NCBI RefSeq assembly: GCF_900167905.1
Contig: NZ_FUYZ01000001.1
Span: 372,001-436,000 of the forward strand
Origin: Soonwooa buanensis
Lineage (GTDB): Bacteria > Bacteroidota > Bacteroidia > Flavobacteriales > Weeksellaceae
Direction of reading: 5' to 3'
DNA length: 64,000 nucleotides
The notes beneath the pieces are model-generated. The model ran no database searches. It was not told where the DNA came from and was given only the letters and a program-made list of their open reading frames with translations. Made by a program: the position numbers and the translations under genes. Below, in pieces: positions 1-64,000 of the stretch. Every line of letters starts with the position of its first letter. The stretch's first letter is position 1.

Positions 1-1206
1 ATTTCATTTCGAGGTGCAAATCTTTGGATTTTGGCATGTGCAATTTTAGTTGCATCGGTTGGTCTTAATGTTAATTCAACTGCTGTAATCATTGGTGCCA
101 TGCTTATTTCTCCACTTATGGGACCTATTGTTGGAAGCGGATTTGCATTGGCCACTTATGATTTCGATTTACTGAAAAGATCAATTAAGAATCTTTTTAT
201 TGCAACTCTGGTTGGTTTTATTGTATCTGCAACATACTTTTATCTAAGTCCTTTTAAAGAGGCTCAATCGGAATTATTAGCGAGAACTTCACCCACTATT
301 TACGATGTTTTAATTGCTTTTTTTGGAGGAATTGTAGGTGCAATTTCCATAACACGTATCGACAAAGGAAATCCAATTCCTGGTGTTGCAATTGCCACGG
401 CTCTTATGCCGCCACTCTGTACAGCCGGTTTTGGATTAGCGACTTTAAATTTTAAATATATTGCAGGAGCATTATATTTATATTCGATCAACTGTTTTTT
501 TATAGGAATTTCTACTTTCCTCATAATTAAATATTTAAAATACGAACCAATAAAAACAGAAAATAAAAACTTCGACAAAAAAGTTAAAACAACAATTTAT
601 CTTTTAATGGCTCTAATGATCATTCCAAGTTTCTATCTTGCATATACTTTGTTACAAGAAAAAAAATATTCCCAAAGCACAGAAAATTTTATAAATAATG
701 AGTTTTATAACAAAGGATATACAATCATTTATAAAAATATAGATTATAACTCTAATCCTAAAAAAATACAATTAGCTTTATTAAGTAAAAAATTCGATAG
801 CACAGAAATAATAATTCTTAATCAAAAATTATTGAATTATAATTTAACAAATACTAAGTTAGAAATTAAACAAAACACTTCTGATCTAAGAAAAGATATA
901 TTGGCGGAAATAAAGAAGAATACAAATAACATCTCTGAGAAAGATTTACAAATCAACAATTTATCTAATGAAATAAATTCTTACAAAGTAGGAAATAACG
1001 AAATTAACAAGGAAGTTAAAATACTTTTTCCTGAAATTAATGAAATATATTTTGGAAAAATACATAATTATAAAAAGCCTGATTCGATAACTACAAGAAC
1101 TGCAATTATCTATAAAAGTGAAAAAAATATAGACGAATCAAAATTTAAAAGCTGGCTCATCACAAGGTTTAATGACAAAAAAATAATGGTTATTAATGAA
1201 AAATAA
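1..1206 (+). CDS. DUF389 family membrane protein, 5' end outside window
   Basis: The frame is open from the first base, so the start lies upstream and the true N-terminus is missing. The first 180 residues contain several hydrophobic segments with the small-residue motifs of the DUF389 (TIGR00341) family: a segment reading GAMLISPLMGPIVG near residue 30, then IDKGNPIPGVAIATALMPPLCT around residue 120. The remaining 200 residues are polar, lysine- and asparagine-rich, and probably lie outside the membrane. The molecular function of the family is not established. The gene ends a few bases before the first attC-like palindrome and in the same orientation, so it could be the cargo of the cassette that begins left of the window. 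Family call is firm; role unknown. Confidence 0.8.
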   Translation: MSFRGANLWILACAILVASVGLNVNSTAVIIGAMLISPLMGPIVGSGFALATYDFDLLKRSIKNLFIATLVGFIVSATYFYLSPFKEAQSELLARTSPTIYDVLIAFFGGIVGAISITRIDKGNPIPGVAIATALMPPLCTAGFGLATLNFKYIAGALYLYSINCFFIGISTFLIIKYLKYEPIKTENKNFDKKVKTTIYLLMALMIIPSFYLAYTLLQEKKYSQSTENFINNEFYNKGYTIIYKNIDYNSNPKKIQLALLSKKFDSTEIIILNQKLLNYNLTNTKLEIKQNTSDLRKDILAEIKKNTNNISEKDLQINNLSNEINSYKVGNNEINKEVKILFPEINEIYFGKIHNYKKPDSITTRTAIIYKSEKNIDESKFKSWLITRFNDKKIMVINEK

Positions 1207-1212
1207 TATAAC

Positions 1213-1412
1213 TACGGCTAACATGGTATTGGCAAAATGCGGGGTTAAATGTAAAATTGAAAAATTTGAAATATTTAGCCGCCAATATTTTTCAATTCCA
1301 CATTTTTGTTTAATTTAGTTCCATTGAAAAAATATTGGCTCCGTTTGGTCGAAAATTGAACTAAAGTTCATTTTTAGCCCGCACTTCGCCAATACTTTTT
1401 CCGTTAGCTGAC
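1213..1412 (+). repeat. attC-like palindrome 1
   Basis: An imperfect palindrome of about 200 bp. Left side: GGCTAAC, 3-nt spacer ATG, box GTATTGGC, then AAAA and TGCGGG. Right side in mirror order: CCCGCA, CTTC, box GCCAATAC, 7-nt spacer TTTTTCC, then GTTAGCTG. The centre holds a further inverted repeat (GCCAATATTTTTCAAT against ATTGAAAAAATATTGGC). The inferred exchange point is after G1403. The right outer box GTTAGCTGA is complementary to the left outer box of attC-like palindrome 2, not to its own left box. Confidence 0.75.
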
Positions 1413-1417
1413 AGGCT

Positions 1418-1741
1418 ATGAAAAAACAGAACTCTACAAATTCTATTAATGAAGAAATCTTACAAAGTTTTTGTAAAACTCACACGATATTATCCCAAAT
1501 AACAGGAAGATGGAAAGTTTCAATTATTTTTTCACTCAAAGAAAACACAAAAAATTATTCTGAACTGAGACTAGAAATACCTAATCTGACAGATAGAGTT
1601 TTAGCCAAACAGCTAAAAGAGCTTTTGTCAGATGAAATAGTTGAAAATAAAAAAACTAAAACAAAATCCGAATATAATTTATCCAAGAAAGGACAAAAAA
1701 TCTTACAACTCCTTGAATATGTAAAGAAATTGGAGTTATGA
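1418..1741 (+). CDS. HxlR-family winged-helix regulator
   Basis: A 107-residue protein with the compact winged-helix layout of the HxlR family: an early cysteine (CKTH, residue about 19), the GRWKVSIIFSL helix, a recognition region around LTDRVLAKQLKEL, and a wing followed by YNLSKKGQKIL. HxlR proteins are cytoplasmic DNA-binding regulators that often sense reactive electrophiles through the N-terminal cysteine. The start lies 15 bases after the inferred cassette junction, the short leader expected of an integron cassette gene. The next gene is convergent and starts four bases beyond the stop, so no shared operon. The regulated gene is unknown; the adjacent VOC protein is a guess. Confidence 0.85.
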   Translation: MKKQNSTNSINEEILQSFCKTHTILSQITGRWKVSIIFSLKENTKNYSELRLEIPNLTDRVLAKQLKELLSDEIVENKKTKTKSEYNLSKKGQKILQLLEYVKKLEL

Positions 1742-1745
1742 TAAC

Positions 1746-2219
1746 TTAAAATTTCACCTCCTCCAAAAATTCAATAACCTCACCATTTGGACTATAAACA
1801 AGACTATTGCGCACTTTTACTGACCTATTTTCGTTACTTAATTCTAGCTCTAAAACATCTTCACTTAAATCAAAAGCCCCATTTTCAATAGCTTTTTTTC
1901 TAGCTAAATCAGCATCTTTAACAACAAAACAAATGTGTAAAATTGCATTTTCAACATACTCATCCTCTATTTTCCTTATTCTTCCTTGCGTTGGAATAGC
2001 TGCATCTCTATCGAAAAGTTCGATATAACAATTTATTCTTTGATTAAATATCATCATTCCTTTTTTCAATTGAAAAGAAGGCAAAGACCACGAATGTACT
2101 TCTTCAAAACCTAATGACTCATAGAACTTAAGAGTTTTTTCAAAATCATTAACTTTTAGAGAATAATGATGAAATCCAATAATATTTTCAGACAAATCCA
2201 TATCAAAATTTTGGTGCAA
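1746..2219 (-). CDS. VOC-superfamily (glyoxalase-like) protein
   Basis: 157 residues with the beta-alpha-beta-beta-beta layout of vicinal-oxygen-chelate proteins. The N-terminal motif GFHHYSLKVNDFEKTLKFYESLGFEEV and the C-terminal SPNGEVIEFLEE are typical. Candidate metal ligands are H17 in the first motif, a glutamate in INCYIELF, H in ENAILHICFVV and the glutamate in GEVIEF. The substrate cannot be read from sequence; members include glyoxalases, dioxygenases and resistance proteins. It is transcribed against the cassette direction and sits in the same cassette as the HxlR gene, ending beside it tail to tail. Another possible start is M7 (MDLSENIIGF), which begins closer to the domain. Confidence 0.8.
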   Translation of the reverse strand: MHQNFDMDLSENIIGFHHYSLKVNDFEKTLKFYESLGFEEVHSWSLPSFQLKKGMMIFNQRINCYIELFDRDAAIPTQGRIRKIEDEYVENAILHICFVVKDADLARKKAIENGAFDLSEDVLELELSNENRSVKVRNSLVYSPNGEVIEFLEEVKF

Positions 2220-2278
2220 AATTATTGTGATAAACTTCTGTGAACAAGAACTTACAAAATTGTTAGTTAAAAAGCCCG

Positions 2279-2403
2279 ATCAGCTAACATCGCATTGGCA
2301 AAATGGCGGGTGAACTGCAAAATTGAAAGTTTCTGCATATTTAGCCGCCGAATGTGTTCCACATTCAGCTTTTTTTAATAATTTAGCTTCTGTGGAAACA
2401 CAT
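2279..2403 (+). repeat. attC-like palindrome 2, left part (split by prophage)
   Basis: Left side reads CAGCTAAC, spacer ATC, box GCATTGGC, then AAAATGGCGGG, and continues into the central inverted repeat (GAATGTGTTCCACATTC). It stops at ACACAT (2398-2403), where the Mu-like prophage begins. The remainder is at 27384-27470. The box GCATTGGC differs from the usual GTATTGGC and is matched by GCCAATGC on the far side, a compensatory change. The outer box CAGCTAAC is complementary to the right box of palindrome 1. Confidence 0.7.
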
Positions 2404-2530
2404 AGGGGCATGATATCATAAAGTACAATACATCATAAACAAAAAAAGCCCAAAAAAGCCCTATTAATAGGGTGTACAAGAAAAAAAAGCCAAAAACTGG
2501 GGGTCAACAAAAAGTGCAAAAAACTACCAT
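2404..2530. other. Left prophage end with transposase-binding-like boxes
   Basis: The left terminus begins AGGGGCATGATATCAT and is followed by AAAGTACAAT (2420-2429), GTGTACAAG (about 2472-2480) and AGTGCAAAAA (about 2512-2521). These share a GTACAA-like core with the right-end boxes, resembling the L1-L3/R1-R3 layout of phage Mu. Binding by this MuA is inferred. Confidence 0.55.
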
Positions 2531-2604
2531 TTACTACTGTTTATCTACCATAGATTGATCCATTAAATACCAACGTTTAAGACTTATTTACCATTATAAC
2601 GTAT

Positions 2605-2648
2605 AAAACGCCAAAAACTACTACTACAGCGGTTTTTGGCGTTTTTTT
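2605..2648. terminator. Bidirectional terminator-like hairpin
   Basis: A 14-bp perfect stem, AAAACGCCAAAAAC (2605-2618) against GTTTTTGGCGTTTT (2632-2645), loop of 13 bases. It has T runs on both strands. It lies downstream of the leftward repressor gene and could also block readthrough from the host cassette. The stretch 2530-2930 otherwise contains only the iterons at 2734-2769 and no supported gene. Confidence 0.75.
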
Positions 2649-2733
2649 TGGTATTTAAAAGACTGTTTAAAGACCATTTTAGAGCTATAAAACACTATTG
2701 GAAGCAATATCTACGAAAAAGCCGTTTTGGTGG

Positions 2734-2769
2734 TTAGCGGTTACGTTAGGGGTTACATTAGGGGTTACA
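2734..2769. repeat. Three tandem 12-bp iterons
   Basis: Three head-to-tail units of TTAGSGGTTACR: TTAGCGGTTACG, then TTAGGGGTTACA twice. They sit between the prophage left end and the repressor gene. Tandem iterons in this position could be repressor operators or a transposition-enhancer-like site; neither is shown by the sequence. Confidence 0.6.
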
Positions 2770-2934
2770 AAAAAGCGAAAAAAAGAGCGTGAGTTTTACA
2801 ATATTTACACGTAATTACAACGTAAAGGCACTAAAAAGCTTCGAGTTATGGGGGGTGTGATAGTTAAAAACAACAGAGTTTTAAAATTAAAATACTGAAA
2901 ATCAATCTATTGCAACAATAACGCAAAAAAAAGA

Positions 2935-3594
2935 CTATTCTAATCGTATTACACCTACAACTAAGGCTATTCCTGTTATATCTTCTTTAGGAACCTCAAA
3001 CGCATCATAGTCTTTGTTATCAGAGATCATACAGAGTTTATCTTCAATGCTTCCTTTTTTTATTCTTTTAATGATGATACCTTGTTCTTTTGTGGCGATC
3101 ACGTGGGTTTTGTTCCATTGGATAAAAGAATTTTCATTAATTACGGTGCAGGCAACCACATCGCCACTGTTATATTTTGGGTACATAGAAGATCCTTCTA
3201 CTTCTATCATAAAATCTACCTTCTTATGTTTGAATTTTGGAATGATATAATAGTCTTTAACGTCTCTTTCTTCGATTGCAAATGAATTGTTACCAAATCC
3301 ACCAACAGCAGTAACAGAAACCAATGGAATAGGCTTTAAATTTCCATAATTGGCCTTGCTTTCTTTTACAATGACTGCTTGGTCTTTTTTTAGCATTTCG
3401 CCCTGGCCAGTTATTAACCAATTTGGATTTACATCAGGAATTAGCGACAATATATTTTCTATCGCAGTTGAATTCAAAGGCGTTTCTTTGGCTTTTCCTC
3501 TAAAACTAGCGGAAGTCATTCCAATTTTTATATAAAATTCTTCTTTCGGAAGCTTCTTATTTTCAATTAATTGTATAATTCTTTCCTTTATCAT
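2935..3594 (-). CDS. CI-like phage repressor, HTH plus S24 peptidase
   Basis: 219 residues. The N-terminal 65 residues form a helix-turn-helix of the CI/Cro type. The C-terminal half is a LexA/S24 serine peptidase fold, with catalytic serine S136 in EVEGSSM and lysine K176 in GIIIKRIKKG, and the segment YNSGDVV between them. Such repressors bind operators, keep the prophage silent and cleave themselves on RecA activation; in Mu-like phages they repress the transposase operon. It is divergent from the early operon that starts at 3674, with a palindromic operator candidate between them. The start is ATG at 3594. Confidence 0.88.
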   Translation of the reverse strand: MIKERIIQLIENKKLPKEEFYIKIGMTSASFRGKAKETPLNSTAIENILSLIPDVNPNWLITGQGEMLKKDQAVIVKESKANYGNLKPIPLVSVTAVGGFGNNSFAIEERDVKDYYIIPKFKHKKVDFMIEVEGSSMYPKYNSGDVVACTVINENSFIQWNKTHVIATKEQGIIIKRIKKGSIEDKLCMISDNKDYDAFEVPKEDITGIALVVGVIRLE

Positions 3595-3615
3595 TGTAAA
3601 TTTATTTGCGTTTTA

Positions 3616-3648
3616 TTTGTTTTATCGAAAATATATTTTCTATATTTG
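3616..3648 (+). promoter_or_regulatory. Early promoter with palindromic operator
   Basis: TTTG (3616-3619), then a 21-base spacer and TATATTTG (3641-3648), fits the Bacteroidetes -33/-7 consensus. A perfect 14-bp palindrome, GAAAATATATTTTC (3627-3640), fills the spacer directly before the -7 box, where a bound repressor would block polymerase. It drives the rightward early genes from 3674. Confidence 0.65.
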
Positions 3649-3673
3649 CTTCAAGATTGAAACAAAAAAGACA

Positions 3674-3883
3674 ATGGACAAACCTACAAAAAAAAGACAA
3701 AGCTACAATACAGCAGTAGTAAATATAATTTCGGAAGAGTTTGGAGTATCAACTCAATTTGTTCGACAATGCATTAGAAAAGAAAAGCACAGTTTAACAG
3801 CTGAAACAATTAGGAATAAATATCACGAGTTAGCAAATCCCTCTATAAAAGCTATTGAAAACTTTAAAAATCAACCAATATGA
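3674..3883 (+). CDS. Small HTH early regulator, Ner/Cro-like
   Basis: 69 residues from ATG 3674; the open frame extends upstream to 3617, but that part overlaps the promoter. The sequence AVVNIISEEFGVSTQFVRQCIRKEKHSLTAETIRNKYHEL is a helix-turn-helix followed by another helix. It is the first gene of the rightward early operon and lies opposite the repressor, the position of ner in Mu, so a role in turning down early or repressor transcription is likely. Its stop codon overlaps the start of the next small gene (ATGA). Homology to Ner itself is not claimed. Confidence 0.65.
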   Translation: MDKPTKKRQSYNTAVVNIISEEFGVSTQFVRQCIRKEKHSLTAETIRNKYHELANPSIKAIENFKNQPI

Positions 3884-4008
3884 AAAAATTAATCCACAAA
3901 ATTTTAAAATTCAAACGATACACTTCGTTTGTGTTTGCCGACAAGAAGATCAAAGAGGAATGGACGCTTTTCAGCACATTCAAATTTTCAATTTATAAAA
4001 CTGCTTAA
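3880..4008 (+). CDS. Small early ORF, 42 residues
   Basis: Begins MKKLIHKILKFKRYTSFVFAD and ends KFSIYKTA. The ATG overlaps the stop of the HTH gene (ATGA), suggesting translational coupling, and the stop is immediately followed by the next start. Basic and aromatic; no domain recognised. Confidence 0.45.
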   Translation: MKKLIHKILKFKRYTSFVFADKKIKEEWTLFSTFKFSIYKTA

Positions 4009-4009
4009 A

Positions 4010-4219
4010 ATGAAATTCGAAAATATTATTCCACCTATTGTTTTTACACTCCTCAGTATAATGGCAATTGTATCATTTATGATGTTAATAATCTCTCAGT
4101 ATTATAGTCTGAAAACGCAAAGCGTTCAACTAAAAAATGAGCAATTGGAAACTAAAACTATTGAACTTGAATATCAAGCTGTAAAACTTAAGTATAAAGA
4201 ATACTTAAACAATAACTAA
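4010..4219 (+). CDS. Small membrane protein with coiled-coil tail
   Basis: 69 residues from ATG 4010. Residues about 6-32 form one hydrophobic segment (IIPPIVFTLLSIMAIVSFMMLI), and residues 35-66 are a heptad-like charged helix (LKNEQLETKTIELEYQAVKLKYKEYL). The likely topology is one transmembrane helix with a cytoplasmic or periplasmic coiled coil. It lies in the early operon one base after the preceding stop. Function unknown. Confidence 0.6.
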   Translation: MKFENIIPPIVFTLLSIMAIVSFMMLIISQYYSLKTQSVQLKNEQLETKTIELEYQAVKLKYKEYLNNN

Positions 4220-4262
4220 TCCCAAACGGTTCTTCAGAGGTTCGATTCCTCTGTTGGGAACA
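4220..4262 (+). other. tRNA-like minihelix: acceptor stem plus T-arm
   Basis: TCCCAA (4220-4225) can pair with TTGGGA (4254-4259). Inside is AGAGG-TTCGATT-CCTCT (4236-4252), a 5-bp stem with the seven-base TTCGATT loop of a tRNA T-arm. ACA follows the acceptor-like strand. D-arm and anticodon arm are absent, replaced by about ten bases, so this is not a working tRNA gene. It could be a tRNA 3' remnant or a regulatory tRNA mimic upstream of the transposase. Confidence 0.55.
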
Positions 4263-4291
4263 ATTAAAACCATTTAAACCCCGTTTAAATA

Positions 4292-6310
4292 ATGTTTGAA
4301 TACTATAATAACACGCTTTGCGTTAAAGGAAATTCATTGGCTGAACTTGGAGTTGTAACTCTTAGCAGTTTGAAAGTTCTTACGCATCGAGGCAAAATAA
4401 AAAAAGCACGTTCGGCACGAGGTCTCGGCAGTTGCGCTTTGTATGTTTACGCTTCTCTTCCAGATCGTTTTAAGAATATTATCGAGCATGAGCTTGGTAT
4501 TAATCCTTACGAGGAATCTAGCGTAATAAAATTTTCTGATTATCTGAAAGCAGATGAAACCGCTCTAGCTTATTTCTCTAATTATGAACTTGAGGATGGA
4601 CGTTATCTTTCAGAAGCCAATTCAGAAGCTGTTGAAGAATATACAGCCAATGCTTGCGTATTAAATGCAATTCATAGCGTAATTGAGAAAATATTCAAAG
4701 CTAATCCAAGAATAAACAAAGCAGAATTGTGGGAGAAACTTGCAAAGTCTGTTGAAAATATTGATGCAGATTTAAGAAGCTACTACCCTTTTAATCTTCC
4801 AACCAATCCAAGAGCATTAAGAGCAAAATATGAAGCTTGTATTTTGGAAGTTCCCAACGAAAGATATAAAAGACCTGGTCTCGAAGGATTAATCCACGAC
4901 AATTGGTGTAATAAGCACTCACAAGTGATCACAGAAACAATTGGTAAGTGGTTAATTGTACAGTATGGCATGCCTGTTAAGAGAAGTATTCCAGAAATAC
5001 ACCAAATTTATGAGAATAGCAGGTCGTTAACTGGCTTTCCTCGTCTTTCGGAGAGTTCTATCTATAATTTCCTAATGAAGCCCGAAAATGAGCGTATTTG
5101 GAAGGAGCAGCGTGAAGGTAAAGATGAATACGAAAAACGATTCGGTCATACTATTAAGAAAAATAAAGATGTTTTATTCCCCAATGCTCATTGGGCGATT
5201 GACGGAACTAAACTAGATGCGGTTTACCAAGATGAAAACGGTAAAATGGTTGCAGATAGAAATATAGATGTTGTTTGGGATGTACACAGCGAAACTATTT
5301 TAGGATTCTCATTTTCTGATACCGAAAACCATACAGATCACTTTGTTGCTCTTCGTATGGCAGTGAATAAAGCTTGTGCAAAACCTTACTTATTTACTTA
5401 TGATGCGCAGTCTGGCCATAGAACCAAAAAAATGCAAGAATTATACAGTAATATAGTAGCAACTGGAGGGACTCATTATCATCATAAAGTTGGTAGAAAG
5501 TCAAATCCTGCTGAAGGTTTATTTCACAGGTTACAGCAATTTGCTAGAAGTCGCTTTTGGTTCTTTGATGGTCAAAGTATTAAATCTAAGCAAGATTTGT
5601 CTAAAGCAAACTTTGACTTTATCAAGAAATATAAAAAAGCACTTCCAACCAGAGAAGAACTTTACAAACATTGGTTGGTGTTGGTAAATGAATGGAATAA
5701 CGCCAAACATTCCCGATACAACAAGACAAGGAGTGAAGTTTACAATACAAAATCAGAGTTCACACAGGAGCTTGATCCTTTAGAACAGATTTCTATGTTT
5801 TGGCTTAATGAAACAAAACCTAAGAAATATTATCCTCATGGAATGCCTCTTACTGTTGGAGGAATTGATTATGATTTTGAGGTTTTGGATGGTTCTGGAA
5901 ATATTGATTTAGAGTTTAGAAGAAAATATGTTAACACCAAGTTGATAGTTTCGTATGATCCAGAATACTTAGATCAGTACATAAAACTATACGAGCTTAA
6001 CGAAAAAGGACAAAAGGTTTTCGTTGCTTATGCTGAGAAGAAGCGAGAACATATTCAAATTCCAAAACTATTAACCGAAATAGGTAGCGAAAAAATGCGA
6101 CAGGATTTATTGGTTAAGGAAGAGGAAAGACTTCGAGATAATAATACATATCAAGAATTTGCAAAAGAGTTAGGATTATCTGTAGAAGATTTAATTGATG
6201 AACAAAATGAAAGAATCAGTGACAACAACTGGGAACTCAAAGCAAAACTAGTTGCCTACGGCACCAAAGAAGAACAAATTCAAACAAACAGAAAAGTAAA
6301 AATAATGTAA
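4292..6310 (+). CDS. Mu-type transposase A
   Basis: 672 residues, typical of MuA-like transposases. The N-terminal part has winged-helix-like DNA-binding regions. The catalytic DDE core has D304 in AIDGTK, D371 in TYDAQSGH and E408 in NPAEGLFHRL. The C-terminal part (from about 480) is the Mu transposase beta-barrel region followed by a charged helical tail that would contact MuB. It cuts the prophage ends and joins them to target DNA, giving short target duplications, as the ACACAT flanks show. MuB follows after one base. No damage to the frame or catalytic residues, so the protein should be active. Confidence 0.95.
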   Translation: MFEYYNNTLCVKGNSLAELGVVTLSSLKVLTHRGKIKKARSARGLGSCALYVYASLPDRFKNIIEHELGINPYEESSVIKFSDYLKADETALAYFSNYELEDGRYLSEANSEAVEEYTANACVLNAIHSVIEKIFKANPRINKAELWEKLAKSVENIDADLRSYYPFNLPTNPRALRAKYEACILEVPNERYKRPGLEGLIHDNWCNKHSQVITETIGKWLIVQYGMPVKRSIPEIHQIYENSRSLTGFPRLSESSIYNFLMKPENERIWKEQREGKDEYEKRFGHTIKKNKDVLFPNAHWAIDGTKLDAVYQDENGKMVADRNIDVVWDVHSETILGFSFSDTENHTDHFVALRMAVNKACAKPYLFTYDAQSGHRTKKMQELYSNIVATGGTHYHHKVGRKSNPAEGLFHRLQQFARSRFWFFDGQSIKSKQDLSKANFDFIKKYKKALPTREELYKHWLVLVNEWNNAKHSRYNKTRSEVYNTKSEFTQELDPLEQISMFWLNETKPKKYYPHGMPLTVGGIDYDFEVLDGSGNIDLEFRRKYVNTKLIVSYDPEYLDQYIKLYELNEKGQKVFVAYAEKKREHIQIPKLLTEIGSEKMRQDLLVKEEERLRDNNTYQEFAKELGLSVEDLIDEQNERISDNNWELKAKLVAYGTKEEQIQTNRKVKIM

Positions 6311-6311
6311 T

Positions 6312-7172
6312 ATGAATCAGAAAGAGAAAATAGCAATCGTAAATCTACTCCGTGCTTTTGTAGATAACAAAGGAAGCCAGAACAAAGCGGCGGCCGCATT
6401 AAAAGGAGCTTCCACCGCCGTAGTTTCGCATTTATTGAGTGGAAACTGGGAGCCTTACTCAGATGATATGTTTAGAAATATTGGAGCACAGGTAGGCTAC
6501 AATAATCGTGAGTGGCAATTTGCCGAAACAAGCAACTCAACTAAGCTACTGGAAGATTTATTGGATGCAAAACAAAACGCAAAAGTTTTATCAATCGTAG
6601 CTCCTGCTGGAAGTGGAAAATCTGAAACCACCAAGAAATTTGCAGCAGAAAATAAAAACGTCTTCCGTATTGAATGCGGACAATATTGGACGCCCGATTT
6701 TTTCCTTTCAGAAATTATACAAAAAATAGGGATTCAAAGCAATAGTACTAGAGTGCCTTACATGATGAGAGATATTGTTTCCGACCTGCTAAAAAGACAA
6801 TCTCCAATGATCATCATTGATGAAGTGGACAAAGTGGATGACAAGGTTCTTGCCTTTCTTATCACTTTTTACAATGAACTTGTTCCACACTGTTCTATCA
6901 TTATTTCAGCAACTCATTATTTAATCAAGAGAATTAATGACGGCGTAAGACTTCAAAAGAAAAGCTACAACGAAATAAAATCACGTTACGGTAGATATTA
7001 CGAGTTCGAGCCCACTTCTGGCAAAGATGTAAAGATTCTTTGTGAAGCTCAAGGGATTACAGACTCTCAGATTATAAACTCCATTTCTAGAGATTGCAAA
7101 GGAGATTTGAGGATTGCAAGGGATTTAATAATGGATGAGTTAAGAGCGAATAATAAAAAAATCACAGCCTAA
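6312..7172 (+). CDS. MuB-like AAA ATPase, target-selection protein
   Basis: 286 residues. Residues 1-70 form a helix-turn-helix domain. The P-loop APAGSGKS is at 97-104 and the Walker B motif MIIIDEVDKVDD near 160. The layout matches MuB-like ATPases, which coat target DNA, deliver it to MuA and give target immunity. It starts one base after the transposase stop and its own stop overlaps the next ATG (TAATG), so the three genes are coupled. C-terminal helices (DSQIINSISRDCKGDLRIARDLI) are a typical AAA lid. Confidence 0.92.
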   Translation: MNQKEKIAIVNLLRAFVDNKGSQNKAAAALKGASTAVVSHLLSGNWEPYSDDMFRNIGAQVGYNNREWQFAETSNSTKLLEDLLDAKQNAKVLSIVAPAGSGKSETTKKFAAENKNVFRIECGQYWTPDFFLSEIIQKIGIQSNSTRVPYMMRDIVSDLLKRQSPMIIIDEVDKVDDKVLAFLITFYNELVPHCSIIISATHYLIKRINDGVRLQKKSYNEIKSRYGRYYEFEPTSGKDVKILCEAQGITDSQIINSISRDCKGDLRIARDLIMDELRANNKKITA

Positions 7173-7600
7173 TGCAATACAGATATCACCCAGAAATTGA
7201 AGGTTTGAAAACAAATGAAGATGGGTCCAGTGTTTTTCTAAATGATGCTCCTGTTGTTATCAAAGTGCGAAAAAGCGGAAACCATCCATTCAGATACATC
7301 TATTTAAAAGGCAATGTTATTGGAATTGCAAGACTAGTACTGGAGTGTTGGGATGGAATGCCGCCAATACCAAGATTAACAGCAAAGCACGTGGACGGAG
7401 ATTATACCAATTACCACTACTCCAATCTTGAATGGGGAAATGTTGGCGGAAATCCAACGGTTAATAAATTAAAAAAATCCCAAGTAGAAGAAATATTGCA
7501 AAAACACCAAGAAGGTATTGGTGTGTGTGAACTAGGAAGGCAATACAAGGTAAGGCATTCTACAATTCAAAATGTAATTAAGAATCACAAAAAAGAATAA
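7172..7600 (+). CDS. HNH-like protein with C-terminal HTH
   Basis: 142 residues. The central part IARLVLECWDGMPPIPRLTAKHVDGDYTNYHYSNLEWG resembles the NUMOD/HNH endonuclease family, with the H-D-G...N...NLEW pattern. Residues 105-142 (SQVEEILQKHQEGIGVCELGRQYKVRHSTIQNVIK) are a resolvase-like helix-turn-helix. It could be a nicking enzyme or, if the nuclease site is dead, a DNA-binding regulator. It starts on the MuB stop codon and belongs to the early operon. Nuclease activity is inference. Confidence 0.6.
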   Translation: MQYRYHPEIEGLKTNEDGSSVFLNDAPVVIKVRKSGNHPFRYIYLKGNVIGIARLVLECWDGMPPIPRLTAKHVDGDYTNYHYSNLEWGNVGGNPTVNKLKKSQVEEILQKHQEGIGVCELGRQYKVRHSTIQNVIKNHKKE

Positions 7601-7606
7601 TTAATA

Positions 7607-8254
7607 ATGGCGAAAACGCTGAATGTAAAGACATTTTTAACAAAGAAATTTGATTTAATGCCTTTTGATGGTATTTGGAAAAACTCCTTCGGAAGACCAA
7701 GCAAGCAAGATAGCATGATGATTTATGGAAGCTCTGGAAGCGGCAAAACGGAACTAGCAATGCAATACGGCAGATATCTAACCAATTTTGGTAAAGTCTT
7801 TTACAACTCAATTGAGCAAAGGGATAGTTTTACGTTACAGCAGTCATTAGAAAGAAATCAGATGGATTTGGTTGCAGATAAATTTCAAGTGGTTACAGGC
7901 GCTCAACTTCCAGAACTCGCAGAAAGATTAAGGAAACAACGCTCCGCAGATTTTGTCATTATAGACTCCATACAATATCTAGAAGCCAACAAAGCCGAAT
8001 ATTTTGAATTCAAAGAAGAGTTTTATAAAAAGAAAGGTCTCATCTGGATTAGTCAAGTCAACGGAAAACCAAAACTTGAAAATATAGACGACAAAATCAA
8101 AGGAGCTTTAGCCAATACCATTTGGTACGATGTAGATATTCAAGTCCCCGTGGTAGGCTTCCAAGGATTTCCACAAAAAAGACTCAACGGCGGTGAGGAA
8201 GCATTCATAATAAACCACGAACGAGCAACCAAATATTGGGCAAAAATTAAATAA
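7607..8254 (+). CDS. Phage P-loop ATPase, RecA-like (AAA_24 type)
   Basis: 215 residues with Walker A YGSSGSGKTELA near residue 40, Walker B ADFVIIDSIQYLE near 125, and a sensor-like WISQVNGK near 148. This is the short phage nucleotide-binding family related to the RecA/DnaB core, often found among early genes of Bacteroidetes Mu-like phages. It probably supports phage DNA replication or recombination as a ring ATPase on DNA. Gap to the preceding gene is six bases; same operon. Confidence 0.75.
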   Translation: MAKTLNVKTFLTKKFDLMPFDGIWKNSFGRPSKQDSMMIYGSSGSGKTELAMQYGRYLTNFGKVFYNSIEQRDSFTLQQSLERNQMDLVADKFQVVTGAQLPELAERLRKQRSADFVIIDSIQYLEANKAEYFEFKEEFYKKKGLIWISQVNGKPKLENIDDKIKGALANTIWYDVDIQVPVVGFQGFPQKRLNGGEEAFIINHERATKYWAKIK

Positions 8255-8259
8255 AAAAT

Positions 8260-8580
8260 ATGAAAATAACAGCATTACACTTATTACATACACTAGCATT
8301 GGATAGTATAATTGGCTTTCTTTCTTGGTATGAAAGAACTAGCATTCATTTGTTTTTGAATAATAAAATTTCGCCAGATGAACTTTCAGAAAACATTACT
8401 GAATTAGCCACTATCATTATGCTTCACAATATCACGGCTCCAAATATGAAGTACGGACACGATAGACTTCTCTACTATGAAGAAAACAATAATTGGATGC
8501 CAATTGAAAATTACTTCGCAAATAATCCAGAAATACTACACAAACTAAAAGAATTAACAATAAAAAACGAAACATTATGA
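8260..8580 (+). CDS. Hypothetical early phage protein, 106 residues
   Basis: Mostly helical sequence with no recognised domain: MKITALHLLHTLALDSIIGF at the start, an acidic middle and a lysine/glutamate-rich end. It begins five bases after the ATPase stop and overlaps the DUF3164 start by four bases (ATGA), so it is a real operon member. Role unknown. Confidence 0.6.
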   Translation: MKITALHLLHTLALDSIIGFLSWYERTSIHLFLNNKISPDELSENITELATIIMLHNITAPNMKYGHDRLLYYEENNNWMPIENYFANNPEILHKLKELTIKNETL

Positions 8581-9236
8581 GTATAGACATCACACAGCTT
8601 ACTTCCGAGCAAAAAAAAGCGTTAAAGGCTGAATTAAAAGAACAAGAAAAAGCCGAAAAACAAAAAAGGACAGACGATTTACAAAGCTTCAAAAAACTTT
8701 CTGAAGAATATGTAAATAAAAATATTGATCCTTTGGTTCATCATCATGAAATAACAGAATGTTTAATTGAGAAACTTTGGAAAGATTACGAAACAATAAG
8801 ACAGTTGAAAGCTGAAATCTATGGAACAAAAACCAACGACCAAGATAGCCATACTTCTACCTTAGAAAATGGTTCTGCAAGTATAACAGTTGGTTGGAAT
8901 GTAACCATTGGATTTGATGGCACTGAATCCGCAGGAGTTGAAAAAATTAAAGATTTTATTAACTCGCTTTCCTCTGATGAGGAAAATGTGAAAAAACTTT
9001 CCGCAGCGGTTAATACCTTCTTAAAACCAAATGCTAAAACAGGTATGCTAAACCCATCGAAGATTATTGAGCTATCAAAATTGAAATCAGAATTTAATGA
9101 TGAACGTTTTGATGAAGGTCTTGAAATTATTTTTGAAGCTCAACAACGCCGCCAGAATTCAATGTATGTAAGCGGTTGGAAATTTGTGGAAATAGACGGT
9201 AAACCAAAGAAATTAGAATTCAGATTCACAGTGTAA
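8577..9236 (+). CDS. DUF3164 family protein
   Basis: 219 residues. An N-terminal charged helical region (LTSEQKKALKAELKEQEKAEKQK) is followed by the DUF3164 core, including LKAEIYG, the strand-rich GSASITVGWNVTIGFDGTESAGVEKIKDFI and NPSKIIELSKLK. DUF3164 proteins are found in the early region of Mu-like phages and their biochemical role is not established. The ATG overlaps the preceding stop. Confidence 0.8.
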   Translation: MSIDITQLTSEQKKALKAELKEQEKAEKQKRTDDLQSFKKLSEEYVNKNIDPLVHHHEITECLIEKLWKDYETIRQLKAEIYGTKTNDQDSHTSTLENGSASITVGWNVTIGFDGTESAGVEKIKDFINSLSSDEENVKKLSAAVNTFLKPNAKTGMLNPSKIIELSKLKSEFNDERFDEGLEIIFEAQQRRQNSMYVSGWKFVEIDGKPKKLEFRFTV

Positions 9237-9263
9237 ACAAATCCTAATTAAAACATCAAACAA

Positions 9264-9689
9264 ATGGCAACAACAAAAAAATTGATGACCTTACTTTCAA
9301 AACAAGGTCTAACGAATCAAAGAGCGGATATTATCGCAAACTTTACCAATGGCAGAACTACAAGCGTGAGAGCTTTGCATCCTTTTGAAATAGACAAGCT
9401 TTGCAACTTCTTTGAAGCGGAACAAAAAAAGATTGACCGAGATCTAGACAAAAAAAGAAAACGTGTTATCGCTGTACTATTTGGAATTCACGAGAAACTT
9501 AACAAAAAAGTATCTATGCAGTATGTGAAAGGCATCGCCTGCAAAGCTGCAAAAGTGGAAGATTTTAACAAAATACCTTCTCACAGATTAGATACTCTAT
9601 ATGCCGCCTTTCTTAAACAAGAAAAAGACCTAGACTTTTCCAATAGATATGTAAGCGGATTAATTAACGAAGCGGTTTGTTACAACTAA
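9264..9689 (+). CDS. Basic helical early phage protein
   Basis: 141 residues, basic and mostly helical: KKLMTLLSKQGLTNQRADIIANFTNGRTTSVRAL, then a lysine-rich helix (KIDRDLDKKRKRVIAVLF), then a C-terminal helical bundle. Its place after DUF3164 is where Mu-like phages carry GemA/gp16-type regulators, but I cannot show homology. It lies just upstream of the DGR. I considered whether it could be an Avd-type DGR accessory protein; the charge would fit, the length and pattern do not clearly do so. Confidence 0.6.
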   Translation: MATTKKLMTLLSKQGLTNQRADIIANFTNGRTTSVRALHPFEIDKLCNFFEAEQKKIDRDLDKKRKRVIAVLFGIHEKLNKKVSMQYVKGIACKAAKVEDFNKIPSHRLDTLYAAFLKQEKDLDFSNRYVSGLINEAVCYN

Positions 9690-9841
9690 TGCTCAAGAAA
9701 AGAAAATCAAAACTGACTGATTTATTTCCTGAAAGAGAATCACTCAGAAATCAGCCACTAAAAGTTAAAATCAAAACAAATACAATTAAACAAAATGGAC
9801 ACATTACAAATTACAAAAGAAGCAGCGCAAAAAGCGCATGA
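9689..9841 (+). CDS. Possible small basic ORF
   Basis: 50 codons starting MLKKRKSKLTDLFPERESL. The ATG overlaps the preceding stop (TAATG), which suggests coupling, but its last third overlaps the start of the next gene in another frame. Strongly basic. Reality uncertain. Confidence 0.3.
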   Translation: MLKKRKSKLTDLFPERESLRNQPLKVKIKTNTIKQNGHITNYKRSSAKSA

Positions 9842-10280
9842 AAATGCTAAAAACAGCGGAAAAGAACTACTAGAAAATCTTTTCGGAAAGAAAGTTTTCC
9901 AAAAGAACATCATGGATAGAATCAAAAGTATTGATGACGTAATTAAAGGCCTCGGAAACAATGATTCTGATGTATTGGATTATTTGGAGCTTCAAAAATT
10001 AGACATTGCAGATCATATTTTAGCCAATCAACAATTAGTAATTATCACTAAAGCTCTAAATGAAGGTTGGACGCCCGATTGGGATAATGGACAATGGGAT
10101 AAGTGGTTCAACTGGTTCTATGGTGGTTCGTCCTCGTCTGGTCGGTTCTCGTTCTCCTTCTCCGATTATCAGTACTCGTTTTCGCTTTGCGGCTCTCGCC
10201 TTTGCTTTAAATCCAAAGAACTTGCACAGTACGCAGCGAAACAATTTTTAGATACTTACAAAAGAGCGTTCACAATTTAA
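9795..10280 (+). CDS. DGR target protein 1 (variable protein)
   Basis: 161 residues. Residues 1-75 are helical. ALNEGWTPDWDNGQWDKWFNWF leads into the variable repeat (residues about 111-137: SSSSGRFSF, then changed codons, then CGSRLC). A conserved tail FKSKELAQYAAKQFLDTYKRAFTI closes the protein. The 80-bp repeat differs from the template only where the template has adenine. The protein is short, lacks a signal peptide and lies in the early region, so a cytoplasmic or virion-associated binding role is possible but unknown. A close paralog with its own variable repeat follows at 10469. Confidence 0.85.
   Translation: MDTLQITKEAAQKAHENAKNSGKELLENLFGKKVFQKNIMDRIKSIDDVIKGLGNNDSDVLDYLELQKLDIADHILANQQLVIITKALNEGWTPDWDNGQWDKWFNWFYGGSSSSGRFSFSFSDYQYSFSLCGSRLCFKSKELAQYAAKQFLDTYKRAFTI
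10126..10205 (+). repeat. DGR variable repeat VR1
   Basis: 80 bp, aligned without gaps to the template at 10964-11043. It matches at all 63 non-adenine template positions. Ten of the 14 adenines in the central segment are replaced, and the three adenines of the last 15 bases read G, G and T. In-frame template AAC/AAT codons become TCC, TTC, TAT, TAC, TTT and CTT. Confidence 0.93.
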
Positions 10281-10292
10281 TATATAGAAACA

Positions 10293-10454
10293 ATGGAAAA
10301 GTCTTTTGAAGAATGGTATGATGCGTTTGTCGAATTTGTTCGAGGATTAGGATATCATGGATTTATTGACAAGGATGCATTTTTAGAAGATTATGAAATA
10401 GGAGCTGAACCTATGGAAGCAGCAGAAATTTTTGTGAAAGAAATTAACAATTAA
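10293..10454 (+). CDS. Small acidic ORF between the DGR targets
   Basis: 53 residues, MEKSFEEWYDAFVEFVRGLGYHG..., ending AAEIFVKEINN. Acidic and helical, with a clean start 13 bases after the target-1 stop and its stop 14 bases before target 2. Too short for a standard Avd accessory protein. Function unknown; the spacing suggests a genuine gene. Confidence 0.5.
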   Translation: MEKSFEEWYDAFVEFVRGLGYHGFIDKDAFLEDYEIGAEPMEAAEIFVKEINN

Positions 10455-10468
10455 AAAAAATAGAAACA

Positions 10469-10867
10469 ATGGCAAACATTAAAGAAAAAGTAAAAAGTTT
10501 TGAAGACGCTTGTAGCGTTTTAGGTATTCAACCAACTACACCTGATTTTTCATTCTTAGAAGAAAAGGAGCAAAAAGCGCATGAAGCGCATTTCAAATTA
10601 GTAATTATTGCTAAAGCTCTTAATGAAGGATGGACTCCAAACTGGACAAATGGAAAATCGGATAAGTGGTTTCTATGGTTTGATTTTAATACGGATAATG
10701 AGAAAGGTTCGTCCTCGTCTGGTCGGTTCTCGTTCGACGGCTCCGTTCTTCAGCGCTCGTATTCGGATTGCGGCTCTCGCCTTTGCTTCAAATCGTCAGA
10801 ATTAGCAGATTATGCCGCAGAACAGTTCTTTGATTTGTACAGAGATTACTATGTAATTGAGGATTAA
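10469..10867 (+). CDS. DGR target protein 2 (variable protein)
   Basis: 132 residues, a shorter paralog of target 1: ALNEGWTPNWTNGKSDKWFLWFDF precedes the variable repeat and SSELADYAAEQFFDLYRDYYVIED follows it. The repeat begins at residue 80 and encodes SSSSGRFSF, eleven residues that include the mutable codons, then CGSRLC. Flanking nucleotides outside the 80-bp repeat differ clearly from target 1, while the repeat itself differs only at template adenines. This is the behaviour of mutagenic homing into two loci from one template. No signal peptide. Confidence 0.85.
   Translation: MANIKEKVKSFEDACSVLGIQPTTPDFSFLEEKEQKAHEAHFKLVIIAKALNEGWTPNWTNGKSDKWFLWFDFNTDNEKGSSSSGRFSFDGSVLQRSYSDCGSRLCFKSSELADYAAEQFFDLYRDYYVIED
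10707..10786 (+). repeat. DGR variable repeat VR2
   Basis: 80 bp matching the template at every non-adenine position. Ten of 14 central adenines are replaced, at a set of positions different from VR1. Codons become GAC, GGC, GTT, CTT, CGC, TAT and GAT. The three changes in the last 15 bases are the same as in VR1 (G, G, T), as expected if they are the fixed IMH/IMH* differences. Confidence 0.93.
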
Positions 10868-10868
10868 T

Positions 10869-10934
10869 ATGGAAGTTCTTCTCTTCTTCATCATTTTTAT
10901 ATTGGTCACAGGCCTATTTGATGATAAAAAATAA
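10869..10934 (+). CDS. Possible 21-residue membrane peptide
   Basis: MEVLLFFIIFILVTGLFDDKK: one hydrophobic helix with a charged end, beginning two bases after the target-2 stop, between VR2 and the template repeat. Could be a real micro-protein or chance. Confidence 0.25.
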   Translation: MEVLLFFIIFILVTGLFDDKK

Positions 10935-10963
10935 AAAATAGGTTGTGTGATGTTTGGGTTTTA

Positions 10964-11043
10964 GTTCGTCCTCGTCTGGTCGGTTCTCGTTCAACAACTC
11001 CGATAATCAGAACTCGAATTCGAATTGCAGCTCTCACCTATGC
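10964..11043 (+). repeat. DGR template repeat (TR)
   Basis: 80 bp, non-coding, between the second target and the reverse transcriptase gene. The first 29 bases contain no adenine. The rest has 17 adenines, mostly in AAC and AAT codons when read in the target frame, the codon choice that gives the widest amino-acid range on adenine mutagenesis. It ends with CACCTATGC and runs into an A9 tract. Confidence 0.93.
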
Positions 11044-11155
11044 AAAAAAAAATAAAACATCACAAACCTTAGCTCTCGCTAAAAAACAACAAACTTTCCA
11101 AAAGGCGTTAGTAGGATTTCCGAAAACGACTTTTTTAAAAGCAAAGGAAATTGAT

Positions 11156-12133
11156 ATGAAAAGAATTAACAATATATTTCAACGCATAATAAGTATTGAA
11201 AACTTGATGATTGCGGATGAAAAAGCACAAAAAGGCAAGGCAAAACAATACGGTGTGGTTCTTCATAACAAAAACAAAGAAGAAAACATCTTGAAGCTTC
11301 ACAATATGCTGATTTCAAAAACTTACAAAACATCGGAATACGATATTTTTAAAGTTCATGAACCCAAAGAACGTGAAGTTTTCCGACTTCCATACTTTCC
11401 CGATAGAATTTGCCATCATGCGATAATGAACGTTTTAGAACCTATTTTCGTGGCGGTTTTTACGGCGGATTCTTATTCTTGCATCAAAGGGCGTGGAATT
11501 CACAAAGCATCTTTCAATCTTAGAAAAGCATTGAAAAACGTTGAAGAAACTACTTACTGCCTAAAGCTTGACATCAAGAAATTTTATCCGAACATCGACC
11601 ATGACATTTTAAAAACGTTACTACGAAGAAAGTTTAAAGATAACGACCTGTTATGGCTACTTGATGATATTATTGATTCTGCACCTGGTCTCCCAATTGG
11701 AAATTATTTGTCTCAATATTTAGCCAACTTTTATCTAACATATTTTGACCACTGGATAAAAGAACAATTGAGAGTAAAGTATTACTTCAGATATGCCGAC
11801 GATATCGTGATTTTACACAAAGATAAAGACTATTTGCACAGGGTTTTAAATGTTATTAAAGACTATTTCGATTTGAATTTACTTCTTGAAGTTAAAGACA
11901 ATTGGCAAGTCTTTCCAGTTGAAGCTCGTGGAATTGATTTCGTTGGATATGTTCACTTCCACACTCACGTACGACTACGGAAAAGTATTAAAAAACGTTT
12001 TGCGAGAATGCTTAAAAGAAAACCTCGCAAAGAGTCAATCGCATCGTACACAGGCTGGACAAAGCACTGTGATTCAAAAAACTTAATGAAAAAACTAATA
12101 CCCGAATGTTCAACTTTAGCGACTTTAAAATAA
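11156..12133 (+). CDS. DGR reverse transcriptase
   Basis: 325 residues from ATG 11156; the longer open frame upstream runs through the template repeat and is not used. RT motifs: KLDIKKFYPNIDH (137-149), GLPIGNYLSQYLANFYL (178-194, with the LPIG...SQ signature typical of DGR enzymes), and the catalytic YADD at 213-216. The basic C-terminus (RKSIKKRFARMLKRKPRK) would bind RNA. The enzyme copies the template RNA with adenine-specific errors and feeds the variable repeats. The last 28 bases overlap the next gene. No Avd gene is recognised nearby. Confidence 0.93.
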   Translation: MKRINNIFQRIISIENLMIADEKAQKGKAKQYGVVLHNKNKEENILKLHNMLISKTYKTSEYDIFKVHEPKEREVFRLPYFPDRICHHAIMNVLEPIFVAVFTADSYSCIKGRGIHKASFNLRKALKNVEETTYCLKLDIKKFYPNIDHDILKTLLRRKFKDNDLLWLLDDIIDSAPGLPIGNYLSQYLANFYLTYFDHWIKEQLRVKYYFRYADDIVILHKDKDYLHRVLNVIKDYFDLNLLLEVKDNWQVFPVEARGIDFVGYVHFHTHVRLRKSIKKRFARMLKRKPRKESIASYTGWTKHCDSKNLMKKLIPECSTLATLK

Positions 12134-12402
12134 AGCCAAAGGAAAACACATTTATAGGCAAGAAAATGGACGTTGACGATGTCTTGAATATTGAAATAGC
12201 AGTTCTTGGTTTTGAAATCAAAGATTCAACAAAGAAAGCAGGAACAAAGTATCTCACTTTACAAATTGAAGTCAACGAAAACAAACGAGTGGTTTTTACA
12301 GGATCAAAAACATTAATGGACTTAATAAGTCAAGTTCCTAAAGATGGTTTCCCTTTCAAAACCACAATTAAAAAGAATGACAAACGATTAGAATTTACGT
12401 GA
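12106..12402 (+). CDS. Small OB-fold-like protein following the DGR RT
   Basis: 98 residues, beta-rich, ending VFTGSKTLMDLISQVPKDGFPFKTTIKKNDKRLEFT. The pattern suggests an OB-fold or single-strand-binding-like domain, but I recognise no named family. It overlaps the reverse transcriptase end by 28 bases, so the two are translationally coupled. A DGR accessory or a phage replication role are both possible. Confidence 0.6.
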   Translation: MFNFSDFKIKPKENTFIGKKMDVDDVLNIEIAVLGFEIKDSTKKAGTKYLTLQIEVNENKRVVFTGSKTLMDLISQVPKDGFPFKTTIKKNDKRLEFT

Positions 12403-12403
12403 T

Positions 12404-13018
12404 ATGAAAACAATTAGTAAAAGAGTCCTTAGAAAAAACCAAAACTATACATCTGGTTTTGATATTTCTTCCAAAGAATTTGAAATCTTGAAACAGCAAG
12501 AGTTTGAATGTTGTAGATGTTCTGCTAACTTAATTAAAAGTTATGATTTTCCAGCATTTGAAGAAAAAGAAGCCTATTGTGAAGAATGTTACATAGAGTA
12601 TTTCTACACTGTTTGTGAAGTCTGTGAGAATAACTTTCCGAATATAGATTATCCAAATGAGGAAGAACATATCTATATTAATAAGGGACTATCAAAGATT
12701 ACAGGTTATGAAACTGGGATATATAAAGTTTTAAGTAAGCCTTATTTCTACGGAAGTATCGTGACGGGGTTTGATGCCTTTTTTGACAACTCATTACAGT
12801 TGATAAAATCTATTGATTTAGACATATACTACAATTTTCTATATCGAGGAAAGTATGAAATTAAAAGCGGTTGCATTTGCCCCGATTGCGTAGAGAAATT
12901 TACCAATAAAGGATATGTAAAACCTCAGTATAATTATAATCTGATGACAGATAGTTTTAAAATAAATCCTCATAAATCAATTAATATAAGAGCTTTAATT
13001 AAAGGAGCAAAAATATGA
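12404..13018 (+). CDS. Cysteine-rich, zinc-ribbon-like hypothetical protein
   Basis: 204 residues with paired cysteines: CCRCSANL near residue 38, CEECY near 60, CEVCENNF near 72 and CICPDCVEKF near 160. This implies two or more zinc-binding knuckles. The middle is aromatic-rich without recognised motif. It starts one base after the preceding stop and its stop overlaps the next start. Probably cytoplasmic; function unknown. Confidence 0.65.
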   Translation: MKTISKRVLRKNQNYTSGFDISSKEFEILKQQEFECCRCSANLIKSYDFPAFEEKEAYCEECYIEYFYTVCEVCENNFPNIDYPNEEEHIYINKGLSKITGYETGIYKVLSKPYFYGSIVTGFDAFFDNSLQLIKSIDLDIYYNFLYRGKYEIKSGCICPDCVEKFTNKGYVKPQYNYNLMTDSFKINPHKSINIRALIKGAKI

Positions 13019-13383
13019 ATACAGAAACCATCACTCCCGAAATAGAAATCTTAAACCTTCTTAATGAATTGGCAGGTAAAAGATTTAAGCCGATAAAGAG
13101 CAACATCACACCAATATCGGCAAGACTGAAAGACGGTTATACAATTCAAGAACTCAAAGAAATTGTACAGGTAAAAACACTAGACTGGAAGAATAACGAG
13201 GTAATGAACCAGCATCTTTGTCCCACTACTCTCTTTCGACCCAGTAACACCGAGAAATATTTGAATTTCATTTTAGCAATCAAAGAAAACCCAAAGCAAT
13301 ATGCAAAATACTTCGCAAAGCTTAATAAAACAAGAACCTCAGCAAACAACACTGATGACCTTACAGCAATGTACGGAGATTAA
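13015..13383 (+). CDS. Phage protein with Phg_2220_C-type domain
   Basis: 122 residues. ILNLLNELAGKRFKPIKSNITPISARLKDGYTIQELKEIVQVKTLDWKNNEVMNQHLCPTTLFRPSNTEKYLNF matches the conserved C-terminal domain seen in phage replication-organiser proteins (TIGR02220 type). Usually this domain is preceded by a winged helix; here it stands alone with a short N-terminal tail, so it may work with a separate DNA-binding subunit. It overlaps both neighbours. Confidence 0.75.
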   Translation: MNTETITPEIEILNLLNELAGKRFKPIKSNITPISARLKDGYTIQELKEIVQVKTLDWKNNEVMNQHLCPTTLFRPSNTEKYLNFILAIKENPKQYAKYFAKLNKTRTSANNTDDLTAMYGD

Positions 13384-13945
13384 ACAGGTTTTCAATACGC
13401 TTGTAAAATTGGAACAAAATCTAACGGTTACTGATAGTATTAAGAAAAGTCCGCTTATTGTAACTCAAGGAAGTAAAGTAGATGTAATAAAACAGATTAT
13501 ACGAGTGATTGAGTTTTTCCTTGAAGTTACAGGCAAGGAACTGGAAGGCTACCAAATTCAAATCCTTGCAGGTGATCTTTATGAGAAGTTTAAAACTGAT
13601 TCTTTAGATGATCTTGTATTAATGTTCAAAATGGCAAGACAGGGCGAATTTGGTAAGGTATATAAGTTTGATACTTTTTCGATAATGGAATGGGCAGATA
13701 AATACCTTGATTATAAGTCAGCTACTCGTGAGAAACTAATTACTCAAAGAAGAAAGGTTAAAAAACCTGAAACGACCAATGGGAAATACTTTCACGAGCT
13801 TCCGCAAGAACTGCAAGAAAAGTTTAATGCGATTGGGAAATCTGCGTTTGTTCCAAGAAAAGCAAGAGAGCTATTATCTACAGAAAAAATGCACAGAGAC
13901 CTACAGAAAGAAATTGACAAAAAAGAAAAGAAAAAGAAGAAATGA
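13301..13945 (+). CDS. Hypothetical phage early protein, 214 residues
   Basis: Helical protein with a conserved-looking centre (VIEFFLEVTGKELEGYQIQILAGDLYEKFKTDSLDDLVLMFKMARQGEFGKVYKFDTFSIMEWADKYLDYK) and a very basic C-terminus of lysine repeats. It resembles proteins that follow Phg_2220 domains in Bacteroidetes phages and may take part in replication initiation. The start at 13301 overlaps the previous gene by 83 bases; ATG 13355 would cut the overlap to 29. Neither has a clear ribosome-binding site. Confidence 0.6.
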   Translation: MQNTSQSLIKQEPQQTTLMTLQQCTEIKQVFNTLVKLEQNLTVTDSIKKSPLIVTQGSKVDVIKQIIRVIEFFLEVTGKELEGYQIQILAGDLYEKFKTDSLDDLVLMFKMARQGEFGKVYKFDTFSIMEWADKYLDYKSATREKLITQRRKVKKPETTNGKYFHELPQELQEKFNAIGKSAFVPRKARELLSTEKMHRDLQKEIDKKEKKKKK

Positions 13946-14220
13946 TTCACCTCACCGAAATAAAACCAGACCTCATCAAAATGGAAATAAAAATGCACTT
14001 GCCACAAATGGACGTTATCAACTTTCTACAGAAGAAAGGTTATGAAGTGAAAGCTTTTTTCTTTGTAGTTCCAGCTAGTGAAGAATTTTTAATCTCAGAA
14101 CCTGCATTTTCAGTAAGCAGCTTTACAGCGACAAAAGATGGAGAACTGCAAAGCGAGGAAACCATGTATCTGAATGTTTTTGAAAAGGAAATTAAAAGCT
14201 TTTTAAGTCTAACAAAATAA
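13942..14220 (+). CDS. Hypothetical phage protein, 92 residues
   Basis: Starts on the overlapping stop of the previous gene (ATGA) and ends 23 bases before a strong terminator, so it is the last gene of the rightward early operon. Reads MIHLTEIKPDLIKMEIKMHLPQMDVINFLQKKGYEV...; no domain recognised. Confidence 0.6.
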   Translation: MIHLTEIKPDLIKMEIKMHLPQMDVINFLQKKGYEVKAFFFVVPASEEFLISEPAFSVSSFTATKDGELQSEETMYLNVFEKEIKSFLSLTK

Positions 14221-14243
14221 TTCTTTGACTACTTTTATAAACG

Positions 14244-14265
14244 CCTGCCGAAAGGCAGGTTTTTT
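14244..14265 (+). terminator. Terminator of the early operon
   Basis: CCTGCC-GAAA-GGCAGG followed by TTTTTT: a 6-bp GC-rich stem with a GNRA-type tetraloop and U-run. Confidence 0.9.
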
Positions 14266-14294
14266 ATTATCTTTAAACCTTTAAAATTTATATT

Positions 14295-14744
14295 ATGAAA
14301 AAAATATTATTCTTTTTACTTATCTCAAATTTTGCTTTCGCACAATTGTCACAAGATAGTATACAAAATATGGCCAAATCTTATTTTGAAACTAAATTTG
14401 TGCAAGAAACTTTCAAAGACCCTTATAGCTATGAATTAAAAAAAATATGGTCTGAACCGATTACAAGAAATTCAGATTTAATAAATAAAATCACCCAATT
14501 GGAAGTTATTTTAAACAGTCCTGCCTTTTCAAAAAAAGAAAAAAAACAATTTGGTGAAACTTTAGTAAAACGCCGAGAAGAGCTTTCAAAACTATCATCT
14601 AAAGAAAGTGAAATCATTGTTGCGTATTCTGTTTATTTTGACACTTATGGAGCGAATAGTCTAGGAAACAAAGTACTTGGAAAATACACAATGACTGTAG
14701 ATAGTAACGGAAGTATTTTAGGAAAAATTGTTAAACTAAATTAG
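14295..14744 (+). CDS. Small secreted protein, possible moron
   Basis: 149 residues with a clear signal peptide (MKKILFFLLISNFAFAQ, cleavage about residue 17). The mature part is charged and helical, then beta-rich (YSVYFDTYGANSLGNKVLGKYTMTVDSNG). It lies between two terminators, so it has its own transcript, the usual arrangement of a prophage cargo gene. It could act in the periplasm of the lysogen. No family recognised. Confidence 0.65.
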   Translation: MKKILFFLLISNFAFAQLSQDSIQNMAKSYFETKFVQETFKDPYSYELKKIWSEPITRNSDLINKITQLEVILNSPAFSKKEKKQFGETLVKRREELSKLSSKESEIIVAYSVYFDTYGANSLGNKVLGKYTMTVDSNGSILGKIVKLN

Positions 14745-14771
14745 AATATTACCAATAAGTTTTACCACAAA

Positions 14772-14797
14772 AAGCCCACTTAATTGTGGGCTTTTTT
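14772..14797. terminator. Bidirectional terminator between convergent genes
   Basis: AAGCCCAC-TTAATT-GTGGGCTT with T runs on both strands (14772-14797). It sits between the rightward secreted-protein gene and the leftward MuF-like gene, whose last codons lie within the hairpin. Confidence 0.85.
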
Positions 14798-15373
14798 ATA
14801 ATAATCTTCCACTATTCTTAAGTTTTCTTCTGAAAATGGAATAGCAAAAAAATCGTTAACATCAATTTTAAAGTATTTTCCGACATTATTTTGAAATTTC
14901 TTTTCAATCCGAGGAATAATAAAATCATTGGATTGACGTAAGCTTCGCGTTTTTCTTACACATGTTCTATCGTTGAAATTGTTTGGTGGGAATAAATAAT
15001 TAAGAAGGTCATCATCAATATTTAATACTAAATCTTTTAATTTGATTTCGTCTGCAGTCGTTAAACTATCTATTATAATATCAAATTGAATTTTTGGGAA
15101 AATATCTTTAGTCAATATAATATCTTCCCATTTCTCGCACATTTGCAACACATTAAAAGCGGTTTCATATTCTTTTTCTAATTGTTTTCTATCAAATTCA
15201 ATATTTAGAAGTCTCATAAAATCATGAAACGTCCCATGATTGTATCTGTTTTTTATATACGCTTTATTAACTAATTCAAAATCAATAAAAGTTTTACAGC
15301 AATCAAATTTATAATAAAATCTATCATAATACTTTGATAATGAATCACTGTTATAATCTATATGAATTTCCAT
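14780..15373 (-). CDS. Stand-alone MuF-like domain protein
   Basis: 197 residues. Its C-terminal half aligns with the MuF head protein encoded at 16760-17974: DIFPKIQF...VLNIDDDLLNYLFPPNNFNDRTCVRKTRSLRQSNDFIIPRIEKKFQNNVGKYFKI against HIFPYVQL...FEVDDPVLAFYFPPNHFNCRTGAKKLRYGKPSDNFTLPKIPEAFQNNVG. The N-terminal 90 residues are unlike MuF and unrecognised. It could be a decoy or immunity-like partner of the MuF-toxin, a minor head component, or a decayed copy. It lies beyond the hairpin that ends the head operon, with its own start at 15373. Confidence 0.65.
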   Translation of the reverse strand: MEIHIDYNSDSLSKYYDRFYYKFDCCKTFIDFELVNKAYIKNRYNHGTFHDFMRLLNIEFDRKQLEKEYETAFNVLQMCEKWEDIILTKDIFPKIQFDIIIDSLTTADEIKLKDLVLNIDDDLLNYLFPPNNFNDRTCVRKTRSLRQSNDFIIPRIEKKFQNNVGKYFKIDVNDFFAIPFSEENLRIVEDYYKKAHN

Positions 15374-15390
15374 ACTTCAAAAATAACAAA

Positions 15391-15420
15391 AAACGCCAAC
15401 TTGCTTTAAGTCAGGCGTTT
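15391..15420. terminator. Terminator of the leftward head operon
   Basis: AAACGCC (15391-15397) pairs with GGCGTTT (15414-15420), with a second stem ACTT/AAGT inside. Runs of A on the left and T on the right make it work on both strands. On the minus strand it ends the head operon; on the plus strand it lies 17 bases before the start of the next small gene. Confidence 0.7.
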
Positions 15421-15436
15421 TTTTATTTTTGTGCTT

Positions 15437-15766
15437 ATGCAGCAATCAACCGTTTTAAAAGGACGTTCTTCTCTTCATATCAACCGCCGAAATCATCGAT
15501 TGTCGGCACGGTTTTATTGGTATAGTTGTATTGTTGGTTTGAAATTCTCAAAGTGCTTAGAACTGCTTGATCAAGAGTTCGATATTACAGAATCTACCAT
15601 TTGCGATTTGCTTTCAGAAAACTCTGATATTGTCTCCAACCTGGAGCGCAACAATATCACCGAAAAACAACTCTCACAACGCTATCCTTTTATGAACTGG
15701 AAGTATCTTCACGCCAGCTCGTCTCAAAAGTCATTACAGCTGTCTTTAGACCTTTTCTCAGCGTAA
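15437..15766 (+). CDS. Small conserved Mu-like phage protein
   Basis: 109 residues from ATG 15437: MQQSTVLKGRSSLHINRRNHRLSARFYWYSCIVGLKFSKCLELLDQEFDITESTICDLL. This resembles a short protein common in Bacteroidetes Mu-like prophages, sometimes labelled transposase although it has no catalytic motif; FDITESTICDLL looks like a helix-turn-helix. It is convergent with the head operon and its last 77 bases overlap the gp37-like gene in antisense, which is unusual and lowers confidence in the exact 3' part. Confidence 0.6.
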   Translation: MQQSTVLKGRSSLHINRRNHRLSARFYWYSCIVGLKFSKCLELLDQEFDITESTICDLLSENSDIVSNLERNNITEKQLSQRYPFMNWKYLHASSSQKSLQLSLDLFSA

Positions 15767-16124
15767 CATCTCGGATGCTATTTCGGGTAAAACTATCAAA
15801 ACCATTAGCTTCAAAACCTTGTAATTTTTTATAGATTTTTTCGGATAAATCCAAATACCTTAAGGCAAATTCTTGTGTTTCCTTTGGGGCATTTCCGTTG
15901 CTTTCTCCAGCCATTTTATAGACAACAGTTAATTCCATTTGTCCAGATAAGATTTGAAAGACATCTTGTACATCATCAATCGTTTGCGAACTTAGATTAA
16001 TGAGAACGGCGGGATAAGATAGTGGTGGTTTTTCTTCTTGAAGTTGTCCGTAGTTGAGATCAATATATTTTATTTCGGTGATTTCTGAAAACAGTTCTAG
16101 CAACTGCAAGTATAGTTTTTTCAT
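15690..16124 (-). CDS. gp37-like phage connector protein
   Basis: 144 residues: N-terminal helix LYLQLLELFSEITEIKYIDLNYGQL, then PPLSYPAVLINLSS and two beta hairpins ending RKGLKTAVMTFETSWRED. The pattern is that of small head-tail connector or tail-terminator proteins found after gpG in Bacteroidetes Mu-like phages. It is the last gene of the leftward head operon. Family assignment is by position and pattern only. Confidence 0.6.
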   Translation of the reverse strand: MKKLYLQLLELFSEITEIKYIDLNYGQLQEEKPPLSYPAVLINLSSQTIDDVQDVFQILSGQMELTVVYKMAGESNGNAPKETQEFALRYLDLSEKIYKKLQGFEANGFDSFTRNSIRDVTLRKGLKTAVMTFETSWREDTSSS

Positions 16125-16134
16125 GGTATTAATT

Positions 16135-16674
16135 TTAAATAGTTTTCATTCGATTTCTTATGTGTGCTAAAGTTTCACGTCTTATTTTGGCTCGTAAATA
16201 CGGCGATTCAGATTCATGTCCGATAAATTTTCGTTTGGGAATATTTTGTTGAATGCTTCGTTCAAATTCAGAAACCCCAACGGTTTTTCCATCTTTCATT
16301 TTTCGCGTGTGCGCCTTTACTTTTTGTTCCACTTTTCCACGGAAACCTTCATTATGAACTTTAGCGTATGGAACATCCTCGCCACCAGCGTGAACGTAGA
16401 CAGCATTTTCAACAATGCGCGATATACGAATACTTCGCTTTAACTTGGAGGTCTTCACTAGCAACGCACGTCCTGTGTCATCGGCTTTTCCCCATTTGGT
16501 TGGGTTTTTTCTTTTTTGCCAATTCTCCGTATTGTCTCCTAGCCACGCCTGACGTTCGAAATTATCAATTGTGAAATTTACCGCCGCTTCTCCAATAATA
16601 GGTGGAAGTTCTCGTAATGTTGTGGCCATCTTATCTTGAAACTTTCGCATGGCTTCTTCTGCTGATTTAAACAT
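16135..16674 (-). CDS. Mu gpG-like virion morphogenesis protein
   Basis: 179 residues of the phage virion morphogenesis (Phage_tail_S, PF05069) type: an N-terminal helix, FERQAWLGDNTENWQKRK, GRALLVKTSKLKRSIR, AYVHAGGEDVPYAKVHNEG (seen as VYVHAGG...YAKVHNEGF) and the basic KRKFIGHESE. In Mu, gpG joins head completion and tail attachment. Separated by 85 bases from the MuF gene upstream; that gap holds the small RNA candidate on the opposite strand. Confidence 0.85.
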   Translation of the reverse strand: MFKSAEEAMRKFQDKMATTLRELPPIIGEAAVNFTIDNFERQAWLGDNTENWQKRKNPTKWGKADDTGRALLVKTSKLKRSIRISRIVENAVYVHAGGEDVPYAKVHNEGFRGKVEQKVKAHTRKMKDGKTVGVSEFERSIQQNIPKRKFIGHESESPYLRAKIRRETLAHIRNRMKTI

Positions 16675-16701
16675 GATTTAATTGATATTTAAAAAGTTTT
16701 G

Positions 16702-16778
16702 TATATTTGTATGGGATTTAGCTAAAGCGATTTAGTTGTATCCCCCGAAAGTTCAGTTTTTAATAGCTGAACTTTTTT
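16702..16778 (+). ncRNA. Probable small RNA antisense to the late operon
   Basis: On the plus strand a promoter-like pair, TTG (16682-16684) and TATATTTG (16702-16709), precedes GGGAT (16713-16717). This pairs with ATCCC (16740-16744), enclosing CTAAA-GCGA-TTTAG (16722-16735). It is followed by a terminator, AAAGTTCAG (16748-16756) with CTGAACTTT (16767-16775) and TTT. Promoter, two nested stems and terminator in 100 bases with no ORF suggest a transcript of about 65 nt. It runs antisense across the MuF-toxin 3' end (stop at 16760). Function unknown; control of the toxin or of late mRNA is a guess. Confidence 0.55.
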
Positions 16779-17974
16779 ATTTCTTTATCCAGTATTACCC
16801 AAACCTCTTTTATTTTAATTTCCTTATTCCTTGACATTAAAAGTTTTTTGGATGATTTGAAATCTTCTTCTAAATCTACTTTTTCAAATAAATGGACAGA
16901 TTCTTTAGGAAACTGAAGAATGACTATTTCACAACCTTGACTGTTCCCTTGCTTTATCTTGTCAATAATGGAGTTTTTGCCAATAGTGCCCTTATTTCCC
17001 AATACTGTTTTAATGTCAGCAACTTTTTCATTCAATAAACCGTCAGGGGTTTTAACTCCTTCAGGTGCTTTTTCTGATAGCATGATAATTTCATTACCTT
17101 CATTGAAAAGAATATCTCTAGCTTCTTTTTCGTACTTTCCAGTGTCGCTATTAAAAGTATGTTCTTTATGTGTTGCCTTCAAACCAGAATTATCACCAAA
17201 TTCTACATCATAATAATTAGAATCATCTTTTAATCGCTGATACTTTTCAAATCGTCTGGAAAGTTCGTCCGCATCTTTCAAAACATCATTAGGTGTATTT
17301 TCTATGTACTTATTCTTATCGGTAAAAATCTTACCTGTAACACCTACATTGTTTTGAAAAGCTTCAGGGATTTTTGGTAACGTAAAATTATCGCTTGGTT
17401 TTCCGTAGCGTAGTTTCTTGGCTCCAGTTCTACAGTTGAAATGATTGGGCGGAAAATAAAATGCCAGTACAGGATCATCTACTTCAAAAATAAGATTGTG
17501 TAATGGCGAACATATTTCGCTGGTGTGGTCATCCTGTACAACAATCAACTGAACATACGGAAAGATGTGTTTATCTCGCTGAATCTCCATCCAAAGCCTT
17601 GACATTTGCGCACCAGCAACAATGGTGTCGTACTCGGTTTTTAGATAACGATTCGATTCTCCAACAACAAATAATGCTTCCCTTTTAAACTCACTCCAAG
17701 GGCGTAGACTTCCATCTGGACGCAATAAAAGATTATTTAACCGTGCATTATCATTGTGATTCTTTGCCACTGAAAACTGCCAAACGTTATGCTTCAACAC
17801 TTCACGCATCACATAATCTGGACTATTGTAATCTATTCCAACTCCAAACTCTTCATCAATAGGTTTGATGAGCTCACGCCCTATTTTGGTTATTATAGGC
17901 TTGCTTGGCGTACCGTCATAAGCTTTGTTTTGATAAACAGATTCAATTTTTTTGATCCATTCAGCCGCTAACAA
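16760..17974 (-). CDS. MuF head protein with C-terminal CDI-type toxin domain
   Basis: Drawn from TTG 17974 (404 residues), but the frame is open to about 18121 with MuF-like sequence (SAVDFYLYAELDWLQLDNEY...) and no ATG, so the true N-terminus is longer. Residues 60-215 are the Mu gpF-like domain with FYFPPNHFNCRTG (173-184). Residues 262-404 (KEHTFNSDTGKYEKEARDIL, GVKTPDGLLNEKVADIKTV, then GCEIVILQFP) resemble C-terminal tRNase toxins of contact-dependent inhibition proteins. MuF-toxin fusions are known phage polymorphic toxins. The stop lies inside a hairpin that also serves the antisense RNA. No adjacent immunity gene is obvious. Confidence 0.75.
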   Translation of the reverse strand: MLAAEWIKKIESVYQNKAYDGTPSKPIITKIGRELIKPIDEEFGVGIDYNSPDYVMREVLKHNVWQFSVAKNHNDNARLNNLLLRPDGSLRPWSEFKREALFVVGESNRYLKTEYDTIVAGAQMSRLWMEIQRDKHIFPYVQLIVVQDDHTSEICSPLHNLIFEVDDPVLAFYFPPNHFNCRTGAKKLRYGKPSDNFTLPKIPEAFQNNVGVTGKIFTDKNKYIENTPNDVLKDADELSRRFEKYQRLKDDSNYYDVEFGDNSGLKATHKEHTFNSDTGKYEKEARDILFNEGNEIIMLSEKAPEGVKTPDGLLNEKVADIKTVLGNKGTIGKNSIIDKIKQGNSQGCEIVILQFPKESVHLFEKVDLEEDFKSSKKLLMSRNKEIKIKEVWVILDKEIKKFSY

Positions 17975-18084
17975 ATCTGCCCAATCTGGCTGTTTTCCGT
18001 GCGAAAGAAAATGACCATGTTCACAAATATTTTTGTACTCGTTATCGAGTTGCAGCCAATCCAGCTCCGCATATAGATAAAAAT

Positions 18085-19374
18085 CTACTGCGGAGCGTGG
18101 TCGAAAAAATTCATCATCTTTTCAAAAAGTGATAATTCTTTTGCTTTGACCTTTGTTTTGGCTGGCTTCTTTTTTTCTTTTGGGTCAGGTTCTGGCGTGT
18201 CATCGTCATCTTCTTCTTGCTCAGTCTCTTCAGATGGATTGTTTTTTTTCTTTTTCGAGCGTGGAAGTCCTGATGCTTCAAACCACCAATCTTCGTCTAC
18301 GCCGTCTTCTGTATTTGCATCTACTTTTTCGGCGATATCCATTTTTTCTTTCAGCGATAAATCGTCTTTTTGTGGATATAGGAACCAACCATTTCCAACG
18401 GGAAAACCTCTCTTTTCCAATCTTGGTAAAAGTTGATGATTCAAAACCTCGATAACATATTCTCGATCATCTTCAAAAATATCGGATACAGTGTCGGCGT
18501 GGACTTCGCCTTGGGCTCTACTGGAACCTTCCTTAGTTGTCATGGTTTGACCTGCTAATCCAATTAATATTTGTTCGTCCAACCACTCTAAAAACTCTTT
18601 ATGTACTGCGCCATTGGCTGTGGAAGAAATAGAATTAATTTCTGAATTTTTACTAGCAACAACAGAACCGCCTGCACCTCTTTTCTCCATGGTTGCTTCC
18701 ATTTCTTCCCTTCCATTTTCGTCTTCAGGATCGTATAATGCTGATAAAATAGGAATGCCCCAAAGCTCACAGAATTCAGCGTAATCCGAACCGCCATTTC
18801 GTTTGAAAATAGCAAATGGTGCTGCTTCCATTAATAATCCCAAATCGTCATCTTCACCTACATTGAGAAGAAAGTCATCGTTTTCATAACTCCATCCTGT
18901 CTCATCTGACAGCTCTTTTAAAATAATTTTCTTCGCTGTATCAAGATTTTTACGAGCGATTTTGTCAACGGTAAAACCGTCAACAAATCCAAGTTCAAGA
19001 ACCGTTTTTCCAAAAAAACGAGTCAGCAATATTTCACGAAGCATAATTCGAAATGCAGGCGACTTGATGAAGTCTGTCATCTCGTCAACTTCCTTATTGT
19101 CGTTGGCAAACTGCAAACCGCCATTGGTTACTTGACGAATTCTTTTACGTACTGCTTCACCGATTACAGGGTCTTTTATAATGTTTTCAAAAACATCATA
19201 TAATTTCGCACGTTTTCCTTTATCGGCAGATTTAATCCCCGAAACAACGCCGCTAATATCCATTGCATCACGCTTTGGCGGTTGGACGATCATGACTTGC
19301 GAAATTTTTGCGCCTTGTGAATCTTGTTTTTTTAATGATGCGGTTCGGAATCCTATTTGTCTTTTTGTCTTCAT
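18085..19374 (-). CDS. Mu gp29-like portal protein (DUF935)
   Basis: 429 residues with DUF935 portal features: DPVIGEAVRKRIRQVTNGGLQF, ILLTRFFGKTVLELGF, FAIFKRNGGSDYAEFCELWGIPILSALYD, and DEQILIGLAGQTMTTKEGSSRAQGEVHADT. It forms the dodecameric portal ring through which DNA enters the head. The C-terminus is a low-complexity acidic/lysine stretch (TEQEEDDDDTPEPDPKEKKKP) followed by SLFEKMMNFFDHAPQ. Its last codons contain a T-TTT-TTC heptamer that leads into the MuF frame. Confidence 0.9.
   Translation of the reverse strand: MKTKRQIGFRTASLKKQDSQGAKISQVMIVQPPKRDAMDISGVVSGIKSADKGKRAKLYDVFENIIKDPVIGEAVRKRIRQVTNGGLQFANDNKEVDEMTDFIKSPAFRIMLREILLTRFFGKTVLELGFVDGFTVDKIARKNLDTAKKIILKELSDETGWSYENDDFLLNVGEDDDLGLLMEAAPFAIFKRNGGSDYAEFCELWGIPILSALYDPEDENGREEMEATMEKRGAGGSVVASKNSEINSISSTANGAVHKEFLEWLDEQILIGLAGQTMTTKEGSSRAQGEVHADTVSDIFEDDREYVIEVLNHQLLPRLEKRGFPVGNGWFLYPQKDDLSLKEKMDIAEKVDANTEDGVDEDWWFEASGLPRSKKKKNNPSEETEQEEDDDDTPEPDPKEKKKPAKTKVKAKELSLFEKMMNFFDHAPQ
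18103..18109 (-). other. Possible -1 frameshift heptamer T-TTT-TTC
   Basis: In the portal frame the codons are AAT TTT TTC. Slipping back one base from TTT TTC to TTT TTT would read directly into the open MuF frame (FFRPRSAVDFYLYAE...), which lacks an ATG for over 140 bases. The heptamer fits X-XXY-YYZ. No downstream pseudoknot was established. Confidence 0.35.
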
Positions 19375-19376
19375 GG

Positions 19377-19793
19377 CTAGTATCGGTTTTCTCTTTTGGG
19401 ATTAGACTTAAAGCTGAACGAAGTACTTTTGTTTGGTTCCAGCTCTTTTTTTGGTAAATTGGCAGGCATTCCTTTGTAGACGGATTTCAACCATGAATTC
19501 GCCATGTTGAAACGCTTCTCTTTATCTTCATAGTCAATGGATGGATTTGCTAATCCAATTAGCTTCCACATCGCAATATCTTTGATAAACTCCACCAATA
19601 GTGTACTGCGTTGGTCTCCAACTTTGGCGAAAATTGTTTCTGTATCGTAAATTTTTGCTAGGAAAGATTCTGCATATTCTATTGCCATATCAATGGCCGC
19701 AATAGCGATGGTTTCATCACTTCTTATAATTGCTTCTATCTCTTCGTCGTAGGCGTGCGTTTTCAGCTCCGCAACGGTAATGTATTGGCTCAT
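19377..19793 (-). CDS. Mu gp36-like head completion protein (DUF1320)
   Basis: 138 residues of the DUF1320 family: YITVAELKTHAYDEEIEAIIRSDETIAIAAIDMAIEYAESFLAKIYD, a central DQRSTLLVEFIKDIAMWKLIGLANP, and a basic tail. These proteins resemble head-tail connectors that bind under the portal. The gene is two bases from the portal gene and two from the terminase gene, so it is firmly in the head operon. Confidence 0.85.
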   Translation of the reverse strand: MSQYITVAELKTHAYDEEIEAIIRSDETIAIAAIDMAIEYAESFLAKIYDTETIFAKVGDQRSTLLVEFIKDIAMWKLIGLANPSIDYEDKEKRFNMANSWLKSVYKGMPANLPKKELEPNKSTSFSFKSNPKRENRY

Positions 19794-19795
19794 GG

Positions 19796-21319
19796 TTAAT
19801 ATCGGTTTTTAGTTTTTTTAAGGTTAAATACTTTGGGAGGTGCGCTTTGCTGAAATAGGTGTTGTTTATGATTGATAATCCATACTCCACCTTCAACTGC
19901 ATCAGGAGCATCGTCATGTGCTCGACTTTTTGGAGAAAGAGCTTTGAACTGAAATTCTATTTCTTTCATTTGTGGAGTTCCTTCCAACTCTTCATTAAAA
20001 ATCAAATGACCATTTCTGTTGAGTGGTTCAAGATTAGATTCTATTCTGTAGAATTTATCAGGTTTATCTCTTTCATCAGCTTTCAAACTCAACACACGAT
20101 TGTGCTTTTTGTTTTTTTTCTTTAATGATCTTTTCAAAGGTTCGTCAATGCTCGGATATTCTATGTACAGATACACGGCTGCTTTGTCGTTGACAAATTT
20201 TAAAATATCGTATTGCCATTCTACCATTTCATCTGTAGAAGTCTGTGCGCACCTTGCCCAAATGATATGATATTGATCTTTCCATTTTCCAATGAGCATC
20301 GTTGCTTTAAAGTCATTTTTTTTACCCCCTTTATATGAAGGATCGGTATAAGCCACTAAGTACTTGTACTTGTTAAGCGGTTGCATTTTTCCGAAGTAAA
20401 TTTCTTTAAAGACCTTACCAAGAACTATCGGATTGTTAAAGTATTCGCCTTGGATGGATGCCATTGAAATTTTAGAAAGAACCCTATCAATAAGTTCTTC
20501 GGTATTTTTATTCGGCCAAGTAGACTTTCCGTTTTCATCTCGAATGTTAACGATCTCGTAGAAATCAGCCATCTCCATGGCTTTCTTTATACAGCAGTTT
20601 TCTGCGATAATGTTTCCGTTAAACAAAACCAACAGCGGACTAGAAATAGACCTAGTAGCGTATAACGCCTTTTCAAACCAACTCCAATTTTTTTCTACTG
20701 TCTCTTCATTTCGACATGCTTCATCGGTGTCGAAGTCATCCATTAAAATAGCATCGGGTCTTACTTCTTCATTTCTTGCACCACGTGGAGCATTACCAGC
20801 TCCAACAGCAATAAACATGGCGCCTCTTCTGATGGTGAACTGATCTTCTCGCCAATGCCCATAGTTCTGTTGAGTTCCATAGTCATTGATGATCCTTTGG
20901 TTTTTCTCAAAAGCCAATTTGAAAGGCTTTAAAAGTTTAACTGCGGATTCGTTGGTCGCTGATCCTAGAATAATAAATTTCTTCTTCCCTGTTAATGCTA
21001 GGTAGATAAATTCCATCATTGCCCGACCCGATTTCGACAACTCTCTTGACCATGGTCTTACCTCATAAAATTCAGGATTATTGAGAACTCTTTTGGTAGA
21101 TCGTTTATGAAAAGGCATCGGCTCATGCGTACAATACTTATGAAAATAGTATTTAAACCATTCCTCTGGGTCGGCTTCTAATTTTGCAATCCGTTGATGT
21201 TTCAAGTCTTCATCCTCAAACTTATCTACCAAATCAGTATTACTGAGGTTTTTGTAATACTCATCCCAGAAATCTAAAGCCAGTTTGTCGTCCTTTGTTT
21301 GTTGTTTTACAAAAGCCAT
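19796..21319 (-). CDS. Mu-type terminase large subunit
   Basis: 507 residues from MAFVKQQ (ATG 21319); an earlier ATG at 21352 would overlap the small-subunit gene more. ATPase part: FIILGSATNESAVKL in the Walker A position (atypical, no GKS), RGAMFIAVGAGNAPRGARNEE, and Walker B AILMDDFDTDEACRNEETVEKN. Nuclease part from about 310: YTDPSYKGGKKNDFKATM, IEYPSIDEPL and HDDAPDAVEGG with the expected acidic residues. It packages DNA into the procapsid. The weak Walker A is usual for this family. Confidence 0.9.
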   Translation of the reverse strand: MAFVKQQTKDDKLALDFWDEYYKNLSNTDLVDKFEDEDLKHQRIAKLEADPEEWFKYYFHKYCTHEPMPFHKRSTKRVLNNPEFYEVRPWSRELSKSGRAMMEFIYLALTGKKKFIILGSATNESAVKLLKPFKLAFEKNQRIINDYGTQQNYGHWREDQFTIRRGAMFIAVGAGNAPRGARNEEVRPDAILMDDFDTDEACRNEETVEKNWSWFEKALYATRSISSPLLVLFNGNIIAENCCIKKAMEMADFYEIVNIRDENGKSTWPNKNTEELIDRVLSKISMASIQGEYFNNPIVLGKVFKEIYFGKMQPLNKYKYLVAYTDPSYKGGKKNDFKATMLIGKWKDQYHIIWARCAQTSTDEMVEWQYDILKFVNDKAAVYLYIEYPSIDEPLKRSLKKKNKKHNRVLSLKADERDKPDKFYRIESNLEPLNRNGHLIFNEELEGTPQMKEIEFQFKALSPKSRAHDDAPDAVEGGVWIINHKQHLFQQSAPPKVFNLKKTKNRY

Positions 21320-21320
21320 T

Positions 21321-21788
21321 TTATCTGAGTTTAGATTTAATGAAAGAATCAACGTACTTGGAAATCATTTGCGCGTCAGAAAGATCATTTCTACGAACAA
21401 AATCCAAGAACTGAGTTAATGCGCTGATGATCTCAGGCAGCAAGGCTTTTGTTTCTAAATCTTTGATATCCCGAATAAGAAAACGTCTCACATTGGCTTC
21501 TTTTGAATCCGCAAAACGTTCGCCTTCCTTTTTATTCTTAATTGCGGTGTTGAGTTCCTCCAGCTCATCCAATAGATTTGCAAGCTGTTCTTCTCTCGTT
21601 AGAACAAAGTTTCGCTTTAGCTTTTCCCAACCTAAATCTTTGATCCATTCGCCAATTGTCTTTTCCGTAACGCCGACACGTTCTGCAAGTTCCTTCTGTA
21701 TGGTGATATTATCACGAGTGTATAACAGTTTGGCGTGCTCCTGTAATCGTTCTTTTTCGTCCTTCGTTAATCGTCCTTTTTTTGCCAT
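21321..21788 (-). CDS. Terminase small subunit-like HTH protein (gp27-like)
   Basis: 155 residues. An N-terminal helix-turn-helix (LTKDEKERLQEHAKLLYTRDNITIQKELAERVGVTEKTIGEWIKDLGWEKLKRN) is followed by a helical oligomerisation region (REEQLANLLDELEELNTAI...RFLIRDIKDLETKALLPEIISALTQFLDFVRR). This is the DNA-recognition subunit of the packaging motor and the first gene of the leftward head operon. It is divergent from the protease-capsid operon; the paired operator-like sites lie in between. Confidence 0.8.
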   Translation of the reverse strand: MAKKGRLTKDEKERLQEHAKLLYTRDNITIQKELAERVGVTEKTIGEWIKDLGWEKLKRNFVLTREEQLANLLDELEELNTAIKNKKEGERFADSKEANVRRFLIRDIKDLETKALLPEIISALTQFLDFVRRNDLSDAQMISKYVDSFIKSKLR

Positions 21789-21868
21789 TTTTTGGTTATT
21801 AGTTTTGACAAAATTGCTTCTATAAAGGGGCTTAACGAAGTCGGCAATCTATGACACTCCGTTTTTCA

Positions 21869-21903
21869 GGGTATCATACCCCCGAATCTAGGGTATGATA
21901 CTT
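21869..21903. promoter_or_regulatory. Two operator-like palindromes between late operons
   Basis: GGGTATCATACCC (21869-21881) and GGGTATGATACTT (21891-21903) lie 22 bp apart centre to centre, two turns of the helix. Together they also form an 11-bp inverted repeat (GTATCATACCC/GGGTATGATAC). They sit between the divergent head and capsid operons, a fitting place for a late activator or silencer. Confidence 0.55.
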
Positions 21904-21975
21904 TGCCAACTTTTTCACCGTGGTTTTTTAGAGAAAATTTGCAGCAACAAAAGCAAACAAAAAGCGATAATAACC

Positions 21976-22941
21976 ATGTCAAAAGCACCATTATTTCTAA
22001 CCAACGACCAGAACGAAAAGAACTCCTATGGATTTCATGTAGATACTACAGGTATCGATTTGAAAACGAGATTTGAAGGCAATCCTATTTGCTTGAATAA
22101 TCACTCTAATGATACTAAAGATGTTCTAGGAACTTGGATTGATATCGAAGTAAAGGAGGGCAAACTATTTATGCGACCAAGCTTTGATACCGAAGACACC
22201 GCAGGAAAAGAAGTGGTGAGAAAAGTTCTTGCTGGAACTCTCAAAGGTTGCTCACTAGGAATTATGTTCGACCCTAAAGACATGGTGAACGAAAACGGCA
22301 AAATCGTACTTAAAAAATGCATCCTGTTCGAAGTATCCATCGTGGCGGTTCCAAGTAACGGAAATGCTATTGCGCTCTTCAATATGAATCAGGAGCCTAT
22401 CACAGAACAGGAAATCAAATCGCTTTGCCTTTCGCTAAAAACTGCAAAACCATTCAATAACGATAAAACAATGAAACTAATTACCACACACCTTCAACTT
22501 GCTGAAGGTTCTACAGAGGAAGCTGTCCTATTGGCAATTAAAGCCGTTGAAAAACAGCTTTCCGATTCTAAAACAGAATATGCCACACTCAAAACAAAGT
22601 TTGATGCTTTGGAGACCGCCAACAAAGACAGAAATACGGCCGAATTAACTGCCGAACTGGAAGCGGCTGTAAAAGATGGACGTATTGATGATGCTGGTAA
22701 GACTCCAATCTTAGAGCTGTCGCACGAAAGTGCAATGAAGCTTCTAAAATCTTTGCCAAAACGAAAAAGTTTAAAAGATCAATTACAAGACGAAGAAGAA
22801 GCCTCGGCAGAATCTAAGTACGGAAAACTTAGTTGGGCAGAGCTTGACAAAGGCAATCATTTAGCAAAATTGAAAGCTGACTTCCCAGATTATTACGCCG
22901 AGCGTTTTGAGCTACAATATGGTAGAAAGCCAAACAACTAA
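21976..22941 (+). CDS. Prohead protease with scaffold domain
   Basis: 321 residues from ATG 21976 (the open frame begins at 21895, across the operator region). The N-terminal 150 residues are the S78-type prohead protease: GNPICLNNHSNDTKDVLGTW with the catalytic histidine, LAGTLKGCSLGIMFDP with the serine, and LFEVSIVAVPSNGNAIAL. From about 165 the sequence becomes helical and charged (EEAVLLAIKAVEKQLSDSKTEYATLKTKFDALE), the scaffold part, similar to Mu gpI/Z. It matures the procapsid. Confidence 0.88.
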   Translation: MSKAPLFLTNDQNEKNSYGFHVDTTGIDLKTRFEGNPICLNNHSNDTKDVLGTWIDIEVKEGKLFMRPSFDTEDTAGKEVVRKVLAGTLKGCSLGIMFDPKDMVNENGKIVLKKCILFEVSIVAVPSNGNAIALFNMNQEPITEQEIKSLCLSLKTAKPFNNDKTMKLITTHLQLAEGSTEEAVLLAIKAVEKQLSDSKTEYATLKTKFDALETANKDRNTAELTAELEAAVKDGRIDDAGKTPILELSHESAMKLLKSLPKRKSLKDQLQDEEEASAESKYGKLSWAELDKGNHLAKLKADFPDYYAERFELQYGRKPNN

Positions 22942-22972
22942 GAATTAATAACCATAAAAACTCATTCATAAA

Positions 22973-23923
22973 ATGGCTTTAGAAATTGAAGTATGGCATG
23001 ATACCATACAAGAAAAACTATTAAAAGACAATGCGTTTTTAACGCAAGTCTCAGATGTATCCGAGGATTATATCATCAATGGTACGATTGTTCACATTCC
23101 ACAAGCTGGAGAACCATCTGCTGTAGTAAAAAATAGAAGCGTTTTCCCTGCTCCAATTGCAAGAAGAACAGATTCGGAAATTTTATATAAAATTGATGAA
23201 TATACTACCAACCCTATTTGGATTCATGATGCCGAGAAAAAGGAGCTTTCTTATGACAAACGTATGAGCGTTTTGAGTCAAGATGTTAGCAATCTTTCTC
23301 AAAATGTTGCTGAAGGAATGTTAACCAATTTTGTTGTTTCTCCTGTTGGGACTAACAACACACTTCCAGCGGCTAAAATTCTGGAGACTACTGGAGCTGA
23401 TGTTGTGACAGCCTTAGCAGGGACGGGCTCAACTGGTAATAGAAAGGCTTATTCTCTTAAAGATTTGCAAGTGCTTAAAACAGCACACATCAAAGAAAAT
23501 TCGTGGGAAGAAGGCAATATGAACGTATTACTTACTGCCGATGCGTCTACTCAAATGTTTCCTGTAGAATCTGCTATTACCGCTACTTATATGGCTTCCG
23601 TATCTGAAGCTGAAAGAAGATTGGGTGTTATGTTCAAAGCACAGGGCTTTAATATTTTCGTGAGATCAAGTGCTTATACAGTAGCTGGTGATAACACCAT
23701 TAAAGCATTTGGAGCTGTGAATGTAGCTACCGATTCTGAAGCAATTATCAGCTGGAACAAAAACATGCTTGAAAAAGCTATTGGTAGAACACAAGCCTTC
23801 GAAGATTTAGGTAATCCAGTGTATTACGGCGATATCTATTCATTCTTAGCGAGAATGGGAGGACGTGCAAAACGTAAAGGTTTCGAGGGTGTGTTCCTTT
23901 TGAAACAAGCGGCATCTGCTTAA
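22973..23923 (+). CDS. Major capsid protein, HK97 fold, Bacteroidetes Mu-like type
   Basis: 316 residues. VWHDTIQEKLLKDNAFLTQVSDVSEDYIINGTIVHIPQAGEPSAVVKNRSVFPAPIARRTDSEILYKIDEYTTNPIWIHDAEKKELSYDKRMSVLSQDV matches capsid proteins of this phage group: N-arm, E-loop and spine-helix order are plausible. The end includes GDIYSFLARMGGRAKRKGFEGVFLL. It follows the protease after 31 bases. A 12-bp perfect hairpin lies after its stop. Confidence 0.85.
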   Translation: MALEIEVWHDTIQEKLLKDNAFLTQVSDVSEDYIINGTIVHIPQAGEPSAVVKNRSVFPAPIARRTDSEILYKIDEYTTNPIWIHDAEKKELSYDKRMSVLSQDVSNLSQNVAEGMLTNFVVSPVGTNNTLPAAKILETTGADVVTALAGTGSTGNRKAYSLKDLQVLKTAHIKENSWEEGNMNVLLTADASTQMFPVESAITATYMASVSEAERRLGVMFKAQGFNIFVRSSAYTVAGDNTIKAFGAVNVATDSEAIISWNKNMLEKAIGRTQAFEDLGNPVYYGDIYSFLARMGGRAKRKGFEGVFLLKQAASA

Positions 23924-23946
23924 TTTTTTCATATCAATTATACCAA

Positions 23947-23976
23947 ATTGAATCTCCTTCGAGGAGGAGATTCAAT
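23947..23976 (+). terminator. Hairpin after the capsid gene
   Basis: ATTGAATCTCCT (23947-23958) pairs perfectly with AGGAGATTCAAT (23965-23976), loop TCGAGG. The following T-run is short (TCTTTAA), so it may be an attenuator or processing site that keeps capsid mRNA levels above the lysin genes. Confidence 0.65.
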
Positions 23977-23995
23977 TCTTTAAAAACTAATAACC

Positions 23996-24379
23996 GTGAA
24001 ACTCACTAAAAATTTTAACTCAGAAGAATTTGCTTGCAAGGACGGTAATGAGGTTCCAGAAAAGCTAATCCCAAACGTCCAAAAATTGGCTAATAACCTA
24101 CAAGCTTTAAGGGATAACGTTGGGAAGCCTATAGTTGTTAATAGCGGCTACAGAACTGCAAAACATAATAAAAGTGTTGGTGGTGCTTCATCTTCTCAAC
24201 ATTTAACCGCCTCAGCTGGAGACATCAGAATCGCAGGTATGACATCAAAACAAGTGTATGACGCAATTCTGAACTTAATCAAAGAAGGCAAGATGCATAA
24301 TGGCGGTGTTGGTCTTTACAACACGTTTGTTCATTATGACATTCGTCAATCTCCATCCCGTTGGGATTTAAGAACATAA
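23996..24379 (+). CDS. M15-type peptidase endolysin
   Basis: 127 residues from GTG 23996 (no ATG fits). NFNSEEFACKDGNEVPEKLIPNVQKLANNLQALRDNVGKPIVVNSGYRTAKHN is the typical Peptidase_M15_3 entry. SSQHLTASAGDIRI carries the zinc ligands H and D, and NTFVHYDIR gives the third histidine. It cuts the peptide stem of peptidoglycan for release or entry. No signal peptide, so a holin or virion location would be needed; no holin is recognised in the prophage. Confidence 0.85.
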   Translation: MKLTKNFNSEEFACKDGNEVPEKLIPNVQKLANNLQALRDNVGKPIVVNSGYRTAKHNKSVGGASSSQHLTASAGDIRIAGMTSKQVYDAILNLIKEGKMHNGGVGLYNTFVHYDIRQSPSRWDLRT

Positions 24380-24387
24380 TCAAAAGT

Positions 24388-25962
24388 ATGCCGCAACAAC
24401 TACCGCAACCTTTCGAACAAGAAGATATAAGAAAAGACCCCAAATCGACAGCTATTGCAGATGGGATGACTACTTCTGCGGAAAAATTGGATGTTGATTT
24501 AAAATTCAGTCAATATAAAGATGCACTAACATTATTAACTTCAAAATTTCAAAATGCAATCACAGCGATTGAAAATAAAAAAATTGAAAATATCCAAGTT
24601 GGCGCTCGTAATTTACTTTTAAATACAGATTTTAAAGAAAACATAAATCATTGGAATGCCTTAGGTTTAGGTGAGCTTTTGAATTGGAATAGTTCAGAAA
24701 AAGCAATCGAAATTGATAATGGCGCAAATAATAATGGCGGAACTTTTCAAACGTTAAATCAATTAGAAAAAGGCGAATATACGATCAGTTTTGACGTGAA
24801 ACCTTTGTTTCAGTCGGGTGCTAATTACGCGATTTCATCCATAATTGGAGGGGATTCAAAAACTGTAAATATCCATACCAATAACGTATGGAAAAGATAT
24901 TCTTTGACAATAAGTACACAAGCAAGTAATAATTATGTGATTATTCAGCTTCTCAATGCACGACAAAGGCTTCTGCTTAAAAATATCAAGCTCGAAAAAG
25001 GTAACAAGGCAACCGATTGGACGCCTGCGCCAGAAGATGTGCAAGCGCAAATTGACACAAATACGGCAAATACTGCAACAGCATTAGCGCAAGCGCAAAA
25101 CGCTATAAATACAGCCAATAACGTAGCTAATTTAACAAGTTTTCTTCAAACATCAGTACAAGGTAATGTAGTTGGCACAGGAACGCTTTTAGTGGGTGAT
25201 GTTTTAGGAGCAAATGCAATGATATGTGGTGTTACAGATCGACCAAATGGCGAAAGCATTCGTTTTGCCGCTGGTAAGCCTTATTCTCAAAAATACCTAT
25301 CTCCTTTCCAAGTGTTAGACAATGGCATGATAAGATTCGTCAATCCTCTTACAGGACAAAAAACTTTTGAATTAGGGTTTAACCAAAACACAAGTAAGGT
25401 AACGTTCGACATATATAATGATAATGGAATTAAAGTAGCGAGTATAGGCTCACAAGGTATTATGTTTACAGGCTACGTGCCTGAATCTTACACCAAGAGA
25501 AAATTCAGAAAATTAAACACGACATCTTTTATAGAGTCGAATATTTTGGCAGAGTTAGTTGCAAGCATTATGCAAAAATATCATACTGGTAATTATCCTC
25601 CGACAGGTCCAGCTACTGATACTACACAATTTTTATATGATATTGGATTAAATGTAGATACGGTAGTGTATGAATATTACGAAGGGCGAAATTTCGAAAG
25701 CGCAGATAATTCACAGTATGCAGGGTTTTACACATCAGCGAATAAATTTGGTAATCATATAGACGATGGTATATACTTAAAACAATCTATCGTAGGAGGA
25801 TTTACACAGATGTCAACTAATAGTTATAATGTTAATTATTTTTGTGAAGCTTATCTATTTCAAAATGGTAGAGTTATTTCTACTATTGAAATTTTTAAAA
25901 CAATTAACATTTCTAATATACCAAGTCGAAGTACACCTTTCCCATCAGAAGATTATGAATAA
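24388..25962 (+). CDS. Fibre-like structural protein with CBM-type domain
   Basis: 524 residues from ATG 24388. Residues 20-70 form a helix. GARNLLLNTDFKENINHWN through NIKLEKGNKATDWTPAPED (about 72-222) is a carbohydrate-binding-like jelly roll common in phage fibres. Next come a short alanine/asparagine coiled coil (TNTANTATALAQAQNAINTANN) and a beta-rich C-terminus. It looks like an adhesion fibre or minor structural protein. In other Mu-like phages a gene of this type follows the tail genes; here it directly follows the endolysin. Confidence 0.7.
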   Translation: MPQQLPQPFEQEDIRKDPKSTAIADGMTTSAEKLDVDLKFSQYKDALTLLTSKFQNAITAIENKKIENIQVGARNLLLNTDFKENINHWNALGLGELLNWNSSEKAIEIDNGANNNGGTFQTLNQLEKGEYTISFDVKPLFQSGANYAISSIIGGDSKTVNIHTNNVWKRYSLTISTQASNNYVIIQLLNARQRLLLKNIKLEKGNKATDWTPAPEDVQAQIDTNTANTATALAQAQNAINTANNVANLTSFLQTSVQGNVVGTGTLLVGDVLGANAMICGVTDRPNGESIRFAAGKPYSQKYLSPFQVLDNGMIRFVNPLTGQKTFELGFNQNTSKVTFDIYNDNGIKVASIGSQGIMFTGYVPESYTKRKFRKLNTTSFIESNILAELVASIMQKYHTGNYPPTGPATDTTQFLYDIGLNVDTVVYEYYEGRNFESADNSQYAGFYTSANKFGNHIDDGIYLKQSIVGGFTQMSTNSYNVNYFCEAYLFQNGRVISTIEIFKTINISNIPSRSTPFPSEDYE

Positions 25963-25977
25963 TTAAAATTAGAAATA

Positions 25978-26289
25978 ATGAATTTAGAAATCACCAGCAC
26001 TTCAATTACAGTGCAAGCAAGAGAAATCGTAAATGATAATACAGTCAATTACGCATGGAATTTTATAGAAGGACAATTGCCACAAGCAATTAATTTTAAC
26101 GTCCAAAGAGGCGTTTCTGGAGGAGATAATCCTTTCACAGGTAACAATGTAATCTCAGGAGCATATTATCCTGATACTGGCAAGTATGACGTTAATAATA
26201 ACTATTTCACAGAAGGTGATTTTACTTTGTATCAAAGTATTTTAACGACTTGTAAAGGTATTGTAACTGATGTACAGAATAGAGGATAA
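25978..26289 (+). CDS. Hypothetical protein after the fibre gene
   Basis: 103 residues, beta-rich: ITSTSITVQAREIVNDNTVNYAWNFIEGQLPQAINFNVQRGVSGGDNPFTGNNVISGAYYPDTGKYDVNN. It looks like a small phage structural or fibre-associated protein. It starts 15 bases after the fibre stop. No family recognised. Confidence 0.6.
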   Translation: MNLEITSTSITVQAREIVNDNTVNYAWNFIEGQLPQAINFNVQRGVSGGDNPFTGNNVISGAYYPDTGKYDVNNNYFTEGDFTLYQSILTTCKGIVTDVQNRG

Positions 26290-26314
26290 AAACATCCTCC
26301 GCTTTTAAAAAGAA

Positions 26315-26400
26315 TCTCACCCCTTTAAAAAATGAACCCGCAGGCTACGGAGGACTTATGTCTTCTGGAGCTTGCGGGTTTTTCATTTTGTGGGGTGAGA
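26315..26400 (+). terminator. Long 86-nt stem-loop
   Basis: Three stacked stems share one axis: TCTCACCCC (26315-26323) with GGGGTGAGA (26392-26400); AACCCGCA (26335-26342) with TGCGGGTT (26373-26380); and GCTACGGAGGAC with GTCTTCTGGAGC around the loop TTAT. A T-rich stretch follows the inner stem. It can end the fibre operon, but its length is more than a terminator needs. Confidence 0.7.
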
Positions 26401-26441
26401 GAGGCAAAGATAATAATAAACAATTTTAAAAACTAATATTT

Positions 26442-27269
26442 ATGAAACAGTACACACAGGCGCCTCTACCATTTCAGGGGCAAAAAAGAAATTTTTTAAA
26501 ACATTTCAAAACAGCATTAAACGAGTTTTCGCCAACGGCAACTTATGTTGATCTTTTCGGAGGTTCTGGGTTACTCAGTCACACGGTCAAAAACTATTAT
26601 CCCGATGCAAAAGTCGTTTATAATGATTTCGACAATTATTCGGAGCGTATTGCTAATGTCGGTAAAACAAACGCCTTATTAGCTGATTTACGCCCAATTT
26701 GCGCCAAAAATCCCAATCGAAAAGAAAGATTAAACGATGATCTTCACGCTGAAATTATCGCCCGAATATCCAAAGAAAAAGGCTTTATCGATTGGGTAAC
26801 AATTTCATCCAATTTACTTTTCTCAATGAACTATGCAACCAATTTTGAAGCATTTAAAAAGGAAAAATTTTATAATAAAATAAGACTTTCAGATTATAAT
26901 GCTGATGGATATTTGGATGGTGTAGATAGAATAACAAAGGACTATAGAAACTTATTTGAGGAATATAAGAATCATCCAAATGTGGTTTTTTTAGTTGACC
27001 CACCCTACTTGTCTACTGATTGCTCTACATATAGCCGTCCCGATTATTGGAAGCTATCGGACTATCTTAATGTTTTGAAAACTATTGAGGATCAGTCGTA
27101 TTTCTATTTTACATCAAATAAATCACAAATCATAGAACTCTGCGACTGGATGGAGAATCACTCCTATGCTCGCAATCCATTCGCAGATGCAACGATTAAG
27201 ACTGTTGGCAATCAATTGACTTATAATGCTAGATATGAAGATATAATGATTTATCGGAATAATGATTAA
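26442..27269 (+). CDS. DNA N6-adenine methyltransferase, Dam/D12 class
   Basis: 275 residues. PFQGQKRNFLKHF and YVDLFGGSGLLSHTVK form the SAM-binding FxGxG region, and VVFLVDPPYLSTD carries the DPPY catalytic motif. YFYFTSNKSQIIEL and NPFADATIKTVGNQLTYNARYEDIMIY follow as in D12-class enzymes. Prophage methylases of this kind protect phage DNA from host restriction or alter regulation. The recognition sequence cannot be read. It is the last prophage gene, 22 bases before a terminator and about 110 bases before the right end. Confidence 0.9.
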   Translation: MKQYTQAPLPFQGQKRNFLKHFKTALNEFSPTATYVDLFGGSGLLSHTVKNYYPDAKVVYNDFDNYSERIANVGKTNALLADLRPICAKNPNRKERLNDDLHAEIIARISKEKGFIDWVTISSNLLFSMNYATNFEAFKKEKFYNKIRLSDYNADGYLDGVDRITKDYRNLFEEYKNHPNVVFLVDPPYLSTDCSTYSRPDYWKLSDYLNVLKTIEDQSYFYFTSNKSQIIELCDWMENHSYARNPFADATIKTVGNQLTYNARYEDIMIYRNND

Positions 27270-27290
27270 ACGTTGTTTAAACTAAATTTA

Positions 27291-27320
27291 AAAGCGTCCT
27301 ATTTGGACGCTTTATTTTTT
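27291..27320 (+). terminator. Terminator after the methylase gene
   Basis: AAAGCGTCC (27291-27299) pairs with GGACGCTTT (27305-27313), loop TATTT, followed by ATTTTTT. Confidence 0.88.
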
Positions 27321-27335
27321 ATAATTTTCAGAAAA

Positions 27336-27383
27336 ATTGTACGTTTTGCTTTAAATTATTGTACTTTTTGATTTGGCGTTTAT
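27336..27383. other. Right prophage end with transposase-binding-like boxes
   Basis: ATTGTACGTTTT (27336-27347) and ATTGTACTTT (27358-27367) are inverted copies of the left-end AAAGTACAAT type. The outer box lies 16 bases from the target duplication on both ends. Confidence 0.6.
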
Positions 27384-27470
27384 ACACATCGGCTATGTTA
27401 CTGCTAAATTGAACTTTTCGTCCAATTTATCCGCCACTTCGCCAATGCGTTTTCCGTTATCGGCAACTGC
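27384..27470 (+). repeat. attC-like palindrome 2, right part
   Basis: Continues the palindrome interrupted at 2403: CGGCTATG... then CCGCCA, CTTC, box GCCAATGC, 7-nt spacer GTTTTCC, and GTTATCGGCAACTGC. The inferred exchange point is after G27456. The right outer arm is complementary over 14 of 15 bases to the left arm of palindrome 3. Confidence 0.75.
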
Positions 27471-27498
27471 AAAAAAAAGTTCCCAATAAGAAACATCT

Positions 27499-28218
27499 AT
27501 GAAATATAAAATTAAGCAAACATCCCCTTTTTTATACATTGTCACATTTATGTTAACATTTTTGATTGGCTTAATAATTTTAATTTCAATCACAAAACAT
27601 GAAATAATTCCTAAAGGACAACCATTAATTTTCATGCTATGTTTTGCTCCTATAATGATTTTGGCATTCTACTTACCTAAATTTACCTCCACTGTAGAAA
27701 TTGAAATTGAAATTGATGAGAATGGAATTAGTAGAAAATGGATAAAGCAATTTATTTTTCAAAACAAAATTGATAATAAAATAAAATGGAACGAAATTGA
27801 AAATTATGTTTTTCAACCAGATAGGCAATTTGATAAATTCAAACTAAATTTGAAATCGAATAGAAAGTTTGTGTTTTATCACAATAATGATCATGATACC
27901 AAGGATGATTTTATTGCTTTTGTTTCAGATTTTGCAGTGAAAGTAAACGAAATAAATTCTGAAGAAAACAAAAGTAAAGAAGAAAAAATAAAACTTGGTA
28001 AAACAATTTATGAAACTACAGGTGGATTAATTCTCGCAATTCTTGGAGTAATATTAATTGTTGGGTTACCAATTTTATTTATTTTATCACCCCACAAAGG
28101 TAGCGTTAAAACTAGCAATTATGCAATGTTGGGAGCATCATATTTGGGTACAATTTACTATTTAGTTCAGGTTTATACTCATCGTAAAAAGAGAAAAGAA
28201 TATGAAGAAAATTTATGA
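27499..28218 (+). CDS. Hypothetical membrane protein, cassette cargo
   Basis: 239 residues with four hydrophobic segments: two near the N-terminus (FLYIVTFMLTFLIGLIILISI and LIFMLCFAPIMILAFYLP) and two near the C-terminus (GLILAILGVILIVGLPILFIL and YAMLGASYLGTIYYLVQVY). Between them is a soluble domain rich in Glu, Ile and Lys (VEIEIEIDENGISRKWIKQF...WNEIENYVF) that reads like a PH-like fold. It is the only gene of the cassette 27457-28446, starting 43 bases after the junction. Function unknown. Confidence 0.65.
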   Translation: MKYKIKQTSPFLYIVTFMLTFLIGLIILISITKHEIIPKGQPLIFMLCFAPIMILAFYLPKFTSTVEIEIEIDENGISRKWIKQFIFQNKIDNKIKWNEIENYVFQPDRQFDKFKLNLKSNRKFVFYHNNDHDTKDDFIAFVSDFAVKVNEINSEENKSKEEKIKLGKTIYETTGGLILAILGVILIVGLPILFILSPHKGSVKTSNYAMLGASYLGTIYYLVQVYTHRKKRKEYEENL

Positions 28219-28256
28219 ACACGATGACAAGGATCGTCGATAAAGTAAAATGCAGC

Positions 28257-28456
28257 TGCCGATAACATTGTATTGGCAAAATGCGGGGTGAAATGTATAA
28301 TAGAAAATTTTGAAATATTTATACGCCGCTGCTTTTCATATTGTTTTTTTTCATAATTTAGACAATCTGAAAAAGCATCAGCTTCGTTTGGTCGTTCTTG
28401 AACTTTCAGTTCTTCGAAAGCCCGCACTTCGCCAATACTTTTTCCGTTAGCTGTAA
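28257..28456 (+). repeat. attC-like palindrome 3
   Basis: TGCCGATAAC, ATT, GTATTGGC, AAAA, TGCGGG on the left; CCCGCA, CTTC, GCCAATAC, TTTTTCC, GTTAGCTGTAATTATAT on the right. Junction after G28446. The left outer arm matches the right arm of palindrome 2, and the right arm matches the left arm of palindrome 4 over 17 of 18 bases. Confidence 0.8.
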
Positions 28457-28471
28457 TTATATAACAATTCT

Positions 28472-30016
28472 ATGTCTAATAATACAATTAGTTTAAAAAA
28501 AATTAACGATTTCAACGATTACAAAATTGATATTTCTAATAATTTAGTTATTGTTGGTGCAAATGGAAGTGGAAAGTCAAAATTAGGATATCAATTAAGT
28601 CATTCAATTCCAAATTGTAAAAGAATTTCTGCAAATAGAATAATGTCTATTCATTATACTGTTCCAACAGGTAATTATGAAGAATCATTACAAAAACACA
28701 TAGAAGAATGGAAATACAAACCAATTGATGAACCATTTTCCGACTTTATAACTTTACTTTCTACACTTTTTATGCAATCAACTATACGTGATAGAGATTA
28801 TGTCGATTTATGTAAAAATAATGTAGGTCAAGTACAGCCACAAATACCCTTATCGGCAATTGACAAATTAAGTAATATATGGAAGGAACTTTTTCCGCAC
28901 AGACAAATAAAATTTATTGATAATACTATAAAATGCTTTGATGAAAATTTAAATGAATTTTCTGCAAATTTTCTTAGCGATGGTGAAAAGGTTGGATTAT
29001 ATTTAATTTCACAATGTTTAATAGTTCCAAAAGATTTTCATATCATAATAGATGAACCTGAGCTACATTTACACAAAGCTTTGATGAGTAAATTATGGAA
29101 TTTAATTGAAAGGGAAAGACCAGATTGTAAATTTATATATATAACTCATGATTTAGATTTTGCAGCATCTAGAATTTACGCAGAAAAAATTTGGATAAAA
29201 GAATTCAAAAATCATGAATGGGATTGGGATTTAATATCTAAAAATGAAAGTTTTTCTGAGGACATTATTTTTCAAATTTTAGGTAGTAGAATGCCAATTA
29301 TATTTTGTGAAGGAAACAAATCAAGTTGGGATTATTCCATTTATCAATCTGTATATAAAAACTTTACTGTAATTCCTATTGGTGGCTGTGATAAAGTAAT
29401 AGAATCTACAAAAGCAATAAATAATAATATACATCTTCATCATAGGAAAGCTTTTGGCATCATTGATAAAGATTATAGATCAATGGAAGAAATTAATGCA
29501 TTAGAAAAAGATGATATTTATTGCATAAAAGTAGCTGAAGTTGAAAATTTATTTTTAGTTCCAGAAGTAACGGAAGAAGTTGCAAATCATCTGCACTTAG
29601 ATTCGGCGAAGTTAAATTCTGAAATTTCAAATTATGTTATTTCAGAATTGTCAAATAACTTAGAAAAAGAAATATCTCATTCAACAAATTTAGAAATAAA
29701 CTATAATTTGAATGCGTTTAATATCAAACAAATAGGAAAAGAAAACATCTTAAAAGAGTTGGAAATTCATACGAAATCCATAGATGTAACTTCAATCTAT
29801 GATAAATATGTAAAAATATATAATGATATTATACATTCAAAAGATGTAAAAGTAGCACTTTACAATTATACAAATAAGGGTCTTCTACCAAATGTGAGTA
29901 ACCTTTTCAATTTTAAAAAAAATGCTTTTGCAAATTTAGTTATAAAGCTAAATAATTCCCAAACATCTTCTATAAATGAACTAATGAAAAAATACTTACC
30001 CACTTTAGAAATATAA
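28472..30016 (+). CDS. AAA ATPase with DUF4435 (TOPRIM-like) domain, putative phage defence
   Basis: 514 residues. The N-terminal ABC/SMC-type ATPase has Walker A VGANGSGKSKLGYQL (about 29-43), a signature-like LSDGEKVGLYLISQ, Walker B DFHIIIDEPELHLH and the switch histidine in YITHDLDFAASR. From about 270 (MPIIFCEGNKSSWDYSIYQSVY, IPIGGCDKVI, FGIIDKDYRS, EVENLFLVPEV) it has the DUF4435/TOPRIM-like acidic pattern. This architecture is related to OLD-type nucleases, and such pairs are often antiviral. It is the only gene of the cassette 28447-30207. The defence role is inference. Confidence 0.8.
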   Translation: MSNNTISLKKINDFNDYKIDISNNLVIVGANGSGKSKLGYQLSHSIPNCKRISANRIMSIHYTVPTGNYEESLQKHIEEWKYKPIDEPFSDFITLLSTLFMQSTIRDRDYVDLCKNNVGQVQPQIPLSAIDKLSNIWKELFPHRQIKFIDNTIKCFDENLNEFSANFLSDGEKVGLYLISQCLIVPKDFHIIIDEPELHLHKALMSKLWNLIERERPDCKFIYITHDLDFAASRIYAEKIWIKEFKNHEWDWDLISKNESFSEDIIFQILGSRMPIIFCEGNKSSWDYSIYQSVYKNFTVIPIGGCDKVIESTKAINNNIHLHHRKAFGIIDKDYRSMEEINALEKDDIYCIKVAEVENLFLVPEVTEEVANHLHLDSAKLNSEISNYVISELSNNLEKEISHSTNLEINYNLNAFNIKQIGKENILKELEIHTKSIDVTSIYDKYVKIYNDIIHSKDVKVALYNYTNKGLLPNVSNLFNFKKNAFANLVIKLNNSQTSSINELMKKYLPTLEI

Positions 30017-30017
30017 C

Positions 30018-30217
30018 TACAGCTAACATTGTATTGGCAAAATGCGGGGTTAAATGTATAATAGAAAGATTTGTAATATTTATCCGCCGTTGCTTTTCAT
30101 ATTGTTTTTTTTCTTAATTTAGAAAATCTGAAAAAGCATCGGCTCCGTTTGGTCTGAACTTGAACATTCGTTCAAATTAAGCCCGCACTTCGCCAATACT
30201 TTTTCCGTTGGCGGTAA
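30018..30217 (+). repeat. attC-like palindrome 4
   Basis: TACAGCTAAC, ATT, GTATTGGC on the left; GCCAATAC, TTTTTCC, GTTGGCGGTAATTTT on the right; junction after G30207. Its own outer arms do not pair with each other (GCTAAC against GTTGGC), but each pairs with a neighbour. The central half is nearly the same as in palindrome 3. Confidence 0.8.
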
Positions 30218-30359
30218 TTTTACCAAACAGAATGTTAAACATAAAAAAATATAATCCGATGAAGCTATAAGTAACTGTCCAAAATAAATAAACTCAAACT
30301 TTTCATTGCTTTTAAAAGGTAATGGAGTTTTCTATTATTAATTTTTAAAAATTAGAAAA

Positions 30360-31130
30360 ATGACACAGTTACAAATGATTGACAAAACAAAATTATTAGC
30401 TCAACAAGACGAAAATATTTCCGCCGTTTTTATGTATGGTTCATTTACAAAAAACGAAGGAGACAAATATTCTGATATCGAATTTTACATCTTCTTGAAA
30501 AATAAAGAAAATTTCTCGGCAGAAAAATGGGTAAATCAAATTCATCCTGTGGCTTTATATTTTACAAACGAATATGGAAGCGAAGTTGCTATTTTCGAGA
30601 ATATGGTCAGAGGCGAATTCCATTTTTTAACAACGGAAGAAATTGAAATTATTAAATCGTGGGAAGGTATGGTTGCTTTTAGCGACTTTGACCAAATGAA
30701 TTTAGTGGATAAAGACGGACTTTTAGCAGAAACGCTCAATCAGATTAAAATAAAATCACCTGAACGAACTACAAATCAAAATGCTTTGTGGCTAAGTGAA
30801 TCGCTTTTGAATGTTTTGCTAACAACAAGTAACTTGATTAAACGTGGCGAATTTGCTCACGCTCATCAAAGTTTGTCTAATGTTCAGAAATATTTACTTT
30901 GGCTCATAAGAATAACAACCGACAAAACGCAACATTGGGAAAGTCCGACCAAAAGTCTTGAAAAAGATATTGACTCAACTTGGTATTCAGCCTATGAGAC
31001 AGTAACATCTGACTTGCAACCTGAAAACATACGCTCATCTTTTGACAATTCTTTGAAATTAACCGAAAAGCTATTTGAACAACTGAATATTGAACCAAAA
31101 TTGAAAGAAATCCTGAGCAGAATAAGATAA
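30360..31130 (+). CDS. Lincosamide nucleotidyltransferase-like protein, Lnu(F/G/H) type
   Basis: 256 residues. The N-terminal nucleotidyltransferase core has SAVFMYGSFTKNEGDKYSDIEFYIFL (GSF...D-x-E), then WVNQIHPVALYFTNEYGSEVAIFENMVRGEFHFLT. This reads like Lnu(F)/Lnu(G) enzymes, which adenylylate lincosamides. The C-terminal helical half (LWLSESLLNVLLTTSNLIKRGEFAHAHQSL) is the substrate-side bundle. It is the only gene in the cassette 30208-31328, with a leader of about 150 bases that may hold its own promoter. Lnu(F)-type genes are also known as integron cassettes, which agrees with the setting. Resistance activity is inferred. Confidence 0.75.
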   Translation: MTQLQMIDKTKLLAQQDENISAVFMYGSFTKNEGDKYSDIEFYIFLKNKENFSAEKWVNQIHPVALYFTNEYGSEVAIFENMVRGEFHFLTTEEIEIIKSWEGMVAFSDFDQMNLVDKDGLLAETLNQIKIKSPERTTNQNALWLSESLLNVLLTTSNLIKRGEFAHAHQSLSNVQKYLLWLIRITTDKTQHWESPTKSLEKDIDSTWYSAYETVTSDLQPENIRSSFDNSLKLTEKLFEQLNIEPKLKEILSRIR

Positions 31131-31133
31131 AAA

Positions 31134-31339
31134 CTACCGCCAACAAGGTATTGCCAAAAGCGGGGCTAAAGTACTAAATTCAAAGTTTGTACTTCTATCC
31201 CCGCCAAAAACGAATTTTATTCGTTTTTTATTTATAAATTTATCTCATAAAAATTCGTTTTGGCTCGCTTCGGCGCAAAATCGAACTTTTCAGCTTCGAT
31301 TTCCCCGCCTTCGGCAATACCCAAAACGTTAGCTGTAAT
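31134..31339 (+). repeat. attC-like palindrome 5
   Basis: CTACCGCCAAC, AAG, box GTATTGCC, AAAA, GCGGGG on the left; CCCCGCC, TTCG, box GGCAATAC, spacer CCAAAAC, GTTAGCTGTAATTTTT on the right. Junction after G31328. The box pair GTATTGCC/GGCAATAC shows a compensatory change relative to GTATTGGC/GCCAATAC. The centre (CAAAAACGAATTTTA against TAAAAATTCGTTTTGG) is unrelated to the other copies in sequence but keeps the fold. Confidence 0.8.
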
Positions 31340-31348
31340 TTTTAAAGA

Positions 31349-32185
31349 ATGTCGCTATTGAACCAAATTTCCATTCAAAATATTAGTAGTAATAACTTTT
31401 TAAAGACAATAAACTGTCCTTTTTACCAAATTTTAATATTCAATGGTTCTGCAAAGTTTGAAATAAATTTTATCCAATATGAATGTTCTGATAGTACTAT
31501 ATTATTTTTAACACCATATCAGCAATTTAAATGGTTAGACACTAATGAATCAGCATTACATTTGATTCAATTTCATGGTGATTATTATTGTATTGAATAT
31601 CACAAAAATATGATTTCATGTAACGGGATTTTATTCAATAATATCTACGAAAAACCATTTTTCAATATCAATGAATCATATTATGATGAAATTGTAAATA
31701 CAATTGAAAAAATGGAAAACGAAATAAAAAATGAGATAGTCAATCCATTTACCGATTCGATTGTTAAATCCTATTTACAATTAATCCTATCCATTTCTAG
31801 TAAAGAAAAATCTAAATATCTAACTGATTTAAAGCCAAATGAATTACCAAATAAAGACTTGGTTTACTTTCAAGACTTGATAGAAAATTATTACAAAACA
31901 GAAAGGAGTATGACTTTTTATGCTGCTAAATTTTCACTATCAACAGATGCTTTTAGTAAAAAAGTGAAAAAACAGTTTTCAAAGTCACCCTCACAGCTGA
32001 TTAATGAACGTATAATTTTAGAGGCTAAAAAATTACTTCATCTCACTTATAAATCAATTAAAGAAATTTCACAAGAACTAAATTTTGAAGATGAATTTTA
32101 TTTCAGTCGATATTTCAAAAAAAATGTTGGTGTTTCACCTAGCTTATATAGAAAAAATGTAGGTATTTCTATAGTGGCAAAATAG
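31349..32185 (+). CDS. AraC-family regulator
   Basis: 278 residues. The N-terminal 170 residues are a cupin-like sensing domain (FYQILIFNGSAKFEINFIQYECSDSTILFLTPYQQFKWL). The C-terminal domain carries the two AraC helix-turn-helix motifs: YAAKFSLSTDAFSKKVKKQFSKSPSQLINERIILEAKKLL and IKEISQELNFEDEFYFSRYFKKNVGVSPSLYR. It begins 20 bases after the cassette junction. The next gene is an RclC/YkgB-like membrane protein in the same cassette and is its likely target, like RclR with RclC. Confidence 0.9.
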   Translation: MSLLNQISIQNISSNNFLKTINCPFYQILIFNGSAKFEINFIQYECSDSTILFLTPYQQFKWLDTNESALHLIQFHGDYYCIEYHKNMISCNGILFNNIYEKPFFNINESYYDEIVNTIEKMENEIKNEIVNPFTDSIVKSYLQLILSISSKEKSKYLTDLKPNELPNKDLVYFQDLIENYYKTERSMTFYAAKFSLSTDAFSKKVKKQFSKSPSQLINERIILEAKKLLHLTYKSIKEISQELNFEDEFYFSRYFKKNVGVSPSLYRKNVGISIVAK

Positions 32186-32265
32186 TCTAGGTTTTTGACT
32201 TATTTGTCTATTCTTATTCAAAATGGAATGTTTTAATTTTGCTAACATTATAAATAATATACAAA

Positions 32266-32874
32266 ATGAAAAGTTTAGCATTATTTTTAGCATCACAGCA
32301 ATCCAATTTTATTAATTTAATTCGGATTTCGATTTTTGTTGTTATGGTTTGGATTGGTGGTTTAAAAGTGTATCAATATGAAGCTGATGGAATCGTTCCA
32401 TTTGTTACAAATAGTCCTTTTATGAGTTTTTTCTACAATAATTCAAGTAAAACTGCATTAAATGAAAAAGGTGAAAATGTTGCCGAATATACCTTGTATA
32501 AAAATCCTGAAGGAAAAACAGTCCAGAAAAATATAGATTGGCATAAAGAAAACGGAACTTATTTATTTTCATATGGTTTGGGTACTGTTATTTGTATTAT
32601 TGGCTTATTCGTTCTTTTAGGAATTTGGTTTCCTAAACTTGGAATGATTGGCGGTTTGTTAACTTTTGGAATGTCACTTGTAACATTATCGTTTCTTATA
32701 ACAACACCAGAAGTTTATGTTCCCAATTTAGGAGGCGATTTTCCAACGCCACAGTTTGGTTTTCCTTACCTTTCAGGAGCAGGACGGCTAGTTTTAAAAG
32801 ATATAATTATGTTAGCCGGAGGTTTAATTATTGCATCAGATAGTGCAAGAAAGTTAATAAAAAACAACAGCTAA
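32266..32874 (+). CDS. RclC/YkgB-like inner-membrane protein (DUF417)
   Basis: 202 residues of the DUF417 family: NLIRISIFVVMVWIGGLKVYQYEADGIVPFVTNSPFMSFFY, TYLFSYGLGTVICIIGLFVLLGIW, GGLLTFGMSLVTLSFLITTPEVYVP and GAGRLVLKDIIMLAGGLIIASDSA make four membrane segments. In E. coli the homolog RclC belongs to the reactive-chlorine resistance set. A TAATTTTG -7-like box (32234-32241) precedes it. Its stop overlaps the left arm of the split palindrome 6, so gene and attC-like site are fused tightly, as in cassettes. Confidence 0.8.
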   Translation: MKSLALFLASQQSNFINLIRISIFVVMVWIGGLKVYQYEADGIVPFVTNSPFMSFFYNNSSKTALNEKGENVAEYTLYKNPEGKTVQKNIDWHKENGTYLFSYGLGTVICIIGLFVLLGIWFPKLGMIGGLLTFGMSLVTLSFLITTPEVYVPNLGGDFPTPQFGFPYLSGAGRLVLKDIIMLAGGLIIASDSARKLIKNNS

Positions 32875-32883
32875 CATTGTATT
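32865..32883 (+). repeat. attC-like palindrome 6, left stub
   Basis: CAACAGCTAACATTGTATT: the left outer box, 3-nt spacer and first five bases of the inner box, then the genomic island begins. The outer arm pairs with the right arm of palindrome 5 (14 of 16 bases). The box is present again at the far side of the island (61034-61045) as TAACACGGTATT. Confidence 0.7.
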
Positions 32884-33225
32884 ATTAAAAGCCTTATTAT
32901 AACACATTGATTTTAAGCACGATTACTTACTTCAAAATCAACCAAGTACAACATAAGTACAACTTTTGAACAGGTAATTCAACACATAGAAAAGCAAGGA
33001 TTTTGATATAAAAAATCCTTGCTTTTTTGTTTTGTTACGACTGTCATTTTTCCCCCTGTTCTACTCTTCCGATTGCTGTTCTGACCTTTACTTTTTATGG
33101 TTTTCGGTGCGTTAGCACTTTATCGCACTGTATTACAACACGTTGTGTATTGCATGTAAAATGAGATAGATAGAACTTTGTAAATGCTGCAGCACAGTAT
33201 TTATTAACTCTTAAAATTTCAAAAA
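32884..33225. other. Island left end, non-coding, with arm-site-like repeats and terminator
   Basis: Contains AAGTACAAC twice (32944-32962), similar to GTACAAC motifs at the right end. It also has a 15-bp hairpin, AAAAGCAAGGATTTT (32990-33004) with AAAATCCTTGCTTTT (33012-33026), followed by TT. No ORF of note. The remainder is likely the upstream region of the 33226 gene. Confidence 0.55.
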
Positions 33226-34029
33226 ATGGCAAGACAAAAAGGACTTATGAAGTATATAGGCACCATCGGCGATGTGCGACACTTCAAAATAAAAGGTCAG
33301 GAAGGATTTTTCGCCGGAATGGTTGGCGGACCAACCGCAGAACAGGTAAACACCGCACCGGAATTTGAACGTACCCGTGAAAATATGAACGAGTTCGGTG
33401 GATGTGCAAGAGCGGGTAAATCGGTTCGTACCGCTTTATCCGCTTTGATGTCTAAAATGGCAGATAGTCAGGTTACAGGTCGTTTGACTTCCGTAATGAA
33501 GAAAATCAACTTGGAAGACGGAACGGAAGCTAGAGGCTACCGAAAAGTGGAAATTTCCACACAAAGAAATTATTTGTTAGGCTTTGAGTTTGACAAAAAA
33601 CTCTCACTTAGCGGTGTTTTCAATGCTCCTTATGACGTAACACATACCCCAGGTAGGGAAAGTGCAGATTTTACGATTGCTGCTTTTAATCCAACCGATT
33701 TAATTACGGCACCTTCTGGATCTACGCATTTCCGATTGATTAACGCTTTGGCGGTGGTTGCGGATTTTGTGTACAATGCGACAACAGGAACTTACGAACC
33801 TGACGATATGGTAAACAACGAATTAAGCATTGTAGAATATTCACCTTACATTCCTTTGAATGTGGCTTATGCCGGCTCTACTCTAACGGCTGAACTTCCT
33901 GGAACACCAACTTTAGGAACGAATGTTACCGTTATTCAGTGTATCGGAATTGAGTTTTTCCAAGAGGTCAATAGTAATTATTATGCGTTCAACTCAGGTA
34001 ACTGTTTGCGAATTGAAGATGCTTTTTAA
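33226..34029 (+). CDS. Conserved Bacteroidetes protein of unknown function (MARQKG family)
   Basis: 267 residues. It starts MARQKGLMKYIGTIGDVRHFKIKGQEGFFAGMVGG, then APEFERTRENMNEFGGCARAGKSVRTALSALMSKMADSQVTGRL, then a beta-rich half with HFRLINALAVVADFVYNATTGTYEP. I recall similar proteins in Flavobacteria and Chryseobacterium, usually followed by DUF5675 and small membrane proteins as here. The early basic helical part and long beta part could suit a self-assembling structural protein, but nothing in the sequence proves it. A terminator follows. Confidence 0.65.
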   Translation: MARQKGLMKYIGTIGDVRHFKIKGQEGFFAGMVGGPTAEQVNTAPEFERTRENMNEFGGCARAGKSVRTALSALMSKMADSQVTGRLTSVMKKINLEDGTEARGYRKVEISTQRNYLLGFEFDKKLSLSGVFNAPYDVTHTPGRESADFTIAAFNPTDLITAPSGSTHFRLINALAVVADFVYNATTGTYEPDDMVNNELSIVEYSPYIPLNVAYAGSTLTAELPGTPTLGTNVTVIQCIGIEFFQEVNSNYYAFNSGNCLRIEDAF

Positions 34030-34041
34030 GCTAACAAAATC

Positions 34042-34072
34042 AAAAGCCTTCTTCAAAAAAGAGGGCTTTTTT
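34042..34072 (+). terminator. Terminator after the MARQKG-family gene
   Basis: AAAAGCCTTCTT (34042-34053) pairs with AAGAGGGCTTTT (34059-34070), one G-U pair, followed by TT. Confidence 0.8.
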
Positions 34073-34097
34073 ATTTCATCTTTAAAATTTAAAATCA

Positions 34098-34550
34098 ATG
34101 AAAACAAAAATTATAAGAGTTGCAGAGGGCAAACAAAGTACACTCAGCCAATTATATATCAATGATATTTTCCAATGCTATTTGTTGGAGGATAAAATCA
34201 GAACGGTAAAAATCCAAAATCAAACCGCTATTCCTGCAGGTATTTATAGTTTAAGGCTCAACACCTGGGGCGGTAAAAATGCCGAATATCGGCAGAAGTT
34301 CCCCAAAATCCATAAAGGAATGATTGAAATAAACGGATTACCCAATTTCAGTTTTGTGTACATCCACATTGGCAACACTTACAGACAAACTGCAGGTTGT
34401 CCGCTTTGCGGTTTCGGATTTGATGTAGCGGATGGAGATTATCAGATTGTACATAGCAAAGAAGCTTATGAAATGATTTATCCAAAGCTTTTGGCTATTG
34501 CTGAAAGCAATGATAAAAGCATCAGCATCGAAAACAATTTCCAATTTTAA
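34098..34550 (+). CDS. DUF5675 family protein
   Basis: 150 residues. TLSQLYINDIFQCYLLEDKIR, AIPAGIYSLRLNTWGGKN, FPKIHKGMIEINGLPNFSFVYIHIGNTYRQTAGCPLCGFGF are the DUF5675 hallmarks. The HIGN-x5-AGC pattern (H near 94, C near 104) resembles the HG...GC active site of L,D-transpeptidases, so a peptidoglycan role is possible. No signal peptide. Placed before two small membrane proteins, as endolysins are placed near holins. Catalysis is not established for this family. Confidence 0.75.
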   Translation: MKTKIIRVAEGKQSTLSQLYINDIFQCYLLEDKIRTVKIQNQTAIPAGIYSLRLNTWGGKNAEYRQKFPKIHKGMIEINGLPNFSFVYIHIGNTYRQTAGCPLCGFGFDVADGDYQIVHSKEAYEMIYPKLLAIAESNDKSISIENNFQF

Positions 34551-34575
34551 AAAGCCTCATACGACTTTCAGCCAC

Positions 34576-34593
34576 CTTCCCCAAATGGGGAAG
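34576..34593. repeat. Short palindrome CTTCCCC-AAAT-GGGGAAG
   Basis: A 7-bp perfect stem between the DUF5675 gene and the next start; looks like a dispersed REP-type unit. It may affect expression of the downstream pair. Confidence 0.5.
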
Positions 34594-34617
34594 AAAATAG
34601 GAACAAAAATTTTATTT

Positions 34618-34881
34618 ATGGAAAATACATTCACTTTAAACGTTGTTTTTGGTTCTGTGATGAGTATGCTGTTGACCATTGTTGCTTATTTTATAAAGCA
34701 ACTTCATTCCGATTTCAAGAAGATGGAAAAGGATTTAACCGAGGTCAAAACAATGGCTTTACTCATCAAAACAGAGTTCAAGAACAGTTATGCTCTACTC
34801 AATCAAAAAGTTGATTATCTGGAGCATCGTGTCAATATTATCGAACAAAACAATTTAAAACATTCAAACAATGAAAAATAA
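34618..34881 (+). CDS. Small membrane protein with coiled coil, holin-like
   Basis: 87 residues from ATG 34618; the longer frame from 34498 overlaps DUF5675. One N-terminal membrane segment (LNVVFGSVMSMLLTIVAYFI) and a long charged coiled coil (LHSDFKKMEKDLTEVKTMALL...LNQKVDYLEHRVNIIEQ). This layout is shared by phage spanin- or holin-associated proteins. It overlaps the next gene by 11 bases. Confidence 0.6.
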   Translation: MENTFTLNVVFGSVMSMLLTIVAYFIKQLHSDFKKMEKDLTEVKTMALLIKTEFKNSYALLNQKVDYLEHRVNIIEQNNLKHSNNEK

Positions 34882-35143
34882 CAGTTTAAATTTAATCGAA
34901 AGAGTTTCGGCTCCTACTCCGAAATGGTTTAAAATCATTCGGACCATTGGTATTACATTGACCGCTGTTGGAGGTGCCATCTTAGCCGCTCCGGTGGCTA
35001 TTCCCGCCACTATTGTAACCGTAGCCGGTTACGTGATGTTGGGTGGAACGATTGCAACAGCCATCGCACAAACTGCGATGCAGACCGATGACGATAAAGA
35101 AAAGGAAGTTAAAGAAACTAACTCCGTTTCTGAAAACCCATAA
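34871..35143 (+). CDS. Small two-helix membrane protein, holin-like
   Basis: 90 residues: a short amphipathic start, then TIGITLTAVGGAILAAPVAI and PATIVTVAGYVMLGGTIATAIAQTAM as two glycine/alanine-rich membrane helices, and an acidic tail. Composition matches holins and pore-forming peptides. Overlaps the preceding gene. A terminator follows (35178-35198). Confidence 0.6.
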   Translation: MKNNSLNLIERVSAPTPKWFKIIRTIGITLTAVGGAILAAPVAIPATIVTVAGYVMLGGTIATAIAQTAMQTDDDKEKEVKETNSVSENP

Positions 35144-35177
35144 TTTGTAATTGGTTTAACCTCATCAGTATTACTAC

Positions 35178-35204
35178 ATCCTGTCCATTGGGCAGGATTT
35201 TTAA
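35178..35204 (+). terminator. Terminator of the four-gene set
   Basis: ATCCTGTCC-ATT-GGGCAGGAT (one T-G pair), followed by TTTTAATTTTT. Confidence 0.85.
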
Positions 35205-35329
35205 TTTTTACACCTCATTGCATCAAATTTATAGAACGGTGCATTTATATGGGCTTTATATGGCTGAAAAAGTGCCAATATCGGTTAATTAGTGGAATTG
35301 GTTTCGGCAAAAGAAGGTAGCTGAAACGG

Positions 35330-35752
35330 CTACCTTTTCAAATGCCTTGCAATATAGATGCGTTTGAGTTCTGAAATCAAAAGTAGTTGTTCGTACATTG
35401 CTCTCTCCTTTTGTTCTAAAGCTTTAAAATGCTGAACATCTTTCTTAAATTCTTTTTCTTTGGTTTTCAAATGTTCGATTTGTTCAAAAACAAAGCTTTT
35501 AAAATCTCTGATGCGGATAAACGGAATGACCGAACCGACTAAAAATGATTGAAAGGCTTTTGCTTTCCACAAACCAAACAATAAACTGCGATAATGGTCT
35601 AATTCTGCTGTATTACGGCAGGAAATAACGAAACAATTCGGGCAAGGCGTGTCTAAAGGTTTTCCGCTGTTCAAACCTTTGGAAAGGGCATAAAATTCAA
35701 AATCAGATTTTTGATTTTTCGAACTGTAGGTGTAAATTTTTGGTAAGTGCAT
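35330..35752 (-). CDS. DUF6943 family protein
   Basis: 140 residues: GKPLDTPCPNCFVISCRNTAELDHYRSLLFGLWKAKAFQSFLVGSVIPFIRIRDFKSFVFEQIE is the family core, with a C-P-N-C knuckle. The C-terminal half is a charged helix. The family is common on Bacteroidetes conjugative and mobilisable elements, which fits the island. Function unknown. Confidence 0.65.
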   Translation of the reverse strand: MHLPKIYTYSSKNQKSDFEFYALSKGLNSGKPLDTPCPNCFVISCRNTAELDHYRSLLFGLWKAKAFQSFLVGSVIPFIRIRDFKSFVFEQIEHLKTKEKEFKKDVQHFKALEQKERAMYEQLLLISELKRIYIARHLKR

Positions 35753-36881
35753 AATCCCGGTTTTAAAATTTTGCTCCGCCGAGATATTTTTAAAAGAAGA
35801 AAGAAAAAAAGGGAAAAAAAAGAAAAAAGAAAGCCGTTTGAAAGGCGGCGTGGCTAAAAAAGCAAAAGGAAACGGAATAAGTCCCGAAGGGTGAAAAAGG
35901 AAAAATTATTTTAATTTCTAATTAATTTTTCTTTTTTCATTATGCCGTAGTCTTTTGTCTTTTTTTCGAGCGTGGGCATCAGCAAGCCGCCTACCTTTGC
36001 TGTCTTTTTTTTATTTATTGACCGGGTACGGATAACCTATTCTTCTTTTATTAATAAGAAATCGTTCAACTATTCATCACTTCAATTTCAATAAAAAATC
36101 AAGTCAGAATAGTTCAATGGGAAACGAAAATTTGCTTTTGAGTGTGGGTAATGGGGCAAACAATCCGCAGGGATAAAAAGGCATACCAAAATAAGAAGCG
36201 GAGGCGAAAAGCAAGGGTATGCGGAACGCAATACGCTTGCTGTGCGGTGCTGAGGCGGGTGCAAATCAAGCGAAGTGCAATGTAATGGAACAACGCTGTT
36301 TGCACCTGCCACAAGCACATTGGCAGACCACTCCTGATGCCTTTTTTATCCCTGCTCCGCTGAAATGGGTGGTGGGGAGCGTGGCAAGAAGCGTGGGCAG
36401 GGCGTTGGAAAGAAAAAATACGGCTTCCGCTTCCCGAAAAATATCAGTGTTGGCATTGAGCGTTGGGATATTTTTTCGGGGAGCGGACTATGGCATTGGC
36501 TATTTTACATAATGTTATTATAGGACATTTTTGCGTTGGCATAGCCGTCTATAAGCGTGGAGAAAATGTACTATAATGCCACATTATGTAACTTAGCTTC
36601 CGCCGATTTGCATACTGGCATAAACGGAACGGTGGTGGTGGTTGGAGTGAAGTGTCTTTTTGCTTTGTTTTTTCGGTGTTGGTACAGCTCTTTGCAACCG
36701 CAGGAACGAGGATTGCAATGTGCTGTTGAGTGTTGGCAAAAAACAACGCAAAAAGTATGACAGTTGCAAACGGCGGCAATGCCATAGAAGACAGACGAAG
36801 TATTGGCTTTGTGCGACTGCCGTCTGGCTAAAGCCGTATTTTTTCTGTGCGTGGGCTGAGCGTGGGCAAGAATAGTTTATC
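35753..36881. other. 1.1-kb non-coding region with large inverted repeat
   Basis: Higher in G+C than its surroundings. Overlapping reading frames exist on both strands, but none has a start, composition or motif of a real protein. It holds an imperfect inverted repeat: TTACATAATG...TATAGGACATTTT (36505-36531) against AAAATGTACTATA...CATTATGTAA (36563-36591). GCGTGGGC occurs four times (about 35971, 36389, 36849, 36858). An origin of transfer, a replication origin or a structured RNA are candidates. Confidence 0.5.
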
Positions 36882-37394
36882 TTACTTCCAAAGCTTTAAT
36901 CTCTTTTCAATCTCTGCGACTAAGGGCTTATTATTCTGAAAAATAAAATTAGTTGCTACAAGTTCTTCAAGTTTTATAGCAGCTTGCTTCTTTGTAAGAA
37001 CATTTGCTTCTACAAGCTTATCAAATATCCAAATCATACCGTGATATTCAATGTCCTTATTTTTAGCACAATTCCTAACGGTCTTATCACTACTCAACAC
37101 ACAGGCGTTTAGCTTATTGGCAACGTGTAAAACGGATTTATCGGTTTCCGATAAAGATTTCGGATAGGGTTCTGATTGGATTTGAAGAAAATCTTCTTCT
37201 TTGAGATTATGAACAATAAGCCTATCAACGGATTGATAGGCTTTTAAAATTTGTTGCTGTTCAGAATATAATTCAAAATAAACTGAAGTTGTAGTATGTA
37301 TGTCTATTTCAAGTTGAAAAAATGCATTAACAAGACCTAAATCATAAAGGTCTATAAAAATACAAGCATCTGTTACAGCTATTCTTAGTTTCAT
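36882..37394 (-). CDS. PIN-domain protein
   Basis: 170 residues with the acidic pocket of PIN ribonucleases: D9 in AVTDACIFIDLYDLG, E and D in SLSETDKSVLHVA (about 99-101) and D in CVLSSDKTVRNCA (about 119). PIN proteins in this setting are usually toxin ribonucleases. It is the downstream partner of the XRE/ImmA-IrrE gene, 36 bases apart on the same strand, an arrangement of known toxin-antitoxin-like pairs. Confidence 0.8.
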   Translation of the reverse strand: MKLRIAVTDACIFIDLYDLGLVNAFFQLEIDIHTTTSVYFELYSEQQQILKAYQSVDRLIVHNLKEEDFLQIQSEPYPKSLSETDKSVLHVANKLNACVLSSDKTVRNCAKNKDIEYHGMIWIFDKLVEANVLTKKQAAIKLEELVATNFIFQNNKPLVAEIEKRLKLWK

Positions 37395-37430
37395 TCTCGT
37401 GACAGGTATTTGGCATTTTGGGAATTAAAA

Positions 37431-38495
37431 TTAAAACATCGGTTGATGCTGTTTTTTAAATTCAGCCAAAGATTGATTAGACAATGAAGCTGCTTTTGAC
37501 ATTGAAATCTGGTCTTCAATCAAAGCTCTAAATAATAATTGTTCAAAGCGGTTGCTTTCTTCAATTCCTTGATATTCTACAGGTTCATCAACTTTCCAAT
37601 TTTGCTGTCTAATTAAAAAGAAGAACTGTTTAGTGTAGTTATCATTGATAATACCACAAACTTTTGCTCTCATTACAATTGCTTGCATTGAAATACCATA
37701 CTGCTTTTTGATATTACCCAATTCTAAAGTTGAAAGCTTAGTACGATGTTTTCCTAATTCTGCTATAATGGTTTCTTCAGGAAGTAACATTGCACCTGCA
37801 AACTGATGACATAAAGTTTCTTTTTGCTTTTCAGTCACATCACCCAATACTAAAAGTAAATGAGCCAACTCGTGAAGCAAGGTAAAACGTATTCTATCTG
37901 GCTTATTGGCTTTTCTTTCATTGTAAGCTACAACAGGTATAATTTTATTAACAAAAGTCTGTAAACCATCAAAATCTTCGTCCACATTCAGCTTTACAAC
38001 TTTGATATTCTTATCTTCTAAAAGTTCTACGATGTTGAATATTGGCCCATTACCTAATGACCATTTTTCTCTTAAAAGTTTTGCTGCTTTATTAACCTGT
38101 TCGTAAGTAGTAATTTCTCCAAAGTTTTTTAATGGGTTATCAAAACTATGAGGAAGACCAATAATTTCTTCTAATTCTAAATAGCGTGAAAGATACTCTT
38201 TGGTAGTTTCATTAATGATTGCTACATCTTTTTGTGGCATTCGGCTTAGCTTTCGGTATTCAATATCGCTAAACTCTACTTTAGTAGTTCTGAAAAAATA
38301 ATCAGGGCTAATATTAAGAGCTTTGCTAAGCATATTGATTTTTTCTGCATCTGGAATCACTTCTCCTTTTTCGTAACGATGCAACGCCTGACGTGATAAA
38401 GTTCCGCCTAAGGCATCAGCCAAATCCTGCAATGAGAAACCATTCATAAGACGGGCTGACTTAAATCTTTCCGCAAATATTGCTTTTGTTTCCAT
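37431..38495 (-). CDS. XRE HTH regulator with ImmA/IrrE metallopeptidase domain
   Basis: 354 residues from METKAIF (38495); the frame extends eight residues further without support. Residues 5-65 form an XRE helix-turn-helix (FKSARLMNGFSLQDLADALGGTLSRQALHRYEKGEVIPDAEKINMLSKAL). The C-terminal half has the zinc motif LLHELAHLLL and AGAMLLPEE of ImmA/IrrE peptidases. Such proteins cut or regulate a partner repressor. A -7-like CAAAGGTA (reverse TACCTTTG, 38517-38524) lies just upstream. Pairs with the PIN gene. Confidence 0.88.
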   Translation of the reverse strand: METKAIFAERFKSARLMNGFSLQDLADALGGTLSRQALHRYEKGEVIPDAEKINMLSKALNISPDYFFRTTKVEFSDIEYRKLSRMPQKDVAIINETTKEYLSRYLELEEIIGLPHSFDNPLKNFGEITTYEQVNKAAKLLREKWSLGNGPIFNIVELLEDKNIKVVKLNVDEDFDGLQTFVNKIIPVVAYNERKANKPDRIRFTLLHELAHLLLVLGDVTEKQKETLCHQFAGAMLLPEETIIAELGKHRTKLSTLELGNIKKQYGISMQAIVMRAKVCGIINDNYTKQFFFLIRQQNWKVDEPVEYQGIEESNRFEQLLFRALIEDQISMSKAASLSNQSLAEFKKQHQPMF

Positions 38496-38677
38496 TGTAT
38501 AATTAATTTTATACTGCAAAGGTAATTATTTTAGTTGACAAATACAATAGTATAATGACATTTTGTAACACGAACTTGTAACTATGACAAAAATTCATAT
38601 AAGCTCAATTCATTAAAACAAGACATTATGTCACAAATAGTGCAAAAACTGACTGGTTTACATATTTGGTTGACAAA

Positions 38678-38708
38678 TTTGTTTTTTGGAATACATTTTG
38701 TAACTTTG
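38678..38708 (+). promoter_or_regulatory. Promoter of the CBASS-containing operon
   Basis: TTTG (38678-38681), 19-base spacer, TAACTTTG (38701-38708), a textbook Bacteroidetes promoter; start expected near 38715. GTTGACAAAT occurs here (about 38669) and again near 38534 in front of the XRE gene, so one regulator may bind both. Confidence 0.7.
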
Positions 38709-38756
38709 TATTTAAGTGCAAATAGGTGCATTCATAACTTTTTAAATATTGTAAAA

Positions 38757-39083
38757 ATGGGCAAGTACCAAATTAAAAGAACCAGTAATGGTCAATTTCG
38801 CTGGACATTGAAAGCGACAAATGGAGAAATACTTATAACAAGTGAAACCTATGTAAGCAAACAAGGTTGCCTTGACGGTGTGGCAAGTAGTAAGGTTTGT
38901 GTAGCAGACAAAAACTTTGATAAGAAAACTTCGACTGCAGGACAACCTTACTTTAATCAGGTGGCTAATAACTATCAGGTTTTGGGCACAAGTGAAATGT
39001 ATTCCTCTATCGCTGCAAGGGATAACGGTATTGATAGCGTAAAACGTAACGCTCCTACTGCAACAATCGAAGATTTAACATAA
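38757..39083 (+). CDS. YegP-like DUF1508 tandem protein
   Basis: 108 residues from ATG 38757; the frame upstream crosses the promoter. Two DUF1508 units: YQIKRTSNGQFRWTLKATNGEILITSETYVSKQGCLDGVASSK and QPYFNQVANNYQVLGTSEMYSSIAARDNGIDSVKRNAP. DUF1508 proteins are small compact proteins of unknown role, often near stress or defence genes. First gene of the operon that includes CBASS; six bases before the next start. Confidence 0.8.
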   Translation: MGKYQIKRTSNGQFRWTLKATNGEILITSETYVSKQGCLDGVASSKVCVADKNFDKKTSTAGQPYFNQVANNYQVLGTSEMYSSIAARDNGIDSVKRNAPTATIEDLT

Positions 39084-39089
39084 GCACTT

Positions 39090-39506
39090 ATGGCAGAAAT
39101 ATACAATTTAAAGAACCTACAGCCTGGGGACAGGCTGGTTCTGCCTAAAAGCAATTTAGGATTTGTTCAGCACCACGCTATTTACATCGGTAATGATGCT
39201 TATGGAAACAGGCAGTATGTCGAAAATTATATTGGAAAGGGAGTTCAAATGGTAAATGAAAGCTACTTATTCAGAGATGGTTATCATTTAACAAGAGTTG
39301 AACCTTTTACAGGTAATGGTTTTCAACGCAGATTAGCAGTAAATCGAGCAGTTGCATTAATTGGAACACAATACGATTTGGTCAATTTCAACTGTGAGCA
39401 TTATGCCAATACTGTTCAATATAATAAACCGTTTAGCAATCAGGTTGGAAATGGAATACTCGCAACCTTATTGTTGGCAGTAATTGGTATCGGATTTAGT
39501 AAATAA
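39090..39506 (+). CDS. LRAT/NlpC-P60-like protein with C-terminal membrane helix
   Basis: 138 residues. LQPGDRLVLPKSNLGFVQHHAIYIGN gives the histidines (H28/H29) and NFNCEHYANTVQYNKP gives the catalytic cysteine C102, the NCEH motif of LRAT/H-rev107 proteins. A final hydrophobic segment (NGILATLLLAVIGIGF, 119-136) would anchor it in the membrane. LRAT-like enzymes transfer or remove acyl groups on lipids or act as thiol hydrolases. Directly upstream of the CD-NTase (11 bases), so it could be an additional CBASS effector; that is inference. Confidence 0.75.
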   Translation: MAEIYNLKNLQPGDRLVLPKSNLGFVQHHAIYIGNDAYGNRQYVENYIGKGVQMVNESYLFRDGYHLTRVEPFTGNGFQRRLAVNRAVALIGTQYDLVNFNCEHYANTVQYNKPFSNQVGNGILATLLLAVIGIGFSK

Positions 39507-39517
39507 AAATTAATAAA

Positions 39518-40492
39518 ATGGATAAAAACAAACATTTAGATTCAGTTATTTCGACACATCAGATAACTAAAGAAGAAACACTTTTTGACAAATACGTTAA
39601 AAAGAAAAATGAGGTTAAAGAAGCCTTGGAAGAAATCTACGGAAGCAATATCTATTCTCCGTTCAATTCGGGTTCGTATGCTAAGAATACCGCTATCAAC
39701 ACAAAATTTGATTTTGATTTGGTATCCCCATTCAAACGTAATGCTTTTGGCTCGAACGGAACATTAAAAGAAATGTATGAAGATGTCTACGATTTTCTTT
39801 ACGAGAAATATAAAGATGTTGCAGAGGTTAAAAAGCAAAAAGTTTCAATTGGTTTGGAGTTTTACGCTGACAGTGATGGAGACGTAATTAAAATTGATGT
39901 TGTTCCTGGTCGTGAGTTGTCCCAAGACCAATACAAGGAAGATGAAAATTTGAACTTGTATGTCTATTACAAATATGGAAATATTGATGCAGGCAGTGAG
40001 CGAATTAAAACCAATGTCAAAGCTCAAATCAATAATATTAAAGACAGAGCTACGGCTGAAAAAGATTCGATAAGAAAAATTATACGTCTTTTAAAAGTTT
40101 GGAAAAACACCAAGTATAATTATCCTACCAAATCTTTCTTTTTGGAACTGATTACCATCAAAGCATTTGATAACAAAACCATAACTGGCGGCATATGGGA
40201 TAAGCTTGAGACGGTCTTAGAATATATTAGGGATAATGTAACCAAGGAAAACTTTACATTAAAAGATCCGGGCAATAGTTCGAATGATTTAGCTGATACT
40301 TTAACTTCAACCGAAAAACAACAATTGTCGGATGATATGAAAAATATGCTTGATAGAATTGAGGATAATGATGAGAATCTGAAAACGTATTTTCCTGAAA
40401 ATTCTAAGTTTAAAAAAGAAGATACCAACAATAATCAATACGGAAAGAACAGTGGTATGCCGATTCCTCCACCGAAACTAAATTTTGGATAA
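39518..40492 (+). CDS. CD-NTase, CBASS cyclic oligonucleotide synthase
   Basis: 324 residues. GSYAKNT (52-58) and D65/D67 in KFDFDLVSPF form the nucleotidyltransferase site, with a third aspartate in VIKIDVVPG near 127. The C-terminal helical part fits cGAS/DncV-like enzymes. On phage infection these make cyclic nucleotides that switch on effectors. The protein ends PPPKLNFG: a flexible tail with a terminal glycine, as needed for conjugation by Cap2. The Cap2 gene follows after five bases. The nucleotide product cannot be read. Confidence 0.92.
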   Translation: MDKNKHLDSVISTHQITKEETLFDKYVKKKNEVKEALEEIYGSNIYSPFNSGSYAKNTAINTKFDFDLVSPFKRNAFGSNGTLKEMYEDVYDFLYEKYKDVAEVKKQKVSIGLEFYADSDGDVIKIDVVPGRELSQDQYKEDENLNLYVYYKYGNIDAGSERIKTNVKAQINNIKDRATAEKDSIRKIIRLLKVWKNTKYNYPTKSFFLELITIKAFDNKTITGGIWDKLETVLEYIRDNVTKENFTLKDPGNSSNDLADTLTSTEKQQLSDDMKNMLDRIEDNDENLKTYFPENSKFKKEDTNNNQYGKNSGMPIPPPKLNFG

Positions 40493-40497
40493 TTATA

Positions 40498-42168
40498 ATG
40501 AGCCAAAGAGTAAATGAAATCAACACAGTAGTAGAAAGCATTCCCGATGTAAAAATTGTAAAGCCATTTGAGCAGAGCAAAATTGACATCGAGGGATGTA
40601 TTACTGTTTTTGTTGAAGGATTAGAGCAACCATTAGAATTCAACGTTACTATCCATCCTCAATATCCGTTTAAAAGTCACGAAACAGAGACTATTAAGTT
40701 TTCTAATGACGATTTGATAGAGCATAAACACATTATGCAAAATGGAGCCATCTGTATTCATACAGCACATACTCCTGTTTTGTCCGAAAAACTAATTTAT
40801 GATATTGAATCTGTAAAGGCTTGGATTAAGAAATATTACATCAACAAAGATTCGGATACTCATTATGAACATTTGATTGTACCACAAAAAGCATTTAATG
40901 AAAACCATTTTGCTTACTTCTTCAATGAAGTAGATTATACTTTTAATAAAAACCAATTTGGCTTTGTTGACTATTCAATAATGAACAATGGAGTTTTTTA
41001 CAAAAAAAATATTCAGAGCAGTATTTTTCAGTCTTTCTTAAATAAGGATAGAAAAAAAATAATAGATGTTAGTTGGAATTTTCAACTTAAAAACCTGCCT
41101 CAAAATACAGGATTATATATCTTCTTAAAAGATGCACCAAGTAAAAATCAACGTTGGGTTTTTAATGATTGGAAAGATTTTGAAGCTATATTACCACAAG
41201 ATTTTTTGAAATTTCTTCACAATGTTGAAGAAAGACTGTTAAAAGAGGAAGGGAAAACGCTTCCTTTATTTGTAGGATATAATATTTCTGAAACAGAAAT
41301 TCATTGGCAAGCGATTATATTGGAAATTGGTAATTTTCCTATTTACGGCGAAAAGATAAACAAACAATGGTTTACAAAGATTAAAGAAGATAAGCCCATC
41401 GATTGGGCGATGACAAGAAATTGCTCTTACAAGTACTTTTTTGGCAGAGGAAAACTAAGTGACCGAATAACAGAAAGTAAAATATTGATTATTGGTATCG
41501 GAGCTATAGGGAGCATAGTAGCTAAAACATTGGTAAGATGTGGCTGTAGAAAGTTAGATTTTATAGAATATGACATAAAAGAACCAGAAAATGTTTGTAG
41601 ATCTGAATATTCTTTCTTTACAGGAATTACTAACAAAACAAATGATTTATTAAATGAGTTGTGTTTAATATCGCCCTATTATGAAATACCAAAAGGTGGA
41701 TACGAGTTTTCTGAAATGTTTGATATTGTCATAAAATCTTATTTAAATGATCGACAAACAAAAAATGAAATTGAAAAAATAATAAATGAATATGATATAA
41801 TTTTTGATTGCTCTGCAGATAATGATTTGCTTTACGTATTAAGTCAGTTAAATATAAATTCAACACTTTTAAATCTCTCAATATCAAACCACGCAAAACA
41901 TTTGGTCTGTGCTACGGAACATAATCGGTATGACTTTATAACATCCCAATTTGGCGGAAATATTCTCAAATTTGATATTGACGACTTACATAATCCAACA
42001 GGCTGTTGGAGTCCAACATTTAAAGCTTCTTACAATGATATAAATGTTCTTGTACAGACAGCGTTAAAGCAGATAAATTTGAAATTAGAGCAAGAAAAAA
42101 CACTAAGGAATTTTGTTGTTGAAACAGATGACACAAATTGTTTCAACATTAATATAAAGGAATTTTGA
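40498..42168 (+). CDS. cap2: Cap2-type E2-E1 fusion protein
   Basis: 556 residues. The N-terminal E2-like domain has FNVTIHPQYPFKSHE and MQNGAICIHTAHTP with candidate cysteine C86. The E1/ThiF adenylation domain has the GxGxxG motif in ILIIGIGAIGSIVAKTLVRCGCRKLDFIEYD near 325-355 and a downstream DCSADNDLLYVLSQ. In type II CBASS, Cap2 links the C-terminal glycine of the CD-NTase to targets and primes the enzyme. Overlaps Cap3 by four bases. Confidence 0.9.
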   Translation: MSQRVNEINTVVESIPDVKIVKPFEQSKIDIEGCITVFVEGLEQPLEFNVTIHPQYPFKSHETETIKFSNDDLIEHKHIMQNGAICIHTAHTPVLSEKLIYDIESVKAWIKKYYINKDSDTHYEHLIVPQKAFNENHFAYFFNEVDYTFNKNQFGFVDYSIMNNGVFYKKNIQSSIFQSFLNKDRKKIIDVSWNFQLKNLPQNTGLYIFLKDAPSKNQRWVFNDWKDFEAILPQDFLKFLHNVEERLLKEEGKTLPLFVGYNISETEIHWQAIILEIGNFPIYGEKINKQWFTKIKEDKPIDWAMTRNCSYKYFFGRGKLSDRITESKILIIGIGAIGSIVAKTLVRCGCRKLDFIEYDIKEPENVCRSEYSFFTGITNKTNDLLNELCLISPYYEIPKGGYEFSEMFDIVIKSYLNDRQTKNEIEKIINEYDIIFDCSADNDLLYVLSQLNINSTLLNLSISNHAKHLVCATEHNRYDFITSQFGGNILKFDIDDLHNPTGCWSPTFKASYNDINVLVQTALKQINLKLEQEKTLRNFVVETDDTNCFNINIKEF

Positions 42169-42632
42169 TTTTAAAAATAGAAAAAATAGGATTAAGTCTT
42201 AAAATTGAGGACAAATTGCTAAATAAACTTCTGGAAATAGGCAAAACTCATTATCCTAAAGAATTTGGTGGATTTTTGATTGGGTATTACTCCGAAGACA
42301 ATAAGCATTTGCATATTACAGATACAATACTTCCGAAAAAGTATCAAGCATCAAAATATTCTTTTGAACGAAGTACAAAAGGAATAGAAAATGAACTTGC
42401 AGAATTTTACGCAGAGAATCCGAGAAAGATTTATATCGGGGAATGGCATACTCATCCAGATAATAGTCCTATACCTAGTGCAACAGATATTTCCGCAATA
42501 AATACAATTATAAGCCGCAAAAATACTTCCATCGTAAATCCAGTTTTATTGATAATAGGATATTCCAAGACAACGGTAGATTTTGGATTTTACGTTTGGT
42601 TTGAAAATAAATTATATAAATATGAAAAATAA
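42165..42632 (+). CDS. cap3: Cap3-type JAMM isopeptidase
   Basis: 155 residues. EFGGFLIGYY supplies the glutamate and EWHTHPDNSPIPSATD supplies the H-x-H-x7-S-x2-D zinc site of JAB/MPN isopeptidases. In type II CBASS, Cap3 removes the CD-NTase from conjugates made by Cap2. The start is TTG at 42165 overlapping the Cap2 stop (TTTTGATT region), a non-ATG start. Overlaps the next gene by 11 bases. Confidence 0.9.
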   Translation: MILKIEKIGLSLKIEDKLLNKLLEIGKTHYPKEFGGFLIGYYSEDNKHLHITDTILPKKYQASKYSFERSTKGIENELAEFYAENPRKIYIGEWHTHPDNSPIPSATDISAINTIISRKNTSIVNPVLLIIGYSKTTVDFGFYVWFENKLYKYEK

Positions 42633-43380
42633 GTTACTTAAAGCTAAATTCTTTGGAATTCTTTTATTCCTATCTACTAATACATATAGCCAATCAGATA
42701 GTGTTAGATTAAAAACATTAGAAACAAAGGTTCAGTTAATTGAAGATTATAAATCAAATATTGACCAATACGCAAAAATTGAATTAGAAAAACATAAAGC
42801 AGAACTTAAAGCAGATATTGATAAGGATTATGAAAATGTCAGAAATCTTTTCGCTTTAATTCTACTCATAGGTGTTCCCACTACGCTATATGGATTGTAT
42901 GAAATGTTTTGGGGAACTAAGAAAAAAATAAAAAAAGCAATTGAGGAAAAGATAGAGAAAATTGTTGAATTGAAGAGAGAGGATATAATAAAGCTTATCA
43001 ATAATCAAGCCTACGATAGACAAATTAAAGCGAGTAAGAAAATTTTAATTCTAAGTGTGACTGAAGAGGCTCAAGAAGATATTAAAAATACCACCGCTAA
43101 TATGGGTTTTAAAAATTTAATATTTAGACTTACCAATTCTACAACAGACTTACCGGAAAACGATTTGATTATAATTAACAACATTGATGGAGAATTTTCC
43201 CAAGAAAAAATCAGTGAAATTATTGAAGAAAATAGTGATGAGGATACATTTTTTGTTGCCTATACTTCTAAACAAATCGATAGAAATCCGAGAATGAATT
43301 TTGCTAATTCGAAATTTACATTGTATCATTCAATTTTAACAACACTTGCATTTACTACTTCTATTAGAGATATTGACTAA
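42622..43380 (+). CDS. Membrane effector candidate of the CBASS operon
   Basis: 252 residues from ATG 42622. A signal-like start (LKAKFFGILLFLSTNTYSQSD) is followed by a coiled coil (KTLETKVQLIEDYKS...AELKADIDKDYENV) that should be outside, then a membrane helix (LFALILLIGVPTTLYGLYEMFW, about 78-98). The rest is a cytoplasmic Rossmann-like domain (KKILILSVTEEAQEDIKNTTANMGFKNLIFRL...DLIIINNIDGEFSQEKISEIIEENSDEDTFFVAYTS). Last gene of the operon. The cytoplasmic part could sense the cyclic nucleotide. No named effector family recognised. Confidence 0.65.
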   Translation: MKNKLLKAKFFGILLFLSTNTYSQSDSVRLKTLETKVQLIEDYKSNIDQYAKIELEKHKAELKADIDKDYENVRNLFALILLIGVPTTLYGLYEMFWGTKKKIKKAIEEKIEKIVELKREDIIKLINNQAYDRQIKASKKILILSVTEEAQEDIKNTTANMGFKNLIFRLTNSTTDLPENDLIIINNIDGEFSQEKISEIIEENSDEDTFFVAYTSKQIDRNPRMNFANSKFTLYHSILTTLAFTTSIRDID

Positions 43381-43662
43381 CATATTGTATTTCTAAAGTT
43401 ACTTTTTAGTTACATTAACGTTGAAGATAAGTAGGATAACTAATTTCCCACAAAACTATTTTTTTGTATTTCGTAGAAATATAAAAACCGATTTATCCGA
43501 TTAAAATAATGCAAAACAATAAACCGCAGGTTTCCGTTTGCATTGGATGGATTTGTTTTGGCTCGTTTTTTAACGAAGCTAAAAAGTGAAAAATGTTTCT
43601 GCTCAAAAATGCTTATCCTACTTATCCACTCCAACCAATGTAAAAGAGTGCATTCTAACCCT

Positions 43663-46224
43663 TTAGGAATTTCCAAATCTAAAAGTTGTTTGTTCGGGTG
43701 GTTTGGGTTGTTCCGGTGGCGGTTCTTTTTCCCTGTTTTTATTATCCACTTCATCCCACGTTAATTCACGTACTGCATATACATAGCCTGTCTTTTTGGA
43801 CAATCGCAAATAAGCGTGTTTCTTTAATGCTTTGCCTAATTTCATTACTGTACCGTCTGTAATATTCAATTTGGCTTTATCGTCTAACTTGGCTGCTATT
43901 TGTGAGGTATTTATAAAAGCGTTTGCAGTTTCTTTGTCTGCAACTTCAAACCACGTCAATAATAATTCTTCTTCAGGACTTCGGATTTGGTATTGCTCGT
44001 TGTTCTGGTTAATCTCTTTGATTTCTTCCTGGTTGAACCAATACCTAAATCCGTCTTTATACAATTGCTTTGCCTGTGCATAAGCCAAATTTATATCAAT
44101 GCTGTGGGTATATTCGATATGCTCTACTTCAAAGCATAAGAAACGGCGTGAGCCGGTTGTATCGTTGAGGAATTGGGCAGTGTTTACACTGCCCGCAAAT
44201 GATGCCCTGCGTGGCAGGGTTTCATTATTGTGTCCGTATGCTTTACGCATACGGATATGCGTTTTTGTTATTAATTCTTTCAGCGTACCGATTTCGGTAC
44301 GGTTCAAATTCTCTAATTCATCCAAATTGATTAGCATACATTCCGCCAAGTGGATTAAAGTATCTTTATTGTTGGGGTTGATTGTTCCCGAAAACATATA
44401 ATCTTTCAAAGATTTTGGTATCAATTTTTCTATCCACGTTGTTTTTCCTACGCCTTGTTTTCCGCTAAATACAATTACGGTCTGATTAATCGCTTTTTCA
44501 TTGGTAACACAAGCTACCATTGCCACGAACCATTTTTTAAAACACACCCGCCATAAATCTTGCTTTGTGGTGGTTATGGTATTGGCAAGCTCTGTGATAT
44601 AATCCCTTTCATCTTCATTATTGGGAAGTATGGAAAAATAGTCGTTAAACGGGTCGTATTGTTCGCAAAAATCGGAACGTAACAAATTGCGTAGTGTATT
44701 GATATTGCATTTTACTTTGGCTTTCATAATCTCACGCAGGATTGAGTTTTCAACGAAATCCGTTACAGGTTTCCAAAGCGTAGCTTTGGATGCCTTGTAC
44801 TCTAATTTTCCGGTAACTACGTTATAGCGAAAGCTATAACGATAGTTTAAGAAGTTTTCCAACTTGTCTATAAAACTTGGTCTTTCTTCTTCTTCGTTTG
44901 TTTCGTCTTCAGATGATTTATTGCCCGAAGATTGCTTGGAAATTTCGCCATTTGGCGAAATGGATAAATTGCTTTTATTGTGTTCTACAACGTTTTTATA
45001 AGCACTGTTTACCGTTGTCGTTACCTCTTGTGCATCATAATTGTAATCAGACAAAATATAGCCCATTGCCGCAGGCAAGGGCACTCCTTTACGGTTGAGA
45101 TTGCAAGCCAACAAATGCACAAAATTGTTTCTATTGCCGTTGATATAGCTTTCTTTTTTCTCTGTAAACCTCACGCAATGCTCGTAAACAGGTAAGTAAT
45201 CATTGCTAAATTTTTCGGTAGAAAAACCATTGCTTGCAATGGTTGTAGGCTCGTTGATAGTTTTGGAATTAGACCCTTCGACAAGTTCAGGATGACAGCT
45301 CTCAATAACAGGGAAAATGCTTGCATTTTCATTCAAATACAAATCGGTGTCGTAAGACACAAAACAAAGGCGTGTTTTGGATGGCTTGAGCATTGTAGCA
45401 ATACTGTCGGGACTTAAATCCCGTCCGTCCTTATCCGTAAAGCTGTTTACAATAACCGCAATAATGTCATTCACATTGCCATCAATAATGGGTTTGCCAT
45501 CGGCAAACAATTCTCTGTGCAACTGGTAAAATATATCCACCAATTGATTTATTTTGCAGTTGATTTTCAGTTTGTTGAATGGAATACCTTCCGCATTTTC
45601 CCTCATTTGTTCTTTAGAAAATTCATCGGTTAAACGGATTAAATGCTGAATTTGGTCAATTTCTTTCTGACATTGATCAGAATAATCGGGTAATTTTGGA
45701 TTAATAAAATCTATGCTGGCTTGTTCGTAATCGAACTTTTCATTAGTCAAAAACATAATTTTCTCTGTGTAGTCTTTCATTGCATTCACTTTACTTTTTA
45801 CTTCCCTGAATGAAAAATATCTTTCCTCACATTCCGCATTGATGTATTGCATTGGCGGCTTGATATGTGTATGACGGTTTCTTAAAATCTCTAATTCTTT
45901 TCGCTTGCTTTCTATGATGGTGTAGCATTTCATCATGCGCCCACGACTACTTGTACTTACAAATAATTCTTCATTTTCAGAGATTAGTTTTTCAAATTTA
46001 TTGAGCCATTTAACCGGGTTTTCTACATAATCACAGTGATGTGAAAAAAAGTCAGGCAATTTTGCATATGGAAGCTTAATAATTTTATTAATCAATTCTT
46101 TACAATAAGCTTCGTTATCCATTACACTTTCTTGTAAAACATCAAATAAAGTATTGTTTAATTGCTCCTTAGATACAGAAGTTACCTCAGTAAATTGAAC
46201 GAAGTTTTTTAATTTTGTAAACAT
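43663..46224 (-). CDS. RteC-like plus VirE/primase-helicase-type ATPase protein
   Basis: 853 residues. The N-terminal third ends in INCKINQLVDIFYQLHRELFADGKPIIDGNVNDIIAVIVNSFTDKDGRDLSPDSIATMLKPSK, similar to the C-terminus of RteC, the excision regulator of Bacteroides elements. Residues 330-480 have primase/BT4734-like traits. The C-terminal part is VirE-like: IVFSGKQGVGKTTWIEKLIP (Walker A), MLINLDELENL (Walker B) and SVNTAQFLNDTTGSRRFLCFEV. It probably handles replication or excision of the island. An in-frame SCHPELVEGS stretch derives from a REP-like repeat (45273-45297). Confidence 0.8.
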   Translation of the reverse strand: MFTKLKNFVQFTEVTSVSKEQLNNTLFDVLQESVMDNEAYCKELINKIIKLPYAKLPDFFSHHCDYVENPVKWLNKFEKLISENEELFVSTSSRGRMMKCYTIIESKRKELEILRNRHTHIKPPMQYINAECEERYFSFREVKSKVNAMKDYTEKIMFLTNEKFDYEQASIDFINPKLPDYSDQCQKEIDQIQHLIRLTDEFSKEQMRENAEGIPFNKLKINCKINQLVDIFYQLHRELFADGKPIIDGNVNDIIAVIVNSFTDKDGRDLSPDSIATMLKPSKTRLCFVSYDTDLYLNENASIFPVIESCHPELVEGSNSKTINEPTTIASNGFSTEKFSNDYLPVYEHCVRFTEKKESYINGNRNNFVHLLACNLNRKGVPLPAAMGYILSDYNYDAQEVTTTVNSAYKNVVEHNKSNLSISPNGEISKQSSGNKSSEDETNEEEERPSFIDKLENFLNYRYSFRYNVVTGKLEYKASKATLWKPVTDFVENSILREIMKAKVKCNINTLRNLLRSDFCEQYDPFNDYFSILPNNEDERDYITELANTITTTKQDLWRVCFKKWFVAMVACVTNEKAINQTVIVFSGKQGVGKTTWIEKLIPKSLKDYMFSGTINPNNKDTLIHLAECMLINLDELENLNRTEIGTLKELITKTHIRMRKAYGHNNETLPRRASFAGSVNTAQFLNDTTGSRRFLCFEVEHIEYTHSIDINLAYAQAKQLYKDGFRYWFNQEEIKEINQNNEQYQIRSPEEELLLTWFEVADKETANAFINTSQIAAKLDDKAKLNITDGTVMKLGKALKKHAYLRLSKKTGYVYAVRELTWDEVDNKNREKEPPPEQPKPPEQTTFRFGNS
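45273..45297. repeat. REP-like repeat inside the VirE gene
   Basis: ACCCTTCGACAAGTTCAGG followed by ATGACA: the widespread repeat that reads HPELVEG when translated on the minus strand. It keeps the gene's frame. Confidence 0.6.
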
Positions 46225-46238
46225 TATTCATTTATTTT

Positions 46239-46934
46239 TTAATCCAAATTAACCCCAAATACATGTCCAACAATTGCCGTTACCAACATCGCTACAGTTC
46301 CCCAAAAGCAAATTCTCGCCATTGCAATTCCGATATTGGAACCCCCTGTTTTAGCAGATATTGCTCCTAATATCATCAGGAAAACAATGGAAAAACCATA
46401 TTGATAATATACCATTTCACTTTCCGGTGCAAAAATCGCCAGAATCATCGGCAATGCCGCTCCCGACAGGAAAGACAGGAAAGAAGCTACAGCAGCCTGA
46501 AGTGGTTTTGCAACTGTGATCTCATTGATGCCCAACTCATCTTTGGCATGAGCTTCCAGGGCATTATGAGCAGTAAGTTCCTTGGCTACTTGTAGTGCTG
46601 TAGTGCCCGAAACGCCTCTCCTTTCATAAATTTTGGCCAGTTCGTGCAGTTCGACTTCCGGCATTGCTTCCAGCTCGCGCTTTTCTCTTTCAAGGTCAGC
46701 TTTTTCGGTATCGGATTGTGAACTGACGGACACATATTCTCCTGCGGCCATCGACATGGCTCCGGCAATGGTTCCGGCAATAGCTGCCAAAAGTATCGAA
46801 TGCCGGCTCGGATCAGCCGCTGCTACGCCGATAACAATACTTGTTGTGGAAAGCAAGCCGTCATTGGCTCCAAGCACCGCCGCACGAAGCCAGCCCACAC
46901 GGTTTACATAATGTTTTTCTAAAGTATGATGCAT
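46239..46934 (-). CDS. VIT/CCC1-family membrane transporter
   Basis: 231 residues from MHHTLEKHY (46934); the open frame continues upstream into the broken PAP2 copy. HYVNRVGWLRAAVLGANDGLLSTTSIVIGVAAADPS, IAGAMSMAAGEYVSVSSQSDTEKADLEREKRELE and GAALPMILAIFAPE mark the VIT1/CCC1 family of Fe2+/Mn2+ transporters, with five membrane segments and the acidic metal-binding region. It probably moves ferrous iron or manganese out of the cytoplasm. Its stop is 14 bases from the VirE start; a module boundary probably falls here. Confidence 0.88.
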   Translation of the reverse strand: MHHTLEKHYVNRVGWLRAAVLGANDGLLSTTSIVIGVAAADPSRHSILLAAIAGTIAGAMSMAAGEYVSVSSQSDTEKADLEREKRELEAMPEVELHELAKIYERRGVSGTTALQVAKELTAHNALEAHAKDELGINEITVAKPLQAAVASFLSFLSGAALPMILAIFAPESEMVYYQYGFSIVFLMILGAISAKTGGSNIGIAMARICFWGTVAMLVTAIVGHVFGVNLD

Positions 46935-46945
46935 TTTTCTTCTTT

Positions 46946-47389
46946 TTAAAATTGTAAATTTAATCCTAATCCAAACAACTGATCCTGATAAAACGGGTAC
47001 ATCAGCACCAGGTGCTCTGTTTTTTTGTTCACCAGCAAACTGCTGACCTTCGGAAAAAGCCAATAGGCAGCTTCCGTGGACAGAATACCGATACCGGCTC
47101 CTGCCACCACATCGCCTACCCAATGTTTGTCATTCAGCGTGCGGTAAATTCCGGTGAAAACGGCAAATGGATATCCTGTCAGGCTCAGCCAGAAATTATC
47201 GTCCTGATATTCCTGAAACATAAACTGCGCAGTTGCAAAGGCAAAAGCGGTATGCCCGGAAGGAAAGGAAAGATTGTTAGAACCATCCGGCCGTTCTTCT
47301 TTTACCAGATGTTTGGTGGGGAGTACAACCGCACTGGAGATCAGAAGCGAGGTTCCCAGAATGATGCTCCGGTCTTTCAGGTTATGCTT
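46946..47389 (-). pseudogene. 5'-truncated PAP2 phosphatase copy
   Basis: About 148 codons in one frame matching the second part of the intact PAP2 gene at 49505-50266: HNLKDRSIILGTSLLISSAVVLPTKHLVKEERPDGSNNLSFPSGHTAF onward. It has no start, and the similarity stops abruptly at about 47392 (GCTTCC-ACTA here, GCTTCC-CCTTG in the intact copy). The first 170 bases after the break are nearly the same in both copies, while the gene end has drifted, which points to a duplication with later divergence or conversion. Confidence 0.8.
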
Positions 47390-47696
47390 CCACTATGATT
47401 CCGAAAAGTTCATAAAAAATTTCTGTGGATTTACCTTTGTGATCTCCGTGACTATTTACTGAATTGGTACTCAGTCCAAATTGTTGACACACAAATTGAA
47501 GCCAATTTGTCCTTTGAATCTTATTTTCGATTTTCTTGGAGAGATTCTTCATGGGAAAAGCAAAAACAGTTTTCTTAATGATGGAACCCAAAATTTTTTG
47601 TTTAGGTTCTATCCTATTCAAAGTCAGATAAAAATTCTCAAATGAAAGATTCTCTTTTTTGAAAATATTGTTCTCCTCGCAGATCATATTTATCAA
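47382..47696 (-). CDS. Hypothetical protein, probably truncated
   Basis: 104 residues, MINMICEENNIFKKENLSFENFYLTLNRIEPKQKILGSII...; no family recognised. Its 3' end reads over the break point into the PAP2 remnant, so the natural C-terminus is probably lost. Follows the P-type ATPase gene by three bases in the same direction. Confidence 0.4.
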   Translation of the reverse strand: MINMICEENNIFKKENLSFENFYLTLNRIEPKQKILGSIIKKTVFAFPMKNLSKKIENKIQRTNWLQFVCQQFGLSTNSVNSHGDHKGKSTEIFYELFGIIVEA

Positions 47697-47699
47697 AAA

Positions 47700-49493
47700 T
47701 TAAGTCCTGTCCTTCAAAGCACGCAACGCTGAAGTGATGGAAATCACGTCTACCACTTCCTGAAGCCCTGCACCTAACAAAGCAGGCAATAAGCCGAAAG
47801 CAGCAATAAGCATCAATACGGTGCAAACTGCAATACCAATAAAAACAGACTGGCGGGCAATCTTCATTGTTTCTCTGGAAATCATGACAGTGTCACTTAC
47901 TTTTTCCAGATTGTCTTTCAAAATCACCACATCTGCAGAATCACTTGCTGCGCTGGATCCTTTGGCTCCCATTGCAATTCCCACATCGGCAACAGTTAAA
48001 GATGGTGCGTCATTCACACCATCTCCCACCATTACAATTGGACGAAAATCATCACTTACGCTTTTCAGGATTTTCAGTTTGTCTTCCGGCAAACATCCCG
48101 CATACACTTCCGAAATGCCTATTTCTTTAGCTATCGTTTCAGAAATACTTTGTTTATCACCGGAAATCATCATGATTTTCCGAATACCCATTTTCAGTAA
48201 CTGGGCAATGGTTTGTCTGGCTTCCGGACGGACTTCATCGGAAAACGTAATTTCTCCTACATATTGGTCATTAACCGAAACAAACAGAGAAGTTTTTTCT
48301 GATTTTATCTGAATGGACTGATTGGTAACAAAATTCAGTTTTCCTACTTTTATCAATTTTCCATTTACTTTTCCCTCAACTCCTTTTCCTTCAATTTCTT
48401 TTAAATCTGTTGCTAGAGGGATATTTTTGGAGCCAATATTTTTCATTATCGAAATTGCCAGAACGTGCGAGGATTGCTGTTCCACGCTGGCTACCAAATC
48501 TATCAGTTCTTCTTTGGAAAAAAGATTTTCAGGCAGTATTTCATCCATCGCGAGATCTCCTTTGGTTAAAGTACCTGTTTTATCAAACGCAATGGCTTTC
48601 ATTTTGTCCAGCTTTTCAATAACGGTTCCGGATTTAATCACCACACCATTCCTACTGGAGCGACTCATTCCCGAAATCAGTGCGATAGGTGCGGCGAGAA
48701 TGAGCGGACAAGGCGAAGCAACCACTAAAACTTCGGCAATACGATTGGGGTCTCTGGTAATCAAATAGGAAATTCCGGCTATAAGAAAGGCTACAATGGT
48801 AAAAGGCAGAGCATAGCGGTCTGCCATTCTTACAAAGTGTGCAGGCTCTTTTTCAGAATTATGAACCAACTGAACGAGCTGCTGATACTGGCTGTCTTTG
48901 GCGAGTTTAGATACCTGAATGGTAATGGCTCCCGAGCCGTTCAACGAACCCGACCACAAACTGTTGCCTCTCAGTTTACTGACAGGTTTTGATTCTCCCG
49001 TAAGTGAAGATTCGTCCAGCAGCACCTCATCACTCAAAAGAATTCCATCAACAGGAACAGTTTCTTTTGGTTTTACGATGATGATGTCTCCGATTTGTAT
49101 GTCATCAACAGGAACGTCGTTAAGGTCATTACCTATTTTTTTATGGGCAATCTTCGGTGTGTTATCAAGCAGTGATTTTAAATCTTTCCGGGCTTTTTTC
49201 TGGGCATAATCTTCCAGAGAATCACCTCCTGTAATCATAATGAGAATGATGAGTGATGCCCAGTAATTTCCCACAGCCAATGTTGCGGCAATAGCAGAAA
49301 TCGCCAAAATATCCACTCCGAAATTCCCGGAGCGAAGAACATCGATCATCCCTTTCAAAAGAATGACCGACATTATAATTCCGGTAACAGTTATTAAAAT
49401 TTTAGCATAATAAGGCTCTTTCAGGATAAATTCCAGAAGTAGTGCCACTACTGCAATACTGAGTACTGTAATGAATTTATTTATGTTTTTCAT
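47700..49493 (-). CDS. P1B-type heavy-metal ATPase, SPC-motif group
   Basis: 597 residues without an N-terminal metal-binding domain. Order: membrane helices, actuator LDESSLTGESKPV, intramembrane metal site VVASPCPLILAAPIA (SPC, not CPC), phosphorylation site AFDKTGTLTKG, and VMVGDGVNDAPSLTVADVGIAMG. The SPC motif and lack of HMA domain fit the P1B-4 group that exports Co2+, Fe2+ or Ni2+. The usual HP dipeptide after the phosphorylation site reads HV (QQSSHVLA). Lies between the two PAP2 copies, in the direction of the metal operon. Confidence 0.9.
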   Translation of the reverse strand: MKNINKFITVLSIAVVALLLEFILKEPYYAKILITVTGIIMSVILLKGMIDVLRSGNFGVDILAISAIAATLAVGNYWASLIILIMITGGDSLEDYAQKKARKDLKSLLDNTPKIAHKKIGNDLNDVPVDDIQIGDIIIVKPKETVPVDGILLSDEVLLDESSLTGESKPVSKLRGNSLWSGSLNGSGAITIQVSKLAKDSQYQQLVQLVHNSEKEPAHFVRMADRYALPFTIVAFLIAGISYLITRDPNRIAEVLVVASPCPLILAAPIALISGMSRSSRNGVVIKSGTVIEKLDKMKAIAFDKTGTLTKGDLAMDEILPENLFSKEELIDLVASVEQQSSHVLAISIMKNIGSKNIPLATDLKEIEGKGVEGKVNGKLIKVGKLNFVTNQSIQIKSEKTSLFVSVNDQYVGEITFSDEVRPEARQTIAQLLKMGIRKIMMISGDKQSISETIAKEIGISEVYAGCLPEDKLKILKSVSDDFRPIVMVGDGVNDAPSLTVADVGIAMGAKGSSAASDSADVVILKDNLEKVSDTVMISRETMKIARQSVFIGIAVCTVLMLIAAFGLLPALLGAGLQEVVDVISITSALRALKDRT

Positions 49494-49504
49494 TGATTTT
49501 AAAT

Positions 49505-50266
49505 TTAAAAATTAAAAGACATTCCCAATCCTATTGTTTTACTTTGATAAAAAGGATAGACAAAAGCCGTATTTTGGGAATTAGCTTTTGAGAATATTTT
49601 ACTTATTTTTGGAAACAGCCAATAGGCCGCTTCGGTGGAGAGTATACCTATGCCGGCTCCTGCCACCACGTCACCTACCCAATGTTTGTCGTTCAAAGTT
49701 CGGTAAATTCCAGTAAAAACTGCAAATGGATACCCTGCCAAACTCAACCAAAAATGATCCTCTTGATATTCCCGAAACATAAACTGCGCAGTTGCAAAAG
49801 CAAAAGCGGTATGCCCGGAAGGAAAGGAAAGATTGTTAGAACCATCCGGCCGATCTTCTTTTACTAGATGTTTGGTGGGGAGTACAACAGCACTGGAGAT
49901 CAGAAGCGAGGTTCCCAGAATGATGCTCCGGTCTTTCAGGTTATGCTTCCCCTTGATTCCGGAAAAATTAAGTCCGTAAACCAAAACAGCCGGCACAAAC
50001 TGGGTATAATTGTCCAGTTTTATATGGTCGGGTTTATGCTCACTGATCTCATACTGTGTCGATTTATTCAATTGCTTCAAATCATCAGAAGTTAAGCTTA
50101 AAATTCCGTAACCGATAAAAATCGAAGGAACAATCAGTTTTTTATATCCAAATTGATAGACCGATAATGAATCTGCAATGGGCTTCTTATCCTCCTGAAA
50201 AACGGATTTTTGTGCTTCACTCCATTGAAAAAAGCTAAGCATTGTCAATAAAATGATTCTTTTCAT
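49505..50266 (-). CDS. PAP2-family membrane-associated phosphatase, intact copy
   Basis: 253 residues with a signal peptide (MKRIILLTMLSFFQWSEAQ). The three PAP2 motifs are present: KHLVKEDRPDG, LSFPSGHTAF and GIYRTLNDKHWVGDVVAG. It likely removes phosphate from lipid or small periplasmic substrates such as undecaprenyl diphosphate. Overlaps the cytochrome-like gene upstream by four bases. A 5'-cut copy lies at 46946-47389. Confidence 0.9.
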   Translation of the reverse strand: MKRIILLTMLSFFQWSEAQKSVFQEDKKPIADSLSVYQFGYKKLIVPSIFIGYGILSLTSDDLKQLNKSTQYEISEHKPDHIKLDNYTQFVPAVLVYGLNFSGIKGKHNLKDRSIILGTSLLISSAVVLPTKHLVKEDRPDGSNNLSFPSGHTAFAFATAQFMFREYQEDHFWLSLAGYPFAVFTGIYRTLNDKHWVGDVVAGAGIGILSTEAAYWLFPKISKIFSKANSQNTAFVYPFYQSKTIGLGMSFNF

Positions 50267-50742
50267 CGTACCAAAATTTCTTTATTGATCTGACCTTTCA
50301 TCGATTTGACCCAGCTTTGGATTAAAGACTTTTGTTCTGCAGACAATTTCGCCTGGGTGTGAATGACGGTATAACTGCTTAACGGCATTTCATCAGCATT
50401 TACCGTTTCTGCAACTTCATCTAATTTCTGCAGTTTTTTATCTTTCGGATAAGTACCAAATTTATCAAAATTCAAATGCCTTTTCCCGTCATTGATATGA
50501 TTTGCCAGCCACCATTTTACCGGCTGAACCTTGCTGTACCAAGGATAAACGGTATTGTTGGAATGGCAGTCATAGCAACTGGTTTTTAAAATCTGCTGCA
50601 CATTTTGAGGTACAGAATAATGCTTTTCAATAGCATTTTTAGATGTTTCAGCTACATAATTAGGCATCACATCAAAAAATTGTATCGCAATAAATAGTAT
50701 CAATATAATTGCTATGCTTATTTTTTTAATTCTAGATTTCAT
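50263..50742 (-). CDS. Haem-binding domain protein
   Basis: 159 residues with a membrane anchor (KISIAIILILFIAIQFF) and one c-type haem motif SCYDCHSNNTVYPWY near residue 56, then WWLANHINDGKRHLNFDKFG and a methionine that could be the distal ligand (NADEMPLSSYTVIH). This is the Bacteroidetes haem_bd family of small periplasmic cytochromes. Translationally coupled to the PAP2 gene. Confidence 0.85.
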   Translation of the reverse strand: MKSRIKKISIAIILILFIAIQFFDVMPNYVAETSKNAIEKHYSVPQNVQQILKTSCYDCHSNNTVYPWYSKVQPVKWWLANHINDGKRHLNFDKFGTYPKDKKLQKLDEVAETVNADEMPLSSYTVIHTQAKLSAEQKSLIQSWVKSMKGQINKEILVR

Positions 50743-50759
50743 TTTTTATCTTATTTGTT

Positions 50760-51914
50760 TTATTCATCCTCCTCACTGGTATTTTTCAGCTTCATCAGAA
50801 GCGTGTACGCATGTTTGGTCACGATTTTCTTCCCTTTGAAATCCTGAAAATTCAGAATCTGTATAAAGCCGTTTTCGGATTCGTTGGTGGTAACCGGAAC
50901 CATTTTGTAGGTTTGTTTTTTTTCTTCAACAAAAACATAGCTTTTACCTTCAAAATCTACCACACTTTCCTCTGGGACAGCATTCGAAAAAGAGGTTTCG
51001 GTCTCGACTTCCGCATTCATATACATTCCCGGAATCAGTTCGGGATGGTATTTTTCAAAATGACAATGGACATCGGCAATTCCGTTTCCGTCCAGATCTT
51101 TGCCTGTGAGGAGAATTTCGCCATCATATTTTTTGTCCGGATTGATATTGCTGTAAGCCACAATCCGCTGTCCTGTTTTCAGCATCGCAAGGTCTTTTTC
51201 ATAGACTTTGAGATTGAGATGAATATCCGCAGGATTGATGAGTTCGAACAAAACATCGGAAGGATTGAAGTATTTCCCAATATTCACATTCACTTTGCTT
51301 ACAAAACCATTGATACTGCTGTAAACAGGAACACTTTTACGGATATTTCCGGCAGTTACGCTTCCTGCGTTGATGTTCACCAGCTGCAGTTGCTGTGCAA
51401 TGGCATTCATAATAATTTGCTGGCTGTTCATTTCCGATTGTGCCATCTGCATCACCTTATCGCTGCTTGCCTGGCTTTGGTTGAGCTTTTTTTGGCGGTT
51501 ATAATCCAGCTGTGCAAAATGATATTTGGATTTTGCCATCAGGTAATCCTGCTGCAGCTGTACAAACTGAGGGTTTTCAATCACGGCAATCACTTGTCCC
51601 TTGGAAACTTTCATTCCCGGGAGTAGTCCGGTACTTTTCAGGTAACCGCCCAAAGGTGTACTTACGGAAACCAAATTCTGTGGCGGAACGTCAATTTTTC
51701 CGTTTAATTTAAGAACGGTCGAGATGGATTGCATCGAAAGTTCTGTGGTTTCTATCGGCGCATTCCGGAGTTGGGCATCTGTTAAGCTAACGGTATTTTC
51801 GTCTTTCGGTGTTCCGGTTTTTGTAGTTGTTTCCTCTTTCTGCTGGCATTGGATTGCCGAAAACACCCACAACACAACAACAATCCATATATAATTAATT
51901 TTTACTGTCTTCAT
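50760..51914 (-). CDS. RND efflux periplasmic adaptor, CusB/CzcB-like
   Basis: 384 residues with a lipoprotein-type start (VVVLWVFSAIQCQQKEE, cysteine at about 23). Order: barrel-sandwich strand VSTPLGGYLKSTGLLPGMKVSKGQVIAVIENPQFVQLQQDYL, helical hairpin, second lipoyl half VYSSINGFVSKVNVNIGKYF, and membrane-proximal domain. It links the inner-membrane RND pump to the outer-membrane channel and may pass metal ions. Two bases from the CusA gene, so one operon. Confidence 0.9.
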   Translation of the reverse strand: MKTVKINYIWIVVVLWVFSAIQCQQKEETTTKTGTPKDENTVSLTDAQLRNAPIETTELSMQSISTVLKLNGKIDVPPQNLVSVSTPLGGYLKSTGLLPGMKVSKGQVIAVIENPQFVQLQQDYLMAKSKYHFAQLDYNRQKKLNQSQASSDKVMQMAQSEMNSQQIIMNAIAQQLQLVNINAGSVTAGNIRKSVPVYSSINGFVSKVNVNIGKYFNPSDVLFELINPADIHLNLKVYEKDLAMLKTGQRIVAYSNINPDKKYDGEILLTGKDLDGNGIADVHCHFEKYHPELIPGMYMNAEVETETSFSNAVPEESVVDFEGKSYVFVEEKKQTYKMVPVTTNESENGFIQILNFQDFKGKKIVTKHAYTLLMKLKNTSEEDE

Positions 51915-51916
51915 TT

Positions 51917-54900
51917 TTATTGATTTAAAGTGAGGTATTGAAGCTCGATTGCACTTTCGTTCAGTTTCAAAAGGGCATCTGTGTAATTGCTTTTGAGGGC
52001 AATCGTTTGGTTGATGAGCATAACAAATTCCAGATAATTGATTTCTCCATTCGAGAATTGTTTCTGAGCGGTTTCGGTAATGATTTCTGCATTTTTCAGC
52101 TCCGAAGACTCGTAACGGTTTACAATTTCTAGGTTGGTTTGATAAATTTGCCTGAGTTGCGTTGCTTTTTTATTCAAAGAAAATTCGGTATTTATCCTAT
52201 CATTTTCGGCAATATTTTCCGCCATTTTAGAAGCTTCAATTCTGGCTTTTTGCCCGCCCGAGAAAATCGGAACAGAAATACCTAACATAACCGAATGAAA
52301 TTGTGGCGTTCCATTGTAGATTTTATCATCTGCTCCGGTTCCTTTGAATGAATTAAGATTGTACGCCAATTGAAGCCCGGGAAGCAATCTGGACTTTTCG
52401 ACTTCCGTTTGTTTTTCAGCAACCGTTTTCTGCTGTTCCAACATTTTCAGTAAAGGATGTGAAGAAACTTCTGGATTTGAAAGATTAGTTTTGGATGTTT
52501 CCAAAGGAAGATATTCTACCTCAGAATTCAGCAACCACTGGAACTGCAATTGAAGCGTTTTGACTTCCTGCTGAATTTGTTTTAACTGAATATCAATCGC
52601 CGATTTCTGGTTGGACGCTGTTGCTTTTTCCAGGACGTTGCTTTCTCCGGCTTTTAAACGAAGGCTTGCCTTCTCCAAAAAATTAGAATATAATTGTAAG
52701 GCTTCATTCAGCAATTTTTCCTTTTCTTTCCAATACAGCAATTGAAAATAAGTCTGGCTTACCAATTTTTTCAATTCAAATTCTTTCAGAGAAACGTTTA
52801 ACTGGCTTTTTTTCCATTCTTCGGTGTACAGGTTTTTCTGTTTTTTATAGACCGTCGGAAAAGCAATGCTTTGCGAAACCCCGAATTTCATATCCTTATA
52901 GGCACTGTTGATTTGTCCGTAATCCGCGCTAACCGAGGTCTGCGGAATGTCAGCAGTGGATGTTTTTATCAGTGCTTTGGCAAAATCGGAACGCAGCTTT
53001 TCGTTTTTCAAGTTCCGGTTATTCTGAACGGCAAGATTCATGGCTTCATCCAGAGAAATCGTAGTTTGCGCATTGAGTTTCACGCTTCCAATCATTAGGA
53101 TGAATATTAAAATCGGCGTGATAGTTTTAATTTTTGGTTTTTTCATCTTAAATCCATTTTCGATATTGATGTACAAAAGCGGCAAAACAAACAGTGTGAG
53201 AAAGGTTGCGAGGATCAGTCCGCCAATGACTACCGTTGCCAAAGGTCTTTGTACTTCTGCTCCTGCCCCGTTGCTGACTGCCATCGGGATAAAGCCAAGC
53301 GATGCCACACAAGCCGTCATCAGAACCGGGCGCAAACGGCTTTCGCCACCATCTACCACAATTCTTACGATATTTCTGATTCCTGATTTGTGAAGCCGGT
53401 TAAATTCTGAAATCAGGACAATCCCATTGAGAACCGCAACACCGAACAGGGCGATAAATCCGACTGCTGCACTGATACTGAAAGGCATTCCTCTCGCATT
53501 CAGCAGAAAAACGCCGCCAATAATGGAAAGCGGAATAGCGGTATAAATCAGCAGGCTTTCTTTGATGGATTTAAAAGCCAAAAACAGCAGTACAAAAATC
53601 AATGCTAAAGCCAGCGGAACTGCGACCATCAGTCGTTGTTTGGCATTGTTGAGGTTTTCAAACGAACCACCATAGGTCATAGAATAACCTGCAGGTAATT
53701 TAATTTGTTTGTCCACTTTTTGTTGCAATTCTTCCACAATGCTTTGCACATCCCTATTTTTGATATTAAAACCGACCACAATTCTGCGTTGTGCGTTTTC
53801 CCGTTGAATCTGGTTCGGACCTTGTACAATATCAACCTTGGCAAGCTGGTTCAAAGGAATCTGATTGCCTGCGGGCGTTGGGACAAGAAGATTTCTAATA
53901 TCATTGATATTTTTCCGGTCATTGGAATTAAGCCGAACCACCATATCAAAACGTTTTTCACCTTCAAAAACCAAACCTGTGCTTTGTCCTGCAAAAGCCG
54001 TATTGATGATACGATTGACATCCGCCACAGAAAGATGATACTGGGCAATGGCAGGGCGATTGTATTCCACCACCACTTGTGGAAGCCCGGAAACCGGCTC
54101 TATATAAAGGTTTTGCGTTCCTTTCACCGTTTCGATGATTTTACCCAGTTTATTGGCATTTTGCACCAAAGAATCCAGGTTATCACCGAAAATTTTGATG
54201 ACCACATCCTGCCTTGCTCCGGTCATCAGTTCGTTGAAACGCATCGCTACCGGATACTGAAATCCTACGGTAATTCCGGGGACATCTTCCAGTGCTTTGC
54301 TCATTTTATCTGAAAGTTCCGGAAAGGTTTTGGCAGAAGTCCATTCTTTTTTGTCTTTCAGAATGACCATCATATCCGAAGCATCCATCGGCATCGGGTC
54401 GGTAGGGACTTCGCCACTTCCGATTTTGGTCACCACTTTTTCCACTTCCGGAAAACGTGTTTTCAGGATATGAGCGGCTTTTTGGGTGCTTTCAATCGTA
54501 GTCGTCAGATTACTTCCTGGTAAAACCCTTGTATCTACGGCAAAATCGCCTTCTTCCAGGGACGGGATAAATTCGCCTCCCATTCTGCTCATTAAAATAA
54601 TGGCCGCAATGAAAAGAACAGAGATAACGGCAAAAATCGTTTTCGGAATTTTGATGACTTTCAGCAATGTTTTTACATAAACCCCTTCAATTTTTTTCAT
54701 CATCCTGTCCGAAAAGGAAGGTTTTAAGCTTCGTTTTTTCAATAAAACCGAACTCATCATCGGAATATAAGTAAGCGAAAGCAAGAAAGCTCCGAGCAAA
54801 GCAAAAGCGACGGTTTCTGCCATCGGACGGAACATTTTCCCTTCGATTCCCTGCAATGTGAGAATAGGAATGTACACGATAAAAATGATAATTTGCCCGA

Positions 54901-56260
54901 AAACGGCACTGTTCATCATTCTTCCGGCAGATTCTGTAACCATACCATCCATTTCTTCTGTGGGAATTTTTGCCAGATTCCTGAATTTTTTATTGAGCAT
55001 CAACTGGTGTAAAACCGATTCTACAATAATGACCGCTCCATCGATAATCAACCCAAAATCCAATGCGCCCAAGCTCATCAGATTTCCGCTTACGCCGAAA
55101 AGATTCATCATACAAATGGCAAAAAGCATCGCCAACGGAATGACGGATGCCACTAAAAGCCCGGCTCGGAAATTCCCAAGAAATAAAACCAGCACAAAAA
55201 CAACAATTAAAGCGCCTTCCAAAAGATTCCTTTCTACGGTGCTGATGGCGTTGTTTACCATTTTGGTGCGGTCTAGGAATGGCTCAAGAACGACACCTTC
55301 GGGAAGTGTTTTCTGAATTTGAGCCACTTTGGCTTTGACATCTTTGATAACCTGGCTGCTGTTAGCACCTTTCAGCATCATCACCACCGCTCCGGAAACT
55401 TCGCCATTATCGTTATAGGTCATCGCACCGTAACGGGTGGCATAACCTGTTTTTACATCTGCGACATCCCGTATAAAAAGCGGAACATCATTATTTTTAT
55501 TGGTAATGGAAATATTTTGAATGTCTTCTATATTTCCCACCAAACCTTCACTTCGGATATACAAAACTGTTGGGCCTTTTTCGATATAAGCGCCGCCTGT
55601 ATTTTGATTGTTGGCATTGAGCGCATCAAAAACATCGTTGATGGTAATGCCGTAAGCATTGAGTTTATCAGGGTTTACAGCAATTTCGTATTGTTTGAGC
55701 TTTCCTCCGAAACTGCTGACTTCGGCTACGCCTTTTACCTGAAGCAATTGCCGGCGGACAATCCAGTCCTGAATGGTTCTGAGTTCTGTAATGTTATATT
55801 TCTGTTCGAAGCCTTTTTTCGGACGGACAACGTATTGGTAAATTTCACCCAAACCTGTGGAAATAGGTCCCAATTGTGGATTCCCTATTCCTTGCGGAAT
55901 TTCTGACTGTACCTGCTGCAATCGTTCTGCAACCTGTTGCCTTGCCCAATAGACATCTACGCCATCGTCAAAAACAATGGTCACCAAAGACAATCCGAAT
56001 CGGGAAAAACTACGAATTTCTTTCAGTCCGGCAATATTGGAATTGGCCTGCTCGATGGGAAAAGTAACCAACCGTTCTATATCTGTTGCGCCAAAAGAGG
56101 GCGCAATGGTAATAACCTGCACCTGATTGTTGGTAATATCCGGCACGGCATCTATCGGCAACTTTGTCACCTGGTAAGAGCCTACACCAATCAAACCAAG
56201 AATCAGTAATGCGATAATGAGTTTGTTCTTTACAGAAAACTCAATGATTTTTGTAAGCAT
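51917..56260 (-). CDS. CusA/CzcA-type RND pump fused to TolC-like outer-membrane factor
   Basis: 1447 residues. Residues 1-1035 form an HME-RND pump: IEFSVKNKLIIALLI..., signature GALDFGLIIDGAVIIVES in TM4, GSGEVPTDPMPMDASDMMVILK and GVAVLNGIVLISEFNRL. From M1039 (base 53146) a second start-like stretch, MKKPKIKTITPILIFILMIGSVKLNAQTT, looks like a signal peptide and opens the outer-membrane factor domain (SLDEAMNLAVQNNRNLKNEKL...). Fusion of this kind is known in Bacteroidetes, but the retained signal peptide suggests internal initiation or processing. Exports Cu, Zn, Co or Cd ions; which one is not readable. Confidence 0.92.
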   Translation of the reverse strand: MLTKIIEFSVKNKLIIALLILGLIGVGSYQVTKLPIDAVPDITNNQVQVITIAPSFGATDIERLVTFPIEQANSNIAGLKEIRSFSRFGLSLVTIVFDDGVDVYWARQQVAERLQQVQSEIPQGIGNPQLGPISTGLGEIYQYVVRPKKGFEQKYNITELRTIQDWIVRRQLLQVKGVAEVSSFGGKLKQYEIAVNPDKLNAYGITINDVFDALNANNQNTGGAYIEKGPTVLYIRSEGLVGNIEDIQNISITNKNNDVPLFIRDVADVKTGYATRYGAMTYNDNGEVSGAVVMMLKGANSSQVIKDVKAKVAQIQKTLPEGVVLEPFLDRTKMVNNAISTVERNLLEGALIVVFVLVLFLGNFRAGLLVASVIPLAMLFAICMMNLFGVSGNLMSLGALDFGLIIDGAVIIVESVLHQLMLNKKFRNLAKIPTEEMDGMVTESAGRMMNSAVFGQIIIFIVYIPILTLQGIEGKMFRPMAETVAFALLGAFLLSLTYIPMMSSVLLKKRSLKPSFSDRMMKKIEGVYVKTLLKVIKIPKTIFAVISVLFIAAIILMSRMGGEFIPSLEEGDFAVDTRVLPGSNLTTTIESTQKAAHILKTRFPEVEKVVTKIGSGEVPTDPMPMDASDMMVILKDKKEWTSAKTFPELSDKMSKALEDVPGITVGFQYPVAMRFNELMTGARQDVVIKIFGDNLDSLVQNANKLGKIIETVKGTQNLYIEPVSGLPQVVVEYNRPAIAQYHLSVADVNRIINTAFAGQSTGLVFEGEKRFDMVVRLNSNDRKNINDIRNLLVPTPAGNQIPLNQLAKVDIVQGPNQIQRENAQRRIVVGFNIKNRDVQSIVEELQQKVDKQIKLPAGYSMTYGGSFENLNNAKQRLMVAVPLALALIFVLLFLAFKSIKESLLIYTAIPLSIIGGVFLLNARGMPFSISAAVGFIALFGVAVLNGIVLISEFNRLHKSGIRNIVRIVVDGGESRLRPVLMTACVASLGFIPMAVSNGAGAEVQRPLATVVIGGLILATFLTLFVLPLLYINIENGFKMKKPKIKTITPILIFILMIGSVKLNAQTTISLDEAMNLAVQNNRNLKNEKLRSDFAKALIKTSTADIPQTSVSADYGQINSAYKDMKFGVSQSIAFPTVYKKQKNLYTEEWKKSQLNVSLKEFELKKLVSQTYFQLLYWKEKEKLLNEALQLYSNFLEKASLRLKAGESNVLEKATASNQKSAIDIQLKQIQQEVKTLQLQFQWLLNSEVEYLPLETSKTNLSNPEVSSHPLLKMLEQQKTVAEKQTEVEKSRLLPGLQLAYNLNSFKGTGADDKIYNGTPQFHSVMLGISVPIFSGGQKARIEASKMAENIAENDRINTEFSLNKKATQLRQIYQTNLEIVNRYESSELKNAEIITETAQKQFSNGEINYLEFVMLINQTIALKSNYTDALLKLNESAIELQYLTLNQ

Positions 56261-56427
56261 ATTTAATTCTGTTAATCGTAAAAAATAATTGAATGTGATT
56301 TTATAACCGCCAATGAATTATTGACAGAAAACCCGACACCTAAAAAAATGTATAGATGCTGCTTTCCGAATTTTTTCAAAAACAGTAATATCAGATGAAT
56401 GAACTCACCTGAAAAAATCAAAAAAGA

Positions 56428-56823
56428 TTAACAGAATTTCGGAGGCTGCCAGATGGCATTGATGATTTCCCCACTCAAATATGCATCATTGTATGAAGCA
56501 ATTTTCCGTTTAACGACGGGTAAATTATGATTTTCAATTTCAAACCATACCGCAGAACCCGGGGTAAAAACAATGGTTAAAAAATCATGATGGCTAATAA
56601 AAGGCAATTTCTGATCCTGTTCGTAGTCATCATCATGCGGATGATTTTGCAAATGATTCCCTGCATAATGAAGCGCCAGAAAATCCAAAACAGATATATT
56701 GGAATTTTTAGCTTTATGTTCAAAAAAGTGTTCTACCAAAACGGGAAATTTCAGCAACTGGTACAGCTCTGTTGTAGCACAGAGGTAAATGGAAAGTAAT
56801 ATGACTGCCAAATACTTTTTCAC
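56428..56823 (-). CDS. His-rich secreted protein of the metal operon
   Basis: 131 residues with an N-terminal hydrophobic signal (AVILLSIYLCATTELYQLL). The mature part has several histidine-rich stretches (VLVEHFFEHKAKN, HYAGNHLQNHPHDDDYEQD, ISHHDF). Small His-rich proteins upstream of CusA-type genes are frequent in Bacteroidetes and probably bind metal in the periplasm. Ends PPKFC. First gene of the efflux operon, 167 bases upstream of CusA. Confidence 0.7.
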   Translation of the reverse strand: MKKYLAVILLSIYLCATTELYQLLKFPVLVEHFFEHKAKNSNISVLDFLALHYAGNHLQNHPHDDDYEQDQKLPFISHHDFLTIVFTPGSAVWFEIENHNLPVVKRKIASYNDAYLSGEIINAIWQPPKFC

Positions 56824-56919
56824 TTTACAAAGGTATTAATAATCAGGTATTTTTTATTAAGTTTTTCTATTTTATAATATTTCTAAAGAAGTTAATACTA
56901 TTATGAATTAGCAAATTCT

Positions 56920-57951
56920 TTAATAGTAGTATTTTTTCTTTAACCACAAACTTGCCCTTACCAATAGTATCAGTACAGGAACTTCTACCAATGGTCCTAT
57001 AACGCCTACAAATGCCTGTGGGGAATGAATACCAAATACTGCTATTGCTACGGCTATTGCCAATTCAAAATTGTTTCCTGTGGCTGTAAATGCGATGGAT
57101 GCGTTTTTATCGTAGGGAACTTTTAGAGATTTATTGATAAAGAAACTAACGAAAAACATCAGTACAAAATAGATGATTAACGGTATGGCTACTTTTACCA
57201 CATCGATTGGCAACTCTACTATTTTATCGCCTTTTAAACTGAACATCAATACGATTGTAAACAATAAAGCATATAATGTAATATGCGATATTCTGGGTAC
57301 AAATTTTCTATTATACCATTCTATACCTTTTGATTTTACCAATGTGTAACGGCTTATAAAACCTGCTAAAAATGGAATGCCTAAGTATATCAATACACTT
57401 TCTGTAACATCTTTCATTGATACAGTTACATTGAAATTTGCCAATCCTAATTTGCTTGGTAATACGTTGATGAATAACCACACTAAGAAGCTGTAAGAAA
57501 GGACTTGAAAAACGCTATTTAATGCGACTAACATTGCTGTATATTCTCTGTTTGCTTTGGCTAAATCACTCCAAACGATTACCATTGCGATACATCTTGC
57601 CAAACCTATCAATATCAATCCTGTCATATAATCGGGTTCATCTCGTAAAAACAAAACGGCTAATCCGAACATCAGCACTGTACCAATAATCCAATTGAGT
57701 AATAATGATATTCCAATTACTTTTTTATCCTTAAACGCTTGGGGCAATACTGAATAATCAACCTTTGCCAATGGCGGGTACATCATCAATATTAAACCTA
57801 TTGCCAATGGAATATTTGTAGTGCCAACGGATAAAGCATTTGTAATTCTTGAAATGCCTGGAAAGAAATGTCCTAAAACTATACCCACTGCCATTGCAAG
57901 GAATATCCATAAGGTTAGGTATCTGTCTAAGAATTTTAGTTTTGGTTGCAT
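56920..57951 (-). CDS. Arsenite efflux permease, ACR3 family
   Basis: 343 residues with ten membrane segments. [29 protein letters not shown] carries the conserved cysteine needed for As(III) transport, and [44 protein letters not shown] the conserved glutamate helix. Extrudes arsenite using the proton gradient. Follows the ArsC-like gene by three bases in the ars operon. Confidence 0.93.
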
Positions 57952-57954
57952 TGG

Positions 57955-58569
57955 TTATCTGCTAATTTTTGAAAAAACATAAAACATTTCTGTTGCTATC
58001 TGCAAACTTCTTTCCGCATATACTTGTGATTGTTCTGGTGTATTGTCTGAAATTTTAGGGTCTTCAAATGTGATAGGTATTCTTTTTTCTGCACCTGCAA
58101 TAAATGGACATCCTCCGTCTGCCTGTGAACAAGTCATAATAGCTGCAAATGCTGATACAGGATTAAAAGGGTTATCATATTTTTTAGAAAAACCAATTAT
58201 AGGTAAAGCATTATCGCTATACTTAATAGCATATACAGGATTGTTACTTTCTACAATTTTGAAAATATTAAAACCTTGATTTATCAATGTTTCTGCAACT
58301 ATTGGAAACAATGCAGTTTCTTCTGTGCCACCCGAATAGCAGGTTACATTTGGTATATTAAAATGTGCTGATGCTACTTGTGCCCAAACTTGCGATAAAT
58401 GGCTTCTGCGTGAATTATGCGTACAAATGAAATTGATATTTATTTCCTGGTTATCATTTACTTTTTGCTGTATAAAATCTATCAACGGCTGCAATACACC
58501 TTTACGCTCTTTTCTGATATTCTGTAAATCAATACTATTATTAATGATTTCGATTAGTTTCTGATACAT
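57955..58569 (-). CDS. Arsenate reductase-type low-molecular-weight phosphatase
   Basis: 204 residues. INFICTHNSRRSHLSQVW has the C-x5-R phosphate loop, and PITFEDPKISDNTPEQSQVYAERSLQIATEMFYVF ends with the expected D-P region. Longer than classic ArsC by an N-terminal helix. Reduces arsenate to arsenite, or removes phosphate from arsenical intermediates. Part of the ars operon between DUF6428 and ACR3. Confidence 0.88.
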   Translation of the reverse strand: MYQKLIEIINNSIDLQNIRKERKGVLQPLIDFIQQKVNDNQEININFICTHNSRRSHLSQVWAQVASAHFNIPNVTCYSGGTEETALFPIVAETLINQGFNIFKIVESNNPVYAIKYSDNALPIIGFSKKYDNPFNPVSAFAAIMTCSQADGGCPFIAGAEKRIPITFEDPKISDNTPEQSQVYAERSLQIATEMFYVFSKISR

Positions 58570-58588
58570 TGTATTTTGGTTTTAGTAT

Positions 58589-59053
58589 TTAACAGCATCC
58601 CGAATTAGGTGTACAGCAAGCATTATTCAAGTCTGATAATTTTACTTTCTGTTTTTCGGCAGGAATACCGCAAGCATCTTGAGCTAAACAAGCGGTTTGT
58701 TTGTTCTTCAGTATAAAGTGATTTCCGTTAAAATCTAAGTCGTATTTGCCAATCGTTTCACTTTGGTATTCTACTTCTATTTCTGCATCTTCAATACCTA
58801 ATTTTTCTTCAGATAATTTGATGATGTTTAATAGTTTGGTTGGCTTTAATCTGTGTTCAAAATCGTTCGCATTCCATAATTGGAAATTGACAACTTTTTC
58901 ATTTCTTATGGTTCCGCCACAATCAATAAAATGTTTTGTGATTACACCTACTTCTGTAACGTGGAAATGTTCCGGTACAAACGTTCCATTCTCTAATTGA
59001 AATTCAACATTATCTAATGCTGGTAAGATTTCTTTGATGTTTGATAGTTTCAT
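58589..59053 (-). CDS. DUF6428 protein of the ars operon
   Basis: 154 residues: LPALDNVEFQLENGTFVPEHFHVTEVGVITKHFIDCGGTIRNEKVVNFQLW is the family core. It has many cysteines late (TACLAQDACG, ACCTPNSGCC), suited to binding As(III). It is regularly found with ArsR and ACR3 in Bacteroidetes; the activity is not established. Possible ArsR site at 59131-59146 upstream. Confidence 0.75.
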   Translation of the reverse strand: MKLSNIKEILPALDNVEFQLENGTFVPEHFHVTEVGVITKHFIDCGGTIRNEKVVNFQLWNANDFEHRLKPTKLLNIIKLSEEKLGIEDAEIEVEYQSETIGKYDLDFNGNHFILKNKQTACLAQDACGIPAEKQKVKLSDLNNACCTPNSGCC

Positions 59054-59130
59054 AAAATTTCTATTTTATTATGATATTCTGTTATGCTTTATTATTCTGT
59101 ATTTAAGGCTCTATTATTAGAATATGTTAC

Positions 59131-59146
59131 ATTGCAATATGACGAT
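59131..59146. promoter_or_regulatory. Second ArsR operator-like site
   Basis: ATTGCAATATGACGAT, a degenerate copy of the palindrome in front of arsR (59516-59531), located between arsR and the DUF6428 gene. Confidence 0.5.
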
Positions 59147-59170
59147 ATTAAAATGTATAAAAAAATGCTT

Positions 59171-59500
59171 TTAACAGCATTGATTTACTTTTACTTCCTG
59201 CTCAAAGAATTGATTAAAAAGCCCTTGTACTTCTTTCCATTTCTTTTCTTCTATACAATAACAAACTGATTTTCCTTCTATCGTTCCTTGTATGATACCG
59301 ATGTTTTTTAACTCCTTTAAGTGTTGCGAAATAGTTGCCTGTGCCAAACCTAATTCATCTACCAAATGATTGCAAATACAGGCTTTCTGATTGATAATAT
59401 ATTGAAGTATTGCTACCCTTGCAGGATGCCCCAACACTTTAAACAAAGAAGACAATTTATTTTGTTCATCTGAAAATATATCTGATTTAGTAAGTCCCAT
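59171..59500 (-). CDS. arsR: ArsR-family metalloregulator
   Basis: 109 residues. Winged helix: LFKVLGHPARVAILQYIINQKACICNHLVDELGLAQATISQHLKELKNIGIIQGTIEGKSVCYCIEE. The C-I-C pair in the ACICNHL helix is a usual As(III)/Sb(III) site. A Cys pair ends the protein (NQCC). It represses the ars operon until arsenite binds. A near-perfect operator palindrome lies 15 bases upstream. Confidence 0.92.
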   Translation of the reverse strand: MGLTKSDIFSDEQNKLSSLFKVLGHPARVAILQYIINQKACICNHLVDELGLAQATISQHLKELKNIGIIQGTIEGKSVCYCIEEKKWKEVQGLFNQFFEQEVKVNQCC

Positions 59501-59515
59501 AGCTCATATTTTAAT

Positions 59516-59531
59516 ATCGCAATATTACGAT
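59516..59531. promoter_or_regulatory. ArsR operator palindrome
   Basis: ATCGCAATATTACGAT: perfect 16-bp inverted repeat of the form ATCG-n-AATATT-n-CGAT just upstream of arsR, the expected autoregulatory site. Confidence 0.65.
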
Positions 59532-59579
59532 GTTATTTTTTAACTGCAAAATGTTTTATGAAAAAAAATTGTATTGAGT

Positions 59580-60797
59580 TTAGTTGATGTATTGTTCAAC
59601 TGCTTTATCCAACTCTTCACTGATTACTTTGGCATAAATCTGAGTAATACCAATATCTGAATGGTCTAACAGTTTTGAAACATATTCTATCCGCATACCA
59701 TTATTTAAAGCATTGGTAGCAAATGTATGACGGCTTAAATGGAAAGATAAACCAAAAGGCAATTCCATATCCTTACCAATTCTTCGTAACTTCTGACCAC
59801 ACAAAATATTTTTGGCATTGATGATATGGGCTTGGTATTCCTCATTACTATCGAACAATTCTACATCTTCAATAATTGGGAAAACAAAATCCGTAGGTTG
59901 TGAAAATTCGGTTTTGTATTGGTTCAAAATATCAATCGCAATCTGACCGATTTTAAAATTATGGGTTCTTTTGGTTTTGCGAATATCCTTTGTAATGCGT
60001 TGTTCTTTCTCATTGTAATCTTTCCATTTCAAACTCACTACATCACTAAAACGTAATCCACCTGCATACACCGCAAAAATGAACATATCTCTAAATATTT
60101 CGTCCTTTCCGGTATATTCAATTTTTAGGGTTCTTAGCTTTTCAATCTGCTCTTTGTTTAGATATAAACGTTTGCCTTTATCTCTTTTTACTTTCACTTT
60201 TGAAAATGGATAAATAGCTTCCAAAATAATATCTTCCCTTTGTGCATCCCGAAACATTACCGATAAAATCAACAAAGAATAGTGAACCGTTGTAGCTCCA
60301 TTTTTCAACGTATTGGAAAGATAGTTTACGTAGTCTTTCAACATTGTAACTGTAATATCATCGAAATACACATCTCTATGCCCTACAAATTTTTCAAACT
60401 TAGCAACATACTGTTTATAATTTTTGTAAGTGGCAACCGATACAGTTCCTTTTATACGCTCACAACGATTGTAAGCATATTCAAAGAAGTTTGCCATATC
60501 CTTACCCTTAATGGCTTCTTTTAGTTTTCTTGCTGATACAGATTTACGTTTGCGTTCGTGGTCGGCTACTGTTCCTTCAGCATCGGCAATTTTTTGAGAA
60601 AGAAAAGCATTCATTCTTGCACTATTCGGGTGGTTCTTTTTGATTTTCTGCTTTTCATCATCCCACTCATTTTGCTTCAGCTTTACTCCGGTAGCTACAA
60701 ACTTGGCTTTTCTATCCTTTATAACCCTTATGAACAACGGACTATGACCTGTTTTATCTTCTTGATTTGTTCTAAGAACTAATTTTATTGATGCCAT
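59580..60797 (-). CDS. Tyrosine recombinase, island integrase
   Basis: 405 residues from MASIKLVLRTNQED (60797). The N-terminal arm-binding domain is followed by a SAM-like core-binding domain (DMANFFEYAYNRCERIKGTVSVATYKNYKQYVAKFEKF). The catalytic domain has the first arginine in YAGGLRFSDVVSLKW, the H-x-x-R in SFHLSRHTFATNALNNGMRIEYVSKLLDHSDI and the tyrosine in ITQIYAKV. It lacks the extra segment of integron integrases, so it belongs to the island and not to the cassette array. The right end of the island is 240 bases away. Confidence 0.92.
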   Translation of the reverse strand: MASIKLVLRTNQEDKTGHSPLFIRVIKDRKAKFVATGVKLKQNEWDDEKQKIKKNHPNSARMNAFLSQKIADAEGTVADHERKRKSVSARKLKEAIKGKDMANFFEYAYNRCERIKGTVSVATYKNYKQYVAKFEKFVGHRDVYFDDITVTMLKDYVNYLSNTLKNGATTVHYSLLILSVMFRDAQREDIILEAIYPFSKVKVKRDKGKRLYLNKEQIEKLRTLKIEYTGKDEIFRDMFIFAVYAGGLRFSDVVSLKWKDYNEKEQRITKDIRKTKRTHNFKIGQIAIDILNQYKTEFSQPTDFVFPIIEDVELFDSNEEYQAHIINAKNILCGQKLRRIGKDMELPFGLSFHLSRHTFATNALNNGMRIEYVSKLLDHSDIGITQIYAKVISEELDKAVEQYIN

Positions 60798-60811
60798 AAA
60801 AAAAAGTATTA

Positions 60812-61034
60812 AGTTTGTTGTACTAAATAAATGAAACGAGTGCAATTTGATGAAACCCTTTATTTATCAGATATTTCAAAGCGGTGCAACCTAATACAAA
60901 GATACAACATTTGGTACAACAATACTATCTTTTCATTGCTTTTTTATGCGTTATTTTATTCCTATCGTTTTTATAACTTATTGATAAATAGGTATTTTAG
61001 TGCAAAATGCGACATACGATTTAATACTTTTAAT
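60812..61034. other. Island right end with arm-site-like motifs
   Basis: Non-coding. GTTGTAC/GTACAAC motifs lie upstream of the integrase (about 60817) and again near 60902 and 60917, similar to AAGTACAAC at the left end. Ends in CTTTTAAT, the inverse of the left terminus. Confidence 0.5.
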
Positions 61035-61230
61035 AACACGGTATTGGCAAAATGGCGGGTTAAGGGAGAAATTGAAAGTTTCTCCTTTTTTTGTAGCAAC
61101 AGCCATTTATATTTCCTTTTTTCATAAATTTAAAAAATAGTAAAAGGCTGTTGCTTAGCTTAGTGCAAGATTGAAAGTTTAGGCTTTCTAATCCGCCACT
61201 ATCGCCAATACGCGGCCCGTTATCTGCAAT
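61034..61230 (+). repeat. attC-like palindrome 6, right part
   Basis: TAACACGGTATTGGCAAAAT then GGCGGG, a central inverted repeat (AGCAACAGCC against GGCTGTTGCT), then CCGCCA, box GCCAATAC, 7-nt spacer GCGGCCC and GTTATCTGCAA. Junction after G61219. The left box is duplicated at 32872-32883 across the island. Confidence 0.75.
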
Positions 61231-61289
61231 GATATATGATGCATCGTCCTAAAATAGGTTGACCAAAAATTAAGCACTTTTATTAAACA

Positions 61290-61727
61290 ATGGACTTAAC
61301 AAATGGACAAGCCTGCCGAATTCTAGCGAATGCGCAGAATCGTGAGAACCTTGAAATAAACAACAAATCTCGAACAAAAAGAAACGGCAAAAAAACCTCT
61401 TTCGAATTCAAAATTTTCGTCATTTCGCAAATCAATAATGGGCAAATTTCCACTAACTTTGCTTCAAAGAAGTATGATATTTCCAGAAGTACAATGGATT
61501 ATTGGCGAAAAAAATTAAGTAATTACACCTCAAAAAGTAAAGCCATGAGCAAAGAATTAGAGATTAAAAAATTAAAAGAAAAGCTCCAAGAACTGGAGTG
61601 GATAAAGGATTTTCAACAAGATGTTATCGTAGAATTTGAAAAAGTTACAGGCAAGGAACTTTCAAAGGAATTATTGCCCAAACATTTAGCAAACGAGATT
61701 CAGAAGAGAAAGAACAAGCTAAAATAA
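61290..61727 (+). CDS. IS3-family transposase OrfA
   Basis: 145 residues with a helix-turn-helix (FKIFVISQINNGQISTNFASKKYDISRSTMDYWRKKLSNY) and a leucine-rich coiled coil (KELEIKKLKEKLQELEWIKDFQQDVIVEFE). Binds the inverted repeats. OrfB continues in the -1 frame near the end of OrfA, so a fused OrfAB made by frameshift in the A-rich stretch before the stop is expected, as in IS3 elements generally. Confidence 0.9.
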   Translation: MDLTNGQACRILANAQNRENLEINNKSRTKRNGKKTSFEFKIFVISQINNGQISTNFASKKYDISRSTMDYWRKKLSNYTSKSKAMSKELEIKKLKEKLQELEWIKDFQQDVIVEFEKVTGKELSKELLPKHLANEIQKRKNKLK

Positions 61728-61798
61728 AGCTTCTGTATCAAGTTTTTGGGATTTCAAAACAAGCTTATTATCAACGTCAAAAATCTTTTCAGAGACAA

Positions 61799-62578
61799 AT
61801 GTCTATCAATGAAAAAGTTATTGAAATAGTTCAAAAAATACGAAAAAGACAACGTAAAATGGGAACTAGAAAACTCTACGATAAAATGAAATCTGAACTT
61901 TTAAAAAACAACATCAAAATGGGAAGAGATGCTTTATTCACGCTACTTCGCAACCACGGAATGCTCATCAAAAAGAACAAATGTTATCACATAACAACCG
62001 ATTCAAAACATTTTTATTACACATCTCCTAATCTGCTGAAAGAGACTGAATTAACACACGCTGAACAAGCTGTTGTTTGTGATATCACTTACATTAAAAC
62101 CGATCAAGGACACGCTTATTTATCGCTTGTTACGGATCCATATTCCAAGCAAATCATGGGTTATGCTCTGGAAGACAACATGAAAGTAGAAATGGTGAAA
62201 AAAGCCCTAAAAATGGCGCATAACAAGCTGCAATTTGGATTAGAAAACATCATTCATCACTCTGACCGAGGATTGCAATATTGCTGTCCAGATTACACGG
62301 AATTTGCCAGGAAATTAGGATTTAAAATGAGTACCACTCAGAAATACGATCCTTACGAAAACGCTGTAGCAGAAAGGATTAACGGGATTCTTAAATACGA
62401 ATTTGGATTTAAAAATGTTATTAAAGATTTAAAAACCGCTCAAAAAATGATTAAGGAAGCTGTGGACATCTACAACAACGAAAGAACGCATTGGAGCCTA
62501 GGTTTGAAGACGCCTGCGCAAGCTCATAACGAGTTCAATAAACACATTTATAAATCTTATTCAAAAAAATCTGCATGA
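61799..62578 (+). CDS. IS3-family transposase OrfB (DDE)
   Basis: 259 residues from ATG 61799; the frame is open further upstream, reading LLYQVFGISKQAYYQRQK, and meets OrfA in the -1 frame. HTH_21-like region KRQRKMGTRKLYDKM. rve domain with D in VVCDITYIKTD, D in HHSDRGLQYCC and E in ENAVAERINGILKYEFG. All three catalytic residues are present. Confidence 0.92.
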   Translation: MSINEKVIEIVQKIRKRQRKMGTRKLYDKMKSELLKNNIKMGRDALFTLLRNHGMLIKKNKCYHITTDSKHFYYTSPNLLKETELTHAEQAVVCDITYIKTDQGHAYLSLVTDPYSKQIMGYALEDNMKVEMVKKALKMAHNKLQFGLENIIHHSDRGLQYCCPDYTEFARKLGFKMSTTQKYDPYENAVAERINGILKYEFGFKNVIKDLKTAQKMIKEAVDIYNNERTHWSLGLKTPAQAHNEFNKHIYKSYSKKSA

Positions 62579-62765
62579 TGTTGTTGGTGAAAAAAATCGG
62601 TAAAAAAATGTGGGAAAATCAACTGGACAAAGCGAAGGAAATTTTTCCAAATTTTATTCCGACATTAAAAACAAAAATTCCTATTTTTAAATCGTGAAAC
62701 AAATCCTAAATATTAACCAAAAAGAGTCAACCTATTTCAGGACATGACACAAGTCCCTGCAAATA

Positions 62766-63263
62766 ATGAATACAAAGAAATTTAAACACACATTAAGTTC
62801 AATTCTTTTTGCTTCAACTTCACTGCTCTATTTTCTTCTTGCGTATATTGGATATGGAAAACAAAATCTAGACTTGTCAGAATATTCACAATATCAAAAT
62901 ACTATAATTAACAAAGGAATTGGAATTCATTATGAAAGTAAAGGAAGAAAATCTCAAGTGTTTTATATTGCTTTAAATAATTTGGATGAAAAACTTGGAA
63001 TTTATCGAATGTCTAAAAATTATGATGATTTACTTGATAAAATAAAAATTGGAGATTCAATAAAAGTGTATTATCGACCAAACTCTAATGAAAAAGAGAA
63101 TATCAATATTGATTTAGTTCAAGTTGAAAAAAATGGTAAAATTCTAATTAGCAAAAATGAATATGAAAATAAAGAAAGTGCTCTAATTTACATTGGACTG
63201 ATTGCTGGAATTGGAACTTTATTTTTGGCATTTCGACATTACAAATATGGTTATATTTTTTAG
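62766..63263 (+). CDS. Small membrane protein, cassette cargo
   Basis: 165 residues with membrane helices near both ends (LSSILFASTSLLYFLLAYIGYG and LIYIGLIAGIGTLFLAFRHY). Between them is a periplasmic or cytoplasmic beta domain (GIGIHYESKGRKSQVFYIALNNLDEKLGIYRMS...SIKVYYRPNSNEKENI). Similar in plan to short DUF3592-like proteins. It stands between the IS3 and attC-like palindrome 7. Function unknown. Confidence 0.6.
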   Translation: MNTKKFKHTLSSILFASTSLLYFLLAYIGYGKQNLDLSEYSQYQNTIINKGIGIHYESKGRKSQVFYIALNNLDEKLGIYRMSKNYDDLLDKIKIGDSIKVYYRPNSNEKENINIDLVQVEKNGKILISKNEYENKESALIYIGLIAGIGTLFLAFRHYKYGYIF

Positions 63264-63268
63264 CCACA

Positions 63269-63342
63269 AAAAAACTTCCGCTAACATTGTATTGGCAAAA
63301 TGCGGGGTCAAATTTAAAATAGAAAATTTTGTAATATTTTGC
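63269..63342 (+). repeat. attC-like palindrome 7, left part (broken)
   Basis: TTCCGCTAAC, ATT, GTATTGGC, AAAATGCGGGGTCAAAT, then the copy stops after about 70 bases where the IS256 transposase sequence begins. The left outer arm GCTAAC does not match the right arm of palindrome 6 (GTTATC), unlike all other neighbouring pairs. Confidence 0.7.
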
Positions 63343-64000
63343 CGTTGAGATTTTCAATTAAATTTGTGGTGTAAATGATTTTTCGTATTTCGAGAGAAAA
63401 TTCAAAGAATACGGTCAACTCATCCCAATTGTTTCGCCAGGATTGGATAGCATAAGAATATTTACTTTCCCATTTGTCTGCAAAATCACCCAGAGCTGCT
63501 TGAGCCGCTTGTTTTGTTGGAGCGGAGTAAATATGCTTCATATCGGCAGAAAATTCTTTTCTGTCCTTCCAAACCACATATTTGCAGGCTTTTCTTATTT
63601 GATGGACAACGCAAATTTGGGTTTGAGATTCAGGAAAGACGGAACGGATGGTTTGGGTAAATCCGTTTAAGTTATCGGTAGCGGTGATGAGAATATCCTC
63701 CACACCACGGGCTTTTAAATCCGTGAGAACACTCATCCAGAAGGCTGAGCTTTCATTTTTTCCAAGCCACATTCCCAAGACCTCCTTTCTCCCGTCATGG
63801 TATAATCCCACAGCCAGATAAACGGTTTTATTAATGACTTTGGAATTTTCTCTTACCTTGAAAACAATCCCATCCATCCAGACAATGAGATACAAATCTT
63901 CAAGCGGGCGGTTCTGCCAGCTCACAACTTCACGGGCAACCGCATTGGTGATTCGTGAGATGGTAGAGGTAGAAACCTCAAAATTATACATCTCTTTAAT
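63314..64000 (-). pseudogene. IS256-family transposase, truncated at 3' end, runs off window
   Basis: The visible part reads VSTSTISRITNAVAREVVSWQNRPLEDLYLIVWMDGIVFKVREN (first catalytic aspartate), DNLNGFTQTIRSVFPESQTQICVVHQIRKACKYV (second), and RKIIYTTNLIENLNGKI with the glutamate. Normal members continue with about 70 more residues (R-K-...); here the frame leaves the gene at about 63343 and reads six codons of attC-like sequence to a chance stop. The start of the gene lies beyond base 64000. A remnant, not an active element. Confidence 0.88.

Follow-up and report, generated by a model that had tools for sequence, protein, structure and literature searches.

The 64,000-nucleotide stretch of Soonwooa buanensis DNA that was analysed (hereafter the window; coordinates are window positions, and the host genome comprises 3.33 Mb in 30 contigs) carries a complete diversity-generating retroelement (DGR) with two target genes, belonging to a recently active family. 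That it is a complete DGR of a Mu-like prophage which works as proposed below is given a probability of about 0.93, a figure that excludes the role of the targets. The host element is called a Mu-like transposable prophage from the MuA- and MuB-type genes at its left end. The features, all on the + strand, are as follows.

4292-6310, +, MuA-like transposase (PHROG 310, E 2.9e-48)
6312-7172, +, MuB-like transposition protein (PHROG 296, E 4.9e-47)
7607-9689, +, early genes preceding the cassette, encoding an ATPase (PHROG 6891), a DUF3164 protein and a third protein matching PHROG 14123
9795-10280, +, target A, 161 aa, holding VR1 (PHROG 11581 match, unknown function)
10126-10205, +, variable repeat 1 (VR1), from template alignment, inside target A
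10197-10205, +, IMH core of VR1, CGCCTTTGC
10293-10454, +, small ORF of 53 aa between the targets (weak PHROG 519 match)
10469-10867, +, target B, 132 aa, paralogue of target A, holding VR2 (PHROG 11581 match)
10707-10786, +, variable repeat 2 (VR2), from template alignment, inside target B
10778-10786, +, IMH core of VR2, CGCCTTTGC
10941-10953, +, predicted RNA helix P1, 5′ strand (4 bp and 8 bp separated by one bulged base), directly upstream of the template
10964-11043, +, template repeat (TR), its 3′ end being IMH* (CACCTATGC, 11035-11043)
11057-11068, +, 3′ strand of predicted RNA helix P1, whose pairing would enclose the template in a loop
11057-11152, +, predicted spacer RNA element (covariance model R1, 87.9 bits, the window being one of the 39 R1 training sequences)
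11070-11081, +, predicted RNA hairpin P2
11102-11132, +, predicted RNA hairpin P3 (7 + 2 conserved pairs)
11156-12133, +, DGR reverse transcriptase (RT), 325 aa (PHROG 1423; LPIGNYLSQ, YADD)

The TR aligns without gaps over 80 bp with both VRs, each within the open reading frame of a target. Both repeats keep the 63 non-adenine template positions unchanged, and in VR1 and VR2 alike all 13 differences from the TR fall on its 17 adenines (P = 7.6e-12 per repeat, hypergeometric, conditional on 13 differences). Ten of the 14 central adenines are changed in each VR, at sets that differ between the two, while the remaining three changes, near the 3′ end, are the same in both (A>G, A>G, A>T). In the target reading frame the central adenines fall in AAC, AAT, GAT and CAG codons, from which a stop codon cannot arise, and by codon count up to 14 such positions allow 1.8e8 protein variants per target. 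With the three copies set aside, no other ungapped match to the template within the window comes closer than 31 non-adenine mismatches. A degenerate pattern of the last 69 template bases, searched with up to 3 mismatches, occurs exactly three times in the host genome, as TR, VR1 and VR2, with no further remote VR found; the reversed control pattern has no match in the same 3.33 Mb and 30 contigs. The first-pass annotation had proposed a complete DGR with two targets, and every testable part of that proposal holds: realignment reproduces the 80-bp template with two gapless repeats, the 63 unchanged positions and the distinct sets of 10 out of 14 central adenines, the adenines do lie in the AAC and AAT codons then named (besides GAT and CAG), and the RT motifs noted as LPIG...SQ and YADD are confirmed as GLPIGNYLSQ and YADD. 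The location in the early region, the family of paired small targets, the structured RNA and the lack of a Bordetella-type Avd described below go beyond that annotation.

The three shared 3′ changes had been likened to fixed IMH/IMH* differences, and at the family level this likeness is upheld. The IMH core CGCCTT is present in 110 of 120 variable repeats and in none of 62 templates, and flanking adenine sites are fixed at columns 173, 180 and 184. Where all four bases are synonymous, column 184 is T in 62 of 62 cases and column 118 is G in 64 and T in 2 of 66. The flanking adenines are not all fixed: column 126 reads G in 10, A in 7 and T in 1 of 18 cases, and column 100 reads G in 6 and A in 6 of 12. 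A 3-bp IMH hairpin, GGC-TCNC-GCC, was considered and rejected; 95 of the 120 VRs, and a single TR among 62, can form all three pairs, but the hairpin is short, it is broken in 25 VRs, and a sequence motif explains the pattern equally well. A Bordetella-type hairpin behind the VR, GC-rich with a 7-10 bp stem and a 4-nt loop, was likewise rejected as a general feature, because a stem of at least 7 bp with a loop of 3-6, within 80 nt after the VR, occurs in only 13 of 120 VRs (11%, above the 2.7% in shuffles; the scan covered perfect stems only).

Variation among related cassettes is confined to template adenines in the closest pairs, in which the TR is constant, as the first-pass annotation had anticipated for related strains. 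Cassettes L054 and L055 differ at 11 of 37 VR adenine sites, all in the upstream VR, with no difference at the 110 other VR sites, the 74 TR sites or the 1,979 positions compared elsewhere. These two may be one strain sequenced twice, which would still amount to adenine-site variation. In pairwise comparisons of four Elizabethkingia-type cassettes, 17-23 of 36 adenine sites differ, with none of 116 other VR sites, none of 76 TR sites and 27-137 of approximately 1,970 sites elsewhere. Non-adenine VR changes are few (3/101, plus 1/73 in the TR, for L053 against L054, L055 or L127; 1/101 for L074 against L111; 1/114 for L104 against L116) and were seen only in pairs with approximately 3-7% difference in the remaining sequence. 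Such pairwise comparison of near-identical cassettes is the fair test of adenine bias, since the overall tally, in which 6,736 non-adenine positions are unchanged and 11 changed, is biased by a scan that halts at non-adenine mismatches. The adenine-only divergence of near-identical cassettes is only an indirect sign of mutagenic retrohoming.

The same comparisons bear on two other explanations. The repeats might be ordinary gene duplications, that is, two paralogous genes and a gene fragment, and the paralogy of targets A and B does extend outside the VRs, as an 85-nt direct repeat at 80%. This explanation is nevertheless excluded by the adenine-only differences, both between TR and VR and between the closest relatives; none of the 63 non-adenine positions departs from the template, and the template flank has no visible similarity to the genes. 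It is also conceivable, though improbable, that the DGR was active in ancestors and is now decayed or silent, and fixed in this prophage. The only other record of this phage matches the window at 100% identity along 12,396 bp, VRs included, and the two copies in genome G061 (L125 and L126) likewise carry identical VRs. Against decay, the RT is open with its motifs intact, P1-P3 can pair in the window, the IMH is intact in both targets, and the 63 non-adenine positions show no difference. An RT dead in all relatives had been named as grounds for abandoning the DGR reading; seven other near-full-length RT matches (70-84% identity) are without an internal stop.

The template is predicted to be enclosed by a covarying RNA stem, P1, followed by the two hairpins. 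In the aligned cassettes 97.1% of helix cells are paired; shuffles give 80.2%, and sliding the helices gives 38-45%. Changes on both sides of a pair number 305 against 87. Rfam at gathering thresholds gives no match in the window. An open frame from 10943 reads through the template; because the conserved RNA occupies the space between TR and ATG, the ATG at 11156 is the more likely coding start of the RT.

The RT matches PHROG 1423 (E 1.2e-125) and RVT_1, and its G...SQ and YxDD motifs are placed as in Bordetella phage BPP-1. It scores far below the cut-offs of the NCBIfam group II, retron and DRT models; the PADLOC generic RT and DRT models, which have no cut-offs, match it. Among its relatives in tblastn are 5 records of Bordetella phages as well as crAssphage LMMB, the DGR of which has already been published (PMC7290462, in part). 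The Avd family PF22296 was found in none of 17 sequence sets (the own genome, 12 viral contigs that are possibly fragments, and 4 phages), BPP-1 serving as positive control, and NF033474 matched none of the 6 window ORFs tested but did match the BPP-1 Avd. The broader PF05635 has six matches in the genome, none of them inside the window. In these searches the cassette showed no Bordetella-type Avd; an unrelated accessory protein may be present.

By analogy with the Bordetella system, the most likely course begins with a transcript that would span the stretch from upstream of the TR into the RT gene. The RNA would then fold so that P1 loops out the template, with P2 and P3 after it, and the RT may bind this folded RNA, copy the template and misread its adenines. 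As in Bordetella, the resulting cDNA would take the place of the matching segment in one of the two targets, with the IMH (TCNCGCCTTTGC) as its anchor. Because the template holds the IMH in a broken form (IMH*), it would itself be spared from replacement. With each such event as many as 14 central adenines, all in stop-free codons, could be randomised.

The targets lie in the early region of the prophage among DNA-handling genes and are small paralogues rather than a tail fibre. Of 88 loci surveyed, 73 carry two variable repeats. Where three or four VRs were counted at a locus, some of these counts are VR-VR pairings. In the RT tree, 51 of 53 cassettes with multiple small targets fall in one RT clade without single-large-target cassettes, the small-target label of 12 first-survey rows having been assigned by hand from their ORFs. 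Two rows of the RT tree, L200 and L214, are at odds with one origin. The repeat ORFs of L214 were called at only 84 and 50 aa, and these calls are probably wrong. Among the 71 loci for which two target ORFs were called, 67 have at most 30 bases between the targets, so the 53-aa ORF is not a usual part of the cassette. From VR end to target stop there are 22-28 codons in 143 of 157 VR rows. Locus L190 is a natural fusion, with two small targets and two VRs in one 286-aa ORF. Pfam C-lectin and FGE models match none of 67 targets. The AF2 model of target B has pLDDT below 50 at residues 77-101 (the VR part), and its best Foldseek hit (E 5.9) is not meaningful and yields no useful PDB match, which is not proof of a new fold; sequence searches of solved structures with the target profile and the tail-type profile gave nothing useful.

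Gene position and the one natural fusion suggest that the targets are probably binding proteins outside the virion that interact with each other and are made in early infection or in the lysogen. More broadly, we tentatively suggest, at somewhat less than even odds, that a widespread clade of Bacteroidota prophages has turned the DGR from tail fibres to a small intracellular protein pair acting together in the host, where changing defences or rival phages could be its opponents, as a paired repertoire without a Bordetella-type Avd and with its own covarying template RNA. The usual tropism switch, in which the targets would be virion (receptor-binding) proteins encoded apart from the tail genes, is a less likely reading. 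Passages of PMC8144416 report viral targets in three DGR clades as mostly annotated tail proteins, and in sister cassettes the C-terminal part of the large targets can be aligned with the VR segment (hhalign probability 88-90%, E 2-3e-6, 32-74 columns); the aligned part, however, is mostly the VR and the end encoded by the IMH, and sharing an IMH could by itself produce such an alignment. The window targets moreover follow MuA, MuB, ATPase and DUF3164-type genes and measure only 132-161 aa. Around 14 related cassettes, the 25 commonest families out of 104 include no tail fibre family. PHROG 26 (tail completion or neck) was met in 4 and PHROG 220 (minor head) in 3 of 104 neighbouring ORFs scanned, which counts against a non-virion role.

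According to parts of PMC8144416, the usual interpretation of phage DGRs is that they switch tropism, with the C-lectin fold regarded as near-universal among targets. Literature coverage extended to titles and abstract openings, with most subscription journals outside its scope; within it, neither small paired early-region DGR targets nor a covariation-defined DGR spacer RNA is described, although such targets may be among the 24 target clusters of PMC8144416, a source drawn on in part. A large clade with small paired early-region targets would allow direct tests, in cultivable bacteria, of what else phages diversify, and against what. Together, the covariation-defined template RNA and the compact IMH, broken in all 62 templates examined, offer a concrete rule, open to experiment, of how cDNA may be primed and the template spared when a DGR lacks a Bordetella-type Avd.

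The cassette shares with BPP-1 the adenine-only TR/VR differences, the RT motifs, the IMH/IMH* pair and a spacer between TR and RT that folds, although model R1 finds no match in BPP-1 at E <= 1. The complex of Bordetella RNA, RT and Avd has reportedly been the subject of a cryo-EM study. BPP-1 differs in having Avd and a VR in the tail protein gene mtd, in place of two small early-region targets. In excerpts of PMC12875486, Avd belongs to the Bordetella machinery and the folded BPP-1 spacer recruits the RT complex. The crAss-like phages LMMB, cr55_1 and cr60_1 have related RTs (48-58% identity) and a match to the spacer RNA just upstream of the RT (E 3e-4, 8e-5 and 8e-7, respectively), so that by R1 matches this RNA is traceable to crAss-like phages; each has one large target, namely an annotated tail-collar fibre in LMMB, a tail protein in cr60_1 and an unannotated 572-aa protein in cr55_1. 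Hankyphage, as partly described in PMC12135933, also carries a DGR in a transposable phage, of Bacteroides, with adenine-site diversity observed in cultures, but there the diversified gene encodes a tail fibre and Avd is present. In the portions of PMC8008677 that concern Quimbyvirus, one DGR target lies, like those here, away from the structural module, and near defence-related genes; both of its targets have C-type lectin domains and are far apart, whereas those of the window are adjacent small paralogues without a recognised domain. Two targets per se are not new, because excerpted counts give two target genes in approximately 13% of cassettes (quoted in PMC10743442) and several VRs in 271 of 948 DGRs (PMC6642488). 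The tentaclin cassettes of PMC10743442, a source likewise seen in part, similarly serve two targets from one template, but those targets are two proteins of different topology with C-lectin domains, whereas the pair in the window consists of small paralogues.

The identity of the cassette in the window as a diversity-generating retroelement (DGR) is secure, and we can only infer the function of its targets. Its parts are as follows.

DGR cassette of the window
9795-10280, target A, 161 aa
10126-10205, VR1, variable repeat of target A, aligned to the template without gaps
10469-10867, target B, 132 aa, paralogue of target A
10707-10786, VR2, variable repeat of target B, aligned to the template without gaps
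10964-11043, TR, template repeat of 80 bases, ungapped against both repeats
11156-12133, reverse transcriptase (RT), PHROG 1423 (E 1.2e-125), RVT_1

The first-pass annotation had proposed one template and two variable repeats differing at adenines only, which is confirmed as written: all 63 non-adenine TR positions are identical in VR1 and in VR2, and 13 of the 17 TR adenines differ in each repeat. Conditional on 13 differences, the probability that all of them hit adenines is 7.6e-12 per repeat. Ten of the 14 central adenines differ in each VR, in sets that are unlike between VR1 and VR2, and three changes near the 3′ end are common to both. TR, VR1 and VR2 are the sole copies in the 3.33-Mb host genome (degenerate pattern search, up to 3 mismatches). 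The RT motifs that had been read from the sequence, LPIG...SQ and YADD, are likewise present in the RT, as LPIGNYLSQ and YADD at the places of IPIGSLTSQ and YMDD in Bordetella phage BPP-1. The nearest named RT relatives come from Chryseobacterium. The window cassette belongs to the early region of a Mu-like prophage, where genes for a MuA-like transposase, MuB-like protein, ATPase and DUF3164 protein precede it. Elsewhere in the prophage region, 28472-30016 encodes an AriA-AriB (PARIS)-like protein (PADLOC AriAB, E 9e-134). The window also holds a CBASS-like operon at 39518-43380 (CD-NTase, an oligonucleotide cyclase; E1-E2; JAB; membrane protein) and, judged from ORF translations alone, putative heavy-metal/arsenic resistance genes at 47700-59053 (P-type ATPase, RND efflux, arsenite transporter).

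Relatives of the cassette serve as natural experiments on its mode of change. RT relatives were found in 326 stretches of viral contigs, and the best 80 of these, with the window and seven genome loci, formed a first survey of 88 loci, in which a scan found two VRs in 73, three in 2, one in 6 and none in 7. Less than 720 bases lie upstream of the RT in 8 of the 13 loci with fewer than two VRs; another of the 13, L099, has three VRs and a template at a greater distance. At 4497-5001 of L099, roughly 400 bases separate the spacer RNA from the RT that follows, and an extra frame of some 110 aa lies in this gap; the three VRs are upstream. Thirteen viral loci are near-copies of others, judged by the template region, and near-identical cassettes were checked site by site for differences. 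Between loci L054 and L055, 11 of 37 VR adenine sites are different, and these all belong to the upstream VR; the two loci are identical elsewhere (other VR sites 0/110, TR 0/74, remaining 0/1,979). Four Elizabethkingia-type cassettes differ pairwise at 17-23 of 36 VR adenine sites and at 0 of 116 other VR sites; the same pairs differ at 0/76 TR sites and at 27-137 of about 1,970 remaining sites. The expectation that related cassettes change at template adenines is therefore borne out by the closest pairs (0/110 and 0/116 at non-adenine VR sites), and in more distant pairs non-adenine VR changes are few (0/93, 1/101, 1/114, 3/101) beside 19-24 adenine-site changes. One record, L042, is identical to the window and hence uninformative on the activity of the window copy. 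Genome G061 carries three such cassettes (L125, L126, L127), two of which share the same VR sequences; recent replicative transposition would be expected to leave such a pattern.

Which adenines change was analyzed in 120 VR/TR pairs from 62 loci. Central adenine columns 134-168 each hold three or four bases and are 25-89% changed. Certain flanking columns are invariant on the 5′ side (column 118, G 64 and T 2 of 66; column 125, G 61/61) and on the 3′ side (column 173, G 111/112; column 180, G 96/97; column 184, T 63/63), and nearby flank columns are looser (e.g., column 126, G 10, A 7 and T 1 of 18). Because columns 118 and 184 fall at fourfold synonymous codon positions (66/66 and 62/63 sites), protein selection cannot explain their fixation; the simplest reading is that the fixed columns mark the limits of the normally replaced stretch. 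Of the 120 VRs, 110 carry the hexamer CGCCTT on the 3′ side; none of the 62 templates does, and they break it in 11 different ways. This distribution supports a distinction between IMH, the motif at the VR 3′ end, and IMH*, its altered form at the TR 3′ end, and thereby the earlier attribution of the fixed 3′ differences to it.

A stem, P1, made of GGTT, one bulged base and eight variable pairs, closes around the template, and hairpins P2 and P3 follow it up to the RT start. In an alignment of 62 loci, standard pairs occupy 97.1% of 1,549 cells, versus 80.2% in shuffles and 38-45% with slid partners, a measure that favours the unslid version because the structure was derived from the same alignment. 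Both sides are changed in 305 cells versus 87 in shuffles, and a both-sided change is seen in 17 of 25 pairs versus 13.1 (2/500 shuffles as high). None of the 500 shuffles, which do not allow for the kinship of the sequences, and no slid version reaches the observed count of both-sided changes or the observed covariation score. A covariance model of P2-P3 built from 39 sequences was run on 23 sources and then on 80 (L136, L137 and L140 in both), with 67 of 72 genome loci covered. At E <= 1, 11 of the 23 match, including crAss-like phages cr60_1 (7.6e-7), cr55_1 (8.1e-5) and LMMB (2.9e-4) and, marginally, Lactobacillus phage LBR48 (0.033), Versailles (0.55) and BalMu-1 (0.74); the other 12 do not (L010, L011, L030, L032, L038, L039, L129 with a cut RT, L131, L136, L137, which is BPP-1, L139 and L140). 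In the second run 67 of 80 match directly upstream of the RT on the same strand, 66 of them at E <= 0.022, and 13 do not (L136, L137, L140, L214, L217 with a cut RT, L218, L219 and L224-L229). L175 gave one further match (E 0.62), located on the opposite strand and treated as noise. Among the negative loci L225-L227 have annotated Avd genes and some others have none annotated; the lack of the element thus does not simply track Avd. Upstream of 70 matches, P1 (bulge optional) reaches 11 or 12 of 12 pairs in 59, with a mean of 11.4 versus 9.0 in shuffles.

A second survey of 88 loci drew on genome, phage and plasmid records and shared some phages with the first. Two small targets were found in 35 of these loci, three in 11, four in 1 and one in 3, some third and fourth VRs being VR-VR artefacts; 29 have a single target of at least 300 aa and 9 gave none. 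When the target labels are placed on an RT tree with 97 rows, 3 changes suffice versus 23.5 in shuffles (0/500 as low). Of the 53 multi-small cassettes, 51 fall into one clade of 59 rows (support 100/96), which has zero single-large and 8 unlabelled rows. Small paired targets therefore arose mainly once in the sample, with locus L200 as a possible second origin. Fourteen single-large cassettes adjoin this clade (support 94/78); 11 of them have the full 12 P1 pairs, and 9 carry CGCCTT in the VR (by eye). In Sphingobacterium griseoflavum (L190, 1928-2785) a single 286-aa ORF with two VRs combines both small targets, a fusion which suggests that the paired targets work together. Small-target relatives also occur in crAss-like cr109_1 (L131, 3986-4393; residues 7-113) and, far from the RT, in cr60_1 (L139, 1486-1893; residues 7-79), and from the latter the family may exist also without diversification.

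The small targets may be cut-down C-lectins. Over 32-74 columns their profiles align to the C-terminal end of large targets of the tail type (probability 88-90%), mostly across the VR and the IMH-encoded end, and the GSRLCF stretch common to different targets may be forced by the IMH. Targets A and B both match PHROG 11581, a family of unknown function, and none of 67 target sequences matches a C-lectin or FGE family (Pfam, E <= 0.01). The AF2 model of target B is mostly helical (mean pLDDT 80.5; below 50 at residues 77-101, in the VR part), and Foldseek returned no usable match with it. Near 15 small-target cassettes 159 ORFs of at least 100 aa were called, and 104 from 14 cassettes were scanned; among the 25 most frequent of 104 neighbour families, an ATPase and an unknown (7 each) lead, before a Mu-type transposition protein (5), PHROG 14123 (4), tail completion/neck (4), a minor head protein (3), and methyltransferases with exonucleases. 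These 25 include no tail fibre.

For Bordetella, a folded spacer is known to recruit the RT (PMC12875486, PMC8867640). For the DGR group of the window, a covariation-based consensus RNA was not found in the literature searched, and Rfam has no match within the window. The cassette is a variant among known DGRs, without a Bordetella-type Avd, with paired small targets in the early region and with a defined template RNA.
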